DNA from: Candidatus Aminicenantota bacterium
GTDB lineage: Bacteria > Acidobacteriota > Aminicenantia > Aminicenantales > Aminicenantaceae
Reading direction: 5' to 3'
Length of the DNA: 42,713 nt
Assembly: GCA_011049545.1 (NCBI GenBank)
Contig: DRHQ01000062.1
Coordinates: forward strand, 1-42,713
A model generated the notes under the pieces. It had not been told where the DNA came from. It made no database searches and saw only the letters and a program-made list of their open reading frames with translations. Positions within the stretch are counted from its first letter, which is position 1, and each line of letters starts with the position of its first letter. The position numbers and the translations under genes are program-made. Of this stretch, positions 1 to 42,713 are shown one piece after another.

Positions 1-509
1 CAATTCACCCGTTTTTAGATGGAAATGGCAGAATTGGACGATTGCTCATAACTTTACAACTTATTTATTACGGCATATTAAAAAAACCCACACTGTATAT
101 CTCTGATTTTTTTGATAAACACCGAGATTCTTATTATGATTCTTTAATTTTAGCGCGTGCTTCTAACAATATTGAGCAGTGGATTAAGTTTTTTCTTTCT
201 GGTGTGATTACCACAGCAAAAAACGGAAAAGAAACATTTGAACAGATTATCAAACTGCGAGGAGAATATGAGCAAACTATCATGACATTTGGACGCCGGG
301 CGGAATTGGGTCAAAGGTTGCTCTTATATATGTTTTCCAAGCCCGTAGTGAATATTTCCCAAATAAGCAAGGAATTAAATATTGCGTTTAATACTGCCAA
401 CAGTATAATTCAACAATTTAGTCAGACTGGGATTGTAAAAGAGATTACTGACCTTTCCCGTAATCGCCTTTTTGTACTTTGGAATTACCTTGATTTATTC
501 AAAAGATAG
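1..509 (+). CDS. Fic domain protein, C-terminal part (5' truncated by window edge)
   Basis: The frame is open from the first base. It starts in the Fic catalytic motif HPFLDGNGRIGR (bases 6-41), whose His and acidic residue catalyse transfer of AMP or another nucleotide to a target hydroxyl. Roughly 100 residues later comes a winged-helix-like C-terminus (SQISKELNIAFNTANSIIQQF), a layout typical of chromosomal Fic regulators. The first in-frame start inside the window (TTG at 42) is not the true start. The downstream sequence is clearly paralogous to the Fic gene at 20781-21938, sharing the motif and the K-x-RD-x-YYD segment. The target is unknown. Family call is secure; the N-terminal inhibitory motif cannot be seen. 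Confidence 0.9.
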   Translation, partial: IHPFLDGNGRIGRLLITLQLIYYGILKKPTLYISDFFDKHRDSYYDSLILARASNNIEQWIKFFLSGVITTAKNGKETFEQIIKLRGEYEQTIMTFGRRAELGQRLLLYMFSKPVVNISQISKELNIAFNTANSIIQQFSQTGIVKEITDLSRNRLFVLWNYLDLFKR

Positions 510-532
510 AAACCTTTATCTTGTTAAAATTT

Positions 533-553
533 TTTTCGTTACAATAACGAAAA
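533..553. repeat. Perfect 9-bp inverted repeat, 3-nt loop
   Basis: TTTTCGTTA (533-541) and TAACGAAAA (545-553) are perfect inverted copies around CAA, 24 bases after the Fic stop codon. It could be a weak terminator, but no T-run follows it, so an operator is equally possible. Confidence 0.5.
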
Positions 554-596
554 CTAATTCTGTATAGCTCAAATAAAATGGTAATATGTCTAATCA

Positions 597-641
597 TTCG
601 ACATACTGAAAAAACGTGTCGAATATTCTACAAATATTCGA
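597..641. promoter_or_regulatory. Nested TCGA-containing inverted repeats (possible operator)
   Basis: TTCGACA (597-603) is inverted at TGTCGAA (617-623). The latter overlaps a second perfect 9-bp inverted repeat, TCGAATATT (619-627) and AATATTCGA (633-641). Three spaced half-sites in 45 bp look like a binding site for a dimeric regulator. They lie about 150 bp upstream of the promoter for the caspase operon. No regulator is identified. Confidence 0.4.
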
Positions 642-651
642 TCTGAATAAG

Positions 652-681
652 ATAATATACATTTTGCAAACTAGTGTAAGT
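652..681. repeat. Dispersed repeat, copy A
   Basis: This 30-base segment matches 24087-24116 at 28 of 30 positions. Looser similarity continues for roughly 80 bases downstream in both copies, including an AAAAAAG-rich stretch and a CATTT motif. Both copies are in intergenic DNA of the same orientation. Nature unknown; it may be a small intergenic mobile or structured element. Confidence 0.55.
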
Positions 682-792
682 AATGAGTAATCAAGAGATT
701 AGGAATTGTTGTGCTGTGAATTTTGTCCTGTTTTGTGCCAAAAAAGAGGCCATTTACTGCCTTTACATAAACATAATCGATTCATTCTTGAC

Positions 793-823
793 TTGACATT
801 AACATTTGGATAAGCAATATAAA
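793..823 (+). promoter_or_regulatory. Candidate sigma70-type promoter for the caspase operon
   Basis: A perfect -35 box TTGACA (793-798) is followed after 17 to 19 bases by AATATAAA (816-823), which contains ATATAA and TATAAA. It is placed about 45 bases ahead of the small ORF at 869 and 140 bases ahead of the first caspase gene. No other promoter of this quality is seen between 510 and 963. Confidence 0.5.
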
Positions 824-868
824 TAATAGCATTTAGCTAACAAAAAAGGATGGTTAGGGAAGATTGCA

Positions 869-967
869 ATGGAGGATAAAATCTCTTTTAACTTAATGCT
901 GGCTAGTCTCTCCCAATTGTTTGGAGAAAAAATAGCTTTGCAACCTAAGAAAAATAGAAAAAAATGA
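869..967 (+). CDS. Possible 32-residue ORF coupled to the caspase gene
   Basis: An ATG-started frame of 32 codons ends in an ATGA overlap with the start of the caspase gene (ATG 964, TGA 965-967). The peptide is MEDKISFNLMLASLSQLFGE followed by a Lys/Arg-rich tail. The upstream sequence has only a weak ribosome binding site. The 4-base overlap is the same type used elsewhere in this region (8563, 10404, 13426), which suggests translational coupling, but the ORF is too short to be certain. No family recognised. Confidence 0.3.
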   Translation: MEDKISFNLMLASLSQLFGEKIALQPKKNRKK

Positions 968-2394
968 AAAAATCGATTGTTTTTATATCATTATTTCTCT
1001 TATTTTCTGTTTATCTTTTATCTGCAAGGAGAGCGCTCATTATTGGAATTGATCACTATAAGTATAATGATATATATGGAGGGAAACTCGATCTTAGAGG
1101 TTGTACGAATGACGCGCTTGATATTAAAAACATCTTAATAGAGAAATTCGATTTTAAAGAAACTGAAATGCGCCTTCTTTTAAATCAAGATGCTACTAAA
1201 GAGTCAATACTGGAAGGATTTCAATGGCTAGTTCGAGAAACAAAACCTCAAGACTGGGTAGTTTTTAGTTTTTCGGGCCATGGTAAACAGATTCAAGATT
1301 TAAATGGGGATGAAGAAGATGGCCTTGATGAATGTATCTGTCCTTATGACGTAGAGCCAAGATATCTTTTAAACCTAATATCAGATGATGATATTAATCA
1401 GTTTATCATTAAGCTGAAGGACCGCCGTGCTTTTTTTCTTTTTGACTCCTGTCATTCTGGCACAATAAAGCGAGGAATTTCACCCGAAGCAAATGGGATA
1501 AACAAAGAAGGATATTTTGCTCGTATTCTCCCTTCTCCTGACTTGTTAGAGGAAGAATCACAGTATCGTGGGAAACAAACCCATAAATATTACGCCGAGT
1601 CAACAAAAGATGTTAAATCTGGAGTTGATTTTGCTCAAGGCAAAGGTGAGATTTTAGTATTCTCTGCATCAGCTCCCCATCAGGTTGCAATCCCTATAAA
1701 CATAAATAGTGATCATCCAAATGGAGCAATGACATATTCAGTTTTAAAAGGACTTGAAGGAGGAGCTGATAAGAATAATGATGATGTAATTACATATCGG
1801 GAACTACTTCAGTTTTCAAGAGATTATTTGAAAGGTTTAAAATTGAAACAGGAACCTCAGATTGATGCGGAACCTGGAAAAATCGACAAGCCGATATTCT
1901 TCCTCACTCCCCAGGCTGAGTTATCAAACCTAATTAATTCATCCAGCTCGTTTAGCATAAATCTCAGGTTATTTGGAGGAACCTCGAATAAAATTAAACT
2001 GAAAGATCATGTTGAATTTTATGTTGACAGTGAAAAAAGCGGTTACCTTTATCTCTTTGCAATATCTGTTGATGGAGAAGTATGTTGCCTTCTTCCCAAT
2101 CTTTACCAGAAGGACAATCATATAGAAGCGAGGGAAGGGATTATAATACCTCCATTTGATGGAAAATTTTCCATAGAAACTGTTGAACCTCTTGGAAAAA
2201 TGAGGACATTAGCAATTGTCGCAAAGAGACCGCTTGACTTGGCCAGGTTTTGCGGTAGCAGAGAAGATGAATTATTACATACACTTGGAAGTGATGAACT
2301 TAAAGAACTAGTTCGTTCCACTCGAGGGATAGCAAGAGTTCTTTCGCAAGCTGAGTGGGCAGCCGCCGTTCTTGAAATATATATTGTTAAATAG
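964..2394 (+). CDS. Exported caspase-fold protease with C-terminal DUF4384
   Basis: The 476-residue protein begins with a signal peptide (about residues 1-20). A peptidase C14 (metacaspase/caspase) domain follows directly: a RALIIGID first strand, the catalytic His in SGHG (H106), and the catalytic Cys in FDSCHSG (C163). Acidic loops after each (NGDEEDGLDE, ending near 123) are typical of Ca-dependent metacaspase-like enzymes. Residues from about 330 to the end match the DUF4384 pattern (FYVDSEKSGYLYLF, then a PPFDGKFSIE stretch and late LAIVAKRPL), a module often fused to secreted caspases. It likely cleaves substrates in the periplasm or at the cell surface; the substrate is unknown. It is the first large gene of a seven-gene operon and is followed by a second caspase. 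Both catalytic residues are present, so activity is plausible. Confidence 0.9.
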   Translation: MKKSIVFISLFLLFSVYLLSARRALIIGIDHYKYNDIYGGKLDLRGCTNDALDIKNILIEKFDFKETEMRLLLNQDATKESILEGFQWLVRETKPQDWVVFSFSGHGKQIQDLNGDEEDGLDECICPYDVEPRYLLNLISDDDINQFIIKLKDRRAFFLFDSCHSGTIKRGISPEANGINKEGYFARILPSPDLLEEESQYRGKQTHKYYAESTKDVKSGVDFAQGKGEILVFSASAPHQVAIPININSDHPNGAMTYSVLKGLEGGADKNNDDVITYRELLQFSRDYLKGLKLKQEPQIDAEPGKIDKPIFFLTPQAELSNLINSSSSFSINLRLFGGTSNKIKLKDHVEFYVDSEKSGYLYLFAISVDGEVCCLLPNLYQKDNHIEAREGIIIPPFDGKFSIETVEPLGKMRTLAIVAKRPLDLARFCGSREDELLHTLGSDELKELVRSTRGIARVLSQAEWAAAVLEIYIVK

Positions 2395-2449
2395 TATTTA
2401 AATTAATGTTTTTAATTAGAAATTTTATAAATATGGTTTGGAGGCTAAA

Positions 2450-3640
2450 ATGAAAAAAGGTGTCCCTATTATTTTATTAATATTTCTAATTTCAACCTGC
2501 CTTTTCTCCCAACAGAGGAGTTTTAAAGTTGTCGCAAAGTCTAATACCGGGGAAACAGTAAATCTTTATAAGGACTTGTATGCGTTGGTGATAGGAGTAT
2601 CAGATTACCAATATGGATGGCCTGATCTTCCTAATGCTGTCCGTGATGCTGACGAGATAGGAGATGTATTATCAGATCTAGGTTTTAAAGTGACAAGAGT
2701 AAAAGATCCTACCAAAAATGAGCTCATGACGGCGTTTGATGATTTTATTTTTAATGTCGGTCAGGGGAAAGATAATTGTCTGGTGATATTTTTTGCTGGA
2801 CACGGCCATACTGAAAAATTGGCTTATGGAGAAGACATGGGATACATAGTTCCAAGGGATGCACCAAATCCTGATGAAGATATGTCAGGTTTTAAATTTA
2901 AAGCTATCGACATGCACACTGTTGAGGCTTACGCAAGGAGAATAGAAGCTAAACATGCATTATTTCTATTTGACAGCTGCTTCTCAGGGGCAATTTTTAA
3001 CATATCGAGGGCAAAACCGCCACTATACATTAGCTATAAAACAGCAAGACCCGTGAGGCAATTTATCACAGCTGGAGGAGCAGATGAGCCAGTTCCAGAT
3101 AACAGCATATTTAAAAGGCAGTTCATAGAAGCTCTTCAAGGCGAAGCTGACCGTAATGAGGATGGTTATGTAACGGGAACAGAACTTGGAGAATTTCTGC
3201 AGGAGAAGGTAGTTGTATATTCACGCGAGGCCCAGCATCCTCAATATGGTAAGATTCGTGATCCAAGTCTTGATAAAGGAGATTTCGTTTTTCAGCTGAG
3301 GAGCAAGCCAGATGAAACAATACAATACAAGCCAGATGAAACAATACAATACAAGCCAGATGAAACAATACAATACAAGCCAGATGAAACAATACAATAC
3401 AAGCCAGATGAAACAAAACAAGAAATAGGTTATGGATATTTAATAATCAGTTCTTACCCTCCTACTGAAGTAGAAATAGATGAGAGGCGTTATAGAGTAG
3501 CCCCGCCTCTAATTGAGATCAGATTGCTTGCAGGAAGACACACAATAAAGTTTTTTAATAAGGAACTAAGGATTGAAAAAACAATAGTGATTGAGCTTTT
3601 AAAAGGCGAAAGAAAAAGAATTCATGAAAGGTTTAATTAA
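2450..3640 (+). CDS. Exported caspase-fold protease with PEGA-like C-terminus
   Basis: I place the start at ATG 2450 because GGAGG (2440-2444) sits 5 bases upstream; a TTG at 2438 would overlap this site. The 396-residue protein has a signal peptide (about 1-20). Its C14 caspase domain opens with YALVIGVSDY and has His in AGHG (H118) and Cys in FDSCFSG (C177). After the protease comes a tandem run of the octapeptide KPDETIQY (four exact copies and a partial fifth), then a PEGA-like domain (GYLIISSYPPTEVEIDE... LLAGRHTIKF), a small beta module common in surface proteins. It lies 55 bases after the first caspase and 33 bases before the large NHL protein. The pair differ in C-terminal module, suggesting division of labour. 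Substrate unknown. Confidence 0.88.
   Translation: MKKGVPIILLIFLISTCLFSQQRSFKVVAKSNTGETVNLYKDLYALVIGVSDYQYGWPDLPNAVRDADEIGDVLSDLGFKVTRVKDPTKNELMTAFDDFIFNVGQGKDNCLVIFFAGHGHTEKLAYGEDMGYIVPRDAPNPDEDMSGFKFKAIDMHTVEAYARRIEAKHALFLFDSCFSGAIFNISRAKPPLYISYKTARPVRQFITAGGADEPVPDNSIFKRQFIEALQGEADRNEDGYVTGTELGEFLQEKVVVYSREAQHPQYGKIRDPSLDKGDFVFQLRSKPDETIQYKPDETIQYKPDETIQYKPDETIQYKPDETKQEIGYGYLIISSYPPTEVEIDERRYRVAPPLIEIRLLAGRHTIKFFNKELRIEKTIVIELLKGERKRIHERFN
3305..3418 (+). repeat. 24-bp tandem repeat in the second caspase gene
   Basis: Four identical 24-base units (3305-3400) and a degenerate fifth (from 3401) encode KPDETIQY repeats. The units are identical at DNA level, which points to recent slippage. 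Because 24 is a multiple of three, copy-number change alters only the length of the linker between protease and PEGA-like domain. Confidence 0.95.
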
Positions 3641-3673
3641 GATAGAAAGACCTGAGTAAAGGATAGCAAGAAA

Positions 3674-6600
3674 ATGAATCATGATATTTTCCAATCTAAA
3701 CTATTGATCATTAGTGTCATTTTTCTTTTCATTCTTCTTATTTCTTCAGATGTATTGCCGAAGAATAATGTTTCTGCCCAGCGCGATGTTGATAGATTAA
3801 TTCGAGAAGGGAAAGATTTATACAAAAATGGAGAGTACCGAGAAGCAATAGTAAAATTCTTAGAAGCAAAGGACTTAGCTCGAACAAGAGAAGAGATTTC
3901 CGAAGTTTATTTCAATCTTTCCACGGCCTATTATGCCAGTAACCAGAGTGTCGAGGCAAAACAGCATCTCCAGAAATCACTTGAAACTCTGCCTGAAAGA
4001 ACAATTGATGCTAGGTATTATTCCGCGGATTTTGTGGAGATGTTTAACGAGACGAAGGCAGAATCTATAAAACTTAAAGAGAAAGAAAAAAGGCCTATTG
4101 TAAAGGCAAAGCCTGCAGTAGAGAAGAAGGTAAAGAAGGGTGGTGGAGGATTACTTATAATATTAGGAGTGCTGGTACTAGGTGGAGGGGCAGCAGCATT
4201 CTTGTTGGGGGGGAAGGGTAGTGATGGAGGCGGTAACGGTAATGGAACTCCGGCTGCCGTATATGGCAGTATTCAGGTGCTTTCCTCACCAACAGGAGCA
4301 CAGGTATTTCTTGATGGAAGCGATACAGGGAGTACAACTAATACCACATTAACCAATGTATCTCCCGGGAGTCATACTGTAGATCTGGTTATGGAAGGAT
4401 ATGAAGATGATCAGGTTTTTGTCTCAGTAACAGCCGGGCAAACAGCAACGGTTAGTGTAACACTCACAGAACCAACCATAACAGTGCTCGAGTTGCCAAT
4501 CGGTACTGTTTGGACAACGGGAGAAGGAGTAGAGATAAAGTGGGGAGTCAGCGGGTCAGGAGCTTCTCAGGCTGTTGTGAGTACAGGTGCCGGATTAGAT
4601 CCTTTAATAAATCAAGGAGGAAGAGCATTATCTCGGTTTCAAAGAAGATCTTTTCAGGAGAGGCGTTTTCTGCGAAGTGCCCTAAAGGAGAGAAGAAGCT
4701 CAGAGGATGTAGATTCATATGGAAATCGGGGAATGCTCTCAAGTAACACATCCGAACCTCAAGGTATTTCAGGAGAGATTTCTTCCTCTGTAAAAGAAGG
4801 TGATATTGTTCATGAAAGAGCAAAAGATATAAGGGATATAAAGAGAAACAGCAGAGTTGGAATAATAAATGCCCCTGTTGTTCCGCAGATATCTAGTGGT
4901 AAATTCAGGCCATCAGGGGATATAAGAGTGTTAGGTTTGTCAAATGTGAAGATTGATTTGTACAAAGGGAGTACCTTTAATCAAACAATTGTATCGAGCA
5001 CAGAGAATGACGGCTCATATCTATGGACAGTGGACCCGTCTCTTGCAGATGGGACAGACTATAAAGTAAGAATCTTAAGTACCAGCGATTCCAGTGTGTA
5101 CGGAGAGAGTGATGCATTTGAAATTAATTCTGTCGACATAAGCGAAGCAGTTGATAATTCTGATTTAGCTTGGAGTACAGGCGGAGATGCTGATTGGTTT
5201 GGGCAGGCAGGCTCTTACTACTATGATGGTGATGCATTGCAGAGCGGTGCGGTATCTGATAGTCAGCTGTCATATGTCCAAACCACAGTTACAGGGGGGC
5301 CGGGGAGTCTAAATTTCTATTGGAAAGTCTCTTCGGAAAATACATTTGATAATTTAACCTTCTATGTAGATGGTGTGGAAGTGCCAAATTATCAGATTAG
5401 CGGAGAGGTGGATTGGGAGCAAAAAACTTACTCAATTGGCGGGGGATCGTATCTTGTAAAGTGGGAATATAAAAAAGATTCCTCACTAAGTTCTGGATCG
5501 GATTGTGGATGGTTAGATAAAGTAGAGCTCATACTGGACAACACTATAACAATAACAAATCCCACAAGCAGCACTACCTGGACCAAGGGGAATCCAGCTG
5601 ATATCACCTGGACCTCTACAGGATCGATCACTAATGTAAAAATTGATCTATATAAAGGAATCACCTTGCAGGAAACGATTATATCAAGCACAGCGAATGA
5701 TGGGACATATACATGGGCTACAGTGAATTCAGCTCTAGCGGATGGTACAGATTATAAAGTGAGGGTATCGAGCACCACTGATTCCGGGCTTTATGATGAG
5801 AGTGATGCATTCACAATTGAGGGAAATTCTATAACCGTTACTGAACCCACAAGCAGCACATCTTGGACCCAGGGGAATCCAGCTAATATCACCTGGACCT
5901 CTACAGGATCGATCACTAATGTAAAAATTGATCTATATAAAGGAATCACCTTGCAGGAAACGATTATATCAAGCACAGCGAATGATGGGACATATACATG
6001 GGCACAAGTGAATTCAACTCTAGCGGATGGTACAGATTATAAAGTGAGGGTATCGAGCACCACTGATTCCGGGGTTTATGATGAGAGTGATGCCTTCACA
6101 ATTGAGGGAAGGTCTATAACGGTGACATCTCCAACAAGTGCTGATATTTGGAGCACAGGTCAGTTAGTAAACGTCACCTGGACGTCTTCAGGTGCAGTCA
6201 GCAATTACGTAGATCTTGATGTATACAAGGGAACTACCCTAGTTGGGTATGCATCTTCTATAGATAATGATGGAATTTTTTCATGGTTAGTGGATTCATT
6301 CTATGTAGAAGGGACAGATTACAAAATAAGAATTTCAGATGATACTGATGCGAGTATTTATGGTGAAAGTGGCATTTTTACTTTAAATCATGGTTATGAA
6401 TATGTCCATCAATGGGGTAGTTATGGAAGTGTAGATGCTCTGTTTGATGATCCTTGCGATGTGGCAGTAGACAGTTCTGGTAATGTGTATGTGACTGATA
6501 GTACTAATCACCGCATCCAGAAATTCACATCTGATGGGACTTTTTTGATAAATTGGGGCAGCAATGGAAGTGGAGATGGCCAGTTTAGCTTTCCTTATGG

Positions 6601-7372
6601 AGTAGCAGTGGACAGTTCTAATTATGTATATGTGGTTGATTATGGTAATCACCGTGTCCAGAAATTCACATCTGGTGGGACGTATGTAACCCAATGGGGC
6701 AGCAATGGAAGTGGAGATGGCCAGTTTTTTTATCCTCAAGGGATAGCGGTAGACAATATTGGTTATGTGTATGTTTGTGATGCTGGTAATGACCGAATGC
6801 AGAAATTTACATCAACTGGATTGTTTGTGATAAAATGGGGCAGCTATGGAAGTGGAGATGGGCAATTTAACTATTCAACTGGAATAGCGGTAGACAGTAA
6901 TCGTTATGTATATGTGGCTGATCAAGGCAATAACCGAATCCAGAAATTTTATTCTGATGGGACGTTTGCGACAAAATGGGGCAGCTATGGAAGTGGAGAT
7001 GGGCAGTTTGACTATCCCACTGGAATAGCGGTAGACAGTTCTAATAATGTATATGTGTCTGATAGTTTTAATGACCGCATCCAGAAATTCAGACCTGATG
7101 GGACGTGGGTAACAAAATGGGGCAGCTTTGGAAGTTTAGATGGCGAGTTTAATTGGCCTGAGGGGCTAACAGTAGACAGTTTCGGTTATGTATATGTGTC
7201 TGATTTTTATAATTACCGCATCCAGAAATTCCAGGCAATTGATACAAGCTCTAGCTTATCTCTTAATAGTCCCAGGATCATAAAAAGTTATTTAGGTCCG
7301 ATTAAAAGCTCTAAAACAAGACCTAATAAAAGCAGAACTCCTCTTACAAGAAGACCAAGAAATAAGAAATAG
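3674..7372 (+). CDS. Giant TPR / PEGA / Ig-like / NHL beta-propeller envelope protein
   Basis: This 1232-residue protein has a signal or anchor segment (about 9-28), TPR-like helices (about 40-105), a Lys-rich stretch and a Gly-rich membrane segment (159-178). Then come a PEGA domain (197-267, YGSIQVLSSPTGAQVFLDG), Ser/Thr-rich Ig-like domains resembling the Kre9/KNH type (TWT...NPANITWTSTG...VKIDLYKG), a jelly-roll-like region (about 490-625), two near-identical Ig-like repeats, a third diverged one, and six NHL repeats (about 908-1190) forming a probable six-bladed propeller. The tail is basic (RPNKSRTPLTRRPRNKK). The first Ig-like domain is interrupted by about 125 Arg/Ser-rich residues (297-420). 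It probably acts as a surface scaffold or ligand-binding protein served by the neighbouring caspases. Exact role unknown. Confidence 0.85.
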   Translation: MNHDIFQSKLLIISVIFLFILLISSDVLPKNNVSAQRDVDRLIREGKDLYKNGEYREAIVKFLEAKDLARTREEISEVYFNLSTAYYASNQSVEAKQHLQKSLETLPERTIDARYYSADFVEMFNETKAESIKLKEKEKRPIVKAKPAVEKKVKKGGGGLLIILGVLVLGGGAAAFLLGGKGSDGGGNGNGTPAAVYGSIQVLSSPTGAQVFLDGSDTGSTTNTTLTNVSPGSHTVDLVMEGYEDDQVFVSVTAGQTATVSVTLTEPTITVLELPIGTVWTTGEGVEIKWGVSGSGASQAVVSTGAGLDPLINQGGRALSRFQRRSFQERRFLRSALKERRSSEDVDSYGNRGMLSSNTSEPQGISGEISSSVKEGDIVHERAKDIRDIKRNSRVGIINAPVVPQISSGKFRPSGDIRVLGLSNVKIDLYKGSTFNQTIVSSTENDGSYLWTVDPSLADGTDYKVRILSTSDSSVYGESDAFEINSVDISEAVDNSDLAWSTGGDADWFGQAGSYYYDGDALQSGAVSDSQLSYVQTTVTGGPGSLNFYWKVSSENTFDNLTFYVDGVEVPNYQISGEVDWEQKTYSIGGGSYLVKWEYKKDSSLSSGSDCGWLDKVELILDNTITITNPTSSTTWTKGNPADITWTSTGSITNVKIDLYKGITLQETIISSTANDGTYTWATVNSALADGTDYKVRVSSTTDSGLYDESDAFTIEGNSITVTEPTSSTSWTQGNPANITWTSTGSITNVKIDLYKGITLQETIISSTANDGTYTWAQVNSTLADGTDYKVRVSSTTDSGVYDESDAFTIEGRSITVTSPTSADIWSTGQLVNVTWTSSGAVSNYVDLDVYKGTTLVGYASSIDNDGIFSWLVDSFYVEGTDYKIRISDDTDASIYGESGIFTLNHGYEYVHQWGSYGSVDALFDDPCDVAVDSSGNVYVTDSTNHRIQKFTSDGTFLINWGSNGSGDGQFSFPYGVAVDSSNYVYVVDYGNHRVQKFTSGGTYVTQWGSNGSGDGQFFYPQGIAVDNIGYVYVCDAGNDRMQKFTSTGLFVIKWGSYGSGDGQFNYSTGIAVDSNRYVYVADQGNNRIQKFYSDGTFATKWGSYGSGDGQFDYPTGIAVDSSNNVYVSDSFNDRIQKFRPDGTWVTKWGSFGSLDGEFNWPEGLTVDSFGYVYVSDFYNYRIQKFQAIDTSSSLSLNSPRIIKSYLGPIKSSKTRPNKSRTPLTRRPRNKK
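5551..6120 (+). repeat. Recent 285-bp duplication of an Ig-like domain
   Basis: The block 5594-5717 recurs at 5879-6002 with a single base difference visible, and similarity continues on both sides, giving a 285-bp (95-residue) period. A third, diverged unit follows to about 6390. The near identity marks a recent in-frame duplication. Confidence 0.9.
6395..7237 (+). repeat. Six NHL-coding repeats of about 141 bp
   Basis: Each unit encodes a strand set of the form QWGS-x-GSGDGQF, then GIAVDSS-x-x-VYVxD, then N-x-RIQKF. The units are diverged at DNA level but share long identical runs around TGGGGCAGC and GGAAGTGGAGATGG. Six units are the usual number for a closed NHL propeller. Confidence 0.85.
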
Positions 7373-7386
7373 AAAAAATAGAAGAA

Positions 7387-7881
7387 GTGAAAAGAAGTAA
7401 TAAAGCTGTTATTTCTTTAATTGCCATAATTTTTTTGTGTATTGCTTGTTTTGGGCAAGAGCAAAAGCCTAAAGAACAATCTAAGCTAGATAATAAATTT
7501 ACCTCGCTACAAAAATCACTCCTAATCCCAGGCTGGGGACAGCTAGCAGAAAAGAGATATCTGGAAAGTGCCTTATTTTTATCAGCAGAAATATTTTGTA
7601 TCTATAAGATATTTTCAAATAACCACAAAAGTAATGATTATTATGGCCTTTACAAGACAGCAGATAATACCACTGATGCCGTTAGTTACAGAGATTTAAC
7701 AGAAAAATATGATATCAGGAGGAATAAGTTTTTACTTGCTGCTGCAGGCATCTGGATTATAAATTTGATTGATATTTATATTATTGTTAAAAAGAAAGAG
7801 AAAAAGAGTAGAAACCTCAAATTAAAATTAGAACACAATGAAAACAAAACTCTCTTTTTTACTATATCTTATAGTTTTTAG
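7387..7881 (+). CDS. DUF5683-like small membrane protein
   Basis: The GTG-started 164-residue protein has an N-terminal signal/anchor ending in an IACFGQEQ stretch. A DUF5683-type core follows: SLLIPGWGQLAEKRYLESAL leads into a hydrophobic helix, and a second membrane helix lies near residues 117-137 (AAAGIWIINLIDIYIIV). The PGWGQ motif before a helix is the hallmark of this family, whose function is unknown. It begins 14 bases after the NHL protein stop codon and overlaps the next gene by 44 bases in another frame. It is probably an accessory membrane protein of the operon. Family call is from the motif only. Confidence 0.7.
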   Translation: MKRSNKAVISLIAIIFLCIACFGQEQKPKEQSKLDNKFTSLQKSLLIPGWGQLAEKRYLESALFLSAEIFCIYKIFSNNHKSNDYYGLYKTADNTTDAVSYRDLTEKYDIRRNKFLLAAAGIWIINLIDIYIIVKKKEKKSRNLKLKLEHNENKTLFFTISYSF

Positions 7882-8566
7882 TCTTTTCCTTCAGCCTTCC
7901 TGTCAGGACCGTCTTTTTGACAATCCCTATGATCCTCTGGCGGGAGAGATTGTCTTTGAGGTGGTCAGCACAATTTCAACTCCTTCTTATGTGCCTTTGG
8001 GCCTTTGCTGGGACGGCAGTACCATATGGAGCGTTGATGGCTATAATGATACTCTTTACAGCCTGAATCGGTTAAGTGGAGCTCAGGTACGAGCCTTAAC
8101 CTCTCCTCTGCAGGCAACAACAGGTGTAGCCTACGATGGCCGGGACCTCTGGGTGTGCAGTGAATCGTATGTTGATATATATAAAATAAATATATTAAAC
8201 GGGGAGGTCCAGAAGAGACTCAATCTGCAGAGAGGATCTTTTACTGCCATTGAATACGGTCTGGGCTCGTTATGGTTAGCAGACTATCAATCGAACAAGA
8301 TACTAAGGATTGACCCGGAAACAGGGGAGATAATATCCTCTTTTCCCAACCCTGGTATTCTGGTGGACGGTTTAACTTTTGCTGGGGGCAGTTTCTGGAT
8401 ATCTGATTCTTCAAACCTTACAATCTACGAATTAACAACTGAGGGAAGTGTTTTAAGGACCTTTCTCTCCCCCGGGCAGTCACCACGAGGGCTGACCTTT
8501 GATGGACATTATTTATGGAATGTGGACGGAAGTGGAAAAATTTATCAGTTGAGCTTTAGAGAGTGA
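7838..8566 (+). CDS. Exported beta-propeller protein, possible lipoprotein
   Basis: The 242-residue protein starts with a clear signal peptide (MKTKLSFLLYLIVFSLFLQ) ending at PSC, a non-canonical lipobox. Repeating blocks of about 40 residues follow with LWVC, LWLAD, FWISD and LWNVDG motifs, each after a GLTFDG- or GVAYDG-like turn. This is a beta-propeller pattern seen in glutaminyl-cyclase-like and NHL-like proteins. The start is supported by the signal peptide, although it lies 44 bases inside the preceding gene and has no good ribosome binding site, implying reinitiation. The stop overlaps the next start (GTGA). Likely a periplasmic or outer-membrane-anchored binding protein; ligand unknown. 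Confidence 0.75.
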   Translation: MKTKLSFLLYLIVFSLFLQPSCQDRLFDNPYDPLAGEIVFEVVSTISTPSYVPLGLCWDGSTIWSVDGYNDTLYSLNRLSGAQVRALTSPLQATTGVAYDGRDLWVCSESYVDIYKINILNGEVQKRLNLQRGSFTAIEYGLGSLWLADYQSNKILRIDPETGEIISSFPNPGILVDGLTFAGGSFWISDSSNLTIYELTTEGSVLRTFLSPGQSPRGLTFDGHYLWNVDGSGKIYQLSFRE

Positions 8567-10407
8567 GTAAACAGAAAAAAATTCCATTAATTCTGATATT
8601 TTTCTTTGTTTTATCTCCATTTTTATTAGCTTCAGAGAAAATACTAATAAATTTAGAAGGAAACTATTTAGCTTATAGTTATGATTATCGTCAGATTTAT
8701 GGAGAAAATGTTAAATTCGAGTTTTCTTTATATGAGGTTTCTTGCCAGTACATAAAGATAGATGTGGCTTCCCGGACTTTTTATGCATATGGGAATATTG
8801 TTTTAAAAAAGGAAAATGAGATAATTTCAGGTGATGAGTTTTTATTTGATCCTAAAAAAAATATTGGAAAACTTATCAGTTATAAAGAAGGTGTTGAAAT
8901 TAAAAAAATAGGAGATGAAGGCAGTGAGATTGCTCTCTCTAAAAACAATATTCTGGATGAGTTAAGTTTATCGAAAATTAAAAAATCATTCATTTATTTT
9001 ACCGGGAAATTATTTCAGATAAATAAAAATTTTGAAATCTATGGATTCAATGTGGGGCTTTATTTAGAGGGCATAGAGTCAATAGGATTTAAAAAATTTA
9101 AATTATCCGGAGGGTTTCATCAAAGAAGAAACGGGATTTCCTTAAATAGAATTTGGTATACAAGGTCCCAGGGCATAATAGGTAGATTAAGTTATTTATA
9201 TGAAAAAGAGAAAAAGATTAACACTATAACCCAGCTCAATTATGAAGAACATTCTGTTTTAAAGGACTATTCCGGGCTTAAGCGGCAGATAGATGTAATG
9301 AGCTCAACAACCATAAATTTTAATGAAAATTTAAATCTTGGCCTGACAGGGAACTATAATTCTGGTGGCCTGTGGAATACACGCTTATGGCTAAATAAGA
9401 AATGGAGCAACAAGGTTAATACACAGGTAGACGTTCTTTACAACAAGCCAATAAACCTTCAAGGAGAAGCATGGGTTGGTTTTCAGTCAAACATAAACGC
9501 GAATAAATTTGGAAATATTTCTTTTGTAGGCAAATACGGAATTCAAAATCAGGTGTTAAGCAATATTTCATATAGAAATACTTTTTTAAAGAAGATTAAT
9601 TTTCTTTTATCTTCATCCTATTCAAAAGTAAAAATAGGAAGAAATGGCGATTACTCAAAAATATTCTCTGGAGGAATTAATCTTTCATATAGTTCCCGGA
9701 TATTTAATCTTTCCACGGACTATTATTTGAATTATGACCTTTTTGGGGACCAGCTCTTATCACAGCCGCAGCTAAGATTAGGGCTAAATCCCTTTAATTT
9801 TTTTGGAGGCTTATTATCAGCCAGTATCTATAATATATTTATTTACAATAATTTGAATAAAGGGGAAATTCATGAGGACAATTACAGTAATAATACAGTA
9901 TTCAACCTGTCAACTAAACCTATTTTTGTCCAGAAAAGTTTCAGTTTGAATTTCAACATTGCTTTAGAGCAGTTTGTTGAGAAGGAAGGCAGAAATTTTA
10001 CTTCCGGTGGATTTATTGTAAATGCTAATAAAGGTTTAATAAAAGGAGTTTCTGTTGGGGGATTATATAATATTCAATCGCGGAGAAAAACTAAGTCATG
10101 GCTAATCGAAGGGACAACCAGCCAGAACTTAAGCGCTGTCTTAAAAGTAAATCCCTCAAAAAGATTAAATGGGTGGGTTTCTTTTTCCTTCGATCCAAAA
10201 AATAGCACCTGGAGGCAGTCGTTTGTAGATGTTTCAATCGAATTATTTAGAAATTGGAAATTTCACTCATTACTCAATTATGACTTTATTTTAAAAAAAA
10301 TAAATAACGTTGATTTATATATAATCAGGGAAGCCGGTCAGTTTCAGTTAAGGTTTGTCTGGCGGAGCCTTTCAAAGCAATTTATGGTGGAACTGGTTCC
10401 AAGATGA
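8563..10407 (+). CDS. OstA/LptD-like outer-membrane beta-barrel protein
   Basis: The GTG start overlaps the previous stop by 4 bases. The 614-residue protein has a signal peptide (about 1-23). An OstA-type N-terminal region (about 30-130) has alternating short strands and the phrases FYAYGNIVLKKENEIISGDE and LFDPKKNIGKL, as in LptA/LptD beta-jellyroll domains. From about 180 onward there are many amphipathic strands rich in Asn, Tyr and Ser (for example ISLNRIWYTRSQGIIGRLSY), as expected for a barrel. It ends in a short strand (QFMVELVPR). It is shorter than the usual LptD of about 780 residues and sits with caspases rather than lipid A genes. It may therefore be a specialised export or assembly barrel for this operon. 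That role is inference. Confidence 0.7.
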   Translation: MSKQKKIPLILIFFFVLSPFLLASEKILINLEGNYLAYSYDYRQIYGENVKFEFSLYEVSCQYIKIDVASRTFYAYGNIVLKKENEIISGDEFLFDPKKNIGKLISYKEGVEIKKIGDEGSEIALSKNNILDELSLSKIKKSFIYFTGKLFQINKNFEIYGFNVGLYLEGIESIGFKKFKLSGGFHQRRNGISLNRIWYTRSQGIIGRLSYLYEKEKKINTITQLNYEEHSVLKDYSGLKRQIDVMSSTTINFNENLNLGLTGNYNSGGLWNTRLWLNKKWSNKVNTQVDVLYNKPINLQGEAWVGFQSNINANKFGNISFVGKYGIQNQVLSNISYRNTFLKKINFLLSSSYSKVKIGRNGDYSKIFSGGINLSYSSRIFNLSTDYYLNYDLFGDQLLSQPQLRLGLNPFNFFGGLLSASIYNIFIYNNLNKGEIHEDNYSNNTVFNLSTKPIFVQKSFSLNFNIALEQFVEKEGRNFTSGGFIVNANKGLIKGVSVGGLYNIQSRRKTKSWLIEGTTSQNLSAVLKVNPSKRLNGWVSFSFDPKNSTWRQSFVDVSIELFRNWKFHSLLNYDFILKKINNVDLYIIREAGQFQLRFVWRSLSKQFMVELVPR

Positions 10408-10868
10408 AAAGAAATATAATAATTGTGATTTTACTCATGTTATCCAGTTTTTTTGGAAGCTGTATTACTCTTAGACCCAAACACATTTTTCCTCCTGATA
10501 ACCAGGTTGAAGGTATTCATTTATGCAAAGGAATGGAAGATAGCGGAGATTTACTTAAGCCTGTGGATATTCAATCCGATTTCACTTCTAAAGACGATCA
10601 TATAAACTGTTTTATAAAATTAAAAGATGTTTCAATAAAGATACGCCTCAGATGGAAATGGTATTCTCCTGATAAAAAAATGTTCAGGGATACCGGCGAT
10701 ATAATAGTAAATCAGAATGAGGAATATCTTGGAGTTGTGACAGCGTATGATATGCTCCAGCTTACTCCCGAAAGTAAGAATGAAGGACAGTGGACAGTTG
10801 TTGTTTTTATGAATGATAAATTTATTGGGAGAAAAACGTTTCAGGTAAGACCTCTTAAGTTGAGCTAA
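10404..10868 (+). CDS. Small predicted lipoprotein
   Basis: The 154-residue protein overlaps the barrel gene by ATGA. Its signal peptide ends at a lipobox-like FFGSC (Cys20). The rest is a compact beta-rich domain containing IRLRWKWYSPDKKMF and a late QWTVVVFMNDKFIGRKTF strand pair. This resembles the small Ig-like modules that report how a part modifies a response, but I do not recognise a named family. As last gene of the operon and next to the barrel, it may be a partner lipoprotein, as LptE is for LptD. That comparison is only positional. Confidence 0.65.
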   Translation: MKRNIIIVILLMLSSFFGSCITLRPKHIFPPDNQVEGIHLCKGMEDSGDLLKPVDIQSDFTSKDDHINCFIKLKDVSIKIRLRWKWYSPDKKMFRDTGDIIVNQNEEYLGVVTAYDMLQLTPESKNEGQWTVVVFMNDKFIGRKTFQVRPLKLS

Positions 10869-11003
10869 GACTTTTTATTTCTCAAAAATATTCCATTATA
10901 AATCAATCCCAAATGGATCGATGTTGAATAGCTTTCAGGTTATAATCAAAAGTTGAAGGCAATTATTGATATTATGAGAGGGCAGGTACATGTGTTCGTT
11001 AAA

Positions 11004-11032
11004 TTGACATACAATTTTTCCTATGCTATTTA
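11004..11032 (+). promoter_or_regulatory. Candidate promoter for the kinase-FecR unit
   Basis: TTGACA (11004-11009) is followed after 17 bases by TATTTA (11027-11032). It lies about 135 bases before the kinase start. The rest of the gap from 10869 to 11167 shows no gene and no clear terminator. Confidence 0.4.
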
Positions 11033-11167
11033 TTTGAGGGATATAAAGAAAAATTATAGGAACCTGGGGAGAGCTACACATCAATAATGCGTATCCCGTA
11101 TATAGAGCTTTCTTTTATCAAAAAGCTATTGCTGTGATCAGGAAATAAAAATTAAGGTACTTTTTTC

Positions 11168-13429
11168 ATGAAGGAATGTGAAGCATGCGGCAAATGTCTG
11201 GATGATAGCCAGACTAATTGCCCTTGTGGTGGGTCCTCTTTGGATGTTCATCTGAATGGCTCCTCAATTATAGATGGCAAATACCTCCTGGAGCGCTGCC
11301 TGGGCAGGGGAGGGATGGGTGCTGTTTACAAGGCGCAGCACATTGAACTCCAAAAATTCTTTGCATTGAAGCTTATCAAGCATTCAATTGTTGCAGATCC
11401 CTCATATCTTGCTCGTTTTCGAACCGAGGCAAAAGCACTAGGAAAACTTGAGCATCCGAATATCATTCAGGTTACCGACTACGGGATAGACTCCAGAGGC
11501 GACGGCATACCATATCTGGTGATGGAATACCTAGAGGGAGACACAATGCTCAATCGTTTTCGTAAAGAAGGTTTTCTGGAGCTTGAGCAGGTTTTTCCCA
11601 TCTTGAAGTCAATTGCAAGCGCCATAGATTATGCCCACACCTGCGGTATTCTTCACCGTGACCTTCACTTAAAAAACGTTTTTCTAGTGCACGATTTTTC
11701 CGGTAAGCCACAGGTCAAGATTTTGGATTTTGGGCTTGCCCGGATCACAAGTGAGAATACATTAAGAAAAGAAGAGAAAATCCCTCGTAAGCCAATACCT
11801 CATATTGATAAAGTGTCTGAGACAGATGAAACAAGAACATATATTATGCAAGAAAACGGGGCAGACGATCTGACTCTGGAGGAGACCATTCCCGTATCTT
11901 TATCAGAAGAATCCAAGACAGATAACGTTAGCAGATTGACTCAACGGGGCACAGTCATGGGAACTCCCGGTTATATTCCGCCTGAGCTCTTTAGAGGGGT
12001 TAGTGCAACAACTGCATCTGATATATATTCTTTTGGTGTTCTGATTTATGAGGCTCTCGTCAGGCAGAAGCCTTATGGAAGCTCAATGAACCTGGAGGAT
12101 ATGCCTGAAACGCCACCAATTCCCTCAACATTACAGGACACTGTTCCCAGGGAACTGGATGAGGCAATAATTCTCCCCATCCAAAAAGAGCCGGAAAAAC
12201 GACCCAAAAAAGCAATGGATGTTGTTCGTAATATTCAAAATGCTTTTGACGGGTATCGATACCGGATGTGGCGAATCAATGAGGTGCCAAAACGGATACA
12301 AATAGCAGGGGTGTTAACGCTTGCTTTTGTTTTACTTTTTTTATTGCTTTCGAACCTGACGACATTCCGAAATATTGAAAACTATCTGGTGGACCTTCAT
12401 TTCCAGCTGATGCCGCTACATCCTCCTGATGATCGGATATTGATTGTTTCAGAAGATGAAGCAACGCTGGAGGCAGATCGCACGCCATTTGCGGATAAGG
12501 CAGATGAAGTGGGTCTTCTTCTCCAGAAAGTGATGGATGCCGGAGCCAGAGGTGTTGCCATTGATTTTATCCTGCCGGAAAGATGGAATAAGTCAGAAAA
12601 TTTTGCAAAACTTGTACTTAGAAATCAGGGGAAATTAATACTTGCCAGTTATATCAGGAAAGACAGCAGCATTATAGGAATGGAGTGTATCGGAGGGCTT
12701 ATAATGGCTGGCCTGGGATCAATGGAGCGCGCCCAGGAACTTTTTGGATTTCTGAACATGCAGCCAGACACTGATGGTTATATTCGTCACACCCAATTAG
12801 GACTCCTTAACCAGGATGGACAAAGTATGTATTCTATGCCTGCAAGAGCCTTTCAGATTCTGGCTGGCAGTGATATCCCCCGGGAGCGGGCTTTACGGCG
12901 TTTATTAATTGACTATTCGATAGACCGGACCAAATTTCAGAGATTGTCATGGAAAGATCTTCCATTGTCTCTAAATGATAATCCTGACATGTTTCGGGAC
13001 AAAATAGTTCTGGTCGGAGGAGAATACGAGGGATCACAAGATTTTCACAGGGTTCCTTTCAGGTCGGGTTTGAGCAATGAGGAGATTTCAGGACTTACTA
13101 TTCATGCCTTAACAATTAACACACTCTTATTGGATAACCTCGTCCAAAATGTCAGTAGATCATGGGTTTTACTACCAATGGCAGTTGTTATGATGTTTTT
13201 TTCGGCGGCCTTTCTTATCCGGCGCAGGGTATTTTTTCCTCTTATTATCCTTGTATTAATTTTAATAGGATATATCTTAATTGTTTATTTCTTGTTCATA
13301 TGGAATCGACTGTTGCTTCCAGTGGGAGTGCCGCTTATAACTTTAATAATTGTTTTGCTGCCGATTATATTTATACGGCGCAAGATTACTTTTATATCGA
13401 AACCTTCGATGGAGGTACAGGAAAAATGA
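11168..13429 (+). CDS. Ser/Thr protein kinase with zinc ribbon and CHASE2 sensor
   Basis: This 753-residue protein has an N-terminal zinc ribbon (C4, C7, then C18 and C20) and a kinase domain with a GRGGMG loop (46-51), ATP-binding K68, HRD (163-165), N170 and DFG (187-189). A membrane helix (377-396), a CHASE2 extracytoplasmic sensor (about 400-660; VAIDFILPERW and a late DKIVLVGG) and C-terminal helices follow, ending in a basic tail. Two oddities are visible. The catalytic loop reads HRDLHLKN, with His in place of the usual Lys. About 60 extra acidic, Thr/Ser-rich residues (200-258) also lie between DFG and the GTPGYIPPE segment. It probably senses an envelope signal and phosphorylates cytoplasmic targets. 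The stop overlaps the FecR-like gene (ATGA). Confidence 0.9.
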   Translation: MKECEACGKCLDDSQTNCPCGGSSLDVHLNGSSIIDGKYLLERCLGRGGMGAVYKAQHIELQKFFALKLIKHSIVADPSYLARFRTEAKALGKLEHPNIIQVTDYGIDSRGDGIPYLVMEYLEGDTMLNRFRKEGFLELEQVFPILKSIASAIDYAHTCGILHRDLHLKNVFLVHDFSGKPQVKILDFGLARITSENTLRKEEKIPRKPIPHIDKVSETDETRTYIMQENGADDLTLEETIPVSLSEESKTDNVSRLTQRGTVMGTPGYIPPELFRGVSATTASDIYSFGVLIYEALVRQKPYGSSMNLEDMPETPPIPSTLQDTVPRELDEAIILPIQKEPEKRPKKAMDVVRNIQNAFDGYRYRMWRINEVPKRIQIAGVLTLAFVLLFLLLSNLTTFRNIENYLVDLHFQLMPLHPPDDRILIVSEDEATLEADRTPFADKADEVGLLLQKVMDAGARGVAIDFILPERWNKSENFAKLVLRNQGKLILASYIRKDSSIIGMECIGGLIMAGLGSMERAQELFGFLNMQPDTDGYIRHTQLGLLNQDGQSMYSMPARAFQILAGSDIPRERALRRLLIDYSIDRTKFQRLSWKDLPLSLNDNPDMFRDKIVLVGGEYEGSQDFHRVPFRSGLSNEEISGLTIHALTINTLLLDNLVQNVSRSWVLLPMAVVMMFFSAAFLIRRRVFFPLIILVLILIGYILIVYFLFIWNRLLLPVGVPLITLIIVLLPIIFIRRKITFISKPSMEVQEK

Positions 13430-14328
13430 AAAAATGGGGAAGAAACATGGGTTTGGTAGCTATCATTTTTCTTTTCATTATGGGATGCCTTTCTTTGGGA
13501 TATTCGTCTGATACTGAAGAAAAAGTAGCTATAGTATGCTTTTCGGAAGGGAAAGCATGGCTCACTGAACCTGGTGAGAGAGAACGGAGTGAAATTAATC
13601 TTTTTGATTGGATAAAAATTGGAACTGTCATTCAAACAGAACTTGAAGCCAAGGTGGTTATCGCCTTTTCCACCGGTGACCGATACGAACTCAGGGGAAA
13701 GACGAAAGCAACTGTGGGTCAGGAGGGATTTATTTCCTCCTCTGGAACGCTGAACAAATTAGAGTCAGTGCCTGTAATGCCACAAATCGCAGCTATTTCC
13801 CAGGAAGCCAGTCCTGGAAGCAGGTTGGGTGGTATCCGGCTGAGAGGTCCAAAAGGATCAATTTCAAAATTCTATCCAAGTAAAGGAACGACGTTGCTTG
13901 CCGAAGAAGCGGTTTTAACTTTTGAGCCTATCTATGGGGTAAAAAAATACAAGGTTGAAATCAAAGACGAATGGGGAAATAAGATCTTTTCTATAGAAAC
14001 AGGTTCTACAAAGATTGCTACTTACCCGAGCGTACTCAAGTCTGGTGCAAATTATTCCTGGAAAGTGTGGATACTGGAGAAAAGGGAGCCTTCCATATTG
14101 TCTGAAGCAGTTTTTTCAACTGTCAGCGAGGAGAATACCCGGGCCAGAAACGCCTTTAAAGCACAAGCATATCAATCAAAAGATGGGATAAAGCTTCTGC
14201 TTCTTGCTCAACTGGATATGGCTTTGGGGCTTTGGAAAGAAGCCTGTGAGACGTTAAATGACGCCCTGGCTCTCTTCCCAGATAATGAGGAAATAAAAAG
14301 TGCCATGTTCCAGATTGGCTGTAAATAA
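13426..14328 (+). CDS. FecR-like domain lipoprotein coupled to the kinase
   Basis: I choose ATG 13426, which gives a 4-base ATGA overlap with the kinase stop and exposes a signal peptide ending at FIMGC, a plausible lipobox. An upstream start at 13162 would lie inside the kinase gene and encodes only a shadow frame. The 300-residue protein has a FecR-like beta domain (about 30-105: EGKAWLTEPGE, DWIKIGTVIQTE, a VVIAFSTGDRYEL strand, then TVGQEG). An Ig-like region (YKVEIKDEWGNKIFS... YSWKVWI) and a single TPR-like C-terminal hairpin follow. FecR-like proteins are often linked to CHASE2 sensors, so it is probably a ligand-binding partner of the kinase. Confidence 0.8.
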   Translation: MKKWGRNMGLVAIIFLFIMGCLSLGYSSDTEEKVAIVCFSEGKAWLTEPGERERSEINLFDWIKIGTVIQTELEAKVVIAFSTGDRYELRGKTKATVGQEGFISSSGTLNKLESVPVMPQIAAISQEASPGSRLGGIRLRGPKGSISKFYPSKGTTLLAEEAVLTFEPIYGVKKYKVEIKDEWGNKIFSIETGSTKIATYPSVLKSGANYSWKVWILEKREPSILSEAVFSTVSEENTRARNAFKAQAYQSKDGIKLLLLAQLDMALGLWKEACETLNDALALFPDNEEIKSAMFQIGCK

Positions 14329-14355
14329 ATAATCATATAAATGCATGAATGGGGC

Positions 14356-14398
14356 CAGGTCTTGCTTTTTGCCTCGTAAAAGCAAAAAACAAGACCTG
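14356..14398. repeat. REP-like palindrome, 16-bp arms
   Basis: CAGGTCTTGCTTTTTG (14356-14371) and CAAAAAACAAGACCTG (14383-14398) are inverted copies with one mismatch and an 11-base loop. The motif with flanking GGGGC resembles repetitive extragenic palindromes mobilised by RAYT transposases. It could also end transcription after the FecR gene, but there is no T-run. Confidence 0.7.
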
Positions 14399-14497
14399 AT
14401 TCCACCAAGGGCATGTGATTGACCATGCTATTTCATTGTGATATAAGTGATTGAGCGTGTCAGTAAACAGAATCTGAATAAAAAAGGATTAAGATAA

Positions 14498-16384
14498 ATG
14501 AAACCAAAATATTTGTTTTTAATTATCTTGCTTATTTTTGGAATATCATCCAATGTCTATGCAGTATCTTACTGGGTGATACAAAAAAATACACAGCGTC
14601 TTTTACATATCCAAAAGGATGCCGATAAAGTAACAATAGTCGAATCGTATACTGTTATTGACTCCCAGGCAGATTATGCTGTTAATCCAAAAGATAACAC
14701 ATGCTGGGTTACATCAGCTTTTCAGGGACAGGTAAGGCGCTATGGCAAAGCTGAGCCAATTGTCGTAAGCAGTTTTGGTGCTCCAATGTCGCTTGCTTTA
14801 GATGCTGAAAGACAGATTATGTGGGTTGCAGATGGGGCTTTGAACAAGATTGTTAAGATGAGGCTTGATGACGGTACATTGGAGAAGCATGTACAGCTTA
14901 GTACACCATCGAGAAGCATAGCTTCAAGAGCAGATGGAGGTTTATGGATAGCAACAAAATATGGATTGATTGTACTTAACTCTGACGGAGAGGTAATAAA
15001 GGAATTCGAGCGAAAAGCTAAATATCTATCATCTGGCCCTGGGAAAAACTCTGTTTGGTTAGTAAATCCTGTTGACAATAATATTATGCATCTGGACGGA
15101 GATGGAAACATACTGGCAGAGGGCAAATTGAAAACTCTTTCTGGGCTTATTGCTACTAAAGATGGAGGCTGTGTATTGCTGGGAAGGGAGGTTGTATTCC
15201 AATTAGACGCTGATGGAGATCTTATCGGCACAATGCAAGGATTAGACCATCCATCCCGCATTGTTTATCAACCAGAGGATGAAAGCGTATGGATTTTACA
15301 CTCTAGAGACAGCCAGCTTGTACAACTACCTATGAAAACAGGACAGAAACCATTAACTGTTATTGCTGGATTGGGAAGAGGCAATCTCAGGGTTGAACCT
15401 GCCGAAAAAATTCAGTGGATATCTGAAGCCATAGAACCTGAGAGTCAGCAACCTGAAACGCCAGAAGAAGAAAAACCACTTGAAAAGATTAAGGTCCCAG
15501 AGAAGATTGAGCCTGAGAAAAAGGATACGACCAAGCCTGAAGTTGTGCCCGAGAAAAAAGATGCGATTAAGCCTGAAACTGAGCCTGAGAAAAAGGATAC
15601 GACCAAGCCTAAAGTTGAACCTGAAAAAAAAGAATCAGCCGTGAAGCCTGAAAAACAAGAGCTTAAAGAGATGCCCAAGCCAACTGTTGTACCTGCGCCA
15701 ACTACTTCTACACTCCTATCCGAGCCTCCAAAGTTTAAAGATGGCGGTGTCATGCTTGCTAGACTTCATGAAGGTCTAAGTTCTACACGTTTAAAAAATG
15801 TTCCCCAGGCCCTCGGAAGAAGGTATGTCTGGAATTTTGAAGGTGCGACCTTTACTCTGCTTTTAGGGCTTTCAGTAGAAGTATACAACAGTTATACAAA
15901 CAGAGGACGTGCAGAATGGGTGGAAATGCTTGCAGAAGGCGTTCATGCTGCAAAGCCTATTGCTGAAGAGTTCAAAAAGCTTGCAAAAAAACACAACTGG
16001 AATGCCGAACAAATCGCCAATTTTGTTCTCTCTTTTGTGCAATGTCTTCCTTACACAGTCGATGATGTAAGCACAGGAATAGATGAATTTCCACGCTTTT
16101 CCATAGAAACACTGGTCGCTGGAGGTGGAGACTGCGAAGATACTACAATCCTGGCTGGAAGCATTTTTTTAGTTTTAGGTTATGATATTGTATGTTTAAA
16201 TCCCAAAGGACATCTTGCTCTTGGGATAGAAGGTAAATTCCCTGGTTCCTACTATAAACACAATGGAAAACGATACCATTATTCAGAGACAACCGGCACA
16301 GGTTGGGAAATCGGGAATTTGCCAGAAGTTTACCGAGGAGTTTCCGTTACTATCTATGAAATTCCAAAGAAATTAACTAAATAA
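14498..16384 (+). CDS. Exported beta-propeller protein with transglutaminase-like domain
   Basis: The 628-residue protein has a signal peptide (1-22, ending VYA). A propeller-like region (about 25-290) shows repeated W-containing blades (NTCWVTSAF, IMWVADG, GLWIATK, SVWLVNP, SVWILHS). Next is a Lys/Glu/Pro-rich linker (about 313-400) with repeats of the type PEKKDTTKPE, and finally a transglutaminase-like cysteine domain with GGGDCEDT (C546) and GHLALGI (H572). Such domains are thiol proteases or crosslinkers acting outside the cytoplasm. The linker suggests a spacer across the periplasm or wall. It starts the third cluster, 15 bases before an LPP20 lipoprotein. Substrate unknown; both the Cys and His are present. 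Confidence 0.85.
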   Translation: MKPKYLFLIILLIFGISSNVYAVSYWVIQKNTQRLLHIQKDADKVTIVESYTVIDSQADYAVNPKDNTCWVTSAFQGQVRRYGKAEPIVVSSFGAPMSLALDAERQIMWVADGALNKIVKMRLDDGTLEKHVQLSTPSRSIASRADGGLWIATKYGLIVLNSDGEVIKEFERKAKYLSSGPGKNSVWLVNPVDNNIMHLDGDGNILAEGKLKTLSGLIATKDGGCVLLGREVVFQLDADGDLIGTMQGLDHPSRIVYQPEDESVWILHSRDSQLVQLPMKTGQKPLTVIAGLGRGNLRVEPAEKIQWISEAIEPESQQPETPEEEKPLEKIKVPEKIEPEKKDTTKPEVVPEKKDAIKPETEPEKKDTTKPKVEPEKKESAVKPEKQELKEMPKPTVVPAPTTSTLLSEPPKFKDGGVMLARLHEGLSSTRLKNVPQALGRRYVWNFEGATFTLLLGLSVEVYNSYTNRGRAEWVEMLAEGVHAAKPIAEEFKKLAKKHNWNAEQIANFVLSFVQCLPYTVDDVSTGIDEFPRFSIETLVAGGGDCEDTTILAGSIFLVLGYDIVCLNPKGHLALGIEGKFPGSYYKHNGKRYHYSETTGTGWEIGNLPEVYRGVSVTIYEIPKKLTK

Positions 16385-16399
16385 AAAGGAGGATTGTAC

Positions 16400-16963
16400 A
16401 TGAAACAAACAGGTACGCTTTTGACTTTTTTATTAGCTTCATTGATTCTTTTAACCAGTTGCGCGTCAGCCCCCACGGCACCTAAAACTACTGAGGTTAT
16501 TGTTCCCAGTTGGTATAGCACCCCACCCGTAGACGCAAATTATCTCTTTGTCCCGGCAACAGCACTATCACAAGATCTTCAGCATGCTGTGAACACTGCA
16601 AAAGAGGAAGCACGTGTAGGGATTGCCAGGGACATGAGAGTTAAGATTCAAGCGATGTTCAAAAGGTTCCGAGAAGAAACAGGTGTCGGTGAAGATGCTG
16701 AATTCTTGTCTATGGAAACAGATGCATCTAAGTCTATTGTTTCGGAAACCCTAGTCGGATGCAAGGCAAGAACCCAGAAAATCTTAAGAGAAGGCACTCT
16801 TTACCGAGTTTATGTGCTAATGGAATTACCGATCGGCGCAGCTAATGCAGAGATGCTTGCCAAGATTAAAGAAAACGAACGGATGTACACTCGTTATCGC
16901 GCTTCAGAGGCATTTAAGGAGTTAGAAGAAGAAGTAGAGAAGTACGAGAAGATCAAGAAATAA
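16400..16963 (+). CDS. LPP20-family lipoprotein
   Basis: I place the start at ATG 16400, with GGAGG (16388-16392) 7 bases upstream; a TTG at 16394 is closer to this site than is usual. The 187-residue product has a signal peptide with lipobox LLTSC (Cys21). An LPP20-like domain follows: VPSWYSTPPVDANYLFV, an alternating helix of A/R/E residues (NTAKEEARVGIARDM), and a strand with YRVYVLMELP. The C-terminus is a charged coiled-coil. LPP20 lipoproteins are outer-membrane proteins of unclear function, often near flagellar FlgO/FlgP-type genes. Two more members follow downstream. Confidence 0.85.
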   Translation: MKQTGTLLTFLLASLILLTSCASAPTAPKTTEVIVPSWYSTPPVDANYLFVPATALSQDLQHAVNTAKEEARVGIARDMRVKIQAMFKRFREETGVGEDAEFLSMETDASKSIVSETLVGCKARTQKILREGTLYRVYVLMELPIGAANAEMLAKIKENERMYTRYRASEAFKELEEEVEKYEKIKK

Positions 16964-17028
16964 CGAAACGCGCACTAAAAGATCGTTCAGGACGAGTGTA
17001 GATTAGAGATTGTAGAATACTACTTTCT

Positions 17029-17161
17029 CTGTCATTGCGACTGTATGAAATAAGCCCGGCAATCTCTATTTTGGACTGTCATTGCGAGGAGCGAAGCGAC
17101 GCGGCAATCTCTTAGATTAGTCGACTCTGATTTCCTCGCTCCCTGAGGACCTGCAATGACG
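17029..17161. repeat. Dispersed palindromic intergenic repeat (CATTGCGAGGAGCGAAGCGAC type)
   Basis: The motif CATTGCGAGGAGCGAAGCGA (17080-17099) continues to GGCAATCT at 17110. A truncated copy (CATTGCGACTG... GGCAATCTCT) lies just before, and an inverted, decayed copy (TCCTCGCTCCCTGAGGAC... GCAATGAC) follows to 17160. This element is known to me as widespread in many bacterial genomes. It fills most of the gap between 16964 and 17205; no gene is seen there. Confidence 0.8.
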
Positions 17162-17205
17162 ATGTAATGACTTCTATTGCTTTCATATAGGTAAATCTTT
17201 TTTCA

Positions 17206-18042
17206 ATGCGTTATGAATCTTCAAAAAGGAAGCGATTCGGTTCGCTGTTTTTTATTTTATTTTATTTTTTGCTGCCCACTCTATCTTGCCATAAAGCGAC
17301 TGTAAAGCCCCTAAGCAAGCATTATAAAGAAGAGCAGATACGCAAGTATTCCACCTACCCCAGATGGTTCTGGCAGATGCCACATAGCAACAATACTCTC
17401 TTTGCAGTTGGTTACGCACAGACATATTTTTATAGTGAATCTTCTATTGAAGAAGCAACTATGAATGGAATTAATAACTTAGCTAAATGCGTGTCTGCTA
17501 GAATCAAAGGCGAACGGGGCTTTAAGGATACAAAATTAGGCCCAGAATTTGCAGGAGAGTTTTTTAAAGAGGAGGTTGAAGGAGGCGTGTTAGATCTTGT
17601 AAAGAAAAATCACAAAGTAATCGCTACTGAAACGGTGGGTGACATAACACTTGTATTGTTGTGTACTGGTGAAGCTTCAACACTGTCTTCTGCAAAAGGA
17701 TTTGATCAAAAAGTCCCTGAATGGGTATCAAAACCCCCCAAAAAACCTGGTTTTGTATATGCTGTGGGGCAGTCTAGTCCACAATTTCATGAAGAAGAAA
17801 CCTGGCAGTTAGCTGAATATAATGCTCGAGTTGGCCTGGCGTTGTCATTTGTTGCTCAGTTGCGAAGTCTTGGTAAAAGGCTTGATCAACGTTTAAGCAC
17901 AGCCAGTGCAGTCAAAACCGATGTTGTTTTAAGACGAATTCAAGTTGTCGAGCGCTGGTGCGACCCAGAAAATAGAATTCCCTATGTGCTTGTGCGAATG
18001 ACGATTAAAGACAACAGAGAAAATAATCCAGAAAGCTTTTAA
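17206..18042 (+). CDS. Lipoprotein with two LPP20-like domains
   Basis: The 278-residue protein has a basic N-terminus, a hydrophobic segment and a lipobox-like LPTLSC (Cys28). Two halves each begin with the LPP20 entry motif: PRWFWQMPHSNNTLFAVGYAQ (first half) and PEWVSKPPKKPGFVYAVGQS (second half), each followed by an Ala-rich helix (EEATMNGINNLAKCV; WQLAEYNARVGLALS). This is a tandem arrangement of the fold seen once in the neighbouring proteins. It follows the repeat-filled gap and precedes the FlgO/DUF4384 protein by 128 bases. Probably periplasmic-facing; partner unknown. Confidence 0.75.
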   Translation: MRYESSKRKRFGSLFFILFYFLLPTLSCHKATVKPLSKHYKEEQIRKYSTYPRWFWQMPHSNNTLFAVGYAQTYFYSESSIEEATMNGINNLAKCVSARIKGERGFKDTKLGPEFAGEFFKEEVEGGVLDLVKKNHKVIATETVGDITLVLLCTGEASTLSSAKGFDQKVPEWVSKPPKKPGFVYAVGQSSPQFHEEETWQLAEYNARVGLALSFVAQLRSLGKRLDQRLSTASAVKTDVVLRRIQVVERWCDPENRIPYVLVRMTIKDNRENNPESF

Positions 18043-18170
18043 GAAATCCGATAAAATTAACTAATATAGCTTGAAGGAAGCTAAGATTTGCGGACATTGA
18101 TAAGCCGGTTATCGTTTTTAATGGCTATTTTTCAAGATTTTGCATTTTTACGGGATTGAGAGGCTAAATC

Positions 18171-19793
18171 ATGAAAGAAAAAACTTGGTTGTCATTTTTA
18201 CTGATTATATCTTTATTTTTAACTATCACAGCAGTGCAGGCGAAGTCTGCACCTGACTGGGTAAAGAATTTTGGTAAATCAAGTAGGCATCCTGAAAGCA
18301 GGTATTTAATCGGCTTTGGTTCGGCTATAGGTAAAGGACCGGAAGCCTTTCGAATTGCCCAGGATAATGCACGCGCTGATATTTCTCGCAAGATTGTCGT
18401 GAAGATCGAAAGCCTGTTCTCTACAGTCACGGAAGAAAAGAACAAAAAGTTTTCTCAATATACGAGTTCGATTACCCAGAGTACCACGGCAATTCAGCTT
18501 ATTGGACTTCAAACAGAGGTATATGTAGATGATAACCGCAAAAATCCGACCACATACGTTCTGGCTTACATTAGCCGGGTAAAACTCATAAACGGATACA
18601 AAGAGAAGAGCTTAGAACTTCGTGATGAGATAAAGAGGATTATTGCCGCCGCACAAAAGGATGAGCTCAGCTCAAATACGGAAGAAGCTGTAGCAAAATA
18701 CCTGAGTCTTTACCCGCTTCATGAAGAATTAAAAAAGGTAGAAACGGTTCTGCTGGTGGCAAGAAAGTTAAGTTCCATCGACGCCGCTTTTGATGAGCTG
18801 GCAGGAATTGATGTTACTTCTGGAGATCAGAAGCCTTCATTTATGAGCCAGACAGAGGTGTCTAACAAGATTGGCCAGCTCCTAAGGCAGTCGATGAAAT
18901 CTGTCGATGATGTGGTACGTGCTGTCGTATTTCAGATCTCGAAACACGTGAAAAAACCTGACAGCAAAGTCCTGGTTATTCCTTTAACTTATCAGGATAC
19001 AAGAATGAGCAGTACTTTTGCCAGGTATTTTCGAGCAGCACTCGAAACCGAATTTGGACAGATGGATAAATGGAATGCAGTGAATCAAACCAGAGATTTC
19101 AAACCCAGATCTATGCAGATTACGCGAGATCTGGCGAATGCGTCTGGTGCAGAATGGGTGCTTTCTGGCACGTACTGGGAACAGGGAGAGAAAATAAAAC
19201 TTTTGGCAAACTTGCGTAATATAAATACCGGTAAATCTCTGGCAGGCGCCGAGGTTGTTTTTGACAAAGAACTGCTGAAATCCGCTAACTTTGATTTTAA
19301 ACCTCAAAATTTTAAAAACGCTCTTATAGAGCAGCAGGCATTTGCCGAAGGTGAGTTTGTAAGCGGACAGCTTCAGGTTGAAGTGTGGACCAGGAAAGGT
19401 AATGAGAACTTGCTTCTTACAGAAGGCGAGACCATGAACATATTCGTTCGTGTCAACCGGGAAGCTCACATTCGCTTGCTCTATATTCTTGCTGATGGAC
19501 AGCACACGCTCCTTTATGACGATTATTACATCGACAACTCAAAGGTCAACCGTGTCGTTGAAGTTCCAGGGATGTTTGTGTGTGTCCCCCCATTTGGTGC
19601 TGAGATGCTGATCTGCCTTGCTAGCACAATACCTTTTAAAAGGGTGGAAACAGTGGAAGAAGGCGGCTATTTATTTATAAAAGAAGCACAACCGGAAATC
19701 ATTGCTAAAAAAGTTCGCGGATTCCAGAGAGTAAAGGAAAAGGAAAGCCATCAAGCTGAGGCAAAGATTGTTATTACTACGATGAAAAAGTAA
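18171..19793 (+). CDS. LPP20 / FlgO-like / DUF4384 envelope protein
   Basis: The 540-residue protein has a signal peptide (about 1-24, AVQA|KS), then an LPP20-like domain (about 27-145: PDWVKNFGKSSRHPESRYLIGFG, IAQDNARADISRKIVVKI). A helical region and a FlgO/CsgG-like alpha-beta domain follow (about 265-370: SKVLVIPLTYQDTRMSSTFARYFRAALE, then ASGAEWVLSGTYWEQGEKIKL). It ends in a DUF4384-like domain (about 390-515: VWTRKGNENLLLTEGETMNIFVRVNREAHIRLLYI). DUF4384 also ends the first caspase, linking the clusters. A GAGAGG site lies shortly upstream. It likely stays at the inner face of the outer membrane. Function unknown; the fusion of three modules is notable. Confidence 0.85.
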   Translation: MKEKTWLSFLLIISLFLTITAVQAKSAPDWVKNFGKSSRHPESRYLIGFGSAIGKGPEAFRIAQDNARADISRKIVVKIESLFSTVTEEKNKKFSQYTSSITQSTTAIQLIGLQTEVYVDDNRKNPTTYVLAYISRVKLINGYKEKSLELRDEIKRIIAAAQKDELSSNTEEAVAKYLSLYPLHEELKKVETVLLVARKLSSIDAAFDELAGIDVTSGDQKPSFMSQTEVSNKIGQLLRQSMKSVDDVVRAVVFQISKHVKKPDSKVLVIPLTYQDTRMSSTFARYFRAALETEFGQMDKWNAVNQTRDFKPRSMQITRDLANASGAEWVLSGTYWEQGEKIKLLANLRNINTGKSLAGAEVVFDKELLKSANFDFKPQNFKNALIEQQAFAEGEFVSGQLQVEVWTRKGNENLLLTEGETMNIFVRVNREAHIRLLYILADGQHTLLYDDYYIDNSKVNRVVEVPGMFVCVPPFGAEMLICLASTIPFKRVETVEEGGYLFIKEAQPEIIAKKVRGFQRVKEKESHQAEAKIVITTMKK

Positions 19794-19835
19794 TCTGCCC
19801 TATAGCTTTGATATAAAAGGGTGGTATTGATCGCC

Positions 19836-20270
19836 TCAGAATTCTTTTTCCATCCTGTCCAAGAAGTCATCCACTTGGCGGATATATTCCTTATAATCGG
19901 AAATGGCTATGGGCAGAATCTCATAAATTTTTTTATCATCGATATCCATGTATTCATGGACGATGATATTTCGCATCCCTCCAGAACCTTTTAGTTTATT
20001 GGCCAGCTCATGAGTAATAAGCCCTGCATCTGCTGCTTTAATGAAGGATGACGTGTAATCTTCCGGAGGCCGCTGTTCTGACTCGATAACCACATGGCTG
20101 TTGATGTTGGAAGCGCACTCTACGATTAATTGAATCAGCCTTTCTGCAGAGGTTTTCATATAAAAATCAGATAAATATTCGTTAAATGTATGGCCAGCAA
20201 TGGGCTTGAGCTTATCAAGATACATATTTAACCGGGATAGCTTTCTCCGTACTAAATCTGAATCAATCAT
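19836..20270 (-). CDS. hepT: HepT-type toxin (HEPN RNase)
   Basis: The 144-residue helical protein carries the HEPN motif R-x4-H-x-Y (R100, H105, Y107, in RNIIVHEY), the RNase active site of HepT toxins. It is only 3 bases downstream of the MntA-like gene on the same strand, the order known for HepT-MntA pairs. In characterised systems MntA adds AMP to the Tyr of this motif and so blocks the toxin. A short gap with no clear terminator separates it from the convergent envelope gene at 19793. The call is secure by motif and context. Confidence 0.9.
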   Translation of the reverse strand: MIDSDLVRRKLSRLNMYLDKLKPIAGHTFNEYLSDFYMKTSAERLIQLIVECASNINSHVVIESEQRPPEDYTSSFIKAADAGLITHELANKLKGSGGMRNIIVHEYMDIDDKKIYEILPIAISDYKEYIRQVDDFLDRMEKEF

Positions 20271-20273
20271 GCC

Positions 20274-20672
20274 CTATGCCTTTCCTACCGCTCGCTTCAA
20301 ATATGATTTTTCCATGATTCGAAACTTTTTTGAATCCATGTATCGGGCGATCGCTTGGATTCTGAATCGCTGAAAGATTCCTTCTTCATCTTCGAATAGT
20401 GGTTTCCCATGGATTGCGACTCGGTAACTAATAAGGGGCTCGGCGCCGTTCAGAAAGACCGGATCAAATCTGTCGCCAAAGACTTCGCCGAGTTCATTCA
20501 AGATATTGAGTTGTTTACTTGAATCAAACTTCTTTCGGCTCAGAATGCCAATGTCGATATCACTTTTTCCAGTTACATTCCCTTTAGCATAAGAACCGTG
20601 TAAGATAATTAACAGAATGCCATTCTTTTGGCAGAGCTTTTTCAATCTTTCATGATCAATTTTCAGATTCAT
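20274..20672 (-). CDS. mntA: MntA-type nucleotidyltransferase antitoxin
   Basis: The 132-residue protein contains the minimal nucleotidyltransferase motif GS-x10-DxD (G26 S27, D38, D40) in a GSYAKGNVTGKSDIDIGIL context, with a later acidic position (D70) plausible as the third metal ligand. It precedes the HepT gene directly. A GAGAGG ribosome site and a TATAAT box (minus strand, 20693-20698) lie upstream. By analogy it transfers AMP to HepT. The C-terminal extension (SKKFRIMEKSYLKRA) is helical and basic. Confidence 0.9.
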   Translation of the reverse strand: MNLKIDHERLKKLCQKNGILLIILHGSYAKGNVTGKSDIDIGILSRKKFDSSKQLNILNELGEVFGDRFDPVFLNGAEPLISYRVAIHGKPLFEDEEGIFQRFRIQAIARYMDSKKFRIMEKSYLKRAVGKA

Positions 20673-20780
20673 CGCTCTTTTGGCCTCTCAAGATTATACC
20701 ATAAATATAATAACTTATATAAGAAATTGCTTTGGGAAGTTTGTGTCTCATGATATAAATTATGCGGATTGATGTAATCC

Positions 20781-21938
20781 TTAGATTTCTGTTCCTCTTG
20801 CGATTATCTTTATATAGTCTGCGAATAAATACTTACGATATCTTTTTTTCCCCGAAACCTCATTAAGAATATTTATTTCATTAAATTTATTAACTAGTTG
20901 AGTCGCTGTTTGACGGCTAATTTTAAGCTGCATTACTATGTCTGAAACACTGATTAAAGGTTTTTCAAACAACATATCTAACAACTTTACTGCCGGGGCC
21001 CCTCCGATTTTTTTCCTAAGGAGTTCGTTGGATAGCGTATCTTTCAAACCAATAATCTCGTTTGCTGATGATGCAGCTTCTATCGAAATCTCTGCTATTC
21101 CCTGTAAAAAAAACTTTAACCAATTCTCCCAATCACCTTCTAATCTTATTTTCATCAAATAATCATAGTACTTGTCTCTGTATTTTTTTAAATAATAGCT
21201 CAAATAAAGGAGCGGCCGAGTGAGAATGCCTTTCCAGTAAAGATAGAAAGTAATCAATAATCTCCCTATTCTGCCATTTCCATCCAAGAAAGGATGAATT
21301 GTTTCCAACTGCGCATGTATCAGGCCAATTTTTACTAGAGGTGGAATATTGTCCGTCCTGTGCATAAATATTATCAAATTTAACATCAGCTCTCTTACTT
21401 GATTGGGAGGAGGAGGAATAAATATAGCATCATTGATGGTCACTCCAGGAGGACCTATCCAATTTTGAGATCGCCTGAATACACCAAGGTTTCTTGATGT
21501 ACCTCTGGTGCCTTTTAACAATATATTATGAATTTCTTTTACTAGACTTAAGGACATGGGAAAATCATTTTTTCTTAATCGATCAATCCCATAATTCAAC
21601 GCTTTTACATAATTAATGACTTTTTTTATTTCATGGATATCCTCTTTCGGTTTCAATCCAGCTTCAAAAGCGAGTACGCCTTCTAAAGAAGCTTGAGTTC
21701 CTTCAATTTGCGAACTTAAGAGAGCTTCTTTCTTTGTATACATAGCAATGAAAGGATCTGGATTTGGCAATACGGATGAAACTCCATCCAGCCGCGCCAG
21801 GGCACGGTCAGCTTCTGATAATAGGAATTGAAGCTGATCATCATATTTAAAGGGCGGATACGGAGGTAGAGTATTTGGGATGAAAGTCTCATATCCACTT
21901 AATTGTGTTATGAATTTACCTGCTATATGCTTACTCAT
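20781..21938 (-). CDS. Fic family protein with autoinhibitory motif and winged-helix C-terminus
   Basis: The full-length 385-residue protein has an N-terminal Fic_N-like region with the inhibitory signature S-x-x-x-E-G (S75 to G80), which places an Arg-binding Glu (E79) near the active site in autoinhibited Fic enzymes. The catalytic motif HPFLDGNGRIGR is at 215-226 and is intact. A C-terminal winged helix (SVSDIVMQLKISRQTATQLVNKF) suggests DNA binding. Upstream are repeated AGTCAA/TTGACT half-sites that could be its own operator. It is paralogous to the truncated gene at the left edge. Expected activity is AMPylation or another nucleotidylation; target unknown. Confidence 0.92.
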   Translation of the reverse strand: MSKHIAGKFITQLSGYETFIPNTLPPYPPFKYDDQLQFLLSEADRALARLDGVSSVLPNPDPFIAMYTKKEALLSSQIEGTQASLEGVLAFEAGLKPKEDIHEIKKVINYVKALNYGIDRLRKNDFPMSLSLVKEIHNILLKGTRGTSRNLGVFRRSQNWIGPPGVTINDAIFIPPPPNQVRELMLNLIIFMHRTDNIPPLVKIGLIHAQLETIHPFLDGNGRIGRLLITFYLYWKGILTRPLLYLSYYLKKYRDKYYDYLMKIRLEGDWENWLKFFLQGIAEISIEAASSANEIIGLKDTLSNELLRKKIGGAPAVKLLDMLFEKPLISVSDIVMQLKISRQTATQLVNKFNEINILNEVSGKKRYRKYLFADYIKIIARGTEI

Positions 21939-21939
21939 G

Positions 21940-22038
21940 AGTCAACCATTCTTGACTTAAAATGAAATTTTATTTCTAAGTCACTATTAATTGACTAATT
22001 TAAAATATCAATAGTCTCAGTCTACTAAAATTGACTTA
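21940..22038 (-). promoter_or_regulatory. Cluster of AGTCAA/TTGACT half-sites upstream of fic
   Basis: AGTCAA (21940-21945) is inverted at TTGACT (21952-21957) with a 6-base spacer. AAGTCA (21978-21983) is inverted at TTGACT (21991-21996). CAGTCTA (from 22018) faces TTGACTTA (22031-22038). Three inverted pairs in 100 bp right before the fic start suggest binding of a dimer, perhaps the Fic winged helix itself. The first pair overlaps the translation start region. Confidence 0.5.
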
Positions 22039-22060
22039 GAAGCCTATGTGAAAAGAGTGG

Positions 22061-22912
22061 CTATATTTTTAAGTATTTCATTATTCTGTTGATAGTTTCA
22101 TATGAATCACGTTGGATAATTTCTCTTTCTTCAGCCTCACTTGGTTCGAAAAAATTAGCCACTGCAACCGGCCCCAATGAATCAAGGTTTTTAAAACTTT
22201 CTTTAATTAAGTTCAACGCTTGAATAAACAATTTGTTATTTGTCTGTCTTGATAACTCTTTAATCACACCTGCCTCACCCTTTGGATGATTCTTGAAGAG
22301 CCAATAAATATCATACGCATCCTTTTCGCTTCCTCTTTCATTAAAAGCGAAACCTTTTGTAGCGATGATTGAATAAAGATTCGCTACCTTTAGTTTGATT
22401 TTAGTTCTGGCCCCATTTGGCATATTTGCTTCTAATTCTCTTTCGACACAGCTCTCAAATACTAAATCAATGCCTCTGCCTTTTCTGGCTAACATATCAT
22501 GGATTCTTTGATGCCTCTTATTTCTACTTGACCCACCATATTCTGAAGCCAAAAAGTCAACCTGAATAGTATGTTCATTATTGTTTCTGTCAATAAAAGT
22601 TCTTTCATAACTGGCGTGGATGATGTTCCCTCTTCTGTCTTTTCTGTTTTTATAACCTCTTTCTTCTAAAATATCTGTTATTGTTTGATAATCTTGCTCA
22701 GGTATTAAAAGAAAATTCAAAGCCAGATCAACATCCAGAGAGCCCACATGCTCTTCTTCTTCTGCCTTTATCTCTCCATATAAAAAATAGGGAACCCATC
22801 CTCCTACCAACACTATATTATGGCTGTATTTTTTTAAATAAGTCATTAATTCTACAATAATTGAAAAACAAGCATTCGTTTTAGCTGAAGAATATTGACT
22901 CTTTAATTTCAT
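22061..22912 (-). CDS. AbiEii-like nucleotidyltransferase toxin
   Basis: The 283-residue protein has the nucleotidyltransferase pattern VLVGGWVP (G37, G38), SLDVDLAL (D60, D62) and QVDF (D119). Later come TKGFAF (K186) and SEKDAYDIYWL (K197, D198, D201), typical of AbiEii/AbiGii toxins. In type IV AbiE systems the toxin modifies tRNA or another RNA and blocks growth after infection. The gene starts 7 bases after the AbiEi-like gene on the same strand. The AbiEii assignment rests on motif order; a related nucleotidyltransferase of non-toxin function is possible. Confidence 0.75.
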   Translation of the reverse strand: MKLKSQYSSAKTNACFSIIVELMTYLKKYSHNIVLVGGWVPYFLYGEIKAEEEEHVGSLDVDLALNFLLIPEQDYQTITDILEERGYKNRKDRRGNIIHASYERTFIDRNNNEHTIQVDFLASEYGGSSRNKRHQRIHDMLARKGRGIDLVFESCVERELEANMPNGARTKIKLKVANLYSIIATKGFAFNERGSEKDAYDIYWLFKNHPKGEAGVIKELSRQTNNKLFIQALNLIKESFKNLDSLGPVAVANFFEPSEAEEREIIQRDSYETINRIMKYLKI

Positions 22913-22919
22913 TAAATAC

Positions 22920-23975
22920 CTATAATTTTATAGCCTTTTCTCTCAGGTATTCTGCTTGTTCTCTTCCTCTACCTTTGTAGTTATAAAGGTCGAGATAAAG
23001 CTGGATGTTAGAAACCACATTTCTTTTTTGGACTTTTTGTATCCCATAAAACACGCCTTCATCATAGGGCTTTAGGATAATTACGTTGGCTCCAGAAGTA
23101 ACCGGTTTTAATCCAGTTTCTTTTATCAATTTTTCTATGTTGTCTGAAAAATAAAAGAAGGTTTGGTTCGTCCTAACAAAAGGAGAAATCAATTCGCCTG
23201 CGGTGAAAAGTGTAAAAGCATATCCTTCTGTGTTTTTTTTAGACATATATTCAATTAGACGCTCCTCAAATTCTTTTCGGCTCAGAGGGGAATAAAAGCC
23301 CTGGACTTCATTGTTTAAATAGGAGTAATTTTCTCTCCAAAGATCCAATAATTTTGAAGGATTTTTTAACGAAATTTTTTTATTTTGATCCAAATCTATA
23401 TATTCTAAATCATAAAGCCTTTTTATAACTCTATTTGTTAGGCCAATACTCACATTTGATTCATTCGACAGACTAATTTGAGTCCAGATTTCTTCTGGAC
23501 GTGCTAGTAGTACTCTCAATAACCGTGTTGTTTTTTTTGAAAATAATGATTTAAGTTCTCTTTTTCCAGAGACAATACTTATGAAATTTTTTTTCTCTAT
23601 ATAGATTGAGTCAAAAGAAAGAAAACAATTACCTGACAGGTCTATATAGCCAATGTTTGCTTCTTTACAGACCTCACCGGTTTTTTCACTTATATAAGGC
23701 GCCGCAATAATTCCGTATACATCGATAGTCTTCCTCAGATAAGAAGATAATTGCTGGACAGCAGATCTTATATATCGGGGTTCTCCAACAGTTTTTATTT
23801 CAACAACTATATTTTTTTTCTTATTGTTTAAAAATATTTCTATAATTAAATCGGCTTGAAAAAGAGGAGATATTCTGACATCTTTTTTAGTTTTTTCTAT
23901 TGAAATTGATGGTATTTCACAGAGAACTTCCTTTATTTTATTTTCTAATTTAGTGATATATTCTTTTTTTTCCAT
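22920..23975 (-). CDS. AbiEi-like antitoxin with N-terminal nuclease-fold domain
   Basis: I use ATG 23975 as start; GTG 23981 is an alternative and neither has a clear ribosome binding site. The 351-residue protein begins with a restriction-endonuclease-like domain: D42 (QADLIIEI), E59-x-K61 (VVEIKTVG) and a Q-x-x-x-Y motif (QLSSY, Q75/Y79), the hallmark of RecB-like PD-(D/E)xK folds. Residues about 145-205 form a winged helix (a TNRVIKRLYDLEYIDLD stretch) and the C-terminal half resembles AbiEi antitoxins. Its position just before the AbiEii-like gene and the palindrome at its promoter support an autorepressing antitoxin. The nuclease fold is unusual for AbiEi and may act in DNA binding or cutting. 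Confidence 0.75.
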   Translation of the reverse strand: MEKKEYITKLENKIKEVLCEIPSISIEKTKKDVRISPLFQADLIIEIFLNNKKKNIVVEIKTVGEPRYIRSAVQQLSSYLRKTIDVYGIIAAPYISEKTGEVCKEANIGYIDLSGNCFLSFDSIYIEKKNFISIVSGKRELKSLFSKKTTRLLRVLLARPEEIWTQISLSNESNVSIGLTNRVIKRLYDLEYIDLDQNKKISLKNPSKLLDLWRENYSYLNNEVQGFYSPLSRKEFEERLIEYMSKKNTEGYAFTLFTAGELISPFVRTNQTFFYFSDNIEKLIKETGLKPVTSGANVIILKPYDEGVFYGIQKVQKRNVVSNIQLYLDLYNYKGRGREQAEYLREKAIKL

Positions 23976-23992
23976 TTTCACTATTTAGGCTG

Positions 23993-24012
23993 TTTTCACC
24001 GTACGGTGAAAA
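23993..24012. promoter_or_regulatory. Perfect 20-bp palindrome, likely operator of the AbiE-like pair
   Basis: The sequence TTTTCACCGTACGGTGAAAA is its own reverse complement over all 20 bases. It sits between the promoter and the start codon of the AbiEi-like gene and touches the -10 box, so a bound dimer would block transcription. AbiEi proteins are known autorepressors that bind inverted repeats. Confidence 0.85.
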
Positions 24013-24039
24013 TATATATAAAAGTGAAATCAATGTCAA
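24011..24039 (-). promoter_or_regulatory. Strong sigma70-type promoter for the AbiE-like pair
   Basis: On the minus strand TTGACA (24034-24039) and TATATT (24011-24016) are separated by exactly 17 bases. The -10 box overlaps the edge of the 20-bp palindrome. The transcript would start inside the palindrome, roughly 30 bases before the start codon. Confidence 0.8.
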
Positions 24040-24086
24040 GACCCATTTTTTATTTAAAAAAATTCGATTTTTTTTAGCAGAGTATC

Positions 24087-24116
24087 ATAATATACATTAT
24101 GTAAACTAGTGTAAGT
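24087..24116. repeat. Dispersed repeat, copy B
   Basis: This segment matches 652-681 at 28 of 30 bases, in the same orientation, and looser similarity continues to about 24200. Confidence 0.55.
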
Positions 24117-24445
24117 TGTATGGATTAAGTGATTTAAGATTTGGGAATTTGAGATTTTATCCCATTTCGGGCTAAAAAAGGGGGGTCATTTCCCTTTTTT
24201 TGATTAGAATTTTATCTAGCCATAACTTATTGATATTATATGAGATAGGGATAAAACCGAACGCTCTCCCTCTCCCAAAATTGTCCAGCAGGAACTCCTA
24301 ATGGTAGCCGAAGATAGGGGAGATTATTTCTGAAAACTGATATTGTCTGATCCATATTTGTTCATATAGCATTTTTCTATTTTATTTGAATTTTTATAAA
24401 CTGATACTTTATTCTTGAATTACTAAAGGAAAAAACTGCTAAATT
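24117..24445. other. Intergenic stretch after the subtilase gene
   Basis: No ORF of note is seen. The first 80 bases are the weaker part of dispersed repeat copy B. The rest is AT-rich with a CTCCCTCTCCC run near 24265 and no clear hairpin terminator for the minus-strand gene ending at 24446. Confidence 0.5.
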
Positions 24446-26713
24446 TTATCTAACAGATCGAATCCGAATAGCCTCTTTCACTTGCAGGTTTTGTGTTATC
24501 CAGCCTACACGATTCATCATCTGTACTACTTCATTATAAACAGGTTGCTCCCGTTCAGGATCTCTAATTGTAGCAATTAATGCAACAGGTTGATCTTGTG
24601 CAGATGATGGCTTGCGAGCAAACATTTCAAGATTAATACGCCAAGTTTTTCCTAAATTTAAACGTTTGAATTTTGATCGATATGCTTTTACTGGAGACCA
24701 CTTAAATCCATGCTCTATCTGATATTTTTCATACAACTCTCTGTAGTTCTTTGGATAGGGAATAACCTTACGGCAATATTTGCTGTTAGAAATTCCAACA
24801 ATCCCCAAAGAAACATTGACATTGATCTGGCTGTAGGCAGCGCCATCATTTGGATCTACAGGAGGATCATAAACTAGAGTTAATATAATTTCTCCAAATA
24901 TTTTTCCGTTACGATGGAGGCAAGGTGGAATAGGAAAATCAACTTTTTGGAAATGTCTGTAAGAAAAGGGAAGATTCAAATCAAATATCAAGGTCGCTTC
25001 CCAAGGATGACAATGCAAAATTTCCTCTACGCTGGGAGGTTTACCAAATCCTTTAAAGGGAAGATCTTCTGCTGAAATATCAGGAGAGTTAAGAATAGCT
25101 GAATGTATAATGAATGCTTTTGTTAAGTGACGAGATGGGATTTCTTCAAGTGCTTTTTGTAGCTGAGCTGCCGTTAACGCTACTAAGGGTGAGGCAAAAC
25201 TTGTGCCAATTGTCTCTGCGATTTGCGCAGAACCATTTGTTGAAAGAACTCCGATTTGAGCAAAATTTAAATTACGTTTAGCATTACCTCCAAAATGTGA
25301 CACTTCGGGTTTTGGAACGAAAGCAGCTCCGGGACCTTTTCTCGTAAACGGTGAGGGATCTCCTTTTCGAGCACAAGCATCACTACAAGACAAATGTGCT
25401 ATTGAACCGACTGTGATGGAACGCAAAGAATCTCCAGGCCGAAATAAGCGATCTTCATTGTTTAAATCTGGACGACGCCAATCATGAAGTGGAGTTTGAT
25501 CATAATTACCAGTACAGTTAATTACGAGAACATTGTATTGATCCTGAAGGCTATCCAAGGCAATTGCAAAATCCGAGAAACAGTCATTTCTACACTGTTT
25601 TTTTACACTTAGTGATAAATTCCATATTTTTACATCAGGATGGGATTTGAAAGCATGCTTTATAGAATTGATAAGTTGATTTTCAAAAATAATACCAGAT
25701 TTAGACATAACAACAACATCTACAATTTTTGCATGTCCTGTAGGGAATTCATTGTGATTGTGATTCAATGATCTTCCATTTATTAGCAATCCGGCAACTA
25801 GACTTCCATGTTCATTGTCCTGATTGTTTATTGGCACTAAGCTATCATCTCTCCTTTCGATCCAGGCTTGAAGATGTGAATTGCTAGGATCTGTTCCTGT
25901 ATCGATGATGCCGACTACTGGATATTCAATATTAGGTGAGGGAGGAGGAATATCATCTTCGGATATTGTCCTTATTGGGATTGTTTGGGTTTGGATAGTA
26001 AACTGTTCAAATACATCAATGCTTTGAGTGCCCACAAAAGAGCTTAATTGATCGATCATGTTTTCTGATTTTGATACATTAATGCAAAAAATATTCAGTT
26101 TATCGGAATAAAATAACATTTTAGGTTTTTGCAGCTTTTCTTTTTGAAATAACGCTAGAAATGCAGTATGGAGCTTCTCATCAAGGTTTTTATCACAGTG
26201 GTTAAATACTCGCAGCTTAAACGAAGAAAGGTTATTCTCAATAAGGTATCTTTGTAGGTTATTTGTAGTCCACTTTCCAAGTGCATCTTCTTTTGTATAA
26301 GGTTTAATTGAGAGAACCTTTGACACGTCATTTTTTACTGAAAAAGCATCATTTGTACTAATGGTTTGGATAAGATTTTGCAGTGAATTTGGCATAATAG
26401 TAATAAGTAATTCACCAAAATTTTCTGTGCCAAATACTGGGCAAGTCTTATCCTTGAATATTGATTCTGGTTTGTGACTTTTTGCGAATGCCTCTTCTCT
26501 TAAAGTGACTCGAGCAACCGAAGGTAAGTTTGATGAAGTGAATATTTTTTCAAAATACATTTTAACATGTTTTAGATCAGCCAGAAGAGTCTTGCGAGAT
26601 TCATCATAAAATCTCGTAAAATCCTTTGTGGATCCTCCAATATTTGGTCGCTTGAAGTCATGTGATGTGGGGAGAATGACTTTGATGGGAAGATATTCTT
26701 TTGAATCATTCAT
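24446..26713 (-). CDS. ietS: IetS-type subtilisin-like protease of an ATPase-protease defence pair
   Basis: The 755-residue protein has an N-terminal domain of about 260 residues and then a peptidase S8 domain with the complete triad: Asp271 (GIIDTGTD), His302 (EHGSLVAG) and Ser505 (GTSFASPLVALTA), with oxyanion Asn403. There is no signal peptide, so it acts in the cytoplasm. A beta-rich C-terminal region of about 190 residues follows. It overlaps the upstream AAA ATPase gene by 8 bases on the same strand. This gene order and size match the IetAS anti-phage system (ATPase plus S8 peptidase). The protease is presumably held inactive until infection; the target is not known to me. Confidence 0.85.
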   Translation of the reverse strand: MNDSKEYLPIKVILPTSHDFKRPNIGGSTKDFTRFYDESRKTLLADLKHVKMYFEKIFTSSNLPSVARVTLREEAFAKSHKPESIFKDKTCPVFGTENFGELLITIMPNSLQNLIQTISTNDAFSVKNDVSKVLSIKPYTKEDALGKWTTNNLQRYLIENNLSSFKLRVFNHCDKNLDEKLHTAFLALFQKEKLQKPKMLFYSDKLNIFCINVSKSENMIDQLSSFVGTQSIDVFEQFTIQTQTIPIRTISEDDIPPPSPNIEYPVVGIIDTGTDPSNSHLQAWIERRDDSLVPINNQDNEHGSLVAGLLINGRSLNHNHNEFPTGHAKIVDVVVMSKSGIIFENQLINSIKHAFKSHPDVKIWNLSLSVKKQCRNDCFSDFAIALDSLQDQYNVLVINCTGNYDQTPLHDWRRPDLNNEDRLFRPGDSLRSITVGSIAHLSCSDACARKGDPSPFTRKGPGAAFVPKPEVSHFGGNAKRNLNFAQIGVLSTNGSAQIAETIGTSFASPLVALTAAQLQKALEEIPSRHLTKAFIIHSAILNSPDISAEDLPFKGFGKPPSVEEILHCHPWEATLIFDLNLPFSYRHFQKVDFPIPPCLHRNGKIFGEIILTLVYDPPVDPNDGAAYSQINVNVSLGIVGISNSKYCRKVIPYPKNYRELYEKYQIEHGFKWSPVKAYRSKFKRLNLGKTWRINLEMFARKPSSAQDQPVALIATIRDPEREQPVYNEVVQMMNRVGWITQNLQVKEAIRIRSVR

Positions 26714-27830
26714 TTGCTTCTCTTTTTCCTAGCTTACGTGAGATAGTTGCTGGAGATACTCCAAACATCTCTGCCAATTTTAGACCAGTAAAGTAAGTTG
26801 AATTTAGTTTTTTAATGGCCTTGAGATCTTGGGAGCTTGGATTTTCAGTAATGATATTGTTATTTAAACATATTCTGATACAGCTCCAAACTAAGCGATC
26901 AGAATTAACAGTATCTAACTTATTAATCACAGTGTCACGAATTGCATCAAGTGCAAGTGTTCGAATATCTGAACCAGTCATCGTATTAGTAAGGGACGTG
27001 AACAAATCAAAATTTAATCCTTTTTGGAATGAACCGAAATAGAGCTTGAGAAGCTCTTTTCTTTCTTTTTCCTCTGGAACTTTGAGAGGGATTTTAAAAG
27101 AAAATCGTCGCCAAATTGCTGGATCTAGTAAATGTTCATGATTAGTTGCTGCAAGCAAAACTGTATGGTGGCTCATGGCATCTAGGTTCTGAAGCAGGCT
27201 TACTACAACCCTTTTCAATTCTCCAAGTTCTTGATGATCATCTCGCAGTTTGGCGAGCGCATCAATTTCATCAAGAAAGAGAATGCAGCTTCTTTGAGAA
27301 ACATGATCAAACAAATTGCGAAGATTTTTTGATGTGCTTCCAAGGAAAGATGATATTAAAGCGTCAGTGCGTGCTATAACCAATGGCATGCCAAGTCGCC
27401 CAGCTATGTATCGGGCTAGTTGAGTTTTTCCTGTTCCAGGAGGCCCATATGTTATTAATGAAGGTGATAGGTATATTCCATGTGCTTCAAGTTCATCTAC
27501 GTTTTTTACAAAAGCGATAAACTCTTCGATAAGGGAATGAGTGTTAGTGTCAAGAATGACTTTGTAGTTTTTTGGATCAAGAATTTCTTCATCTGCTAAT
27601 TCAAGTCTAGACTCTCCATCTACAGGAAGTTGGCGATTATAGCCAATAGCGCTAGTAGTGACTGGGGAGGCAGCCTTTTCTTGTAGGGCTCTGAGTCGTT
27701 TCATCGCATCAACGTCTCCCTCTTGCATCAGCTTTTCAATAAGTTTATTGAGGTAAATGTTAACACGCTCAGGATCGCCCTTCAGTCCCCACTCTATAAT
27801 TTTTACAATTTCTTTGGGTAAATATTCCAC
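26706..27830 (-). CDS. ietA: IetA-type AAA+ ATPase with C-terminal HTH
   Basis: The GTG-started 374-residue protein has Walker A GPPGTGKT (129-136), Walker B ILFLDEID (about 183-190), a sensor segment AATNHEHLLDPA and an arginine-finger-like WRRF. Residues 345-372 form a helix-turn-helix (LKLAEMFGVSPATISRKLGK). It overlaps the subtilase gene, and together they fit the IetAS defence pair. A GGAAGAGG site precedes the start. The HTH at the end suggests DNA contact, either for autoregulation or recognition. The upstream region carries repeated TGAAAT half-sites and a TTGACA promoter. ATPase activity is expected; all nucleotide-binding residues are present. Confidence 0.85.
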   Translation of the reverse strand: MEYLPKEIVKIIEWGLKGDPERVNIYLNKLIEKLMQEGDVDAMKRLRALQEKAASPVTTSAIGYNRQLPVDGESRLELADEEILDPKNYKVILDTNTHSLIEEFIAFVKNVDELEAHGIYLSPSLITYGPPGTGKTQLARYIAGRLGMPLVIARTDALISSFLGSTSKNLRNLFDHVSQRSCILFLDEIDALAKLRDDHQELGELKRVVVSLLQNLDAMSHHTVLLAATNHEHLLDPAIWRRFSFKIPLKVPEEKERKELLKLYFGSFQKGLNFDLFTSLTNTMTGSDIRTLALDAIRDTVINKLDTVNSDRLVWSCIRICLNNNIITENPSSQDLKAIKKLNSTYFTGLKLAEMFGVSPATISRKLGKREANE

Positions 27831-27854
27831 GGATCCTCTTCCTTCAGATAAAAT

Positions 27855-27986
27855 GTGAAATCACTCATATTCTGTAGATAGATTTCATGGATGTCAAGTT
27901 ATCTATGAAATTATTCACAATATTATGAAATAATTAGCTGTTATTAGGATATTAAATGAAATATTGAGATGATATCTGAAATTATC
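27855..27986 (-). promoter_or_regulatory. Promoter with repeated TGAAAT motifs upstream of the IetAS pair
   Basis: On the minus strand TTGACA (27892-27897) and CAGAAT (27869-27874) are 17 bases apart. TGAAAT or its inverse ATTTCA appears around 27856, 27882, 27905, 27926, 27956 and 27977, including one copy inside the promoter spacer. Such repeated half-sites suggest a regulator, possibly the HTH of the ATPase. The rest of 27987-28126 shows no gene. Confidence 0.45.
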
Positions 27987-28126
27987 AGTCCTTCATTTTT
28001 ATAGACACTTCTTACTGGGATATATTTGATTGAGTGGCATCCATCCTCTCTCTTTTTAGGCAATCTCTTCTAATATCGCCAGAATTGACTCTCCTGAGAA
28101 TCATATAGTGCTGGATTTTTGTCCCA

Positions 28127-28565
28127 GCAACGTGATAATGTCCGCTTTTAGCAAAGTGAAAATGTCCGGTTTTTGAAGTAAGGTTCTCTTTCATGAAAAG
28201 TGAAGGAGGACCTGATGGCAAAGGACATTATCGCAATGAGTTTGAGAGAGATAGATCGGTTTAGGATTGTTCAAGGTGTTATACAGAGGGATCTAACTCA
28301 GATTAAAGCGGCTGAGATATTAGGGATAACTGATCGGCACATCCGGAGGTTAGTGAGGAGAGTGAGGGAGGAGGGAGCGAGAGGGATAGTGCATAGGAGT
28401 CGGGGCCGGGCCTCACTGCATCGGATTTTGAAGGAGCTTGAGGAGCGGATAATTGGGGTCGTTGAAGAGAGGTACACGGGTTGTGGGCCGACGCTGGCAT
28501 CGGAGAAGCTTTTGGAGAGGGACGGTATTCGAATCAGTAAGGAGAAGTTACGGCAGATCCTGATG
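28127..28565 (+). mobile_element. ISNCY-type insertion sequence remnant (left end and transposase N-terminus)
   Basis: The segment starts near GATAATGTCCGCTTTTAGC and GTGAAAATGTCCGG, a terminal motif typical of this IS type and repeated in decayed form at 36871-36918. A transposase fragment follows and is cut at about 28565, where IS3-type sequence begins. Confidence 0.6.
28215..28565 (+). pseudogene. ISNCY-family transposase, N-terminal fragment
   Basis: ATG 28215 is preceded by GGAGG (28205-28209). The frame encodes an HTH-rich start (LTQIKAAEILGITDRHIRRLV) and then EEGARGIVHRSRGRASLHRI, which are typical of the N-terminus of ISNCY (ISPlu15/IS1202-like) transposases. It keeps the family pattern to about EKLRQILM near 28565 and then runs into unrelated codons that read an IS3 remnant backwards. 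The catalytic core is missing, so it is dead. Confidence 0.75.
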
Positions 28566-28986
28566 ACCTCGCATGCACGCCGCTCGCTCACCCAATACGC
28601 TTCCCTCCATATGATCCACTTGCCTTCGCTTCAGGGCTGGCTTTAGAGTTTTTTTGATAGACTACATCCTGAAGCATCTGCTTATCGAGGCTTAAATCAG
28701 CCACCATGCGCTTCAGGCGCCTGTTCTCCTCCTCCAGTTGCTTCAAACGACGAAGCTCGGAAACTCCGAGCCCTCCGTACTTGCACTTCCAGCGGTAAAA
28801 CGTCTGCTCTGCGATCCCTAGTTTCCGGCAGACCTCAGCCACCCGTGTGCCCGTCTCCGCCATGCGTAAGGCGAAGGCGATCTGCTCCTTGCTAAACTTC
28901 GACTTCTTCATGGACAAAACCTCCTTTACGAGATCTTACCAAAAAACTAACATTATGCGTGGACCATTATTACGGGAGGAGGTCCA
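28566..28986 (-). mobile_element. IS3-family (IS407-like) remnant, 5' half
   Basis: Reading leftwards, the element starts at an inverted-repeat end TGGACCTCCTCCCGTAATAA (28986 downwards). It has orfA, and loses orfB soon after its start (the VSERRACEV-like stretch near 28570, reached only after a frame change). The terminal repeat resembles that of the right remnant (TGACCTGCCCCCATTTACTG, reading inward from about 33893). Confidence 0.7.
28588..28911 (-). CDS. IS3-family transposase OrfA
   Basis: ATG 28911 has GGAGG (28920-28924) 8 bases upstream. The first 88 or so residues are intact OrfA: the HTH FSKEQIAFALRMAETGTRVAEVC, the KLGIAEQTFYRWKCKYGGLG helix, and a leucine-zipper-like ELRRLKQLEEENRRLKRMVADLSLDKQMLQDV. 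In a complete IS407-type element a frameshift would then join it to orfB. Here orfB is cut off, so transposition is not possible from this copy. It points away from the McrBC region. Confidence 0.85.
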   Translation of the reverse strand: MKKSKFSKEQIAFALRMAETGTRVAEVCRKLGIAEQTFYRWKCKYGGLGVSELRRLKQLEEENRRLKRMVADLSLDKQMLQDVVYQKNSKASPEAKASGSYGGKRIG

Positions 28987-29045
28987 GTGATCAAGTATAA
29001 ATTGCTTTTTTAAAGCAGAAGACTAAAATATTAAAAGATATTATC

Positions 29046-29474
29046 GTGAATAAAAAAATCAGTATTAATAACATCAAGAATCTTATCTTCGTATGTTATG
29101 GGAACACTTGTCGAAGCCCTATGGCGGAAGGAATAGCAAAAAAAGTACTTGGATCAAAGTTTCATGTCGAAAGTGCTGGAATTTCTCCATCTTTTAATTG
29201 TGCTGCAGAAGAATCAATTAAAGTCATGCAAACGCTATTTGAAATCAACATTTCTAACCATCAGCCGAGGAAAATAAATAATCTTTCAATTGAAAGATTC
29301 GATTTTGTGATTGCTTTGGACTTATTCGTTTATGATGCTATAAAAATGGAGTATGAAATTTCAGCAGAAAAGCTGATTTTATGGGAAATTGATGACCCAT
29401 ATTTACAAGATGTAGAAGTATATAAAAAATGTGCAGAAAAGATCTATCAACACATTAGCGATTACTTTGTGTGA
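29046..29474 (+). CDS. Low-molecular-weight phosphotyrosine phosphatase / arsenate reductase-like protein
   Basis: The GTG-started 142-residue protein carries the LMW-PTP P-loop C-x5-R (C17 to R23, in VCYGNTCRSPMAEG) and the general-acid Asp-Pro (D117-P118, in IDDPYL). Both are needed for phosphatase activity, so it is probably active on phosphotyrosine or phosphoarginine, or as a thioredoxin-type arsenate reductase. It starts about 60 bases after the IS3 end and is followed by McrB after 143 bases. No other ars genes are present, which argues for a phosphatase. Its link with the restriction genes is only positional. Confidence 0.85.
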   Translation: MNKKISINNIKNLIFVCYGNTCRSPMAEGIAKKVLGSKFHVESAGISPSFNCAAEESIKVMQTLFEINISNHQPRKINNLSIERFDFVIALDLFVYDAIKMEYEISAEKLILWEIDDPYLQDVEVYKKCAEKIYQHISDYFV

Positions 29475-29617
29475 GTTATTCTATTTCTTTGACACCAAAA
29501 TTCCCATATGATAAAGTTCATAATCAGCAAATCTGAAAGGGATGGTTCATTTAAACAATAATTTAATTGAAAAAGAAAATCCCCTTTATATAAAAACCCT
29601 CATTTAGGAGGAAAAAC

Positions 29618-31081
29618 GTGGAGAAATTAAACCACCTTGTCTACAAGACATGGCATGATAATTGGGCCAATGAAGGGCAGGGTATATTTTCTGATTTATT
29701 AAAGAGCGGAAGCCGATATCCGAAGAAAGCCGAAAATACAGTAGCAATAAGATCCCCAGGCATTCGTGTCGATTCAGGTGTTCCCTTTACTGCCCTCATC
29801 CACCCTTCTAATCCTGAATCAGGAGCTTATGGAGGGATGTCTTTTGTGATCTTCCCTGTTGAAAATGCTCCTTGTCTTGTAGCGATGGGAATTGGAACCC
29901 AAGGGCTTAGTCCAGATGAGCATATCCTCGGTCGTCCCGGCCATGGACGGAAAGTACAAGCAATTTGTGCTTGGCTTAATAAGGAATATGGAGAGGGTAA
30001 GCTCATTGCATGGGCAAAGCAAGACCCAGTCAGAATCGATGAAGACATTCCTGATAATATACGAAACATGTTTCCTGCCTATCAATCCATATTTAATAGG
30101 TATGGAAAAGTACTCTATGGGATCTATATTCCAAACAAAAAAAAAGAGGCGACCGGAATAGCTTTAAAAGCATTCTTGGATCTTATGTTCGAAGAGCGCA
30201 AGATACAACCTCTTAAAGCATCACAACAGGATTTCGAACAGATCAAATCTTCCTACTTTAGCTACCTAATGCCTTCAGTTTCTCCCCAGGAAATCTTTGA
30301 TTTGCTACAAAAACGCCGTTATATCATTCTAGAAGGACCTCCAGGTACAGGAAAAACAATGATGGCTCAACAACTGCTCAAAAATAATTATCAGAATAAT
30401 GGTCGCACGATCCAGTTTCACCCAAATGTAACATATGAGCAGTTCATAGGAGGGCTCGCGCCTGTAAAAACAGATGATGGATTTGGATTTCGCTTCGAAC
30501 CCAAGAAAGGATTTTTAATGGAAGCAGTTCAAGAAGCGTTAAAAAATAACAAAAAAAATTATCTTTTACATATTGATGAAATAAATAGGGGAGACTTGGC
30601 TAAAGTTTTAGGAGAGGCAATTTATCTTTTCGAACATGCTGCCTTAGAAAAGCGCAAGGTGGATTTGCCATACGATTTTGGCAGTCCAATTCACAAACAA
30701 TTTGAGCTTCCGACAAACCTCCACATGCTTGGCACCATGAATACTGCAGACAGAAGCATTGCAATCGTTGATGTGGCGATTCGCAGACGTTTTGCTTTTG
30801 TGAAGCTGTGGCCTCAGATGAAAGTTGTCAAATCAAATGGTTGTGAGTTGATGCAACGAGCATATAAGGAAATCCTTTCAATTTTTATTGAGTATGCAAG
30901 TGATGATGCATTTAATCTTGTGCCTGGACACGCCTATTTTCTCGAAAAAGATAATAAAGAAGCGGCTCAAGCACTTAAAATAAACCTAGCGCCTTTATTA
31001 GAAGAGTATTTAGCGCAGGGTTATGTTGCTGGCTTTTCTGATCCCATACGTGCTTATCTACAATGGATTGATAGCCTTTAG
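29618..31081 (+). CDS. mcrB: McrB-like AAA+ GTPase, restriction motor
   Basis: The GTG start has AGGAGG (29606-29611) upstream. The 487-residue protein has an N-terminal domain (1-200) unlike the classical DUF3578 or McrB DNA-binding domain that I know, then a McrB-type AAA+ core. The core has Walker A GPPGTGKT (240-247), Walker B LLHIDEINR (316-324) and the McrB signature MNTADRS (374-380) with VDVAIRRRF. McrB hydrolyses GTP and drives translocation for McrC. It forms a two-gene operon with the nuclease gene that starts about 38 bases later. The new N-terminal domain is expected to set the target (modified base or other). Confidence 0.9.
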   Translation: MEKLNHLVYKTWHDNWANEGQGIFSDLLKSGSRYPKKAENTVAIRSPGIRVDSGVPFTALIHPSNPESGAYGGMSFVIFPVENAPCLVAMGIGTQGLSPDEHILGRPGHGRKVQAICAWLNKEYGEGKLIAWAKQDPVRIDEDIPDNIRNMFPAYQSIFNRYGKVLYGIYIPNKKKEATGIALKAFLDLMFEERKIQPLKASQQDFEQIKSSYFSYLMPSVSPQEIFDLLQKRRYIILEGPPGTGKTMMAQQLLKNNYQNNGRTIQFHPNVTYEQFIGGLAPVKTDDGFGFRFEPKKGFLMEAVQEALKNNKKNYLLHIDEINRGDLAKVLGEAIYLFEHAALEKRKVDLPYDFGSPIHKQFELPTNLHMLGTMNTADRSIAIVDVAIRRRFAFVKLWPQMKVVKSNGCELMQRAYKEILSIFIEYASDDAFNLVPGHAYFLEKDNKEAAQALKINLAPLLEEYLAQGYVAGFSDPIRAYLQWIDSL

Positions 31082-31118
31082 TCTTTTCGAGTCTATCAAA
31101 AGTTTATGTGAATATTCA

Positions 31119-32543
31119 ATGGCAACTCAAGCAGATAACAGAGATGTCCGTTGTTTAGAGACAACGGACTCCTCTCTTTTAAGACGATCTGCTACATTTT
31201 TTTTAAAAAGTGGCAAACCTCGAGATTATCAAGCTCAAGCTGCTAGGCTAGGAAAGCAGTTTATTCAACAAAATCGCAGGATTTTCAACCAATTCGATGT
31301 TGAAGCGAGTCTGGACTATGATGGCTCATCAGTCGATATTGTAATCCGTACAGGCTCAAAAATTGGGGCGTTGCCTCTTTTTTCACCTACAAGTGGAAAA
31401 CCAGATTATGGTCTTATTATTAAACCTCGATTTGATTGGTCTGGGCTGGGTGCCATGCTAGGGGAGATGGGTTGGAAGATCATTCCTGTACCTCTAATGC
31501 TTCCGCTCTTACCACGGTCAGATAGAAAAATTCCACCATGGGTTCTTTCTACAATTGTGCTATTCAGAATAAAATCAATCCTTGATTTTGTCGAAAGAAG
31601 ATTTGATTTTATAGAGGCAGATCTTAATGCTCCTCGTGGTCAGATTAACTGGGGAATTTATACAACATCCCGGTTGCCGCGAATGAAAAACCTAAGTGTT
31701 CCTTGCCGCTTTCCAGATTTACGAGATGATCGGGATCTGTTGGCAGCCATTCATTTTACACTGAGAGTTCAACTTTCTAGCCTCGCGGGGCAACGTCAAG
31801 GTGGTGTTGCTGTGCTTCAACTCCTGGATGTCTGTGAAACTCTTTTAAACCGCGTCAGAAATGTACCGGCAAAACAACCCACTCCTAGAACTATAAATTC
31901 ATGGTTGAGGGGATCTATACATACTTCTCCTTTTCGCAAAGGCATACAAGCTATGCAATGGACAATTGAAGAGAGAGGACTTGCTGGTTTAAGCGATCTT
32001 CATGGATTGCCATGGAAAATGTCTATGGCCGATTTCTATGAGGCTTGGGTTGAAACTGTTATCGAACGTCTTGTAAGGCGCATTGGAGGTTCAATCAAGA
32101 TTGGCCGAAAACAAGAAACGGTTGCCCCTATTTCCTGGATTCACCCTTATCTTGGCTCTCAGAAGTATCTCAAACCTGACATAATTATCGAGCGCGGTGA
32201 TGAAACAATAATTATTGATGCTAAGTTCAAAGATCACTGGCAGGAACTTAGCCATACAACTTGGGGAAAATTAGATTCTGAAATACGTGAGGCACATCGT
32301 GAAGATATCTTACAAGTGCTTGCCTATTCGACATTATACACTTCCAAAAAGGTCATCGCTTGCCTAGCTTATCCTTGTAGGAAAAAAACGTGGGAATATT
32401 TGCGAGATAAAAGGCAGCTTCATAGACATGCAACTATATATTCTGGAAAGCGCAAGGTCGATTTAATACTTACCGCTGTTCCAATGATGGCAGAAGTGGA
32501 TAAAATTGTTCGAAGCTTGGAAGAAGCGTTTGTAGAAAACTGA
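31119..32543 (+). CDS. mcrC: McrC-like endonuclease subunit
   Basis: The frame is open from 31023, inside mcrB, but the first good start after the McrB stop is ATG 31119 (474 residues). The C-terminus carries the McrC nuclease core: PDIII (D354), IIDAKFKDHW (D367-A-K369) and QVLAY (Q-x-x-x-Y), plus the preceding DFYEAWVETVIERL (with a candidate metal-binding Glu). The N-terminal half is the McrB-binding region. Together with McrB it should cut DNA with the modification or site read by the McrB N-terminus. No ribosome binding site of note precedes 31119, so coupling to mcrB is likely. Confidence 0.85.
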   Translation: MATQADNRDVRCLETTDSSLLRRSATFFLKSGKPRDYQAQAARLGKQFIQQNRRIFNQFDVEASLDYDGSSVDIVIRTGSKIGALPLFSPTSGKPDYGLIIKPRFDWSGLGAMLGEMGWKIIPVPLMLPLLPRSDRKIPPWVLSTIVLFRIKSILDFVERRFDFIEADLNAPRGQINWGIYTTSRLPRMKNLSVPCRFPDLRDDRDLLAAIHFTLRVQLSSLAGQRQGGVAVLQLLDVCETLLNRVRNVPAKQPTPRTINSWLRGSIHTSPFRKGIQAMQWTIEERGLAGLSDLHGLPWKMSMADFYEAWVETVIERLVRRIGGSIKIGRKQETVAPISWIHPYLGSQKYLKPDIIIERGDETIIIDAKFKDHWQELSHTTWGKLDSEIREAHREDILQVLAYSTLYTSKKVIACLAYPCRKKTWEYLRDKRQLHRHATIYSGKRKVDLILTAVPMMAEVDKIVRSLEEAFVEN

Positions 32544-32815
32544 AAGATTATTTAAAGTAATTTTCATTAAAAGGATAAAAGAGGAGTGATGAATTAGAAT
32601 TTGCTTCTCTAATAGATCATAATTTCTTTGAAAGCGAGTGGAAGCCAAAGACTCCAAAGCCCTGGCTTCCCTGGATTGAAAGAAGACTGCTTGTGCAGAG
32701 ATTAACACCTCATTAAAGATACGGTTGGGGATAAACAAAACTCTCACAAAGAAGAGTAAGAACCTTAAAAGGAGAACTTTCCCCAAAATGCTACTAAAGT
32801 AAAGAGGAGAAGAAA

Positions 32816-33487
32816 GTGTTAAAGGTCAAACTAACATGGGAAAAAGTTATTAAGGCCGTAGATTTCGATGCTAACATAGATTTCTTAATGAATAATAGAG
32901 GTCTATATTTGTGGATTTGGCCAGGCAAAAATCCAAGAGTTGGTTATGTTGGAGAAACAATGAACTTTTATCATCGCATGCTCGAACATTTCTACAATAT
33001 AATCGGTGGAAAATATCTTTTATTTAATCCCTCCCCCGAATTGGACTTTTTGGATTATTTAAAAGAACATTACATTGGGAAAACCATAGAAGAACTAAAT
33101 GAAAATAACACGATATTCTCACCAATAAAAAATGCAAAGAGAGACCTTAGTTTTAAAAGAGTATTCCTCGATGAAAGCGAATTGAAATTGAGGTTAGAAA
33201 ATCTAAGAAAAAGGGAATTTGCTTTTGCGACTATGGAGTTTTCAATAAAAACTGATAATGAAGCACTATTGCGGAAACAGATAGAAGGGGCATTAATCAA
33301 TGAGTTATTCAATAAATACAAAGCTCTCACTCGTTCTTCACTCAAATTGAAGGGGGCTGGCAAATTCAGTCAATGTGTTATTGGAGACATCAGTAAATGG
33401 CCTGAAACCGACATTGAGATTGTTCATGAAGGATTGACAAACAGGATACCGCAAGAGGTGATTGAAATTAAGGGTTTTAATGTATGA
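32816..33487 (+). CDS. GIY-YIG-like nuclease family protein
   Basis: The 223-residue protein (GTG start, AG-rich site upstream) has near its N-terminus the pattern GLY (29-31), then RVGYVGET (41-48) with G43-Y44-V45-G46, R54 and H58. This matches the GIY-YIG nuclease order of two short strands, an Arg and a His. A helix with LRKQIEGALINELF could supply the acidic metal ligand. It follows the McrBC genes by 272 bases, with no gene in that gap. It might be an extra nuclease of the same locus. The family call is by motif only, with moderate confidence. Confidence 0.6.
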   Translation: MLKVKLTWEKVIKAVDFDANIDFLMNNRGLYLWIWPGKNPRVGYVGETMNFYHRMLEHFYNIIGGKYLLFNPSPELDFLDYLKEHYIGKTIEELNENNTIFSPIKNAKRDLSFKRVFLDESELKLRLENLRKREFAFATMEFSIKTDNEALLRKQIEGALINELFNKYKALTRSSLKLKGAGKFSQCVIGDISKWPETDIEIVHEGLTNRIPQEVIEIKGFNV

Positions 33488-33576
33488 ATCATAATTGTCC
33501 AATTCCTAAAGAGAAATCCAGAAAATCTAACACCTCTTTCCCCTGTCATTTATTAATTGGCAAGCCTGACCCTATA

Positions 33577-33873
33577 TACTATGGGCCCAAATTCACGGCT
33601 AAAGTGGTAAGAGATTGGTTGGCAGGTATGGGAGTCAGCACTTTGTTCATCGAGCCCGGGAGTCCCTGGGAGAATGGTTATGTGGAGTCGTTCGCCGGAA
33701 GGTTTAAGGATGAGTTGCTCAATGGAGAGATTTTTGATACTCTTCTAGAGGCAAGGGTAGTCATAGAGCGTTGGCGTAGGGCATACAATCAATTCCGGCC
33801 GCATAGTTCTTTGGGCTATAAACCACCTGATCTAGAGGCTTATGACCAAGGAGTCATAACTTTACAGGTGTAG
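33577..33873 (+). pseudogene. IS3-family transposase OrfB, C-terminal fragment
   Basis: The frame encodes the end of the DDE transposase: GPKFTAKVVRDWLAGMGV, then FIEPGSPWENGYVESFAGRF with the final catalytic Glu, and RPHSSLGYKPP near the end. Codons upstream (33484-33576) do not look like a transposase, so the 5' part was lost. It cannot encode an active enzyme. Confidence 0.85.
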
Positions 33874-33893
33874 CAGTAAATGGGGGCAGGTCA
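33577..33893 (+). mobile_element. IS3-family (IS407-like) remnant, 3' end
   Basis: The last third of orfB is followed by a terminal inverted repeat ending near 33893 (TGACCTGCCCCCATTTACTG reading inward). It faces the opposite way to the remnant at 28566-28986, which keeps the other end of the same IS type. Confidence 0.7.
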
Positions 33894-33996
33894 GCTTATC
33901 GATGAAATAATACAAGGAAAGGGCGAAACTGAAAAGCGAACATTAATTGATGTTATTTGGTATCTTGAAAGCTTGAAAAAGAAAGATATTACCTGA
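33880..33996 (+). pseudogene. Short 38-codon frame, probable C-terminal gene remnant
   Basis: From ATG 33880, which lies in the IS3 terminal repeat, a frame encodes MGAGQLIDEIIQGKGETEKR followed by TLIDVIWYLESLKKKDIT, which looks like a natural helical C-terminus. I think a former gene was cut by the IS3 element and only its tail remains. It stops 19 bases before the YaaA-like gene, so that gene may once have been third in its operon. No family recognised. Confidence 0.35.
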
Positions 33997-34015
33997 ACAT
34001 ATTTTAATAAATAAG

Positions 34016-35161
34016 ATGAAGAAAGGTGGCGTATTACTTTTAACTATATGCTGTAACCATAAAGCTAAAGGAGGAGTTTCTTTTTTTGATCCTGCAGATT
34101 CAATCGTATCGCTTCTTCCTTCACATAAAAAGGATTTAGTAAAGCGAAGGAGAGAAGTTCTTAACCTTATAACGAGTAAAAAGGCAAAAAGGGATGAACT
34201 GCCGGTTTCATTTTTACCTTACAATGTTGAACTAGCACTCGGGCCAGATTTCGGTGGCAATGAAGACGCTCTGTATCTCCCAGCTATAGATCGATATATG
34301 GGAAGATTTTATCTTGAACTTAAGAAGACAAAAGAACACTTTGTAGAATACCCTTGGATTCATTTTTTGCTTTTTTCGGGATTATATGGGGTGATCACAA
34401 TTGATGAACCAATCCAACTTTATAGTTGCTATCTCCCAGATCATGAGGAAATATCTCAAGTGTGGAAAAAAAATAATTTTGCAACATCTTTAATAGTATC
34501 GTATATAAAAAAATATGAAATTTCTTTAGTGATTGATCTGACAGCACAAATAATATTTCGCAGTCTGTTTGATTGGGAAAAAATCAAAGAAACTTCTCTA
34601 GTACTGCATGCTTTTAGCGATCAGAATGCAGGACCTTCAATCTTGCCAGGTTTAGGAGAGTTTGTAAGGATACATGTATTGTCTAAAGGAAGAGATGATG
34701 TTTTAGGAATGATGCCTGGTCAAAAATATGAAACTGAATATGAAAATATCTATCTCTTTGATTCTCCAGAATCCCTAGAGGGCTTTCCTAAAGAAAAGAA
34801 TGAAGTAGATCTTAATTTAGACTCTCTTAATCCAAGGCCTAATCTGCCAATTAGCTCTGGCATACATACTTCTGTTTTTGGTAATAGGATTAGCAACTTG
34901 AATGATTTGCCAATTTCGGTTAGGGATATATTTTTAACTTTGAGTCGATGCCCTGATGTTCTAGGAATCAAATTAGGCAGCTTTAATTTTAGAGGGCCAA
35001 AAAGTAGCGAGTTTCAAATAAGACTAATGCCCACAAAAACGGGATATTGCCATATCTATGGGAAGTTGTTAGGACAAAGGAAAGTGCAAGAGATTGATAT
35101 AAGTGTAACAAAAAATTGCGAGGAGAAAACAAAAGAATTATTGGAAACATTATTAAATTGA
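34016..35161 (+). CDS. YaaA/DUF6884-like protein, first gene of a candidate two-gene defence unit
   Basis: The 381-residue protein begins GGVLLLTICCNHKAKGG, a short strand and Cys/Lys-rich loop. Later it has ALYLPAIDRYMGRFYLELK and LLFSGLYGVITIDEPIQLYSCY (SGLYG at 121-125). This order (loop, tyrosine-rich helix, SGLYG-x-DE-Y) matches the YaaA/DUF6884 superfamily, whose members bind DNA or modify bases and occur in defence loci. Residues 280-381 form a separate domain with no family I recognise. It sits 46 bases before the GHKL ATPase gene (ATG 35208) and shares its strand, with only a poor ribosome binding site. A role in sensing modified or damaged DNA is inference. Confidence 0.55.
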   Translation: MKKGGVLLLTICCNHKAKGGVSFFDPADSIVSLLPSHKKDLVKRRREVLNLITSKKAKRDELPVSFLPYNVELALGPDFGGNEDALYLPAIDRYMGRFYLELKKTKEHFVEYPWIHFLLFSGLYGVITIDEPIQLYSCYLPDHEEISQVWKKNNFATSLIVSYIKKYEISLVIDLTAQIIFRSLFDWEKIKETSLVLHAFSDQNAGPSILPGLGEFVRIHVLSKGRDDVLGMMPGQKYETEYENIYLFDSPESLEGFPKEKNEVDLNLDSLNPRPNLPISSGIHTSVFGNRISNLNDLPISVRDIFLTLSRCPDVLGIKLGSFNFRGPKSSEFQIRLMPTKTGYCHIYGKLLGQRKVQEIDISVTKNCEEKTKELLETLLN

Positions 35162-35207
35162 GAGATTTTTTATACAAAAAAAACAAAAAAAATAAGGAGT
35201 AATGAAA

Positions 35208-36833
35208 ATGTTTGAACTCTATAAGCACAAAAAACACGAGATTTCGATTGGTATTGCAATAATAAAACAGGTTATCCAAAACATAGGGAATCCACTTGAT
35301 GCGATCAGAGAAGCAATGTCAAATTCATGTGCTAAAGAAGTGGATGCATCTTATTTTAAAATTATAATCTTTTATGATGGTTCCTTCGGGTGGTCTTTTA
35401 TCCTTGAGGATGATGGCATAGGAATGGATTACACAGGAGAGAAGGACCCAGCTAAACAAGGGAGACTTGATAAATTTTTAAATCTAGCATACAGCGGAGT
35501 GGCCGGACTCAAGTCAGATGAATTTGGATTTAAAGGCCTTGGCTCAAAATTAATGTATTTATGTAGAAAGCTCGAAATAGATACAAAAACAAAAAAGGGT
35601 GAAAATTATAAAGTAATCGTAGAGAATCCTTACGAAAAATTGATAGAAAAAGAAAAACCAGATCTTCCTATTCCTAAGATATTTGAGGGAGGTGCTTCCA
35701 TGAATATTGAACAGGGAACAACAATTCGCATTTTAGGTTATGACAAAGGAATAAAATATCCTGAATATGAAAATCTAGAAAAGCTAAAACAATATTTATA
35801 TTTTAGGACCCTGATTGGTTATACTCGTCCCGAAAGAATCAGAGAAGGATTTCCTAAGATAACACTGAAAACTCCTGCTGGCCCAGAAGAAGAAGAGCTA
35901 AAACTAGGTTTTCCATGGATTAAGAAAGAAGGTGATCATGTCGAAGGACAAAAAATTGGCTGTATCGATCCCCCTATTGTAGTTACCAGAGATGATAAAA
36001 AAGGAAATAAAGTGATAATTACCCTTAAAGGCGGATATGCTTTGAAAACCGGGGAATTTGGAATGACCGATTATGGTATTTTCGAAAGCAAAAGTTTAGG
36101 CCTGGCCTATGCTTGGAAAGGAATTCCTTATTTTAATTTAGATTTCAATCGATATAAACCACAAGGATTCGATCTCTATTATAAGTTTTGTAGGTTTGTA
36201 ATTGAATGTGATAATGTAGAAACAGATATAGCAAGAAGTAGAATTGTCCCAGAGGGATCCAAAGAGCCCCTTTTCTCATCTGCAGTGCGTGAAGCATTCA
36301 GAAGAATAATGGAAACGAAAGATTATAATGATTGGATTAAACATCGGAGATATCTGAAAAAGAAAGAATTAGGGACGACATTAAATCAACGAAAAGAAGA
36401 GCTACTAGGGCAAGATCAAAAATGGGTCTATTTTAATGGAAAATTATTGCATAAAGAGCCCTATAGTGAACATGATGTGCGGGCACTGCTTTGGAAGCTG
36501 GAGGGAAAAGATGGATTACCTTTTTATTATTTTAAAACTCTGGAGCATACTGCACAAAGAGGCATAGATATTATTGCTGAATATCAAGAAAAAGATTTTT
36601 CAGAAAAGAAGCTATTTCAATCAATAGAGGTTGAGTATATTTTAGAGAATTATTCTGATCACGATCATGCTCCTGAACAGACATCATTAATTGTTGCATG
36701 GGATTCAAAAAATCGAGATAAATTGACAAAAGCAGAAAGTGATTGGAAGTATGTATGGGAATACATGGGGCACAATTTAAATGTTATTTTGTTAAGATAT
36801 ATCCCAGAAATTGAGATAAAAACAAAAAGCTAA
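35208..36833 (+). CDS. GHKL (Hsp90-like) ATPase with C-terminal nuclease-like domain
   Basis: The start is set by AAGGAG (35194-35199), 8 bases before ATG 35208; the ATG at 35202 is too close. The 541-residue protein has the Bergerat fold motifs: E35 and N39 in AIREAMSNSC, the G1 box DDGIGMD (68-74) and the G2 box GFKGLGS (107-113). From about 400 to the end is a separate domain with GIDIIAEYQ (D454), QSIEVEYIL (E474, E476) and a later LIVAWD (W498). This resembles a restriction-endonuclease-like fold of the E-x-E type. I read it as an ATP-gated nuclease, comparable in plan to MORC- or MutL-like switches. It pairs with the YaaA-like gene upstream. I do not know of a described system with this pair. 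Confidence 0.65.
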   Translation: MFELYKHKKHEISIGIAIIKQVIQNIGNPLDAIREAMSNSCAKEVDASYFKIIIFYDGSFGWSFILEDDGIGMDYTGEKDPAKQGRLDKFLNLAYSGVAGLKSDEFGFKGLGSKLMYLCRKLEIDTKTKKGENYKVIVENPYEKLIEKEKPDLPIPKIFEGGASMNIEQGTTIRILGYDKGIKYPEYENLEKLKQYLYFRTLIGYTRPERIREGFPKITLKTPAGPEEEELKLGFPWIKKEGDHVEGQKIGCIDPPIVVTRDDKKGNKVIITLKGGYALKTGEFGMTDYGIFESKSLGLAYAWKGIPYFNLDFNRYKPQGFDLYYKFCRFVIECDNVETDIARSRIVPEGSKEPLFSSAVREAFRRIMETKDYNDWIKHRRYLKKKELGTTLNQRKEELLGQDQKWVYFNGKLLHKEPYSEHDVRALLWKLEGKDGLPFYYFKTLEHTAQRGIDIIAEYQEKDFSEKKLFQSIEVEYILENYSDHDHAPEQTSLIVAWDSKNRDKLTKAESDWKYVWEYMGHNLNVILLRYIPEIEIKTKS

Positions 36834-36870
36834 TCTGCTTCTAGAATTATGTAAGTATAGGGGTATTGTA

Positions 36871-36918
36871 GCAATGTGATAATGTCCACTTTTAGCAAAA
36901 TGAAAATGCTCTGTTATT
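36871..36918. repeat. Decayed second copy of the ISNCY end repeat
   Basis: GCAATGTGATAATGTCCACT (from 36871) and the following TTTTAGCAAAATGAAAATG match 28127-28174 closely, with several base changes and decay after 36909. No transposase remains. With the copy at 28127 it brackets the McrBC and GHKL region. Confidence 0.6.
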
Positions 36919-36995
36919 AGAAAATAAGTTAAGGTCATCCTTTCAGATTTTCTGGAAGGAGAACACGATAAAAGCTTAAACAATTGATATAGCAA

Positions 36996-37027
36996 GTGAA
37001 ATGGTCTAGATGTCAAGACCATTTCAC
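36996..37027. promoter_or_regulatory. Perfect 12-bp inverted repeat upstream of a small membrane protein gene
   Basis: GTGAAATGGTCT (36996-37007) and AGACCATTTCAC (37016-37027) flank an 8-base loop. On the minus strand TTGACA (37011-37016) lies in the loop, so this could be an operator over a promoter whose gene is gone. No T-run follows the stem, so a terminator is less likely. Confidence 0.45.
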
Positions 37028-37092
37028 ATATAGATAAATTAGGCAATTGATTTCGCAACTCCTATGCTTACACATAAATCGGAGGTATTAAA

Positions 37093-37701
37093 ATGAATAA
37101 TAGTATCTGTATCAATAATTTTGTAATCAGCATTATTTTTTTTGTATTAGGCGCGATATTTACATACATAATTGGGCCATATATTAGTGAAAGGTTTAAG
37201 TTGAAAACAGAGTTAGCTAGAATTTATCTGGCGCCCTTCAGAAGGTGGTGTGGCAGTTTGTATGGAGAATTTGATGAATTTTGCAGAAGATACCTGAGAA
37301 ATAATAGAAAATGCTTTGACTATTACTCAAATGTTCAAATTATTGATGACTATCGAATGATTCATGAAGTTTTAGAAGATGCGCCTACCTGGGTAGGTAA
37401 AATAAGGAAAGAGTATAATGACGGTTGGGGCAAATTAAAAGGAAAGTTCCATAAGGATTATAAAAAACTCTACGAGGATCTTGAGAAGCTGATAGATATT
37501 GTAGACAAATTTTGGCATGGATTAGAGGGTTCATACAATTTACGATTGAAGGATAGAATGGATATTATATTATTGCCATATAGGAAACGGAAAGAAATCG
37601 CTGAAATTATATGCGAACATATTGAGCAAGATATTTATCCAGAAATTTATCCAAAAGCAGAAATTATTCTAAACTACTTGCGTAAGAGGAAGATTCCGTG
37701 A
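37093..37701 (+). CDS. Hypothetical protein with one N-terminal membrane helix
   Basis: ATG 37093 has GGAGG (37081-37085) 7 bases upstream. The 202-residue protein starts with a membrane helix (about 10-28, VISIIFFVLGAIFTYIIG), then a soluble helical region rich in Tyr, Arg and Lys (FRRWCGSLYGEFDEFCRRYL, DKFWHGLEGSYNLRLK). No known family is recognised. A membrane-anchored helical protein in a defence island could be a membrane effector, but nothing in the sequence shows this. It is monocistronic and preceded by the inverted repeat at 36996-37027. Confidence 0.6.
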   Translation: MNNSICINNFVISIIFFVLGAIFTYIIGPYISERFKLKTELARIYLAPFRRWCGSLYGEFDEFCRRYLRNNRKCFDYYSNVQIIDDYRMIHEVLEDAPTWVGKIRKEYNDGWGKLKGKFHKDYKKLYEDLEKLIDIVDKFWHGLEGSYNLRLKDRMDIILLPYRKRKEIAEIICEHIEQDIYPEIYPKAEIILNYLRKRKIP

Positions 37702-37851
37702 AATTTGAATTTAGCGGACGAGAGCGATTTCCGATAATTTCGGCTGTGCATACCCATCCTCCTCAATCTTTCTCCCTATCTCCTTCCAGATGAATTCTTC
37801 TCTGATTCTTTTAAGGAAATCAGAGAATTTCTCTTCTATATTTACACCTCA

Positions 37852-38169
37852 TCAGGTCTGCCTTTTCACGTTCACGAAGCAGTACTCATCCCTGCATCTG
37901 CCAATTACTTGGCAGATGGCGGTGTCCTCGTAAACCCATGGCTGGCCACACACGCATGTTTCTGTCCCGCTCTCCATAATCTCGGGTTTCTCTTGTTTTT
38001 TCTTTTTACATTTTGTCTGTCTGTACAATTCATCGACTCTCTCTTCCAGCATCAATGAGACTGCTTTTATCTTCCCGATGTTTTCGTCGCCATCCGTTTT
38101 ATCCGTAAGTAAATCAATCTCCGTTTCGAGAACCTCAAACAGCTCCCCGATGCTAAGCCTGTTTTTCAT
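37852..38169 (-). CDS. Small Cys-rich hypothetical protein
   Basis: I choose ATG 38169 because a GGAGGTG site lies 8 bases upstream; the frame is open to 38211 but has no better start. The 105-residue protein has an acidic helical first half (ELFEVLETEIDLLTDKTDGDEN) and a C-terminal Cys cluster (CVCGQPW, then ICQVIGRCRDEYCF) with five Cys that could bind zinc. It overlaps the small zinc-ribbon ORF upstream by 17 bases, so the two are probably translated together. Such small coupled proteins are common in prophages and plasmids. Function unknown. Confidence 0.55.
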   Translation of the reverse strand: MKNRLSIGELFEVLETEIDLLTDKTDGDENIGKIKAVSLMLEERVDELYRQTKCKKKKQEKPEIMESGTETCVCGQPWVYEDTAICQVIGRCRDEYCFVNVKRQT

Positions 38170-38305
38170 GAAATTCACCTCCGAAATATTCAAGGGGCTC
38201 GAACTCGTCAAGGTAGCAATCCCTGTAATATTTCACCATGTCGTCAGACGTTTCAAAATCGTGCCCGCACTTCTCGCATTTTTTTGTAATTATTCCGAAT
38301 CCCAT
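38153..38305 (-). CDS. 50-residue zinc-ribbon-like protein
   Basis: This short frame starts at ATG 38305 with GGCGGTGA a few bases upstream. It encodes MGFGIITKKCEKCGHDFETS followed by DDMVKYYRDCYLDEFEPLEYF and a short tail. The Cys pair C10/C13 and C30 resemble part of a zinc ribbon. It overlaps the next gene, which carries a strong ribosome binding site inside this one. It is too short for standard gene finding, but the start site and overlap support it. Confidence 0.45.
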   Translation of the reverse strand: MGFGIITKKCEKCGHDFETSDDMVKYYRDCYLDEFEPLEYFGGEFHEKQA

Positions 38306-38461
38306 TCTTTCACCGCCTTATGCGATGATGAAGATTCCCTTCACGAAGCCATCCATGCGGATAATTTTCAGCAGCGGCCTGGGGTGAGGTGGATGGCAAT
38401 AGTTAGCAGGTGTGGAAGTTAACAAAGAGGCGGGCGGGCGAAAAGCGGGAGCTTTCGTCCG
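38306..38461. other. Intergenic stretch between the small-protein pair and the structured repeat
   Basis: No convincing gene is seen on either strand. Base composition is less AT-rich than the surroundings (GGCGGGCGGGCG near 38431), unlike the flanking DNA, which hints at an imported fragment. Confidence 0.4.
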
Positions 38462-38570
38462 GTTTAACAATCAAGAAATTCCGAGGCCGAAAGCCCAAGA
38501 TCATTAAAGGACTTTGGTTTTGCATGCCACTGTCGCGAGTGAAAAGCCTTTGAAGATTTTAAGGGATTTT
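38462..38570. repeat. Structured repeat of about 110 bp, copy 1
   Basis: This matches 40755-40864 over its length. It contains the small hairpin GGCCGAAAGCC, and an arm near AAGATCATTAAAGGACTTT pairs with GAAAAGCCTTTGAAGATTTT (38541-38560). GAAATTCC (38475-38482) marks one end. It lies between two minus-strand gene groups. Confidence 0.7.
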
Positions 38571-38619
38571 TTATGTTTTGGAAAGATATTGAAATAGAGT
38601 AGCTAGATATTTTTAATTG

Positions 38620-39444
38620 TTATTCTTCAATTTGCCTTGCCAAATCCCAGGGAATACTGTAAGAGGGAGTATGAAAATCCCATTTCTTTAGAAAATTGGA
38701 GAGATTTGAGGAATTAATCACAAACAAACTTCTTTCCTTTTTCTCCGTAATTTCGGACAATTCATTAAACATAGAATATTCCACCTCAGATACTGCCAGA
38801 CTTTTGCGAAATCTTATCCACGGTACTGTCTTGAATTCTGAGTCAGTTATAGTTCCATTCGAAATTGAAATCTCCTCGGGACTTAATTTGCAGACTTTCA
38901 GTTCGGCAGATGTAACAATGACAGGAACCAGTAGACGCAGATGATCAATTTGAGGGCTCCTTATCAGATTTAATTCCTCAACAGCTAGTGCTTCGGTTGA
39001 GCTGAGTACGTATCTTCCTAAGCGTTCGAGAAGGGGCTTTGTATTTTCTCCTTTACCACGAATAACACAAAATTCTGACTCCGGGGACATTGGAAGGATA
39101 TCGAAATCATTCCATCCAACCAAATCAGAACGGTTAGGCTTGCAGTGGGCCCAACATACCCTGAACTTCTTTACCGATTCTTGTCTTTTATCTGATATTA
39201 GGAAGACCCATAATCCGCCTCTGGGCCTCTTGCATTCAAGGACTAAACGCACCGCCCCATACCCGATCACCAAATCAATGAATCCTTCGTCTTTATCGTT
39301 AATATTTCTCCAAGGGTGTTCACGCGCAATAATACTCCATGGTGTTTGTGAGCTTATGGATTTTATTTCATTTTCGACTGCGAGCTGAAAAGGGAATCCG
39401 GAAGAGTTGACAAGCTCTTTCAGTTTATTGTTTTTTCCGACCAT
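38620..39444 (-). CDS. Predicted PD-(D/E)xK nuclease-fold protein
   Basis: The 274-residue protein has in its first 80 residues a restriction-endonuclease-like order: E25 in a first helix (LAVENEIKSI), D57 (GFIDLVIGYG) and E70-C-K72 (RLVLECKRPRGG). This is the D...(D/E)xK layout of the fold. The remainder is alpha-beta without known motifs. It could be a solitary restriction-type enzyme or an inactive binding protein. It is not in an operon with a methylase. The start ATG at 39444 lacks a strong ribosome binding site. No family name can be given. Confidence 0.5.
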   Translation of the reverse strand: MVGKNNKLKELVNSSGFPFQLAVENEIKSISSQTPWSIIAREHPWRNINDKDEGFIDLVIGYGAVRLVLECKRPRGGLWVFLISDKRQESVKKFRVCWAHCKPNRSDLVGWNDFDILPMSPESEFCVIRGKGENTKPLLERLGRYVLSSTEALAVEELNLIRSPQIDHLRLLVPVIVTSAELKVCKLSPEEISISNGTITDSEFKTVPWIRFRKSLAVSEVEYSMFNELSEITEKKERSLFVINSSNLSNFLKKWDFHTPSYSIPWDLARQIEE

Positions 39445-39662
39445 AAGTCTCCTTTTGTAATTGAAATGTTTATTTACTATCTATACTTTATTAAATTTTC
39501 AGTTTATCGTGCTTTTCAAAATTTAGATTTCAATTACCTTAACTGAGATTAGTACTTCCTAAGCAACTCTTTTTTTAATATAAGCAAATTTGTAAATTTA
39601 TTTCTGAGAAAAAGGTCTTTCATTAATAATTTACTCCCCTTTATTATATAGGAAAGACATAA

Positions 39663-39851
39663 AAAGAGGAATGGTTCGAAGACCCCCTTTTTAATCTTTT
39701 CAGGGAGTTGGATGAGTATGCAGAAGAAATCGAAGATGTTTTTCATTGTGGATATATCCTCGAGCCTCTAAAGATTGATTGCTTTCAGAATCTGAAATAT
39801 AATTATACTGAAAAATTTTTTGTTATAAGGAGAAATTATGCCAGAAAGTAG
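39663..39851 (+). other. Open frame of about 62 codons upstream of the basic protein gene
   Basis: A frame with no stop runs KEEWFEDPLFNLFRELDEYA and on through EEIEDVFHCGYILEPLKID, ending 14 bases inside the next gene. The acidic, amphipathic start looks protein-like, but no ATG start exists. It may be a gene remnant or a TTG-started small protein. The surrounding gap 39445-39662 is AT-rich with no further feature. Confidence 0.25.
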
Positions 39852-40137
39852 ATCGCATAAAAGAGCTAAAGGCCCTGCAAGGAGAACAGAAGTTCCAATA
39901 TCTAGAGGAAGAAGACTTGACGCTAAACGTGGGAAGTATGCAATTGAGGTTGAACGAAGTGGTAGCCAAAAAAGAATTGTTAAAGCAATTAGTAGGCTTA
40001 AGACTCAGACATCTTCCAAAAAGATTCTTCGCGTTCCGCAATCTGATATGAAAAAAACTGTCAGTATTACGAAAAAAAGCGGAGTGAAACTTTCTGTTAC
40101 CAACCTGTCAAAAACAAAAAGACGGACAGTTAAATAA
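39838..40137 (+). CDS. Small, very basic protein paired with a PIN-like protein
   Basis: ATG 39838 has an AAGGAG site upstream. The 99-residue protein is rich in Lys, Arg and Ser, with a disordered N-terminus (SHKRAKGPARRTEVPISRGR) and short strands (KYAIEVERSGSQKR). It is followed after 21 bases by a PIN-like gene. The basic character suggests binding to nucleic acid. In toxin-antitoxin pairs a small DNA-binding protein often precedes the toxin, which would fit, but the sequence is not a known antitoxin fold. Family not recognised. Confidence 0.55.
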   Translation: MPESRSHKRAKGPARRTEVPISRGRRLDAKRGKYAIEVERSGSQKRIVKAISRLKTQTSSKKILRVPQSDMKKTVSITKKSGVKLSVTNLSKTKRRTVK

Positions 40138-40158
40138 CATCTCTTTTTTAGACACATC

Positions 40159-40689
40159 TTGGTCAAAAAAACTTATTCTGTACACCCTAAAAGTCGGCAA
40201 ATAGATGAATCTGAACTTTCCTCCAGAGAATTAAAAGATATCCTTAGTTGGCGACCTCCAAAGCGAAAACCAAGAATCTATGCAGATATGGATGTTCCTA
40301 AATATCTAATAGATTATGCCAGGGATAAGCTCAAATGGGACATTTTTTGCGTCAGGGAAAATGATGAATTAATGGAACAGCATGACTACTATCACTTTGA
40401 AGGAGCAAAACAATTGAAACGAATTTTATTGTCTTTTGATGATGCTTTTTTGAATAACAGAAGATTCAAGCTTCTTGAAACAGATGGGATAATTGTTTTT
40501 TCCAATCCTGGTAAATCTCAGCTAGATAGTTTGATAATGCTGATTCGAGTAAATGAATTATTAATTGATCTACTAAGACGAGATTCTCGAGCAATGAAGG
40601 GGATAAAAATCAAGATGACCACAACAGGTTTCACTCTTAAAACTCTTTCTGAAAGCAGCCAGAAAATTTCCAAATTTATACTTTGGTGA
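40159..40689 (+). CDS. DUF5615/PIN-like domain protein, candidate toxin
   Basis: The TTG-started 176-residue protein has PRIYADMDVPKYLIDYAR (D43, D45) near the first third, an acidic patch at 68-70 (END... ) and LLSFDDAFLNNRRF (D94, D95) followed by DGIIVFS. This sequence of acidic positions and strand patterns is typical of DUF5615-type PIN-like ribonucleases. The first 35 residues and the last 40 are extensions not seen in the minimal family. It forms a two-gene unit with the basic protein. I infer an RNase toxin; the TTG start is the best available after the preceding stop, and an ATG farther in (M44) would cut the domain. Confidence 0.6.
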   Translation: MVKKTYSVHPKSRQIDESELSSRELKDILSWRPPKRKPRIYADMDVPKYLIDYARDKLKWDIFCVRENDELMEQHDYYHFEGAKQLKRILLSFDDAFLNNRRFKLLETDGIIVFSNPGKSQLDSLIMLIRVNELLIDLLRRDSRAMKGIKIKMTTTGFTLKTLSESSQKISKFILW

Positions 40690-40754
40690 AATCGGATTGC
40701 TTATGATCTGAGATAATTACATTAGGAACTCGGAAAAAAGGACATGTCAGATAA

Positions 40755-40864
40755 GTTTAACGATTAAGAAATTCCGCGGCCGAAGGCCAAAAATCATTAA
40801 ATGGCTTTGGTTTTCATGTCATAGTCACGAATGAAAAGCCTTTTAAGATTTTGAGGAATTTCCT
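40755..40864. repeat. Structured repeat of about 110 bp, copy 2
   Basis: It has terminal inverted repeats GAAATTCC (40768-40775) and GGAATTTC (40855-40862), an inner hairpin GGCCGAAGGCC, and arms AAAAATCATTAAATGGCTTT (from 40790) and AAAAGCCTTTTAAGATTTT (from 40834) that are nearly complementary. The match to copy 1 covers the full length. It could be a mobile element without coding capacity or a structured RNA gene. Confidence 0.7.
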
Positions 40865-40962
40865 AGGCTAAAAATTCACATAAAACTTTTCACGATCATG
40901 TAAAATAATGAAAACATCAATAAATCGTTTTTTTATAAGACAAACCCAAGCCTTCTAACGGC

Positions 40963-41241
40963 GTGAATCACCCTTCGGGCAACTTCCGGTCGGCAGCATG
41001 TGTACAACAAGATGGTAAGCTTGATTATAAAAATGGGCATGCTGTATTACTCTATGATGAACGCAATCCTACATTTCAGCCTGGAGGAGATGGGTTGGTC
41101 GCATGGCAAAATGTCCGAGACGCTCTAAAATACCCATCACTACTTAAAAAATGTACATGGCAACAAGTTATAGCATCTATACGCTGTGAACCTGCGTTGA
41201 AGTGGTTGACGGATTCACTGAGAGAAAAATATGGTTTTTGA
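40963..41241 (+). pseudogene. C-terminal gene fragment, possibly restriction-endonuclease-like
   Basis: The frame from GTG 40963 gives 92 codons. The first ten (NHPSGNFRSA) look like read-through of noncoding sequence. From about 40990 the residues GKLDYKNGHAVLLYDERNPT, then GLVAWQNVRDALKYPSLLKKC and TWQQVIASIRCEPALKWLTD look like the natural end of a larger protein. It resembles the end of PGN_0703-type predicted restriction endonucleases, but I cannot confirm this. There is no ribosome binding site of note. I treat it as a broken gene whose 5' part is missing. Confidence 0.4.
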
Positions 41242-41345
41242 AGATGTTGTATCTAAATCCATATTATAATCTTCCAAACATCAGGAGCCCAAGGCCAAAA
41301 TCGGAAGTTATATATATAAACCAATAATAATGTTGACTGAGAAAA

Positions 41346-41885
41346 ATGGTTAATAAAATAGAGAACGAGTTCAAAATAATACACTCAAAATTACGGCAAC
41401 TTGAGCAGATTTATAATTCCCATGAAAAGAATCTGCACTTTAGCAGTCTGGAAAAGGCAGATGCTGAACTCTACTCGCAGCTACTTGAGCTTGCCCAGGC
41501 GGGATTAGAGAAGGTTCGCAAACATAGCGATTATTTTTCAAAGCATTCCCTTTACGACGACGGAATGTTCTGGTATGACCTCTTCATTACTATCAGTGCT
41601 GCGGCTTTGAGGATAAGAGCTAACCAGGACCAACAAGATATCCCCGAAAATGTCGTAAAAGAATTGACTGTGTTATTGGTCGATATTAGTGAGTTTTCTT
41701 CTCTGCACCCTAGTGATATCCAAAAACGCAATCATGAAGCACTTGGCAACACATTGTATGGTTTCTATAGCAAGGATTTGCTCGCATTGACTCGTAAGAG
41801 AAGCCGAGAAAGTGGCTTGAAGAAAATTTCAGAATTTGTCGAGTGGACAATAGGCAGGGTGGAAGAAATTGTACAAAAAGAGTAG
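41346..41885 (+). CDS. Hypothetical all-helical protein
   Basis: The 179-residue protein is predicted to be fully helical with a long acidic/basic amphipathic start (KIENEFKIIHSKLRQLEQIYN) and a later core (FWYDLFITISAAALRIRANQ). There are no Cys and no catalytic motif that I can name. It has no strong ribosome binding site and no close partner. The gap 41886-42108 beyond it shows no gene. Function unknown. Confidence 0.5.
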   Translation: MVNKIENEFKIIHSKLRQLEQIYNSHEKNLHFSSLEKADAELYSQLLELAQAGLEKVRKHSDYFSKHSLYDDGMFWYDLFITISAAALRIRANQDQQDIPENVVKELTVLLVDISEFSSLHPSDIQKRNHEALGNTLYGFYSKDLLALTRKRSRESGLKKISEFVEWTIGRVEEIVQKE

Positions 41886-42108
41886 GGGATTCACATTATA
41901 AATTCATGATAGAAATATATCACTAATGTAGCGAACGAGTACAATTGATTGCAATATAATATGAATATTGATAGGATATGACTGCATTTTCAGCATGCTT
42001 TACATTAGTTCATAAGTTATAGATGGGGATTAAGCAACATTTTGCTAAAAATATAGAATGCAATATAGTAATTGTCAGACATAACATATTTTTTGAGGAG
42101 ATAATCTG

Positions 42109-42252
42109 ATGAACTTAGCCGACGAAGCTATAAGAATATTAAGAAAAATAAAATGTATATTTGCTGATGGCAAACAGAAATATGGCTCTAGCTTTGTCGG
42201 AGACTCACATAACGAAATCATAACATGCGCACATGTGATGACTGATGTCTAA
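42109..42252 (+). pseudogene. Truncated trypsin-like peptidase start (47 codons)
   Basis: ATG 42109 has GAGGAG (42095-42100) 8 bases upstream, so it was a real translation start. The peptide ends with KYGSSFVGDSHNEIITCAHV, the N-terminal strand of trypsin-like proteases up to the catalytic His (H42). It then meets a TAA in GTCTAACAAGG. The Asp and Ser parts are missing. It is probably cut by the element that begins at 42247. Confidence 0.5.
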
Positions 42253-42314
42253 CAAGGCGCTGAAACCTGATGCGGGTACAGATTCGGTATCCCACAAAGC
42301 TTAGTGCCAGCGTA
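42247..42314. repeat. attC-like imperfect palindrome (candidate)
   Basis: GTCTAACAAGGCGCTGAA is very like the 5' core of integron attC sites, and the stop codon of the preceding frame lies within it, as in gene cassettes. Inner arms TGCGGGTAC and GTATCCCACA pair loosely. The 3' end (CCAGCGTAAAAA) does not match the GTTRRRY core, so the site is degenerate or a chance match. Confidence 0.3.
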
Positions 42315-42411
42315 AAAATACCAAAATAATCAAACAGTATAAAAAACGGGCGATAATTACGATGGCAGAAAAGAAGCAAAGGTATAATCGCCAGAAGGAG
42401 AGGTGAGAGAT

Positions 42412-42713
42412 ATGTCAGAAGGAAAACTACAGATAGGTGTCTATAAAATTGAAGAAAAAAATTTAGACAACCTGTCTGCCATTATTGAAGAAAAGGGCTA
42501 TTCAAATCAAGAGTTAGAAAATGAAGAAATCAGTGAATATAGACTGAAACTTTTTTATCAAAATAAGCCTACACATCCCAAATGGAAAGATTTCTTCAGG
42601 TCAGTCGCTAAAGCCAATCAAGATATTTTTAAAAAAAACAAGAGTTGGATAGAAGGATTTATATTACTTCTTTTTAACGAAGAAAAGGACAATCTATATG
42701 CAGTAACAGGCGG
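42412..42713 (+). CDS. DUF6119-type (sporadically distributed) protein, 5' part
   Basis: ATG 42412 is preceded by GGAGAGGTGAGAG. The 100 codons in the window run off the right edge. The start (KLQIGVYKIEEKNLDNLSAI), the middle (SEYRLKLFYQNKPTHPKWKD) and the end (NEEKDNLYAVTGG) agree with the N-terminus of the DUF6119/TIGR04141 family: a short start strand with a K-x-Y-K motif, then a Pro-Trp-Lys segment, then the L(F/Y)AVT-GG pattern. Members are large, of unknown function, and found patchily in defence islands. Call is by eye and moderate. Confidence 0.6.
   Translation, partial: MSEGKLQIGVYKIEEKNLDNLSAIIEEKGYSNQELENEEISEYRLKLFYQNKPTHPKWKDFFRSVAKANQDIFKKNKSWIEGFILLLFNEEKDNLYAVTG

Follow-up and report, generated by a model that had tools for sequence, protein, structure and literature searches.

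The run of seven genes at 964-10868 in an uncultured Aminicenantes genome is a composite, in which a conserved core cassette (7387-10868) adjoins a separate group of two caspases and a scaffold protein. The core consists of a DUF5683 protein, a propeller lipoprotein and an OstA/LptD-like barrel, often joined by a small Ig-like lipoprotein, and its barrel is an LptD paralogue, homologous to the organism's own LptD. It is this cassette, not its link to the caspases, that is the notable part of the region: a divergent paralogue of LptD that occurs throughout the class together with fixed partners suggests that this widespread uncultured group has a second route for surface lipids. The cassette was not described in the open-access literature that we searched.

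The window analysed here (42,713 nucleotides) is a whole contig of the draft genome G000, an uncultured Aminicenantes MAG of 3.24 Mb and ~90% completeness. An earlier note made on this DNA had described seven genes on one strand, separated by gaps of 55 bases or less or by overlaps, and all seven open reading frames were found on the + strand at the coordinates it gave; from 5' to 3' the gaps are 55, 33 and 14 bases, followed by overlaps of 44, 4 and 4 bases. The domains it had named were also borne out by Pfam, namely Peptidase_C14 in both caspases, TPR, PEGA, Kre9/KNH Ig-like and NHL regions in the scaffold, and DUF5683. Same-strand genes continue past 10868, beyond the run that the earlier note described, where a gap of 299 bases is followed by a CHASE2 kinase gene and further genes through to the LPP20-like genes ending at 19793. 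Scans for promoters and terminators gave no excess over shuffled sequences, and the transcription units of the region are therefore only putative. The features are as follows.

964..2394, + strand: caspase 1, with a signal peptide, metacaspase-like Peptidase_C14 (PF00656, E 4.7e-31) and C-terminal DUF4384 (PF14326, E 4e-17)
2450..3640, + strand: caspase 2, with a signal peptide, paracaspase-like Peptidase_C14 (PF00656, E 3.3e-19) and KPDETIQY repeats
3674..7372, + strand: scaffold, with TPR, a transmembrane segment, PEGA, an Arg-rich insert, Ig-like (Kre9/KNH) repeats and an NHL propeller (Pfam)
7387..7881, + strand: core gene 1, DUF5683 membrane protein (PF18935, E 1.4e-8)
7838..8566, + strand: core gene 2, propeller lipoprotein (invariant lipobox Cys22 and a following (D/N)-NP-x-DP motif)
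8563..10407, + strand: core gene 3, LptD paralogue with an N-terminal OstA/beta-taco-like domain and a predicted 26-strand barrel (AlphaFold, Foldseek, profile-profile comparison)
10404..10868, + strand: core gene 4 (not universal), small lipoprotein with an Ig-like beta-sandwich (invariant lipobox Cys20, AlphaFold, Ig-like matches)
11168..13429, + strand: Ser/Thr kinase-CHASE2 protein (PF00069, E 1e-40; PF05226, E 7e-31; 79% identity in genome G013)
13450..14328, + strand: FecR/TPR-like exported protein (weak TPR matches, FecR-like by eye only; 74% identity in G013)
14498..16384, + strand: exported NHL propeller and transglutaminase-like protein (domain names by eye; 71% identity in G013)
16394..19793, + strand: three LPP20-like proteins, the last with DUF4384 (LPP20 E 1e-6 in the first and 8e-9 in the last; DUF4384 E 1e-7 in the last)

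The gene surroundings of the barrel were read in 40 other genomes of the class Aminicenantia. The propeller gene was located upstream of the barrel gene in all 40, and the DUF5683 gene upstream of the propeller gene in 38, with the remaining two ending at a contig edge. The small Ig-like lipoprotein gene follows the barrel in about half of these genomes and is missing from many f11 genomes. The outer neighbours of the core vary, and include ribosomal proteins with SecY, purine and tRNA-modification genes, KsgA, and GDPD/patatin (names assigned by eye); the conserved unit is therefore the cassette and not the region. Relatives of the barrel were present in 26 of 99 near genomes, and the barrel profile matched 65 of the 142 genomes of the class, a few of them only through the N-domain of canonical LptD. 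Across an even sample of the phylum (396 genomes), full-length matches were confined to the class Aminicenantia; matches of the barrel HMM outside the class were to the N-domain only (model positions ~41-107), in mostly LptD-sized open reading frames. A collection scan with the barrel returned only two close relatives.

The barrel protein has no match to any Pfam or NCBIfam model, and the curated LptD models PF04453 and PF03968 matched neither the window barrel nor 27 family members. Its earlier description as OstA/LptD-like nevertheless agrees with both profile and fold comparisons. Profile-profile alignment of the barrel family with the native LptDs of the class extended over 507 columns (E 2.6e-10) and covered the N-domain and the barrel, at ~15% identity. 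The family HMM also matches the N-domain of canonical LptDs phylum-wide, and an N-terminal OstA-type (beta-taco/jellyroll) domain is recovered by the profile alignment, the HMM and the strands of the model alike. The AlphaFold model, built with 17 relatives (pLDDT 87, pTM 0.61), has an N-terminal beta domain with strands at residues 27-182, followed by 26 predicted strands from 191 to 613. In a Foldseek search with this model, the top 32 of 857 PDB matches were all LptD (best E 1.9e-14), at TM-scores of only 0.28-0.39, indicating an error in either the domain arrangement or the model. The 26-strand layout is predicted to be like that of LptD, and at this pTM and these TM-scores closure of the barrel is a prediction only. 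VIA-align gave its longest listed alignment to LptD (9rpt_A, Z 15.4, 385 residues), covering barrel residues 189-614, to the last residue. Other large barrels (Mtr, TonB receptors) ranked above LptD by Z, aligned mostly to residues 187-546, and Z alone therefore does not single out LptD. Searching the sequences of solved structures with the barrel profile returned only chance capsid matches.

Prolines in strands 1 and 2 of LptD have been linked to gate opening (PMC8983717). The Pro-rich gate motif of native LptD (IPIFYLPYMRYPL...TGFLMP), found with a strict pattern in 8 of 12 native Aminicenantia LptDs, is gone in the branch of the window barrel: the strand 1/2 motif reads IPIFYLPYMRYPLDEERSTGFLMP in native LptD versus IESIGFKKFKLSGGFHQRRNGISLNRI in the window barrel, with no proline in the aligned stretch. 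Since the gate prolines have been lost in this branch, lateral opening of the window barrel may not occur. Divergent branches of the family retain a GxPSxP form of the motif. The window barrel also has a single Cys (residue 61) and so no LptD-type disulfide, although such an inter-domain bond is not found in every LptD.

Genomes usually have one copy of LptD, dedicated to LPS. That the core barrel is the housekeeping LptD of this organism, an outcome which the earlier note had named as refuting its reading, was ruled out by a canonical LptD (731 aa) on another contig (C120), adjoining nucleotide-sugar genes, together with a complete Lpt bridge elsewhere in G000, which encodes an LptC-LptA fusion, LptB and one LptF-LptG fusion. 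Approximately 39 of the ~59 barrel-positive genomes also have Pfam LptD, and the barrel is therefore an addition and not a replacement. No second LptFG was found in G000 and no Lpt bridge gene in the core cassette. LptE models gave no match over the cut-off in G000, which does have a canonical LptD, and LptE may be too divergent.

The lipobox Cys of the propeller lipoprotein (Cys22) is invariant in an alignment of 20 homologues, and that of the small lipoprotein (Cys20) in 17 homologues. The AlphaFold model of the small lipoprotein (pLDDT 86) matches Ig-like folds, among them PA1606, the Wzt carbohydrate-binding domain and PDE-delta; these are matches to a generic Ig-like fold and were not taken as its function.

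The core barrel resembles the LptD of the LptDE translocon in its N-terminal OstA/beta-taco-type domain, in the predicted 26-strand barrel that comes after it, in significant profile homology and in having accessory lipoproteins nearby. It differs in its low identity (~15%), in having no Pfam LptD/LptD_N match, no gate prolines (in this branch) and a single Cys, and in being linked to DUF5683 and propeller lipoprotein genes beside a separate canonical LptD. BamB is the propeller lipoprotein of the BAM complex, and similarly pairs with a large barrel; here, however, the partner barrel is LptD-like and has no POTRA domains, and the relation is one of analogy only. Two further lipoproteins, LptM (at the gate) and LptY (formerly YedD; on the beta-taco), tune LptD (PMC12644819). 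Both are small outer-membrane lipoproteins that bind and tune an LptD, a part that the core lipoproteins would share. LptY has a lipocalin fold and LptM inserts itself at the gate, however, whereas the core lipoproteins have a propeller and an Ig-like domain and no demonstrated sequence relation to either.

Given its homology to LptD, we read the barrel, and with it the core, most readily as a further translocon of the outer membrane whose cargo would be an amphipathic lipid or glycolipid; the caspases would be an optional addition. Both the transport and its substrate are what we infer, and we consider this reading about evenly poised. It is favoured by the profile and fold matches to LptD, by the separate canonical LptD and Lpt bridge, by the invariant lipobox Cys of both lipoproteins and by a cassette order that is kept in unrelated surroundings. 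Counting against it are the loss of the gate prolines, the single Cys, the absence of a second LptFG from G000 and of any bridge gene from the cassette, and the lack of an LptE-family match over the cut-off. The lipid or glycolipid would pass from a periplasmic bridge to the N-terminal OstA-type domain, and the barrel would hand it on to the outer leaflet. Assembly or gating would fall to the propeller and Ig-like lipoproteins, by analogy with LptE, LptM, LptY and BamB, and the DUF5683 protein would be the inner-membrane anchor of the system. Either the single LptB2FG-CA bridge of the genome would feed both LptDs, or another bridge would serve the core. The two exported caspases might trim the scaffold or another envelope protein under stress. 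A more specific version, a second lipid export machine for a non-LPS surface glycolipid with its own propeller and DUF5683 partners, regulated by exported caspases in some lineages, is one that we hold tentatively, as a possibility with the balance against it.

The barrel might instead have ceased to transport lipid and have a structural or assembly role in a closed form, in which it and both lipoproteins would anchor or nucleate a complex at the surface or in the periplasm. This would fit the loss of the gate prolines in the window barrel's branch, the lack of a detectable LptE-family partner and the interaction folds of the lipoproteins; it sits poorly with an OstA-type receptor domain that is kept throughout the family and with the GxPSxP version of the motif in divergent branches, and we regard it as rather unlikely. 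Another account is that the barrel serves the same LPS as the canonical LptD, standing in for it under other conditions or for a different form of LPS, and is fed by the same Lpt bridge; that G000 has only one LptFG and one LptC-LptA speaks for this. The age (class-wide) and strong divergence of the paralogue argue against it, as does the fact that its cassette partners do not accompany the LptD at C120, which makes this account unlikely. The paralogue also provides a naturally occurring comparison in which to ask whether gate prolines, LptE and disulfides are among the LptD features that lipid insertion needs.

Both caspases have signal peptides (assigned by eye) and, as the earlier note had it, an intact catalytic His and Cys, in SGHG/DSCHSG (from residues 104/161) of caspase 1 and AGHG/DSCFSG (from 116/175) of caspase 2. 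An alternative TTG start is possible for caspase 2 at 2438. The best solved relative of caspase 1 is yeast metacaspase-1 (Mca1; E 9e-25), and those of caspase 2 are MALT1 paracaspase structures (E 2e-8). By family resemblance to metacaspases and MALT1, both are probably Arg/Lys-specific. The Peptidase_C14 plus DUF4384 architecture of caspase 1 is a known one, present in 23 of 473 cyanobacterial orthocaspases (PMC8283722). In contrast to those bacterial orthocaspases (PMC8283722), the enzyme here is apparently exported, has a MALT1-like caspase and an envelope scaffold as its neighbours, and comes from a non-photosynthetic lineage. Caspases 1 and 2 are the only Peptidase_C14 proteins found in G000, and just 13 of 99 relatives have any caspase.

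The earlier note had suggested that these genes form one dedicated seven-gene system, in which the scaffold would be cut by the caspases, perhaps within its Arg-rich insert, and would be bound for the surface through the barrel. The tight packing of all seven genes on one strand speaks for such a system, as do the apparent export of both caspases and their resemblance to Arg/Lys-specific enzymes. The linkage also recurs in G013, which has three scaffold copies and extra caspases. Of that proposal the dedicated barrel holds up, since it is not the sole LptD and lies in conserved synteny, but not with caspases: just two of the 41 genomes, G000 and G013, have caspases beside the core, which rules out the caspase-barrel linkage as a general system. 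G003, G004, G029 and G095 likewise have a scaffold upstream of the core, shorter and with varied C-terminal parts, and those of G003 and G004 share the Arg-rich insert (FRRRALRSRHYFRSLIRTRR in G004). No caspases were found in G003 or G004 (genomes 81-87% complete), which weakens the case for the insert as a caspase-specific substrate. The cargo of LptD-type barrels is lipid A-anchored glycolipid and not protein, which counts against surface display of the scaffold, and to our knowledge protein display through an LptD-type barrel has no precedent. One dedicated seven-gene system is therefore very improbable.

The gene order in G013 is caspase 1, caspase 2, scaffold, scaffold, an inverted caspase 2-like gene, scaffold and DUF5683, then propeller, barrel, lipoprotein, CHASE2 kinase, FecR, three inserted genes, NHL/transglutaminase and the LPP20s; all three LPP20-like proteins of the window occur there. 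G013 belongs to another genus than G000, whereas G003 and G004 are of the same genus. Barrel identity to G000 is nevertheless 84% in G013 and ~69% in G003 and G004, and G000 and G013 group together in the barrel tree (97/100). For the LptFG fusion the identities are reversed (G003 84%, G013 79%). The core of G003, G004 and G016 is sited at a GDPD locus. A hidden second core copy at this locus was rejected for G000, where the 270 bases upstream (C38, at a contig edge) hold no core gene, and for G002, where the upstream flank holds none either. Taken together, the conflict between barrel and LptFG identities and the lack of a core at the GDPD site in G000 and G002 suggest that the whole block was transferred horizontally in this lineage. 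Mis-binning of the contig may be an alternative account of the block. The caspases and scaffold, together with the downstream CHASE2 kinase, FecR and LPP20 genes, look like a separate envelope signalling or processing module. The last LPP20-like protein carries DUF4384, as caspase 1 does.

The giant TPR/PEGA/Ig/NHL scaffold of the envelope block is present as three tandem copies in a relative from another genus (G013, contig C107; loci L071 and L024). The middles of these copies are not alike, and in one of them a formylglycine-generating-enzyme-like segment was recognised by eye. The differing middles suggest that the scaffold undergoes rapid domain shuffling. In the window's own draft genome, LptC and LptA are apparently fused into a single protein of 628 aa with OstA repeats, adjoined by LptB, and LptF and LptG likewise form a single fused protein of 784 aa (contigs C141 and C78; loci L155 and L154).

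Downstream of the envelope block, the window carries the following features:

19836-20672, minus strand, neighbouring HEPN-like and MNT nucleotidyltransferase-like genes
24446-27830, minus strand, subtilase and AAA ATPase pair
28200-28646, short transposase-like ORF
29618-32543, plus strand, McrB-like AAA and McrC-like genes
33484-33873, short transposase-like ORF

The HEPN-like/MNT-like genes, located directly beyond the final LPP20 gene of the block, are likely a toxin-antitoxin pair, the second gene giving a weak PDC-S09 match in PADLOC. The subtilase and ATPase strongly matched the PADLOC models of the anti-phage defence proteins IetS and IetA (E = 1e-229 and 9e-126, respectively). Read by eye, the McrB-like and McrC-like genes likely constitute a modification-dependent restriction system; PADLOC matched the first to a type II restriction enzyme. 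Both transposase-like ORFs are interspersed with these defence genes, which suggests that this stretch is mobile or defence-island DNA.

Follow-up and report, generated by a model that had tools for sequence, protein, structure and literature searches.

A GHKL ATPase with a nuclease-like C-terminal domain next to a YaaA/DUF6884-type gene in the defence island of an Aminicenantota bacterium

Two neighbouring genes of a Candidatus Aminicenantota bacterium raise the question of whether a YaaA/DUF6884-like protein (P0001) and a GHKL ATPase carrying a nuclease-like domain (P0002) act together as one new anti-phage system, as proposed in the initial annotation of this DNA, or merely stand side by side. 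The analysed DNA, hereafter called the window, is the 42,713-nt contig DRHQ01000062.1 of assembly GCA_011049545.1; the coordinates below are those of the window unless another contig is named.

The locus and the YaaA-type protein

Both ORFs are intact, adjacent, and located on the same strand 40 bp apart, as had been annotated (Table 1). No terminator of the + strand is predicted in the gap between them, which fits an operon, and the two genes may be co-transcribed. For P0002, the ATG at 35208 is a likelier start than the codon at 35202, since it has an AAGGAG at better spacing and agrees with the start of the L010 orthologue; the residue numbers used here count from 35202.

The dense defence island claimed around the two genes is real: a HepT/nucleotidyltransferase pair, AbiEi/AbiEii, a Fic protein, IetAS, McrB/McrC-like genes, and a GIY-YIG gene were found in it. 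The GIY-YIG-like protein is a member of the array by position only, and its functional tie to the other genes is putative. Between the GIY-YIG gene and P0001 (33484-34000), the stop codon of the former overlaps a start codon, and the remnant of an open frame terminates immediately ahead of P0001; the gene that lay here appears to have been broken by the integrase fragment of an insertion sequence. Elsewhere in the window (964-3640), two Peptidase_C14 (caspase-domain) proteins are encoded in tandem, and after them come a large NHL/PEGA/TPR protein and a CHASE2 Ser/Thr kinase.

Table 1. Features of the window and of the two proteins under study
Feature	Coordinates	Strand	Basis and remarks
HepT and nucleotidyltransferase, Fic protein, AbiEi/AbiEii pair	19836-23981	all -	
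IetAS defence pair	24446..27830	-	IetS 24446-26713, PADLOC E 9.8e-230; IetA 26706-27830, PADLOC E 9.1e-126
McrB-like AAA_5 ATPase	29618-31081	+	AAA_5 E 1.7e-14; opens the + strand array (29618..32543)
McrC-like protein	31023-32543	+	McrBC PF10117 E 2.9e-9
GIY-YIG-like protein, upstream in the P0001/P0002 array	32816..33487	+	PF01541 E 0.0032, under the cut-off
Insertion-sequence fragment (integrase core, rve) that separates the GIY-YIG gene from P0001	33484..33873	+	PF13683 E 2.1e-28
P0001, YaaA/DUF6884-superfamily protein, 381 aa	34016..35161	+	PF03883; CxxxK and SGxxG motifs; homologues L091, L092, L093
Extra C-terminal domain of P0001, residues 272-356	34829..35083	+	Also at the end of the nucleoside-deoxyribosyltransferase-like protein L094 1384-2538
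P0002, GHKL ATPase with C-terminal PD-(D/E)XK-like domain, 543 aa	35202..36833	+	Bergerat motifs, MORC/MutL profile matches, Foldseek
Nuclease-like domain of P0002, residues 407-543	36420..36830	+	E423, D456, E476, E478, Lys at 418; conservation, domain model

P0001 matches the Pfam YaaA family (PF03883) with an E-value of 1.5e-6 and a score of 28.3 bits, 1.3 bits short of the curated cut-off of 29.6; it is related to YaaA, yet it is not a filed member. The CxxxK and LSAxxG motifs by which DUF6884 is recognised were found in it as C12xxxK16 and S121-G-L-Y-G125 (FSGLYG), and it shares the CxxxK and SGxxG motifs with haloarchaeal DUF6884 proteins. CxxxK and SxxxG are the motifs of the DUF6884/YaaA cantaloupe-fold superfamily (PMC11701544). 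The DUF6884 model itself (PF21818) found no match in the genome of the window at an E-value of 0.001. The SGLYG pattern and the extra domain ascribed to this protein were both borne out: residues 272-356 match L094 in a genome search (5.5e-4), and the pairwise score is 38.5 bits, while 200 shuffles reached no more than 21.2 bits.

The closest relatives of P0001 are few. Searches of plasmid and phage collections with P0001 gave no match, and scans of viral contigs with the protein or with its small alignment found nothing. A YaaA-family protein of the Dpd 7-deazaguanine system, DpdC, hydrolyses preQ0 in DNA (PMC12839542). Membership of P0001 in the Dpd system was considered and rejected, as the protein has no DpdC match and no DpdA-type TGT was found in the genome, whose sole TGT scores 487 bits as a standard Tgt (the genome is 89.7% complete).

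Recurrence of the gene pair

Five orthologues of P0002 with 71-74% identity were found: two on viral contigs (L005 and L006) and one each in Clostridiales (L010), Micrarchaeota (L011), and Methanophagales (L012) MAGs. Such a level of identity across viral, bacterial, and archaeal contigs points to recent transfer of P0002 between domains of life. Comparison of the five orthologues revealed four different upstream neighbours, namely an ABC-ATPase/GNAT-like gene in L005 and L006 and, named by sequence reading and a neighbour tally, DUF4268-like (L010), RmuC-like (L011), and SMC-like (L012) genes. A profile search detected YaaA/DUF6884 in none of the five loci, of which L010 and L012 are short contigs where a distant YaaA could be missed, and profile searches detected it in no other non-haloarchaeal GHKL locus either. 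No neighbour family recurs among the 64 non-haloarchaeal members of the P0002 family, some of which adjoin a DNA methylase, BrxA, a BsaWI-type REase, or AAA_15.

The same result was obtained from the side of P0001. Across as many as 297 phylum genomes, no relative of P0001 stands beside a P0002-type GHKL gene, and the 1.5-kb flanks of the phylum's DUF6884 genes contain no adjoining gene of this type. The neighbours of P0001 relatives vary: in L100 they are unrelated genes, in L101 (by reading) BrxD/helicase-like genes, and in L102 a GIY-YIG gene. The L101 relative, from the same order, lies on a contig segment (0-8467) whose adjoining genes were read as BrxD-like ATPases and an Lhr-like helicase. 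The P0001–P0002 pairing was thus seen once, in the window, and a recurring two-gene system, as first proposed, is not supported in the present sampling, which includes short contigs and, for the phylum, genome subsets numbering at most 297.

A related grouping was found in haloarchaea. In 21/21 haloarchaeal relatives of P0002, the genes of a DUF6884 protein, a TGT, and the GHKL protein form a fixed cassette and overlap or touch one another (including L013 8256-13595 and L003 4245-7509). In 18 of the 21 loci, a further TGT homologue (about 640-680 aa) that combines TGT and ArcS regions is encoded nearby. Housekeeping TgtA and ArcS are encoded elsewhere, with scores above the cut-offs, in three of the four haloarchaeal genomes tested, and TgtA in the fourth; hence, the TGT/ArcS genes of the cassette are extra paralogues. 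The haloarchaeal GHKL proteins have lost the nuclease residues (D456 is replaced by N or H, E476 by S or A, and position 478 is H or Q). The cassette can be considered a candidate uncharacterised locus of 7-deazaguanine-type base modification, in which the GHKL protein would no longer cut. Should the modification fall on DNA, the cassette would be the archaeal equivalent of Dpd, and the function of DUF6884 would become directly testable.

These data bear on the reading in which P0001 and P0002 are one defence system, where P0001 would sense or edit a base of the phage DNA that P0002 would cut. The closeness of the two genes on one strand, the lock between the same GHKL family and a DUF6884 protein in all 21 haloarchaeal loci, and the action of DpdC, a YaaA-family enzyme, on a modified base in DNA are consistent with it. 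However, the pairing is absent from the five orthologues and from all non-haloarchaeal loci, P0001 relatives occur without a P0002-type GHKL protein, and the haloarchaeal members, which have lost the nuclease residues, form with the group of P0002 separate clades on long branches, for which the tree shows no sister relation. We consider such a system unlikely, although it survives better than the other alternatives.

Less likely still is that P0001 works with the upstream McrBC-like/GIY-YIG genes in an array that was later broken by the insertion-sequence fragment, P0002 being an independent neighbour. The order McrB–McrC–GIY-YIG–(disrupted ORF)–P0001 in a single + strand array would agree with this, as would the L102 relative of P0001, which directly adjoins a GIY-YIG gene, albeit a different one. 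These are two instances only; moreover, a search of 247 phylum genomes found no relative of the window's GIY-YIG protein, and the P0001 relatives of L100 and L101 have no adjoining GIY-YIG gene.

The GHKL protein and its nuclease-like domain

The family of P0002 was assembled from viral contigs, plasmids, and genomes and comprises 85 full-length relatives, 64 non-haloarchaeal and 21 haloarchaeal. The P0002 sequence itself has no Pfam match, whereas HATPase_c_3 is matched by 24 of 26 family members. The Bergerat motifs, described earlier as complete, are so: residues R36, E37, S40, N41, D70, G72, G74, G109, K111, G112, G114, and K116 are invariant in 85/85 relatives. The best PDB sequences for the family profile are MORC2, MORC3, MORC4, and MutL, with the MORC2 and MORC3 ATPases at the top. 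A Foldseek search with the whole-protein model matched the ATPase modules of GyrB, Hsp90, MutL, and MORC; the alignments to the GyrB, MutL, and MORC modules span 280-330 columns, and the model (pTM 0.52) is weak between residues 282 and 353, where the pLDDT is below 50. P0002 was found in one of 297 genomes of the phylum and is therefore sporadic. In plasmid and phage collections, the P0002 query found three distant plasmid matches (two of them haloarchaeal) and none in phages.

The GID...EVE...W block, which had been likened to a restriction fold, is the region of the conserved nuclease motifs. E423, D456, and E476 are invariant in 64/64 non-haloarchaeal relatives, while position 478 is K in 38 and E in 26 of them; P0002 has E and, accordingly, the ExE form of the motif. 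This form is known from BamHI. Of the two residues singled out for mutation in the initial annotation, D454 and E476, whose numbering fits the 541-aa protein starting at 35208, the first corresponds to D456 and is indeed conserved, whereas the second corresponds to E478 and is Lys in many relatives. A Lys or Arg at position 418 (36453-36455 in P0002) occurs in 96% of the E478 group but in 8% of the K478 group, each group consisting of related sequences. This distribution is suggestive of Lys418 being a relocated catalytic lysine in the E478 members.

When modelled alone, the C-terminal domain (pLDDT 86, pTM 0.82) is predicted to have the alpha-beta-beta-beta-alpha-beta order of the PD-(D/E)XK fold, with a helix at 423-435, strands at 444-449, 457-461, and 472-480, a helix at 481-486, and a strand at 496-501. 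The helix 423-435 and the strands 457-461 and 472-480 place E423, D456, and E476 as the restriction fold requires. A Foldseek search of this domain against the PDB gave nothing significant (NucS 2vld, EndoMS 5gke, Ecl18kI, and BamHI appeared only at E-values of about 1-4), and neither did a search against viral models. Consequently, the assignment of the domain as a nuclease, which agrees with the earlier one, rests on conservation and topology.

One can also suppose that the domain is an inactive relative of the restriction fold that binds DNA or protein, so that P0002 would be no nuclease. The Glu in place of Lys at 478, the clear loss of the site in the haloarchaeal relatives, and the lack of a significant fold match in these searches would be in line with that. 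It is doubtful, and more so than either alternative discussed above, given that the three acidic residues never vary among P0002 and the other non-haloarchaeal members (64 in all), that the ExE form is found in BamHI, and that the Lys/Arg at 418, mostly missing in the K478 group, fits a relocated catalytic lysine. Least probable of all is that YaaA/DUF6884 proteins and the GHKL family were joined more than once as a base-directed DNA-defence module, in which a YaaA-type protein would read or alter a modified base and a GHKL clamp would act on the DNA so marked; the haloarchaeal module would include a pair of TGT-type enzymes and an inactive nuclease domain, and that of the window an active one.

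Single-gene interpretation and comparison with known systems

In our opinion, P0002 is probably a self-contained defence nuclease that travels as a single gene, while P0001 is a separate gene of the island that P0002 most likely does not need. The plausible new two-gene system is thereby corrected to a single-gene GHKL-nuclease. P0002 would probably dimerise via its GHKL domain and, on ATP binding, close on DNA; closure would position or switch on the C-terminal restriction-fold domain, and invading DNA would be cut. A similar scheme of ATP-driven closure and nuclease activation was proposed for paraMORC3 (PMC2292703), and for VcSduA it is supported by mutants of either site (PMC12137116). P0001, for its part, would probably bind DNA and use the site formed by CxxxK and SGxxG to act on a base that is damaged or unusual. 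The preferred reading of the locus is weakened by the haloarchaeal branch, which shows the GHKL family to be capable of partnership with DUF6884 proteins, by the operon-like gap between the two genes, and by the shortness of the L010 and L012 contigs. The Glu at 478, the insignificant fold matches of the nuclease-like domain, and the weak stretch of the whole-protein model also count against it.

As for described systems, the pair does not recur, and the GHKL–nuclease architecture of P0002 is already known. In paraMORC3 (Iyer, Abhiman and Aravind 2008), the GHKL ATPase is followed by an S5-type region and, at the C-terminus, by a restriction fold bearing E-D-ExK; its spread is sporadic, and a subset is described as standalone genes without neighbours (PMC2292703). 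Judged by this published description, P0002 resembles it in the conserved GHKL ATP-binding motifs, the restriction-fold C-terminus with E-D-Ex(K/E), and the sporadic occurrence. As to an S5-fold domain after the GHKL domain, the Foldseek alignments of 280-330 columns stand against the low pLDDT at 282-353. In contrast to paraMORC3, the P0002 clade shares only about 20-26% identity with the rest, combines ExE with Lys at 418, contains an N-box insertion, and bears Leu for His in the GxKGHGTK box.

VcSduA (Shedu type I-D) is likewise a single protein, with an N-terminal GHKL and a C-terminal PD-(D/E)xK domain, and P0002 shares this arrangement; VcSduA acts against phages with no partner, and mutation of either site abolishes its activity (PMC12137116). 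Membership of P0002 in Shedu was rejected at the sequence level, since the DUF4263 domain was not detected. DUF4263/SduA_C gave no Pfam match at an E-value of 0.05 in 26 full-length family members and one weak match (E 0.041) among 40 nuclease domains, hhalign against SduA_C gave a probability of 0.65%, and PADLOC found no Shedu match. There may be a remote link at the level of the fold.

The matches of the P0002 family with restriction enzymes of the BbrUII/HgiDII type and with the GHKL defence proteins Tiamat/MzaB are weak and confined to the GHKL region; their C-terminal parts are unlike that of P0002, and the scores are far under the NCBIfam cut-offs (47.5 versus 550 for BbrUII). As for the DUF6884/YaaA/DpdC proteins (PF21818, PF03883), P0001 has the superfamily's motifs but differs in its sub-cut-off YaaA score, in having no DpdC match, and in the extra C-terminal domain seen in an NDT-like protein. 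Compared with these systems, the P0002 clade is a divergent addition to the GHKL-nuclease kind that has apparently moved between viruses, bacteria, and archaea.
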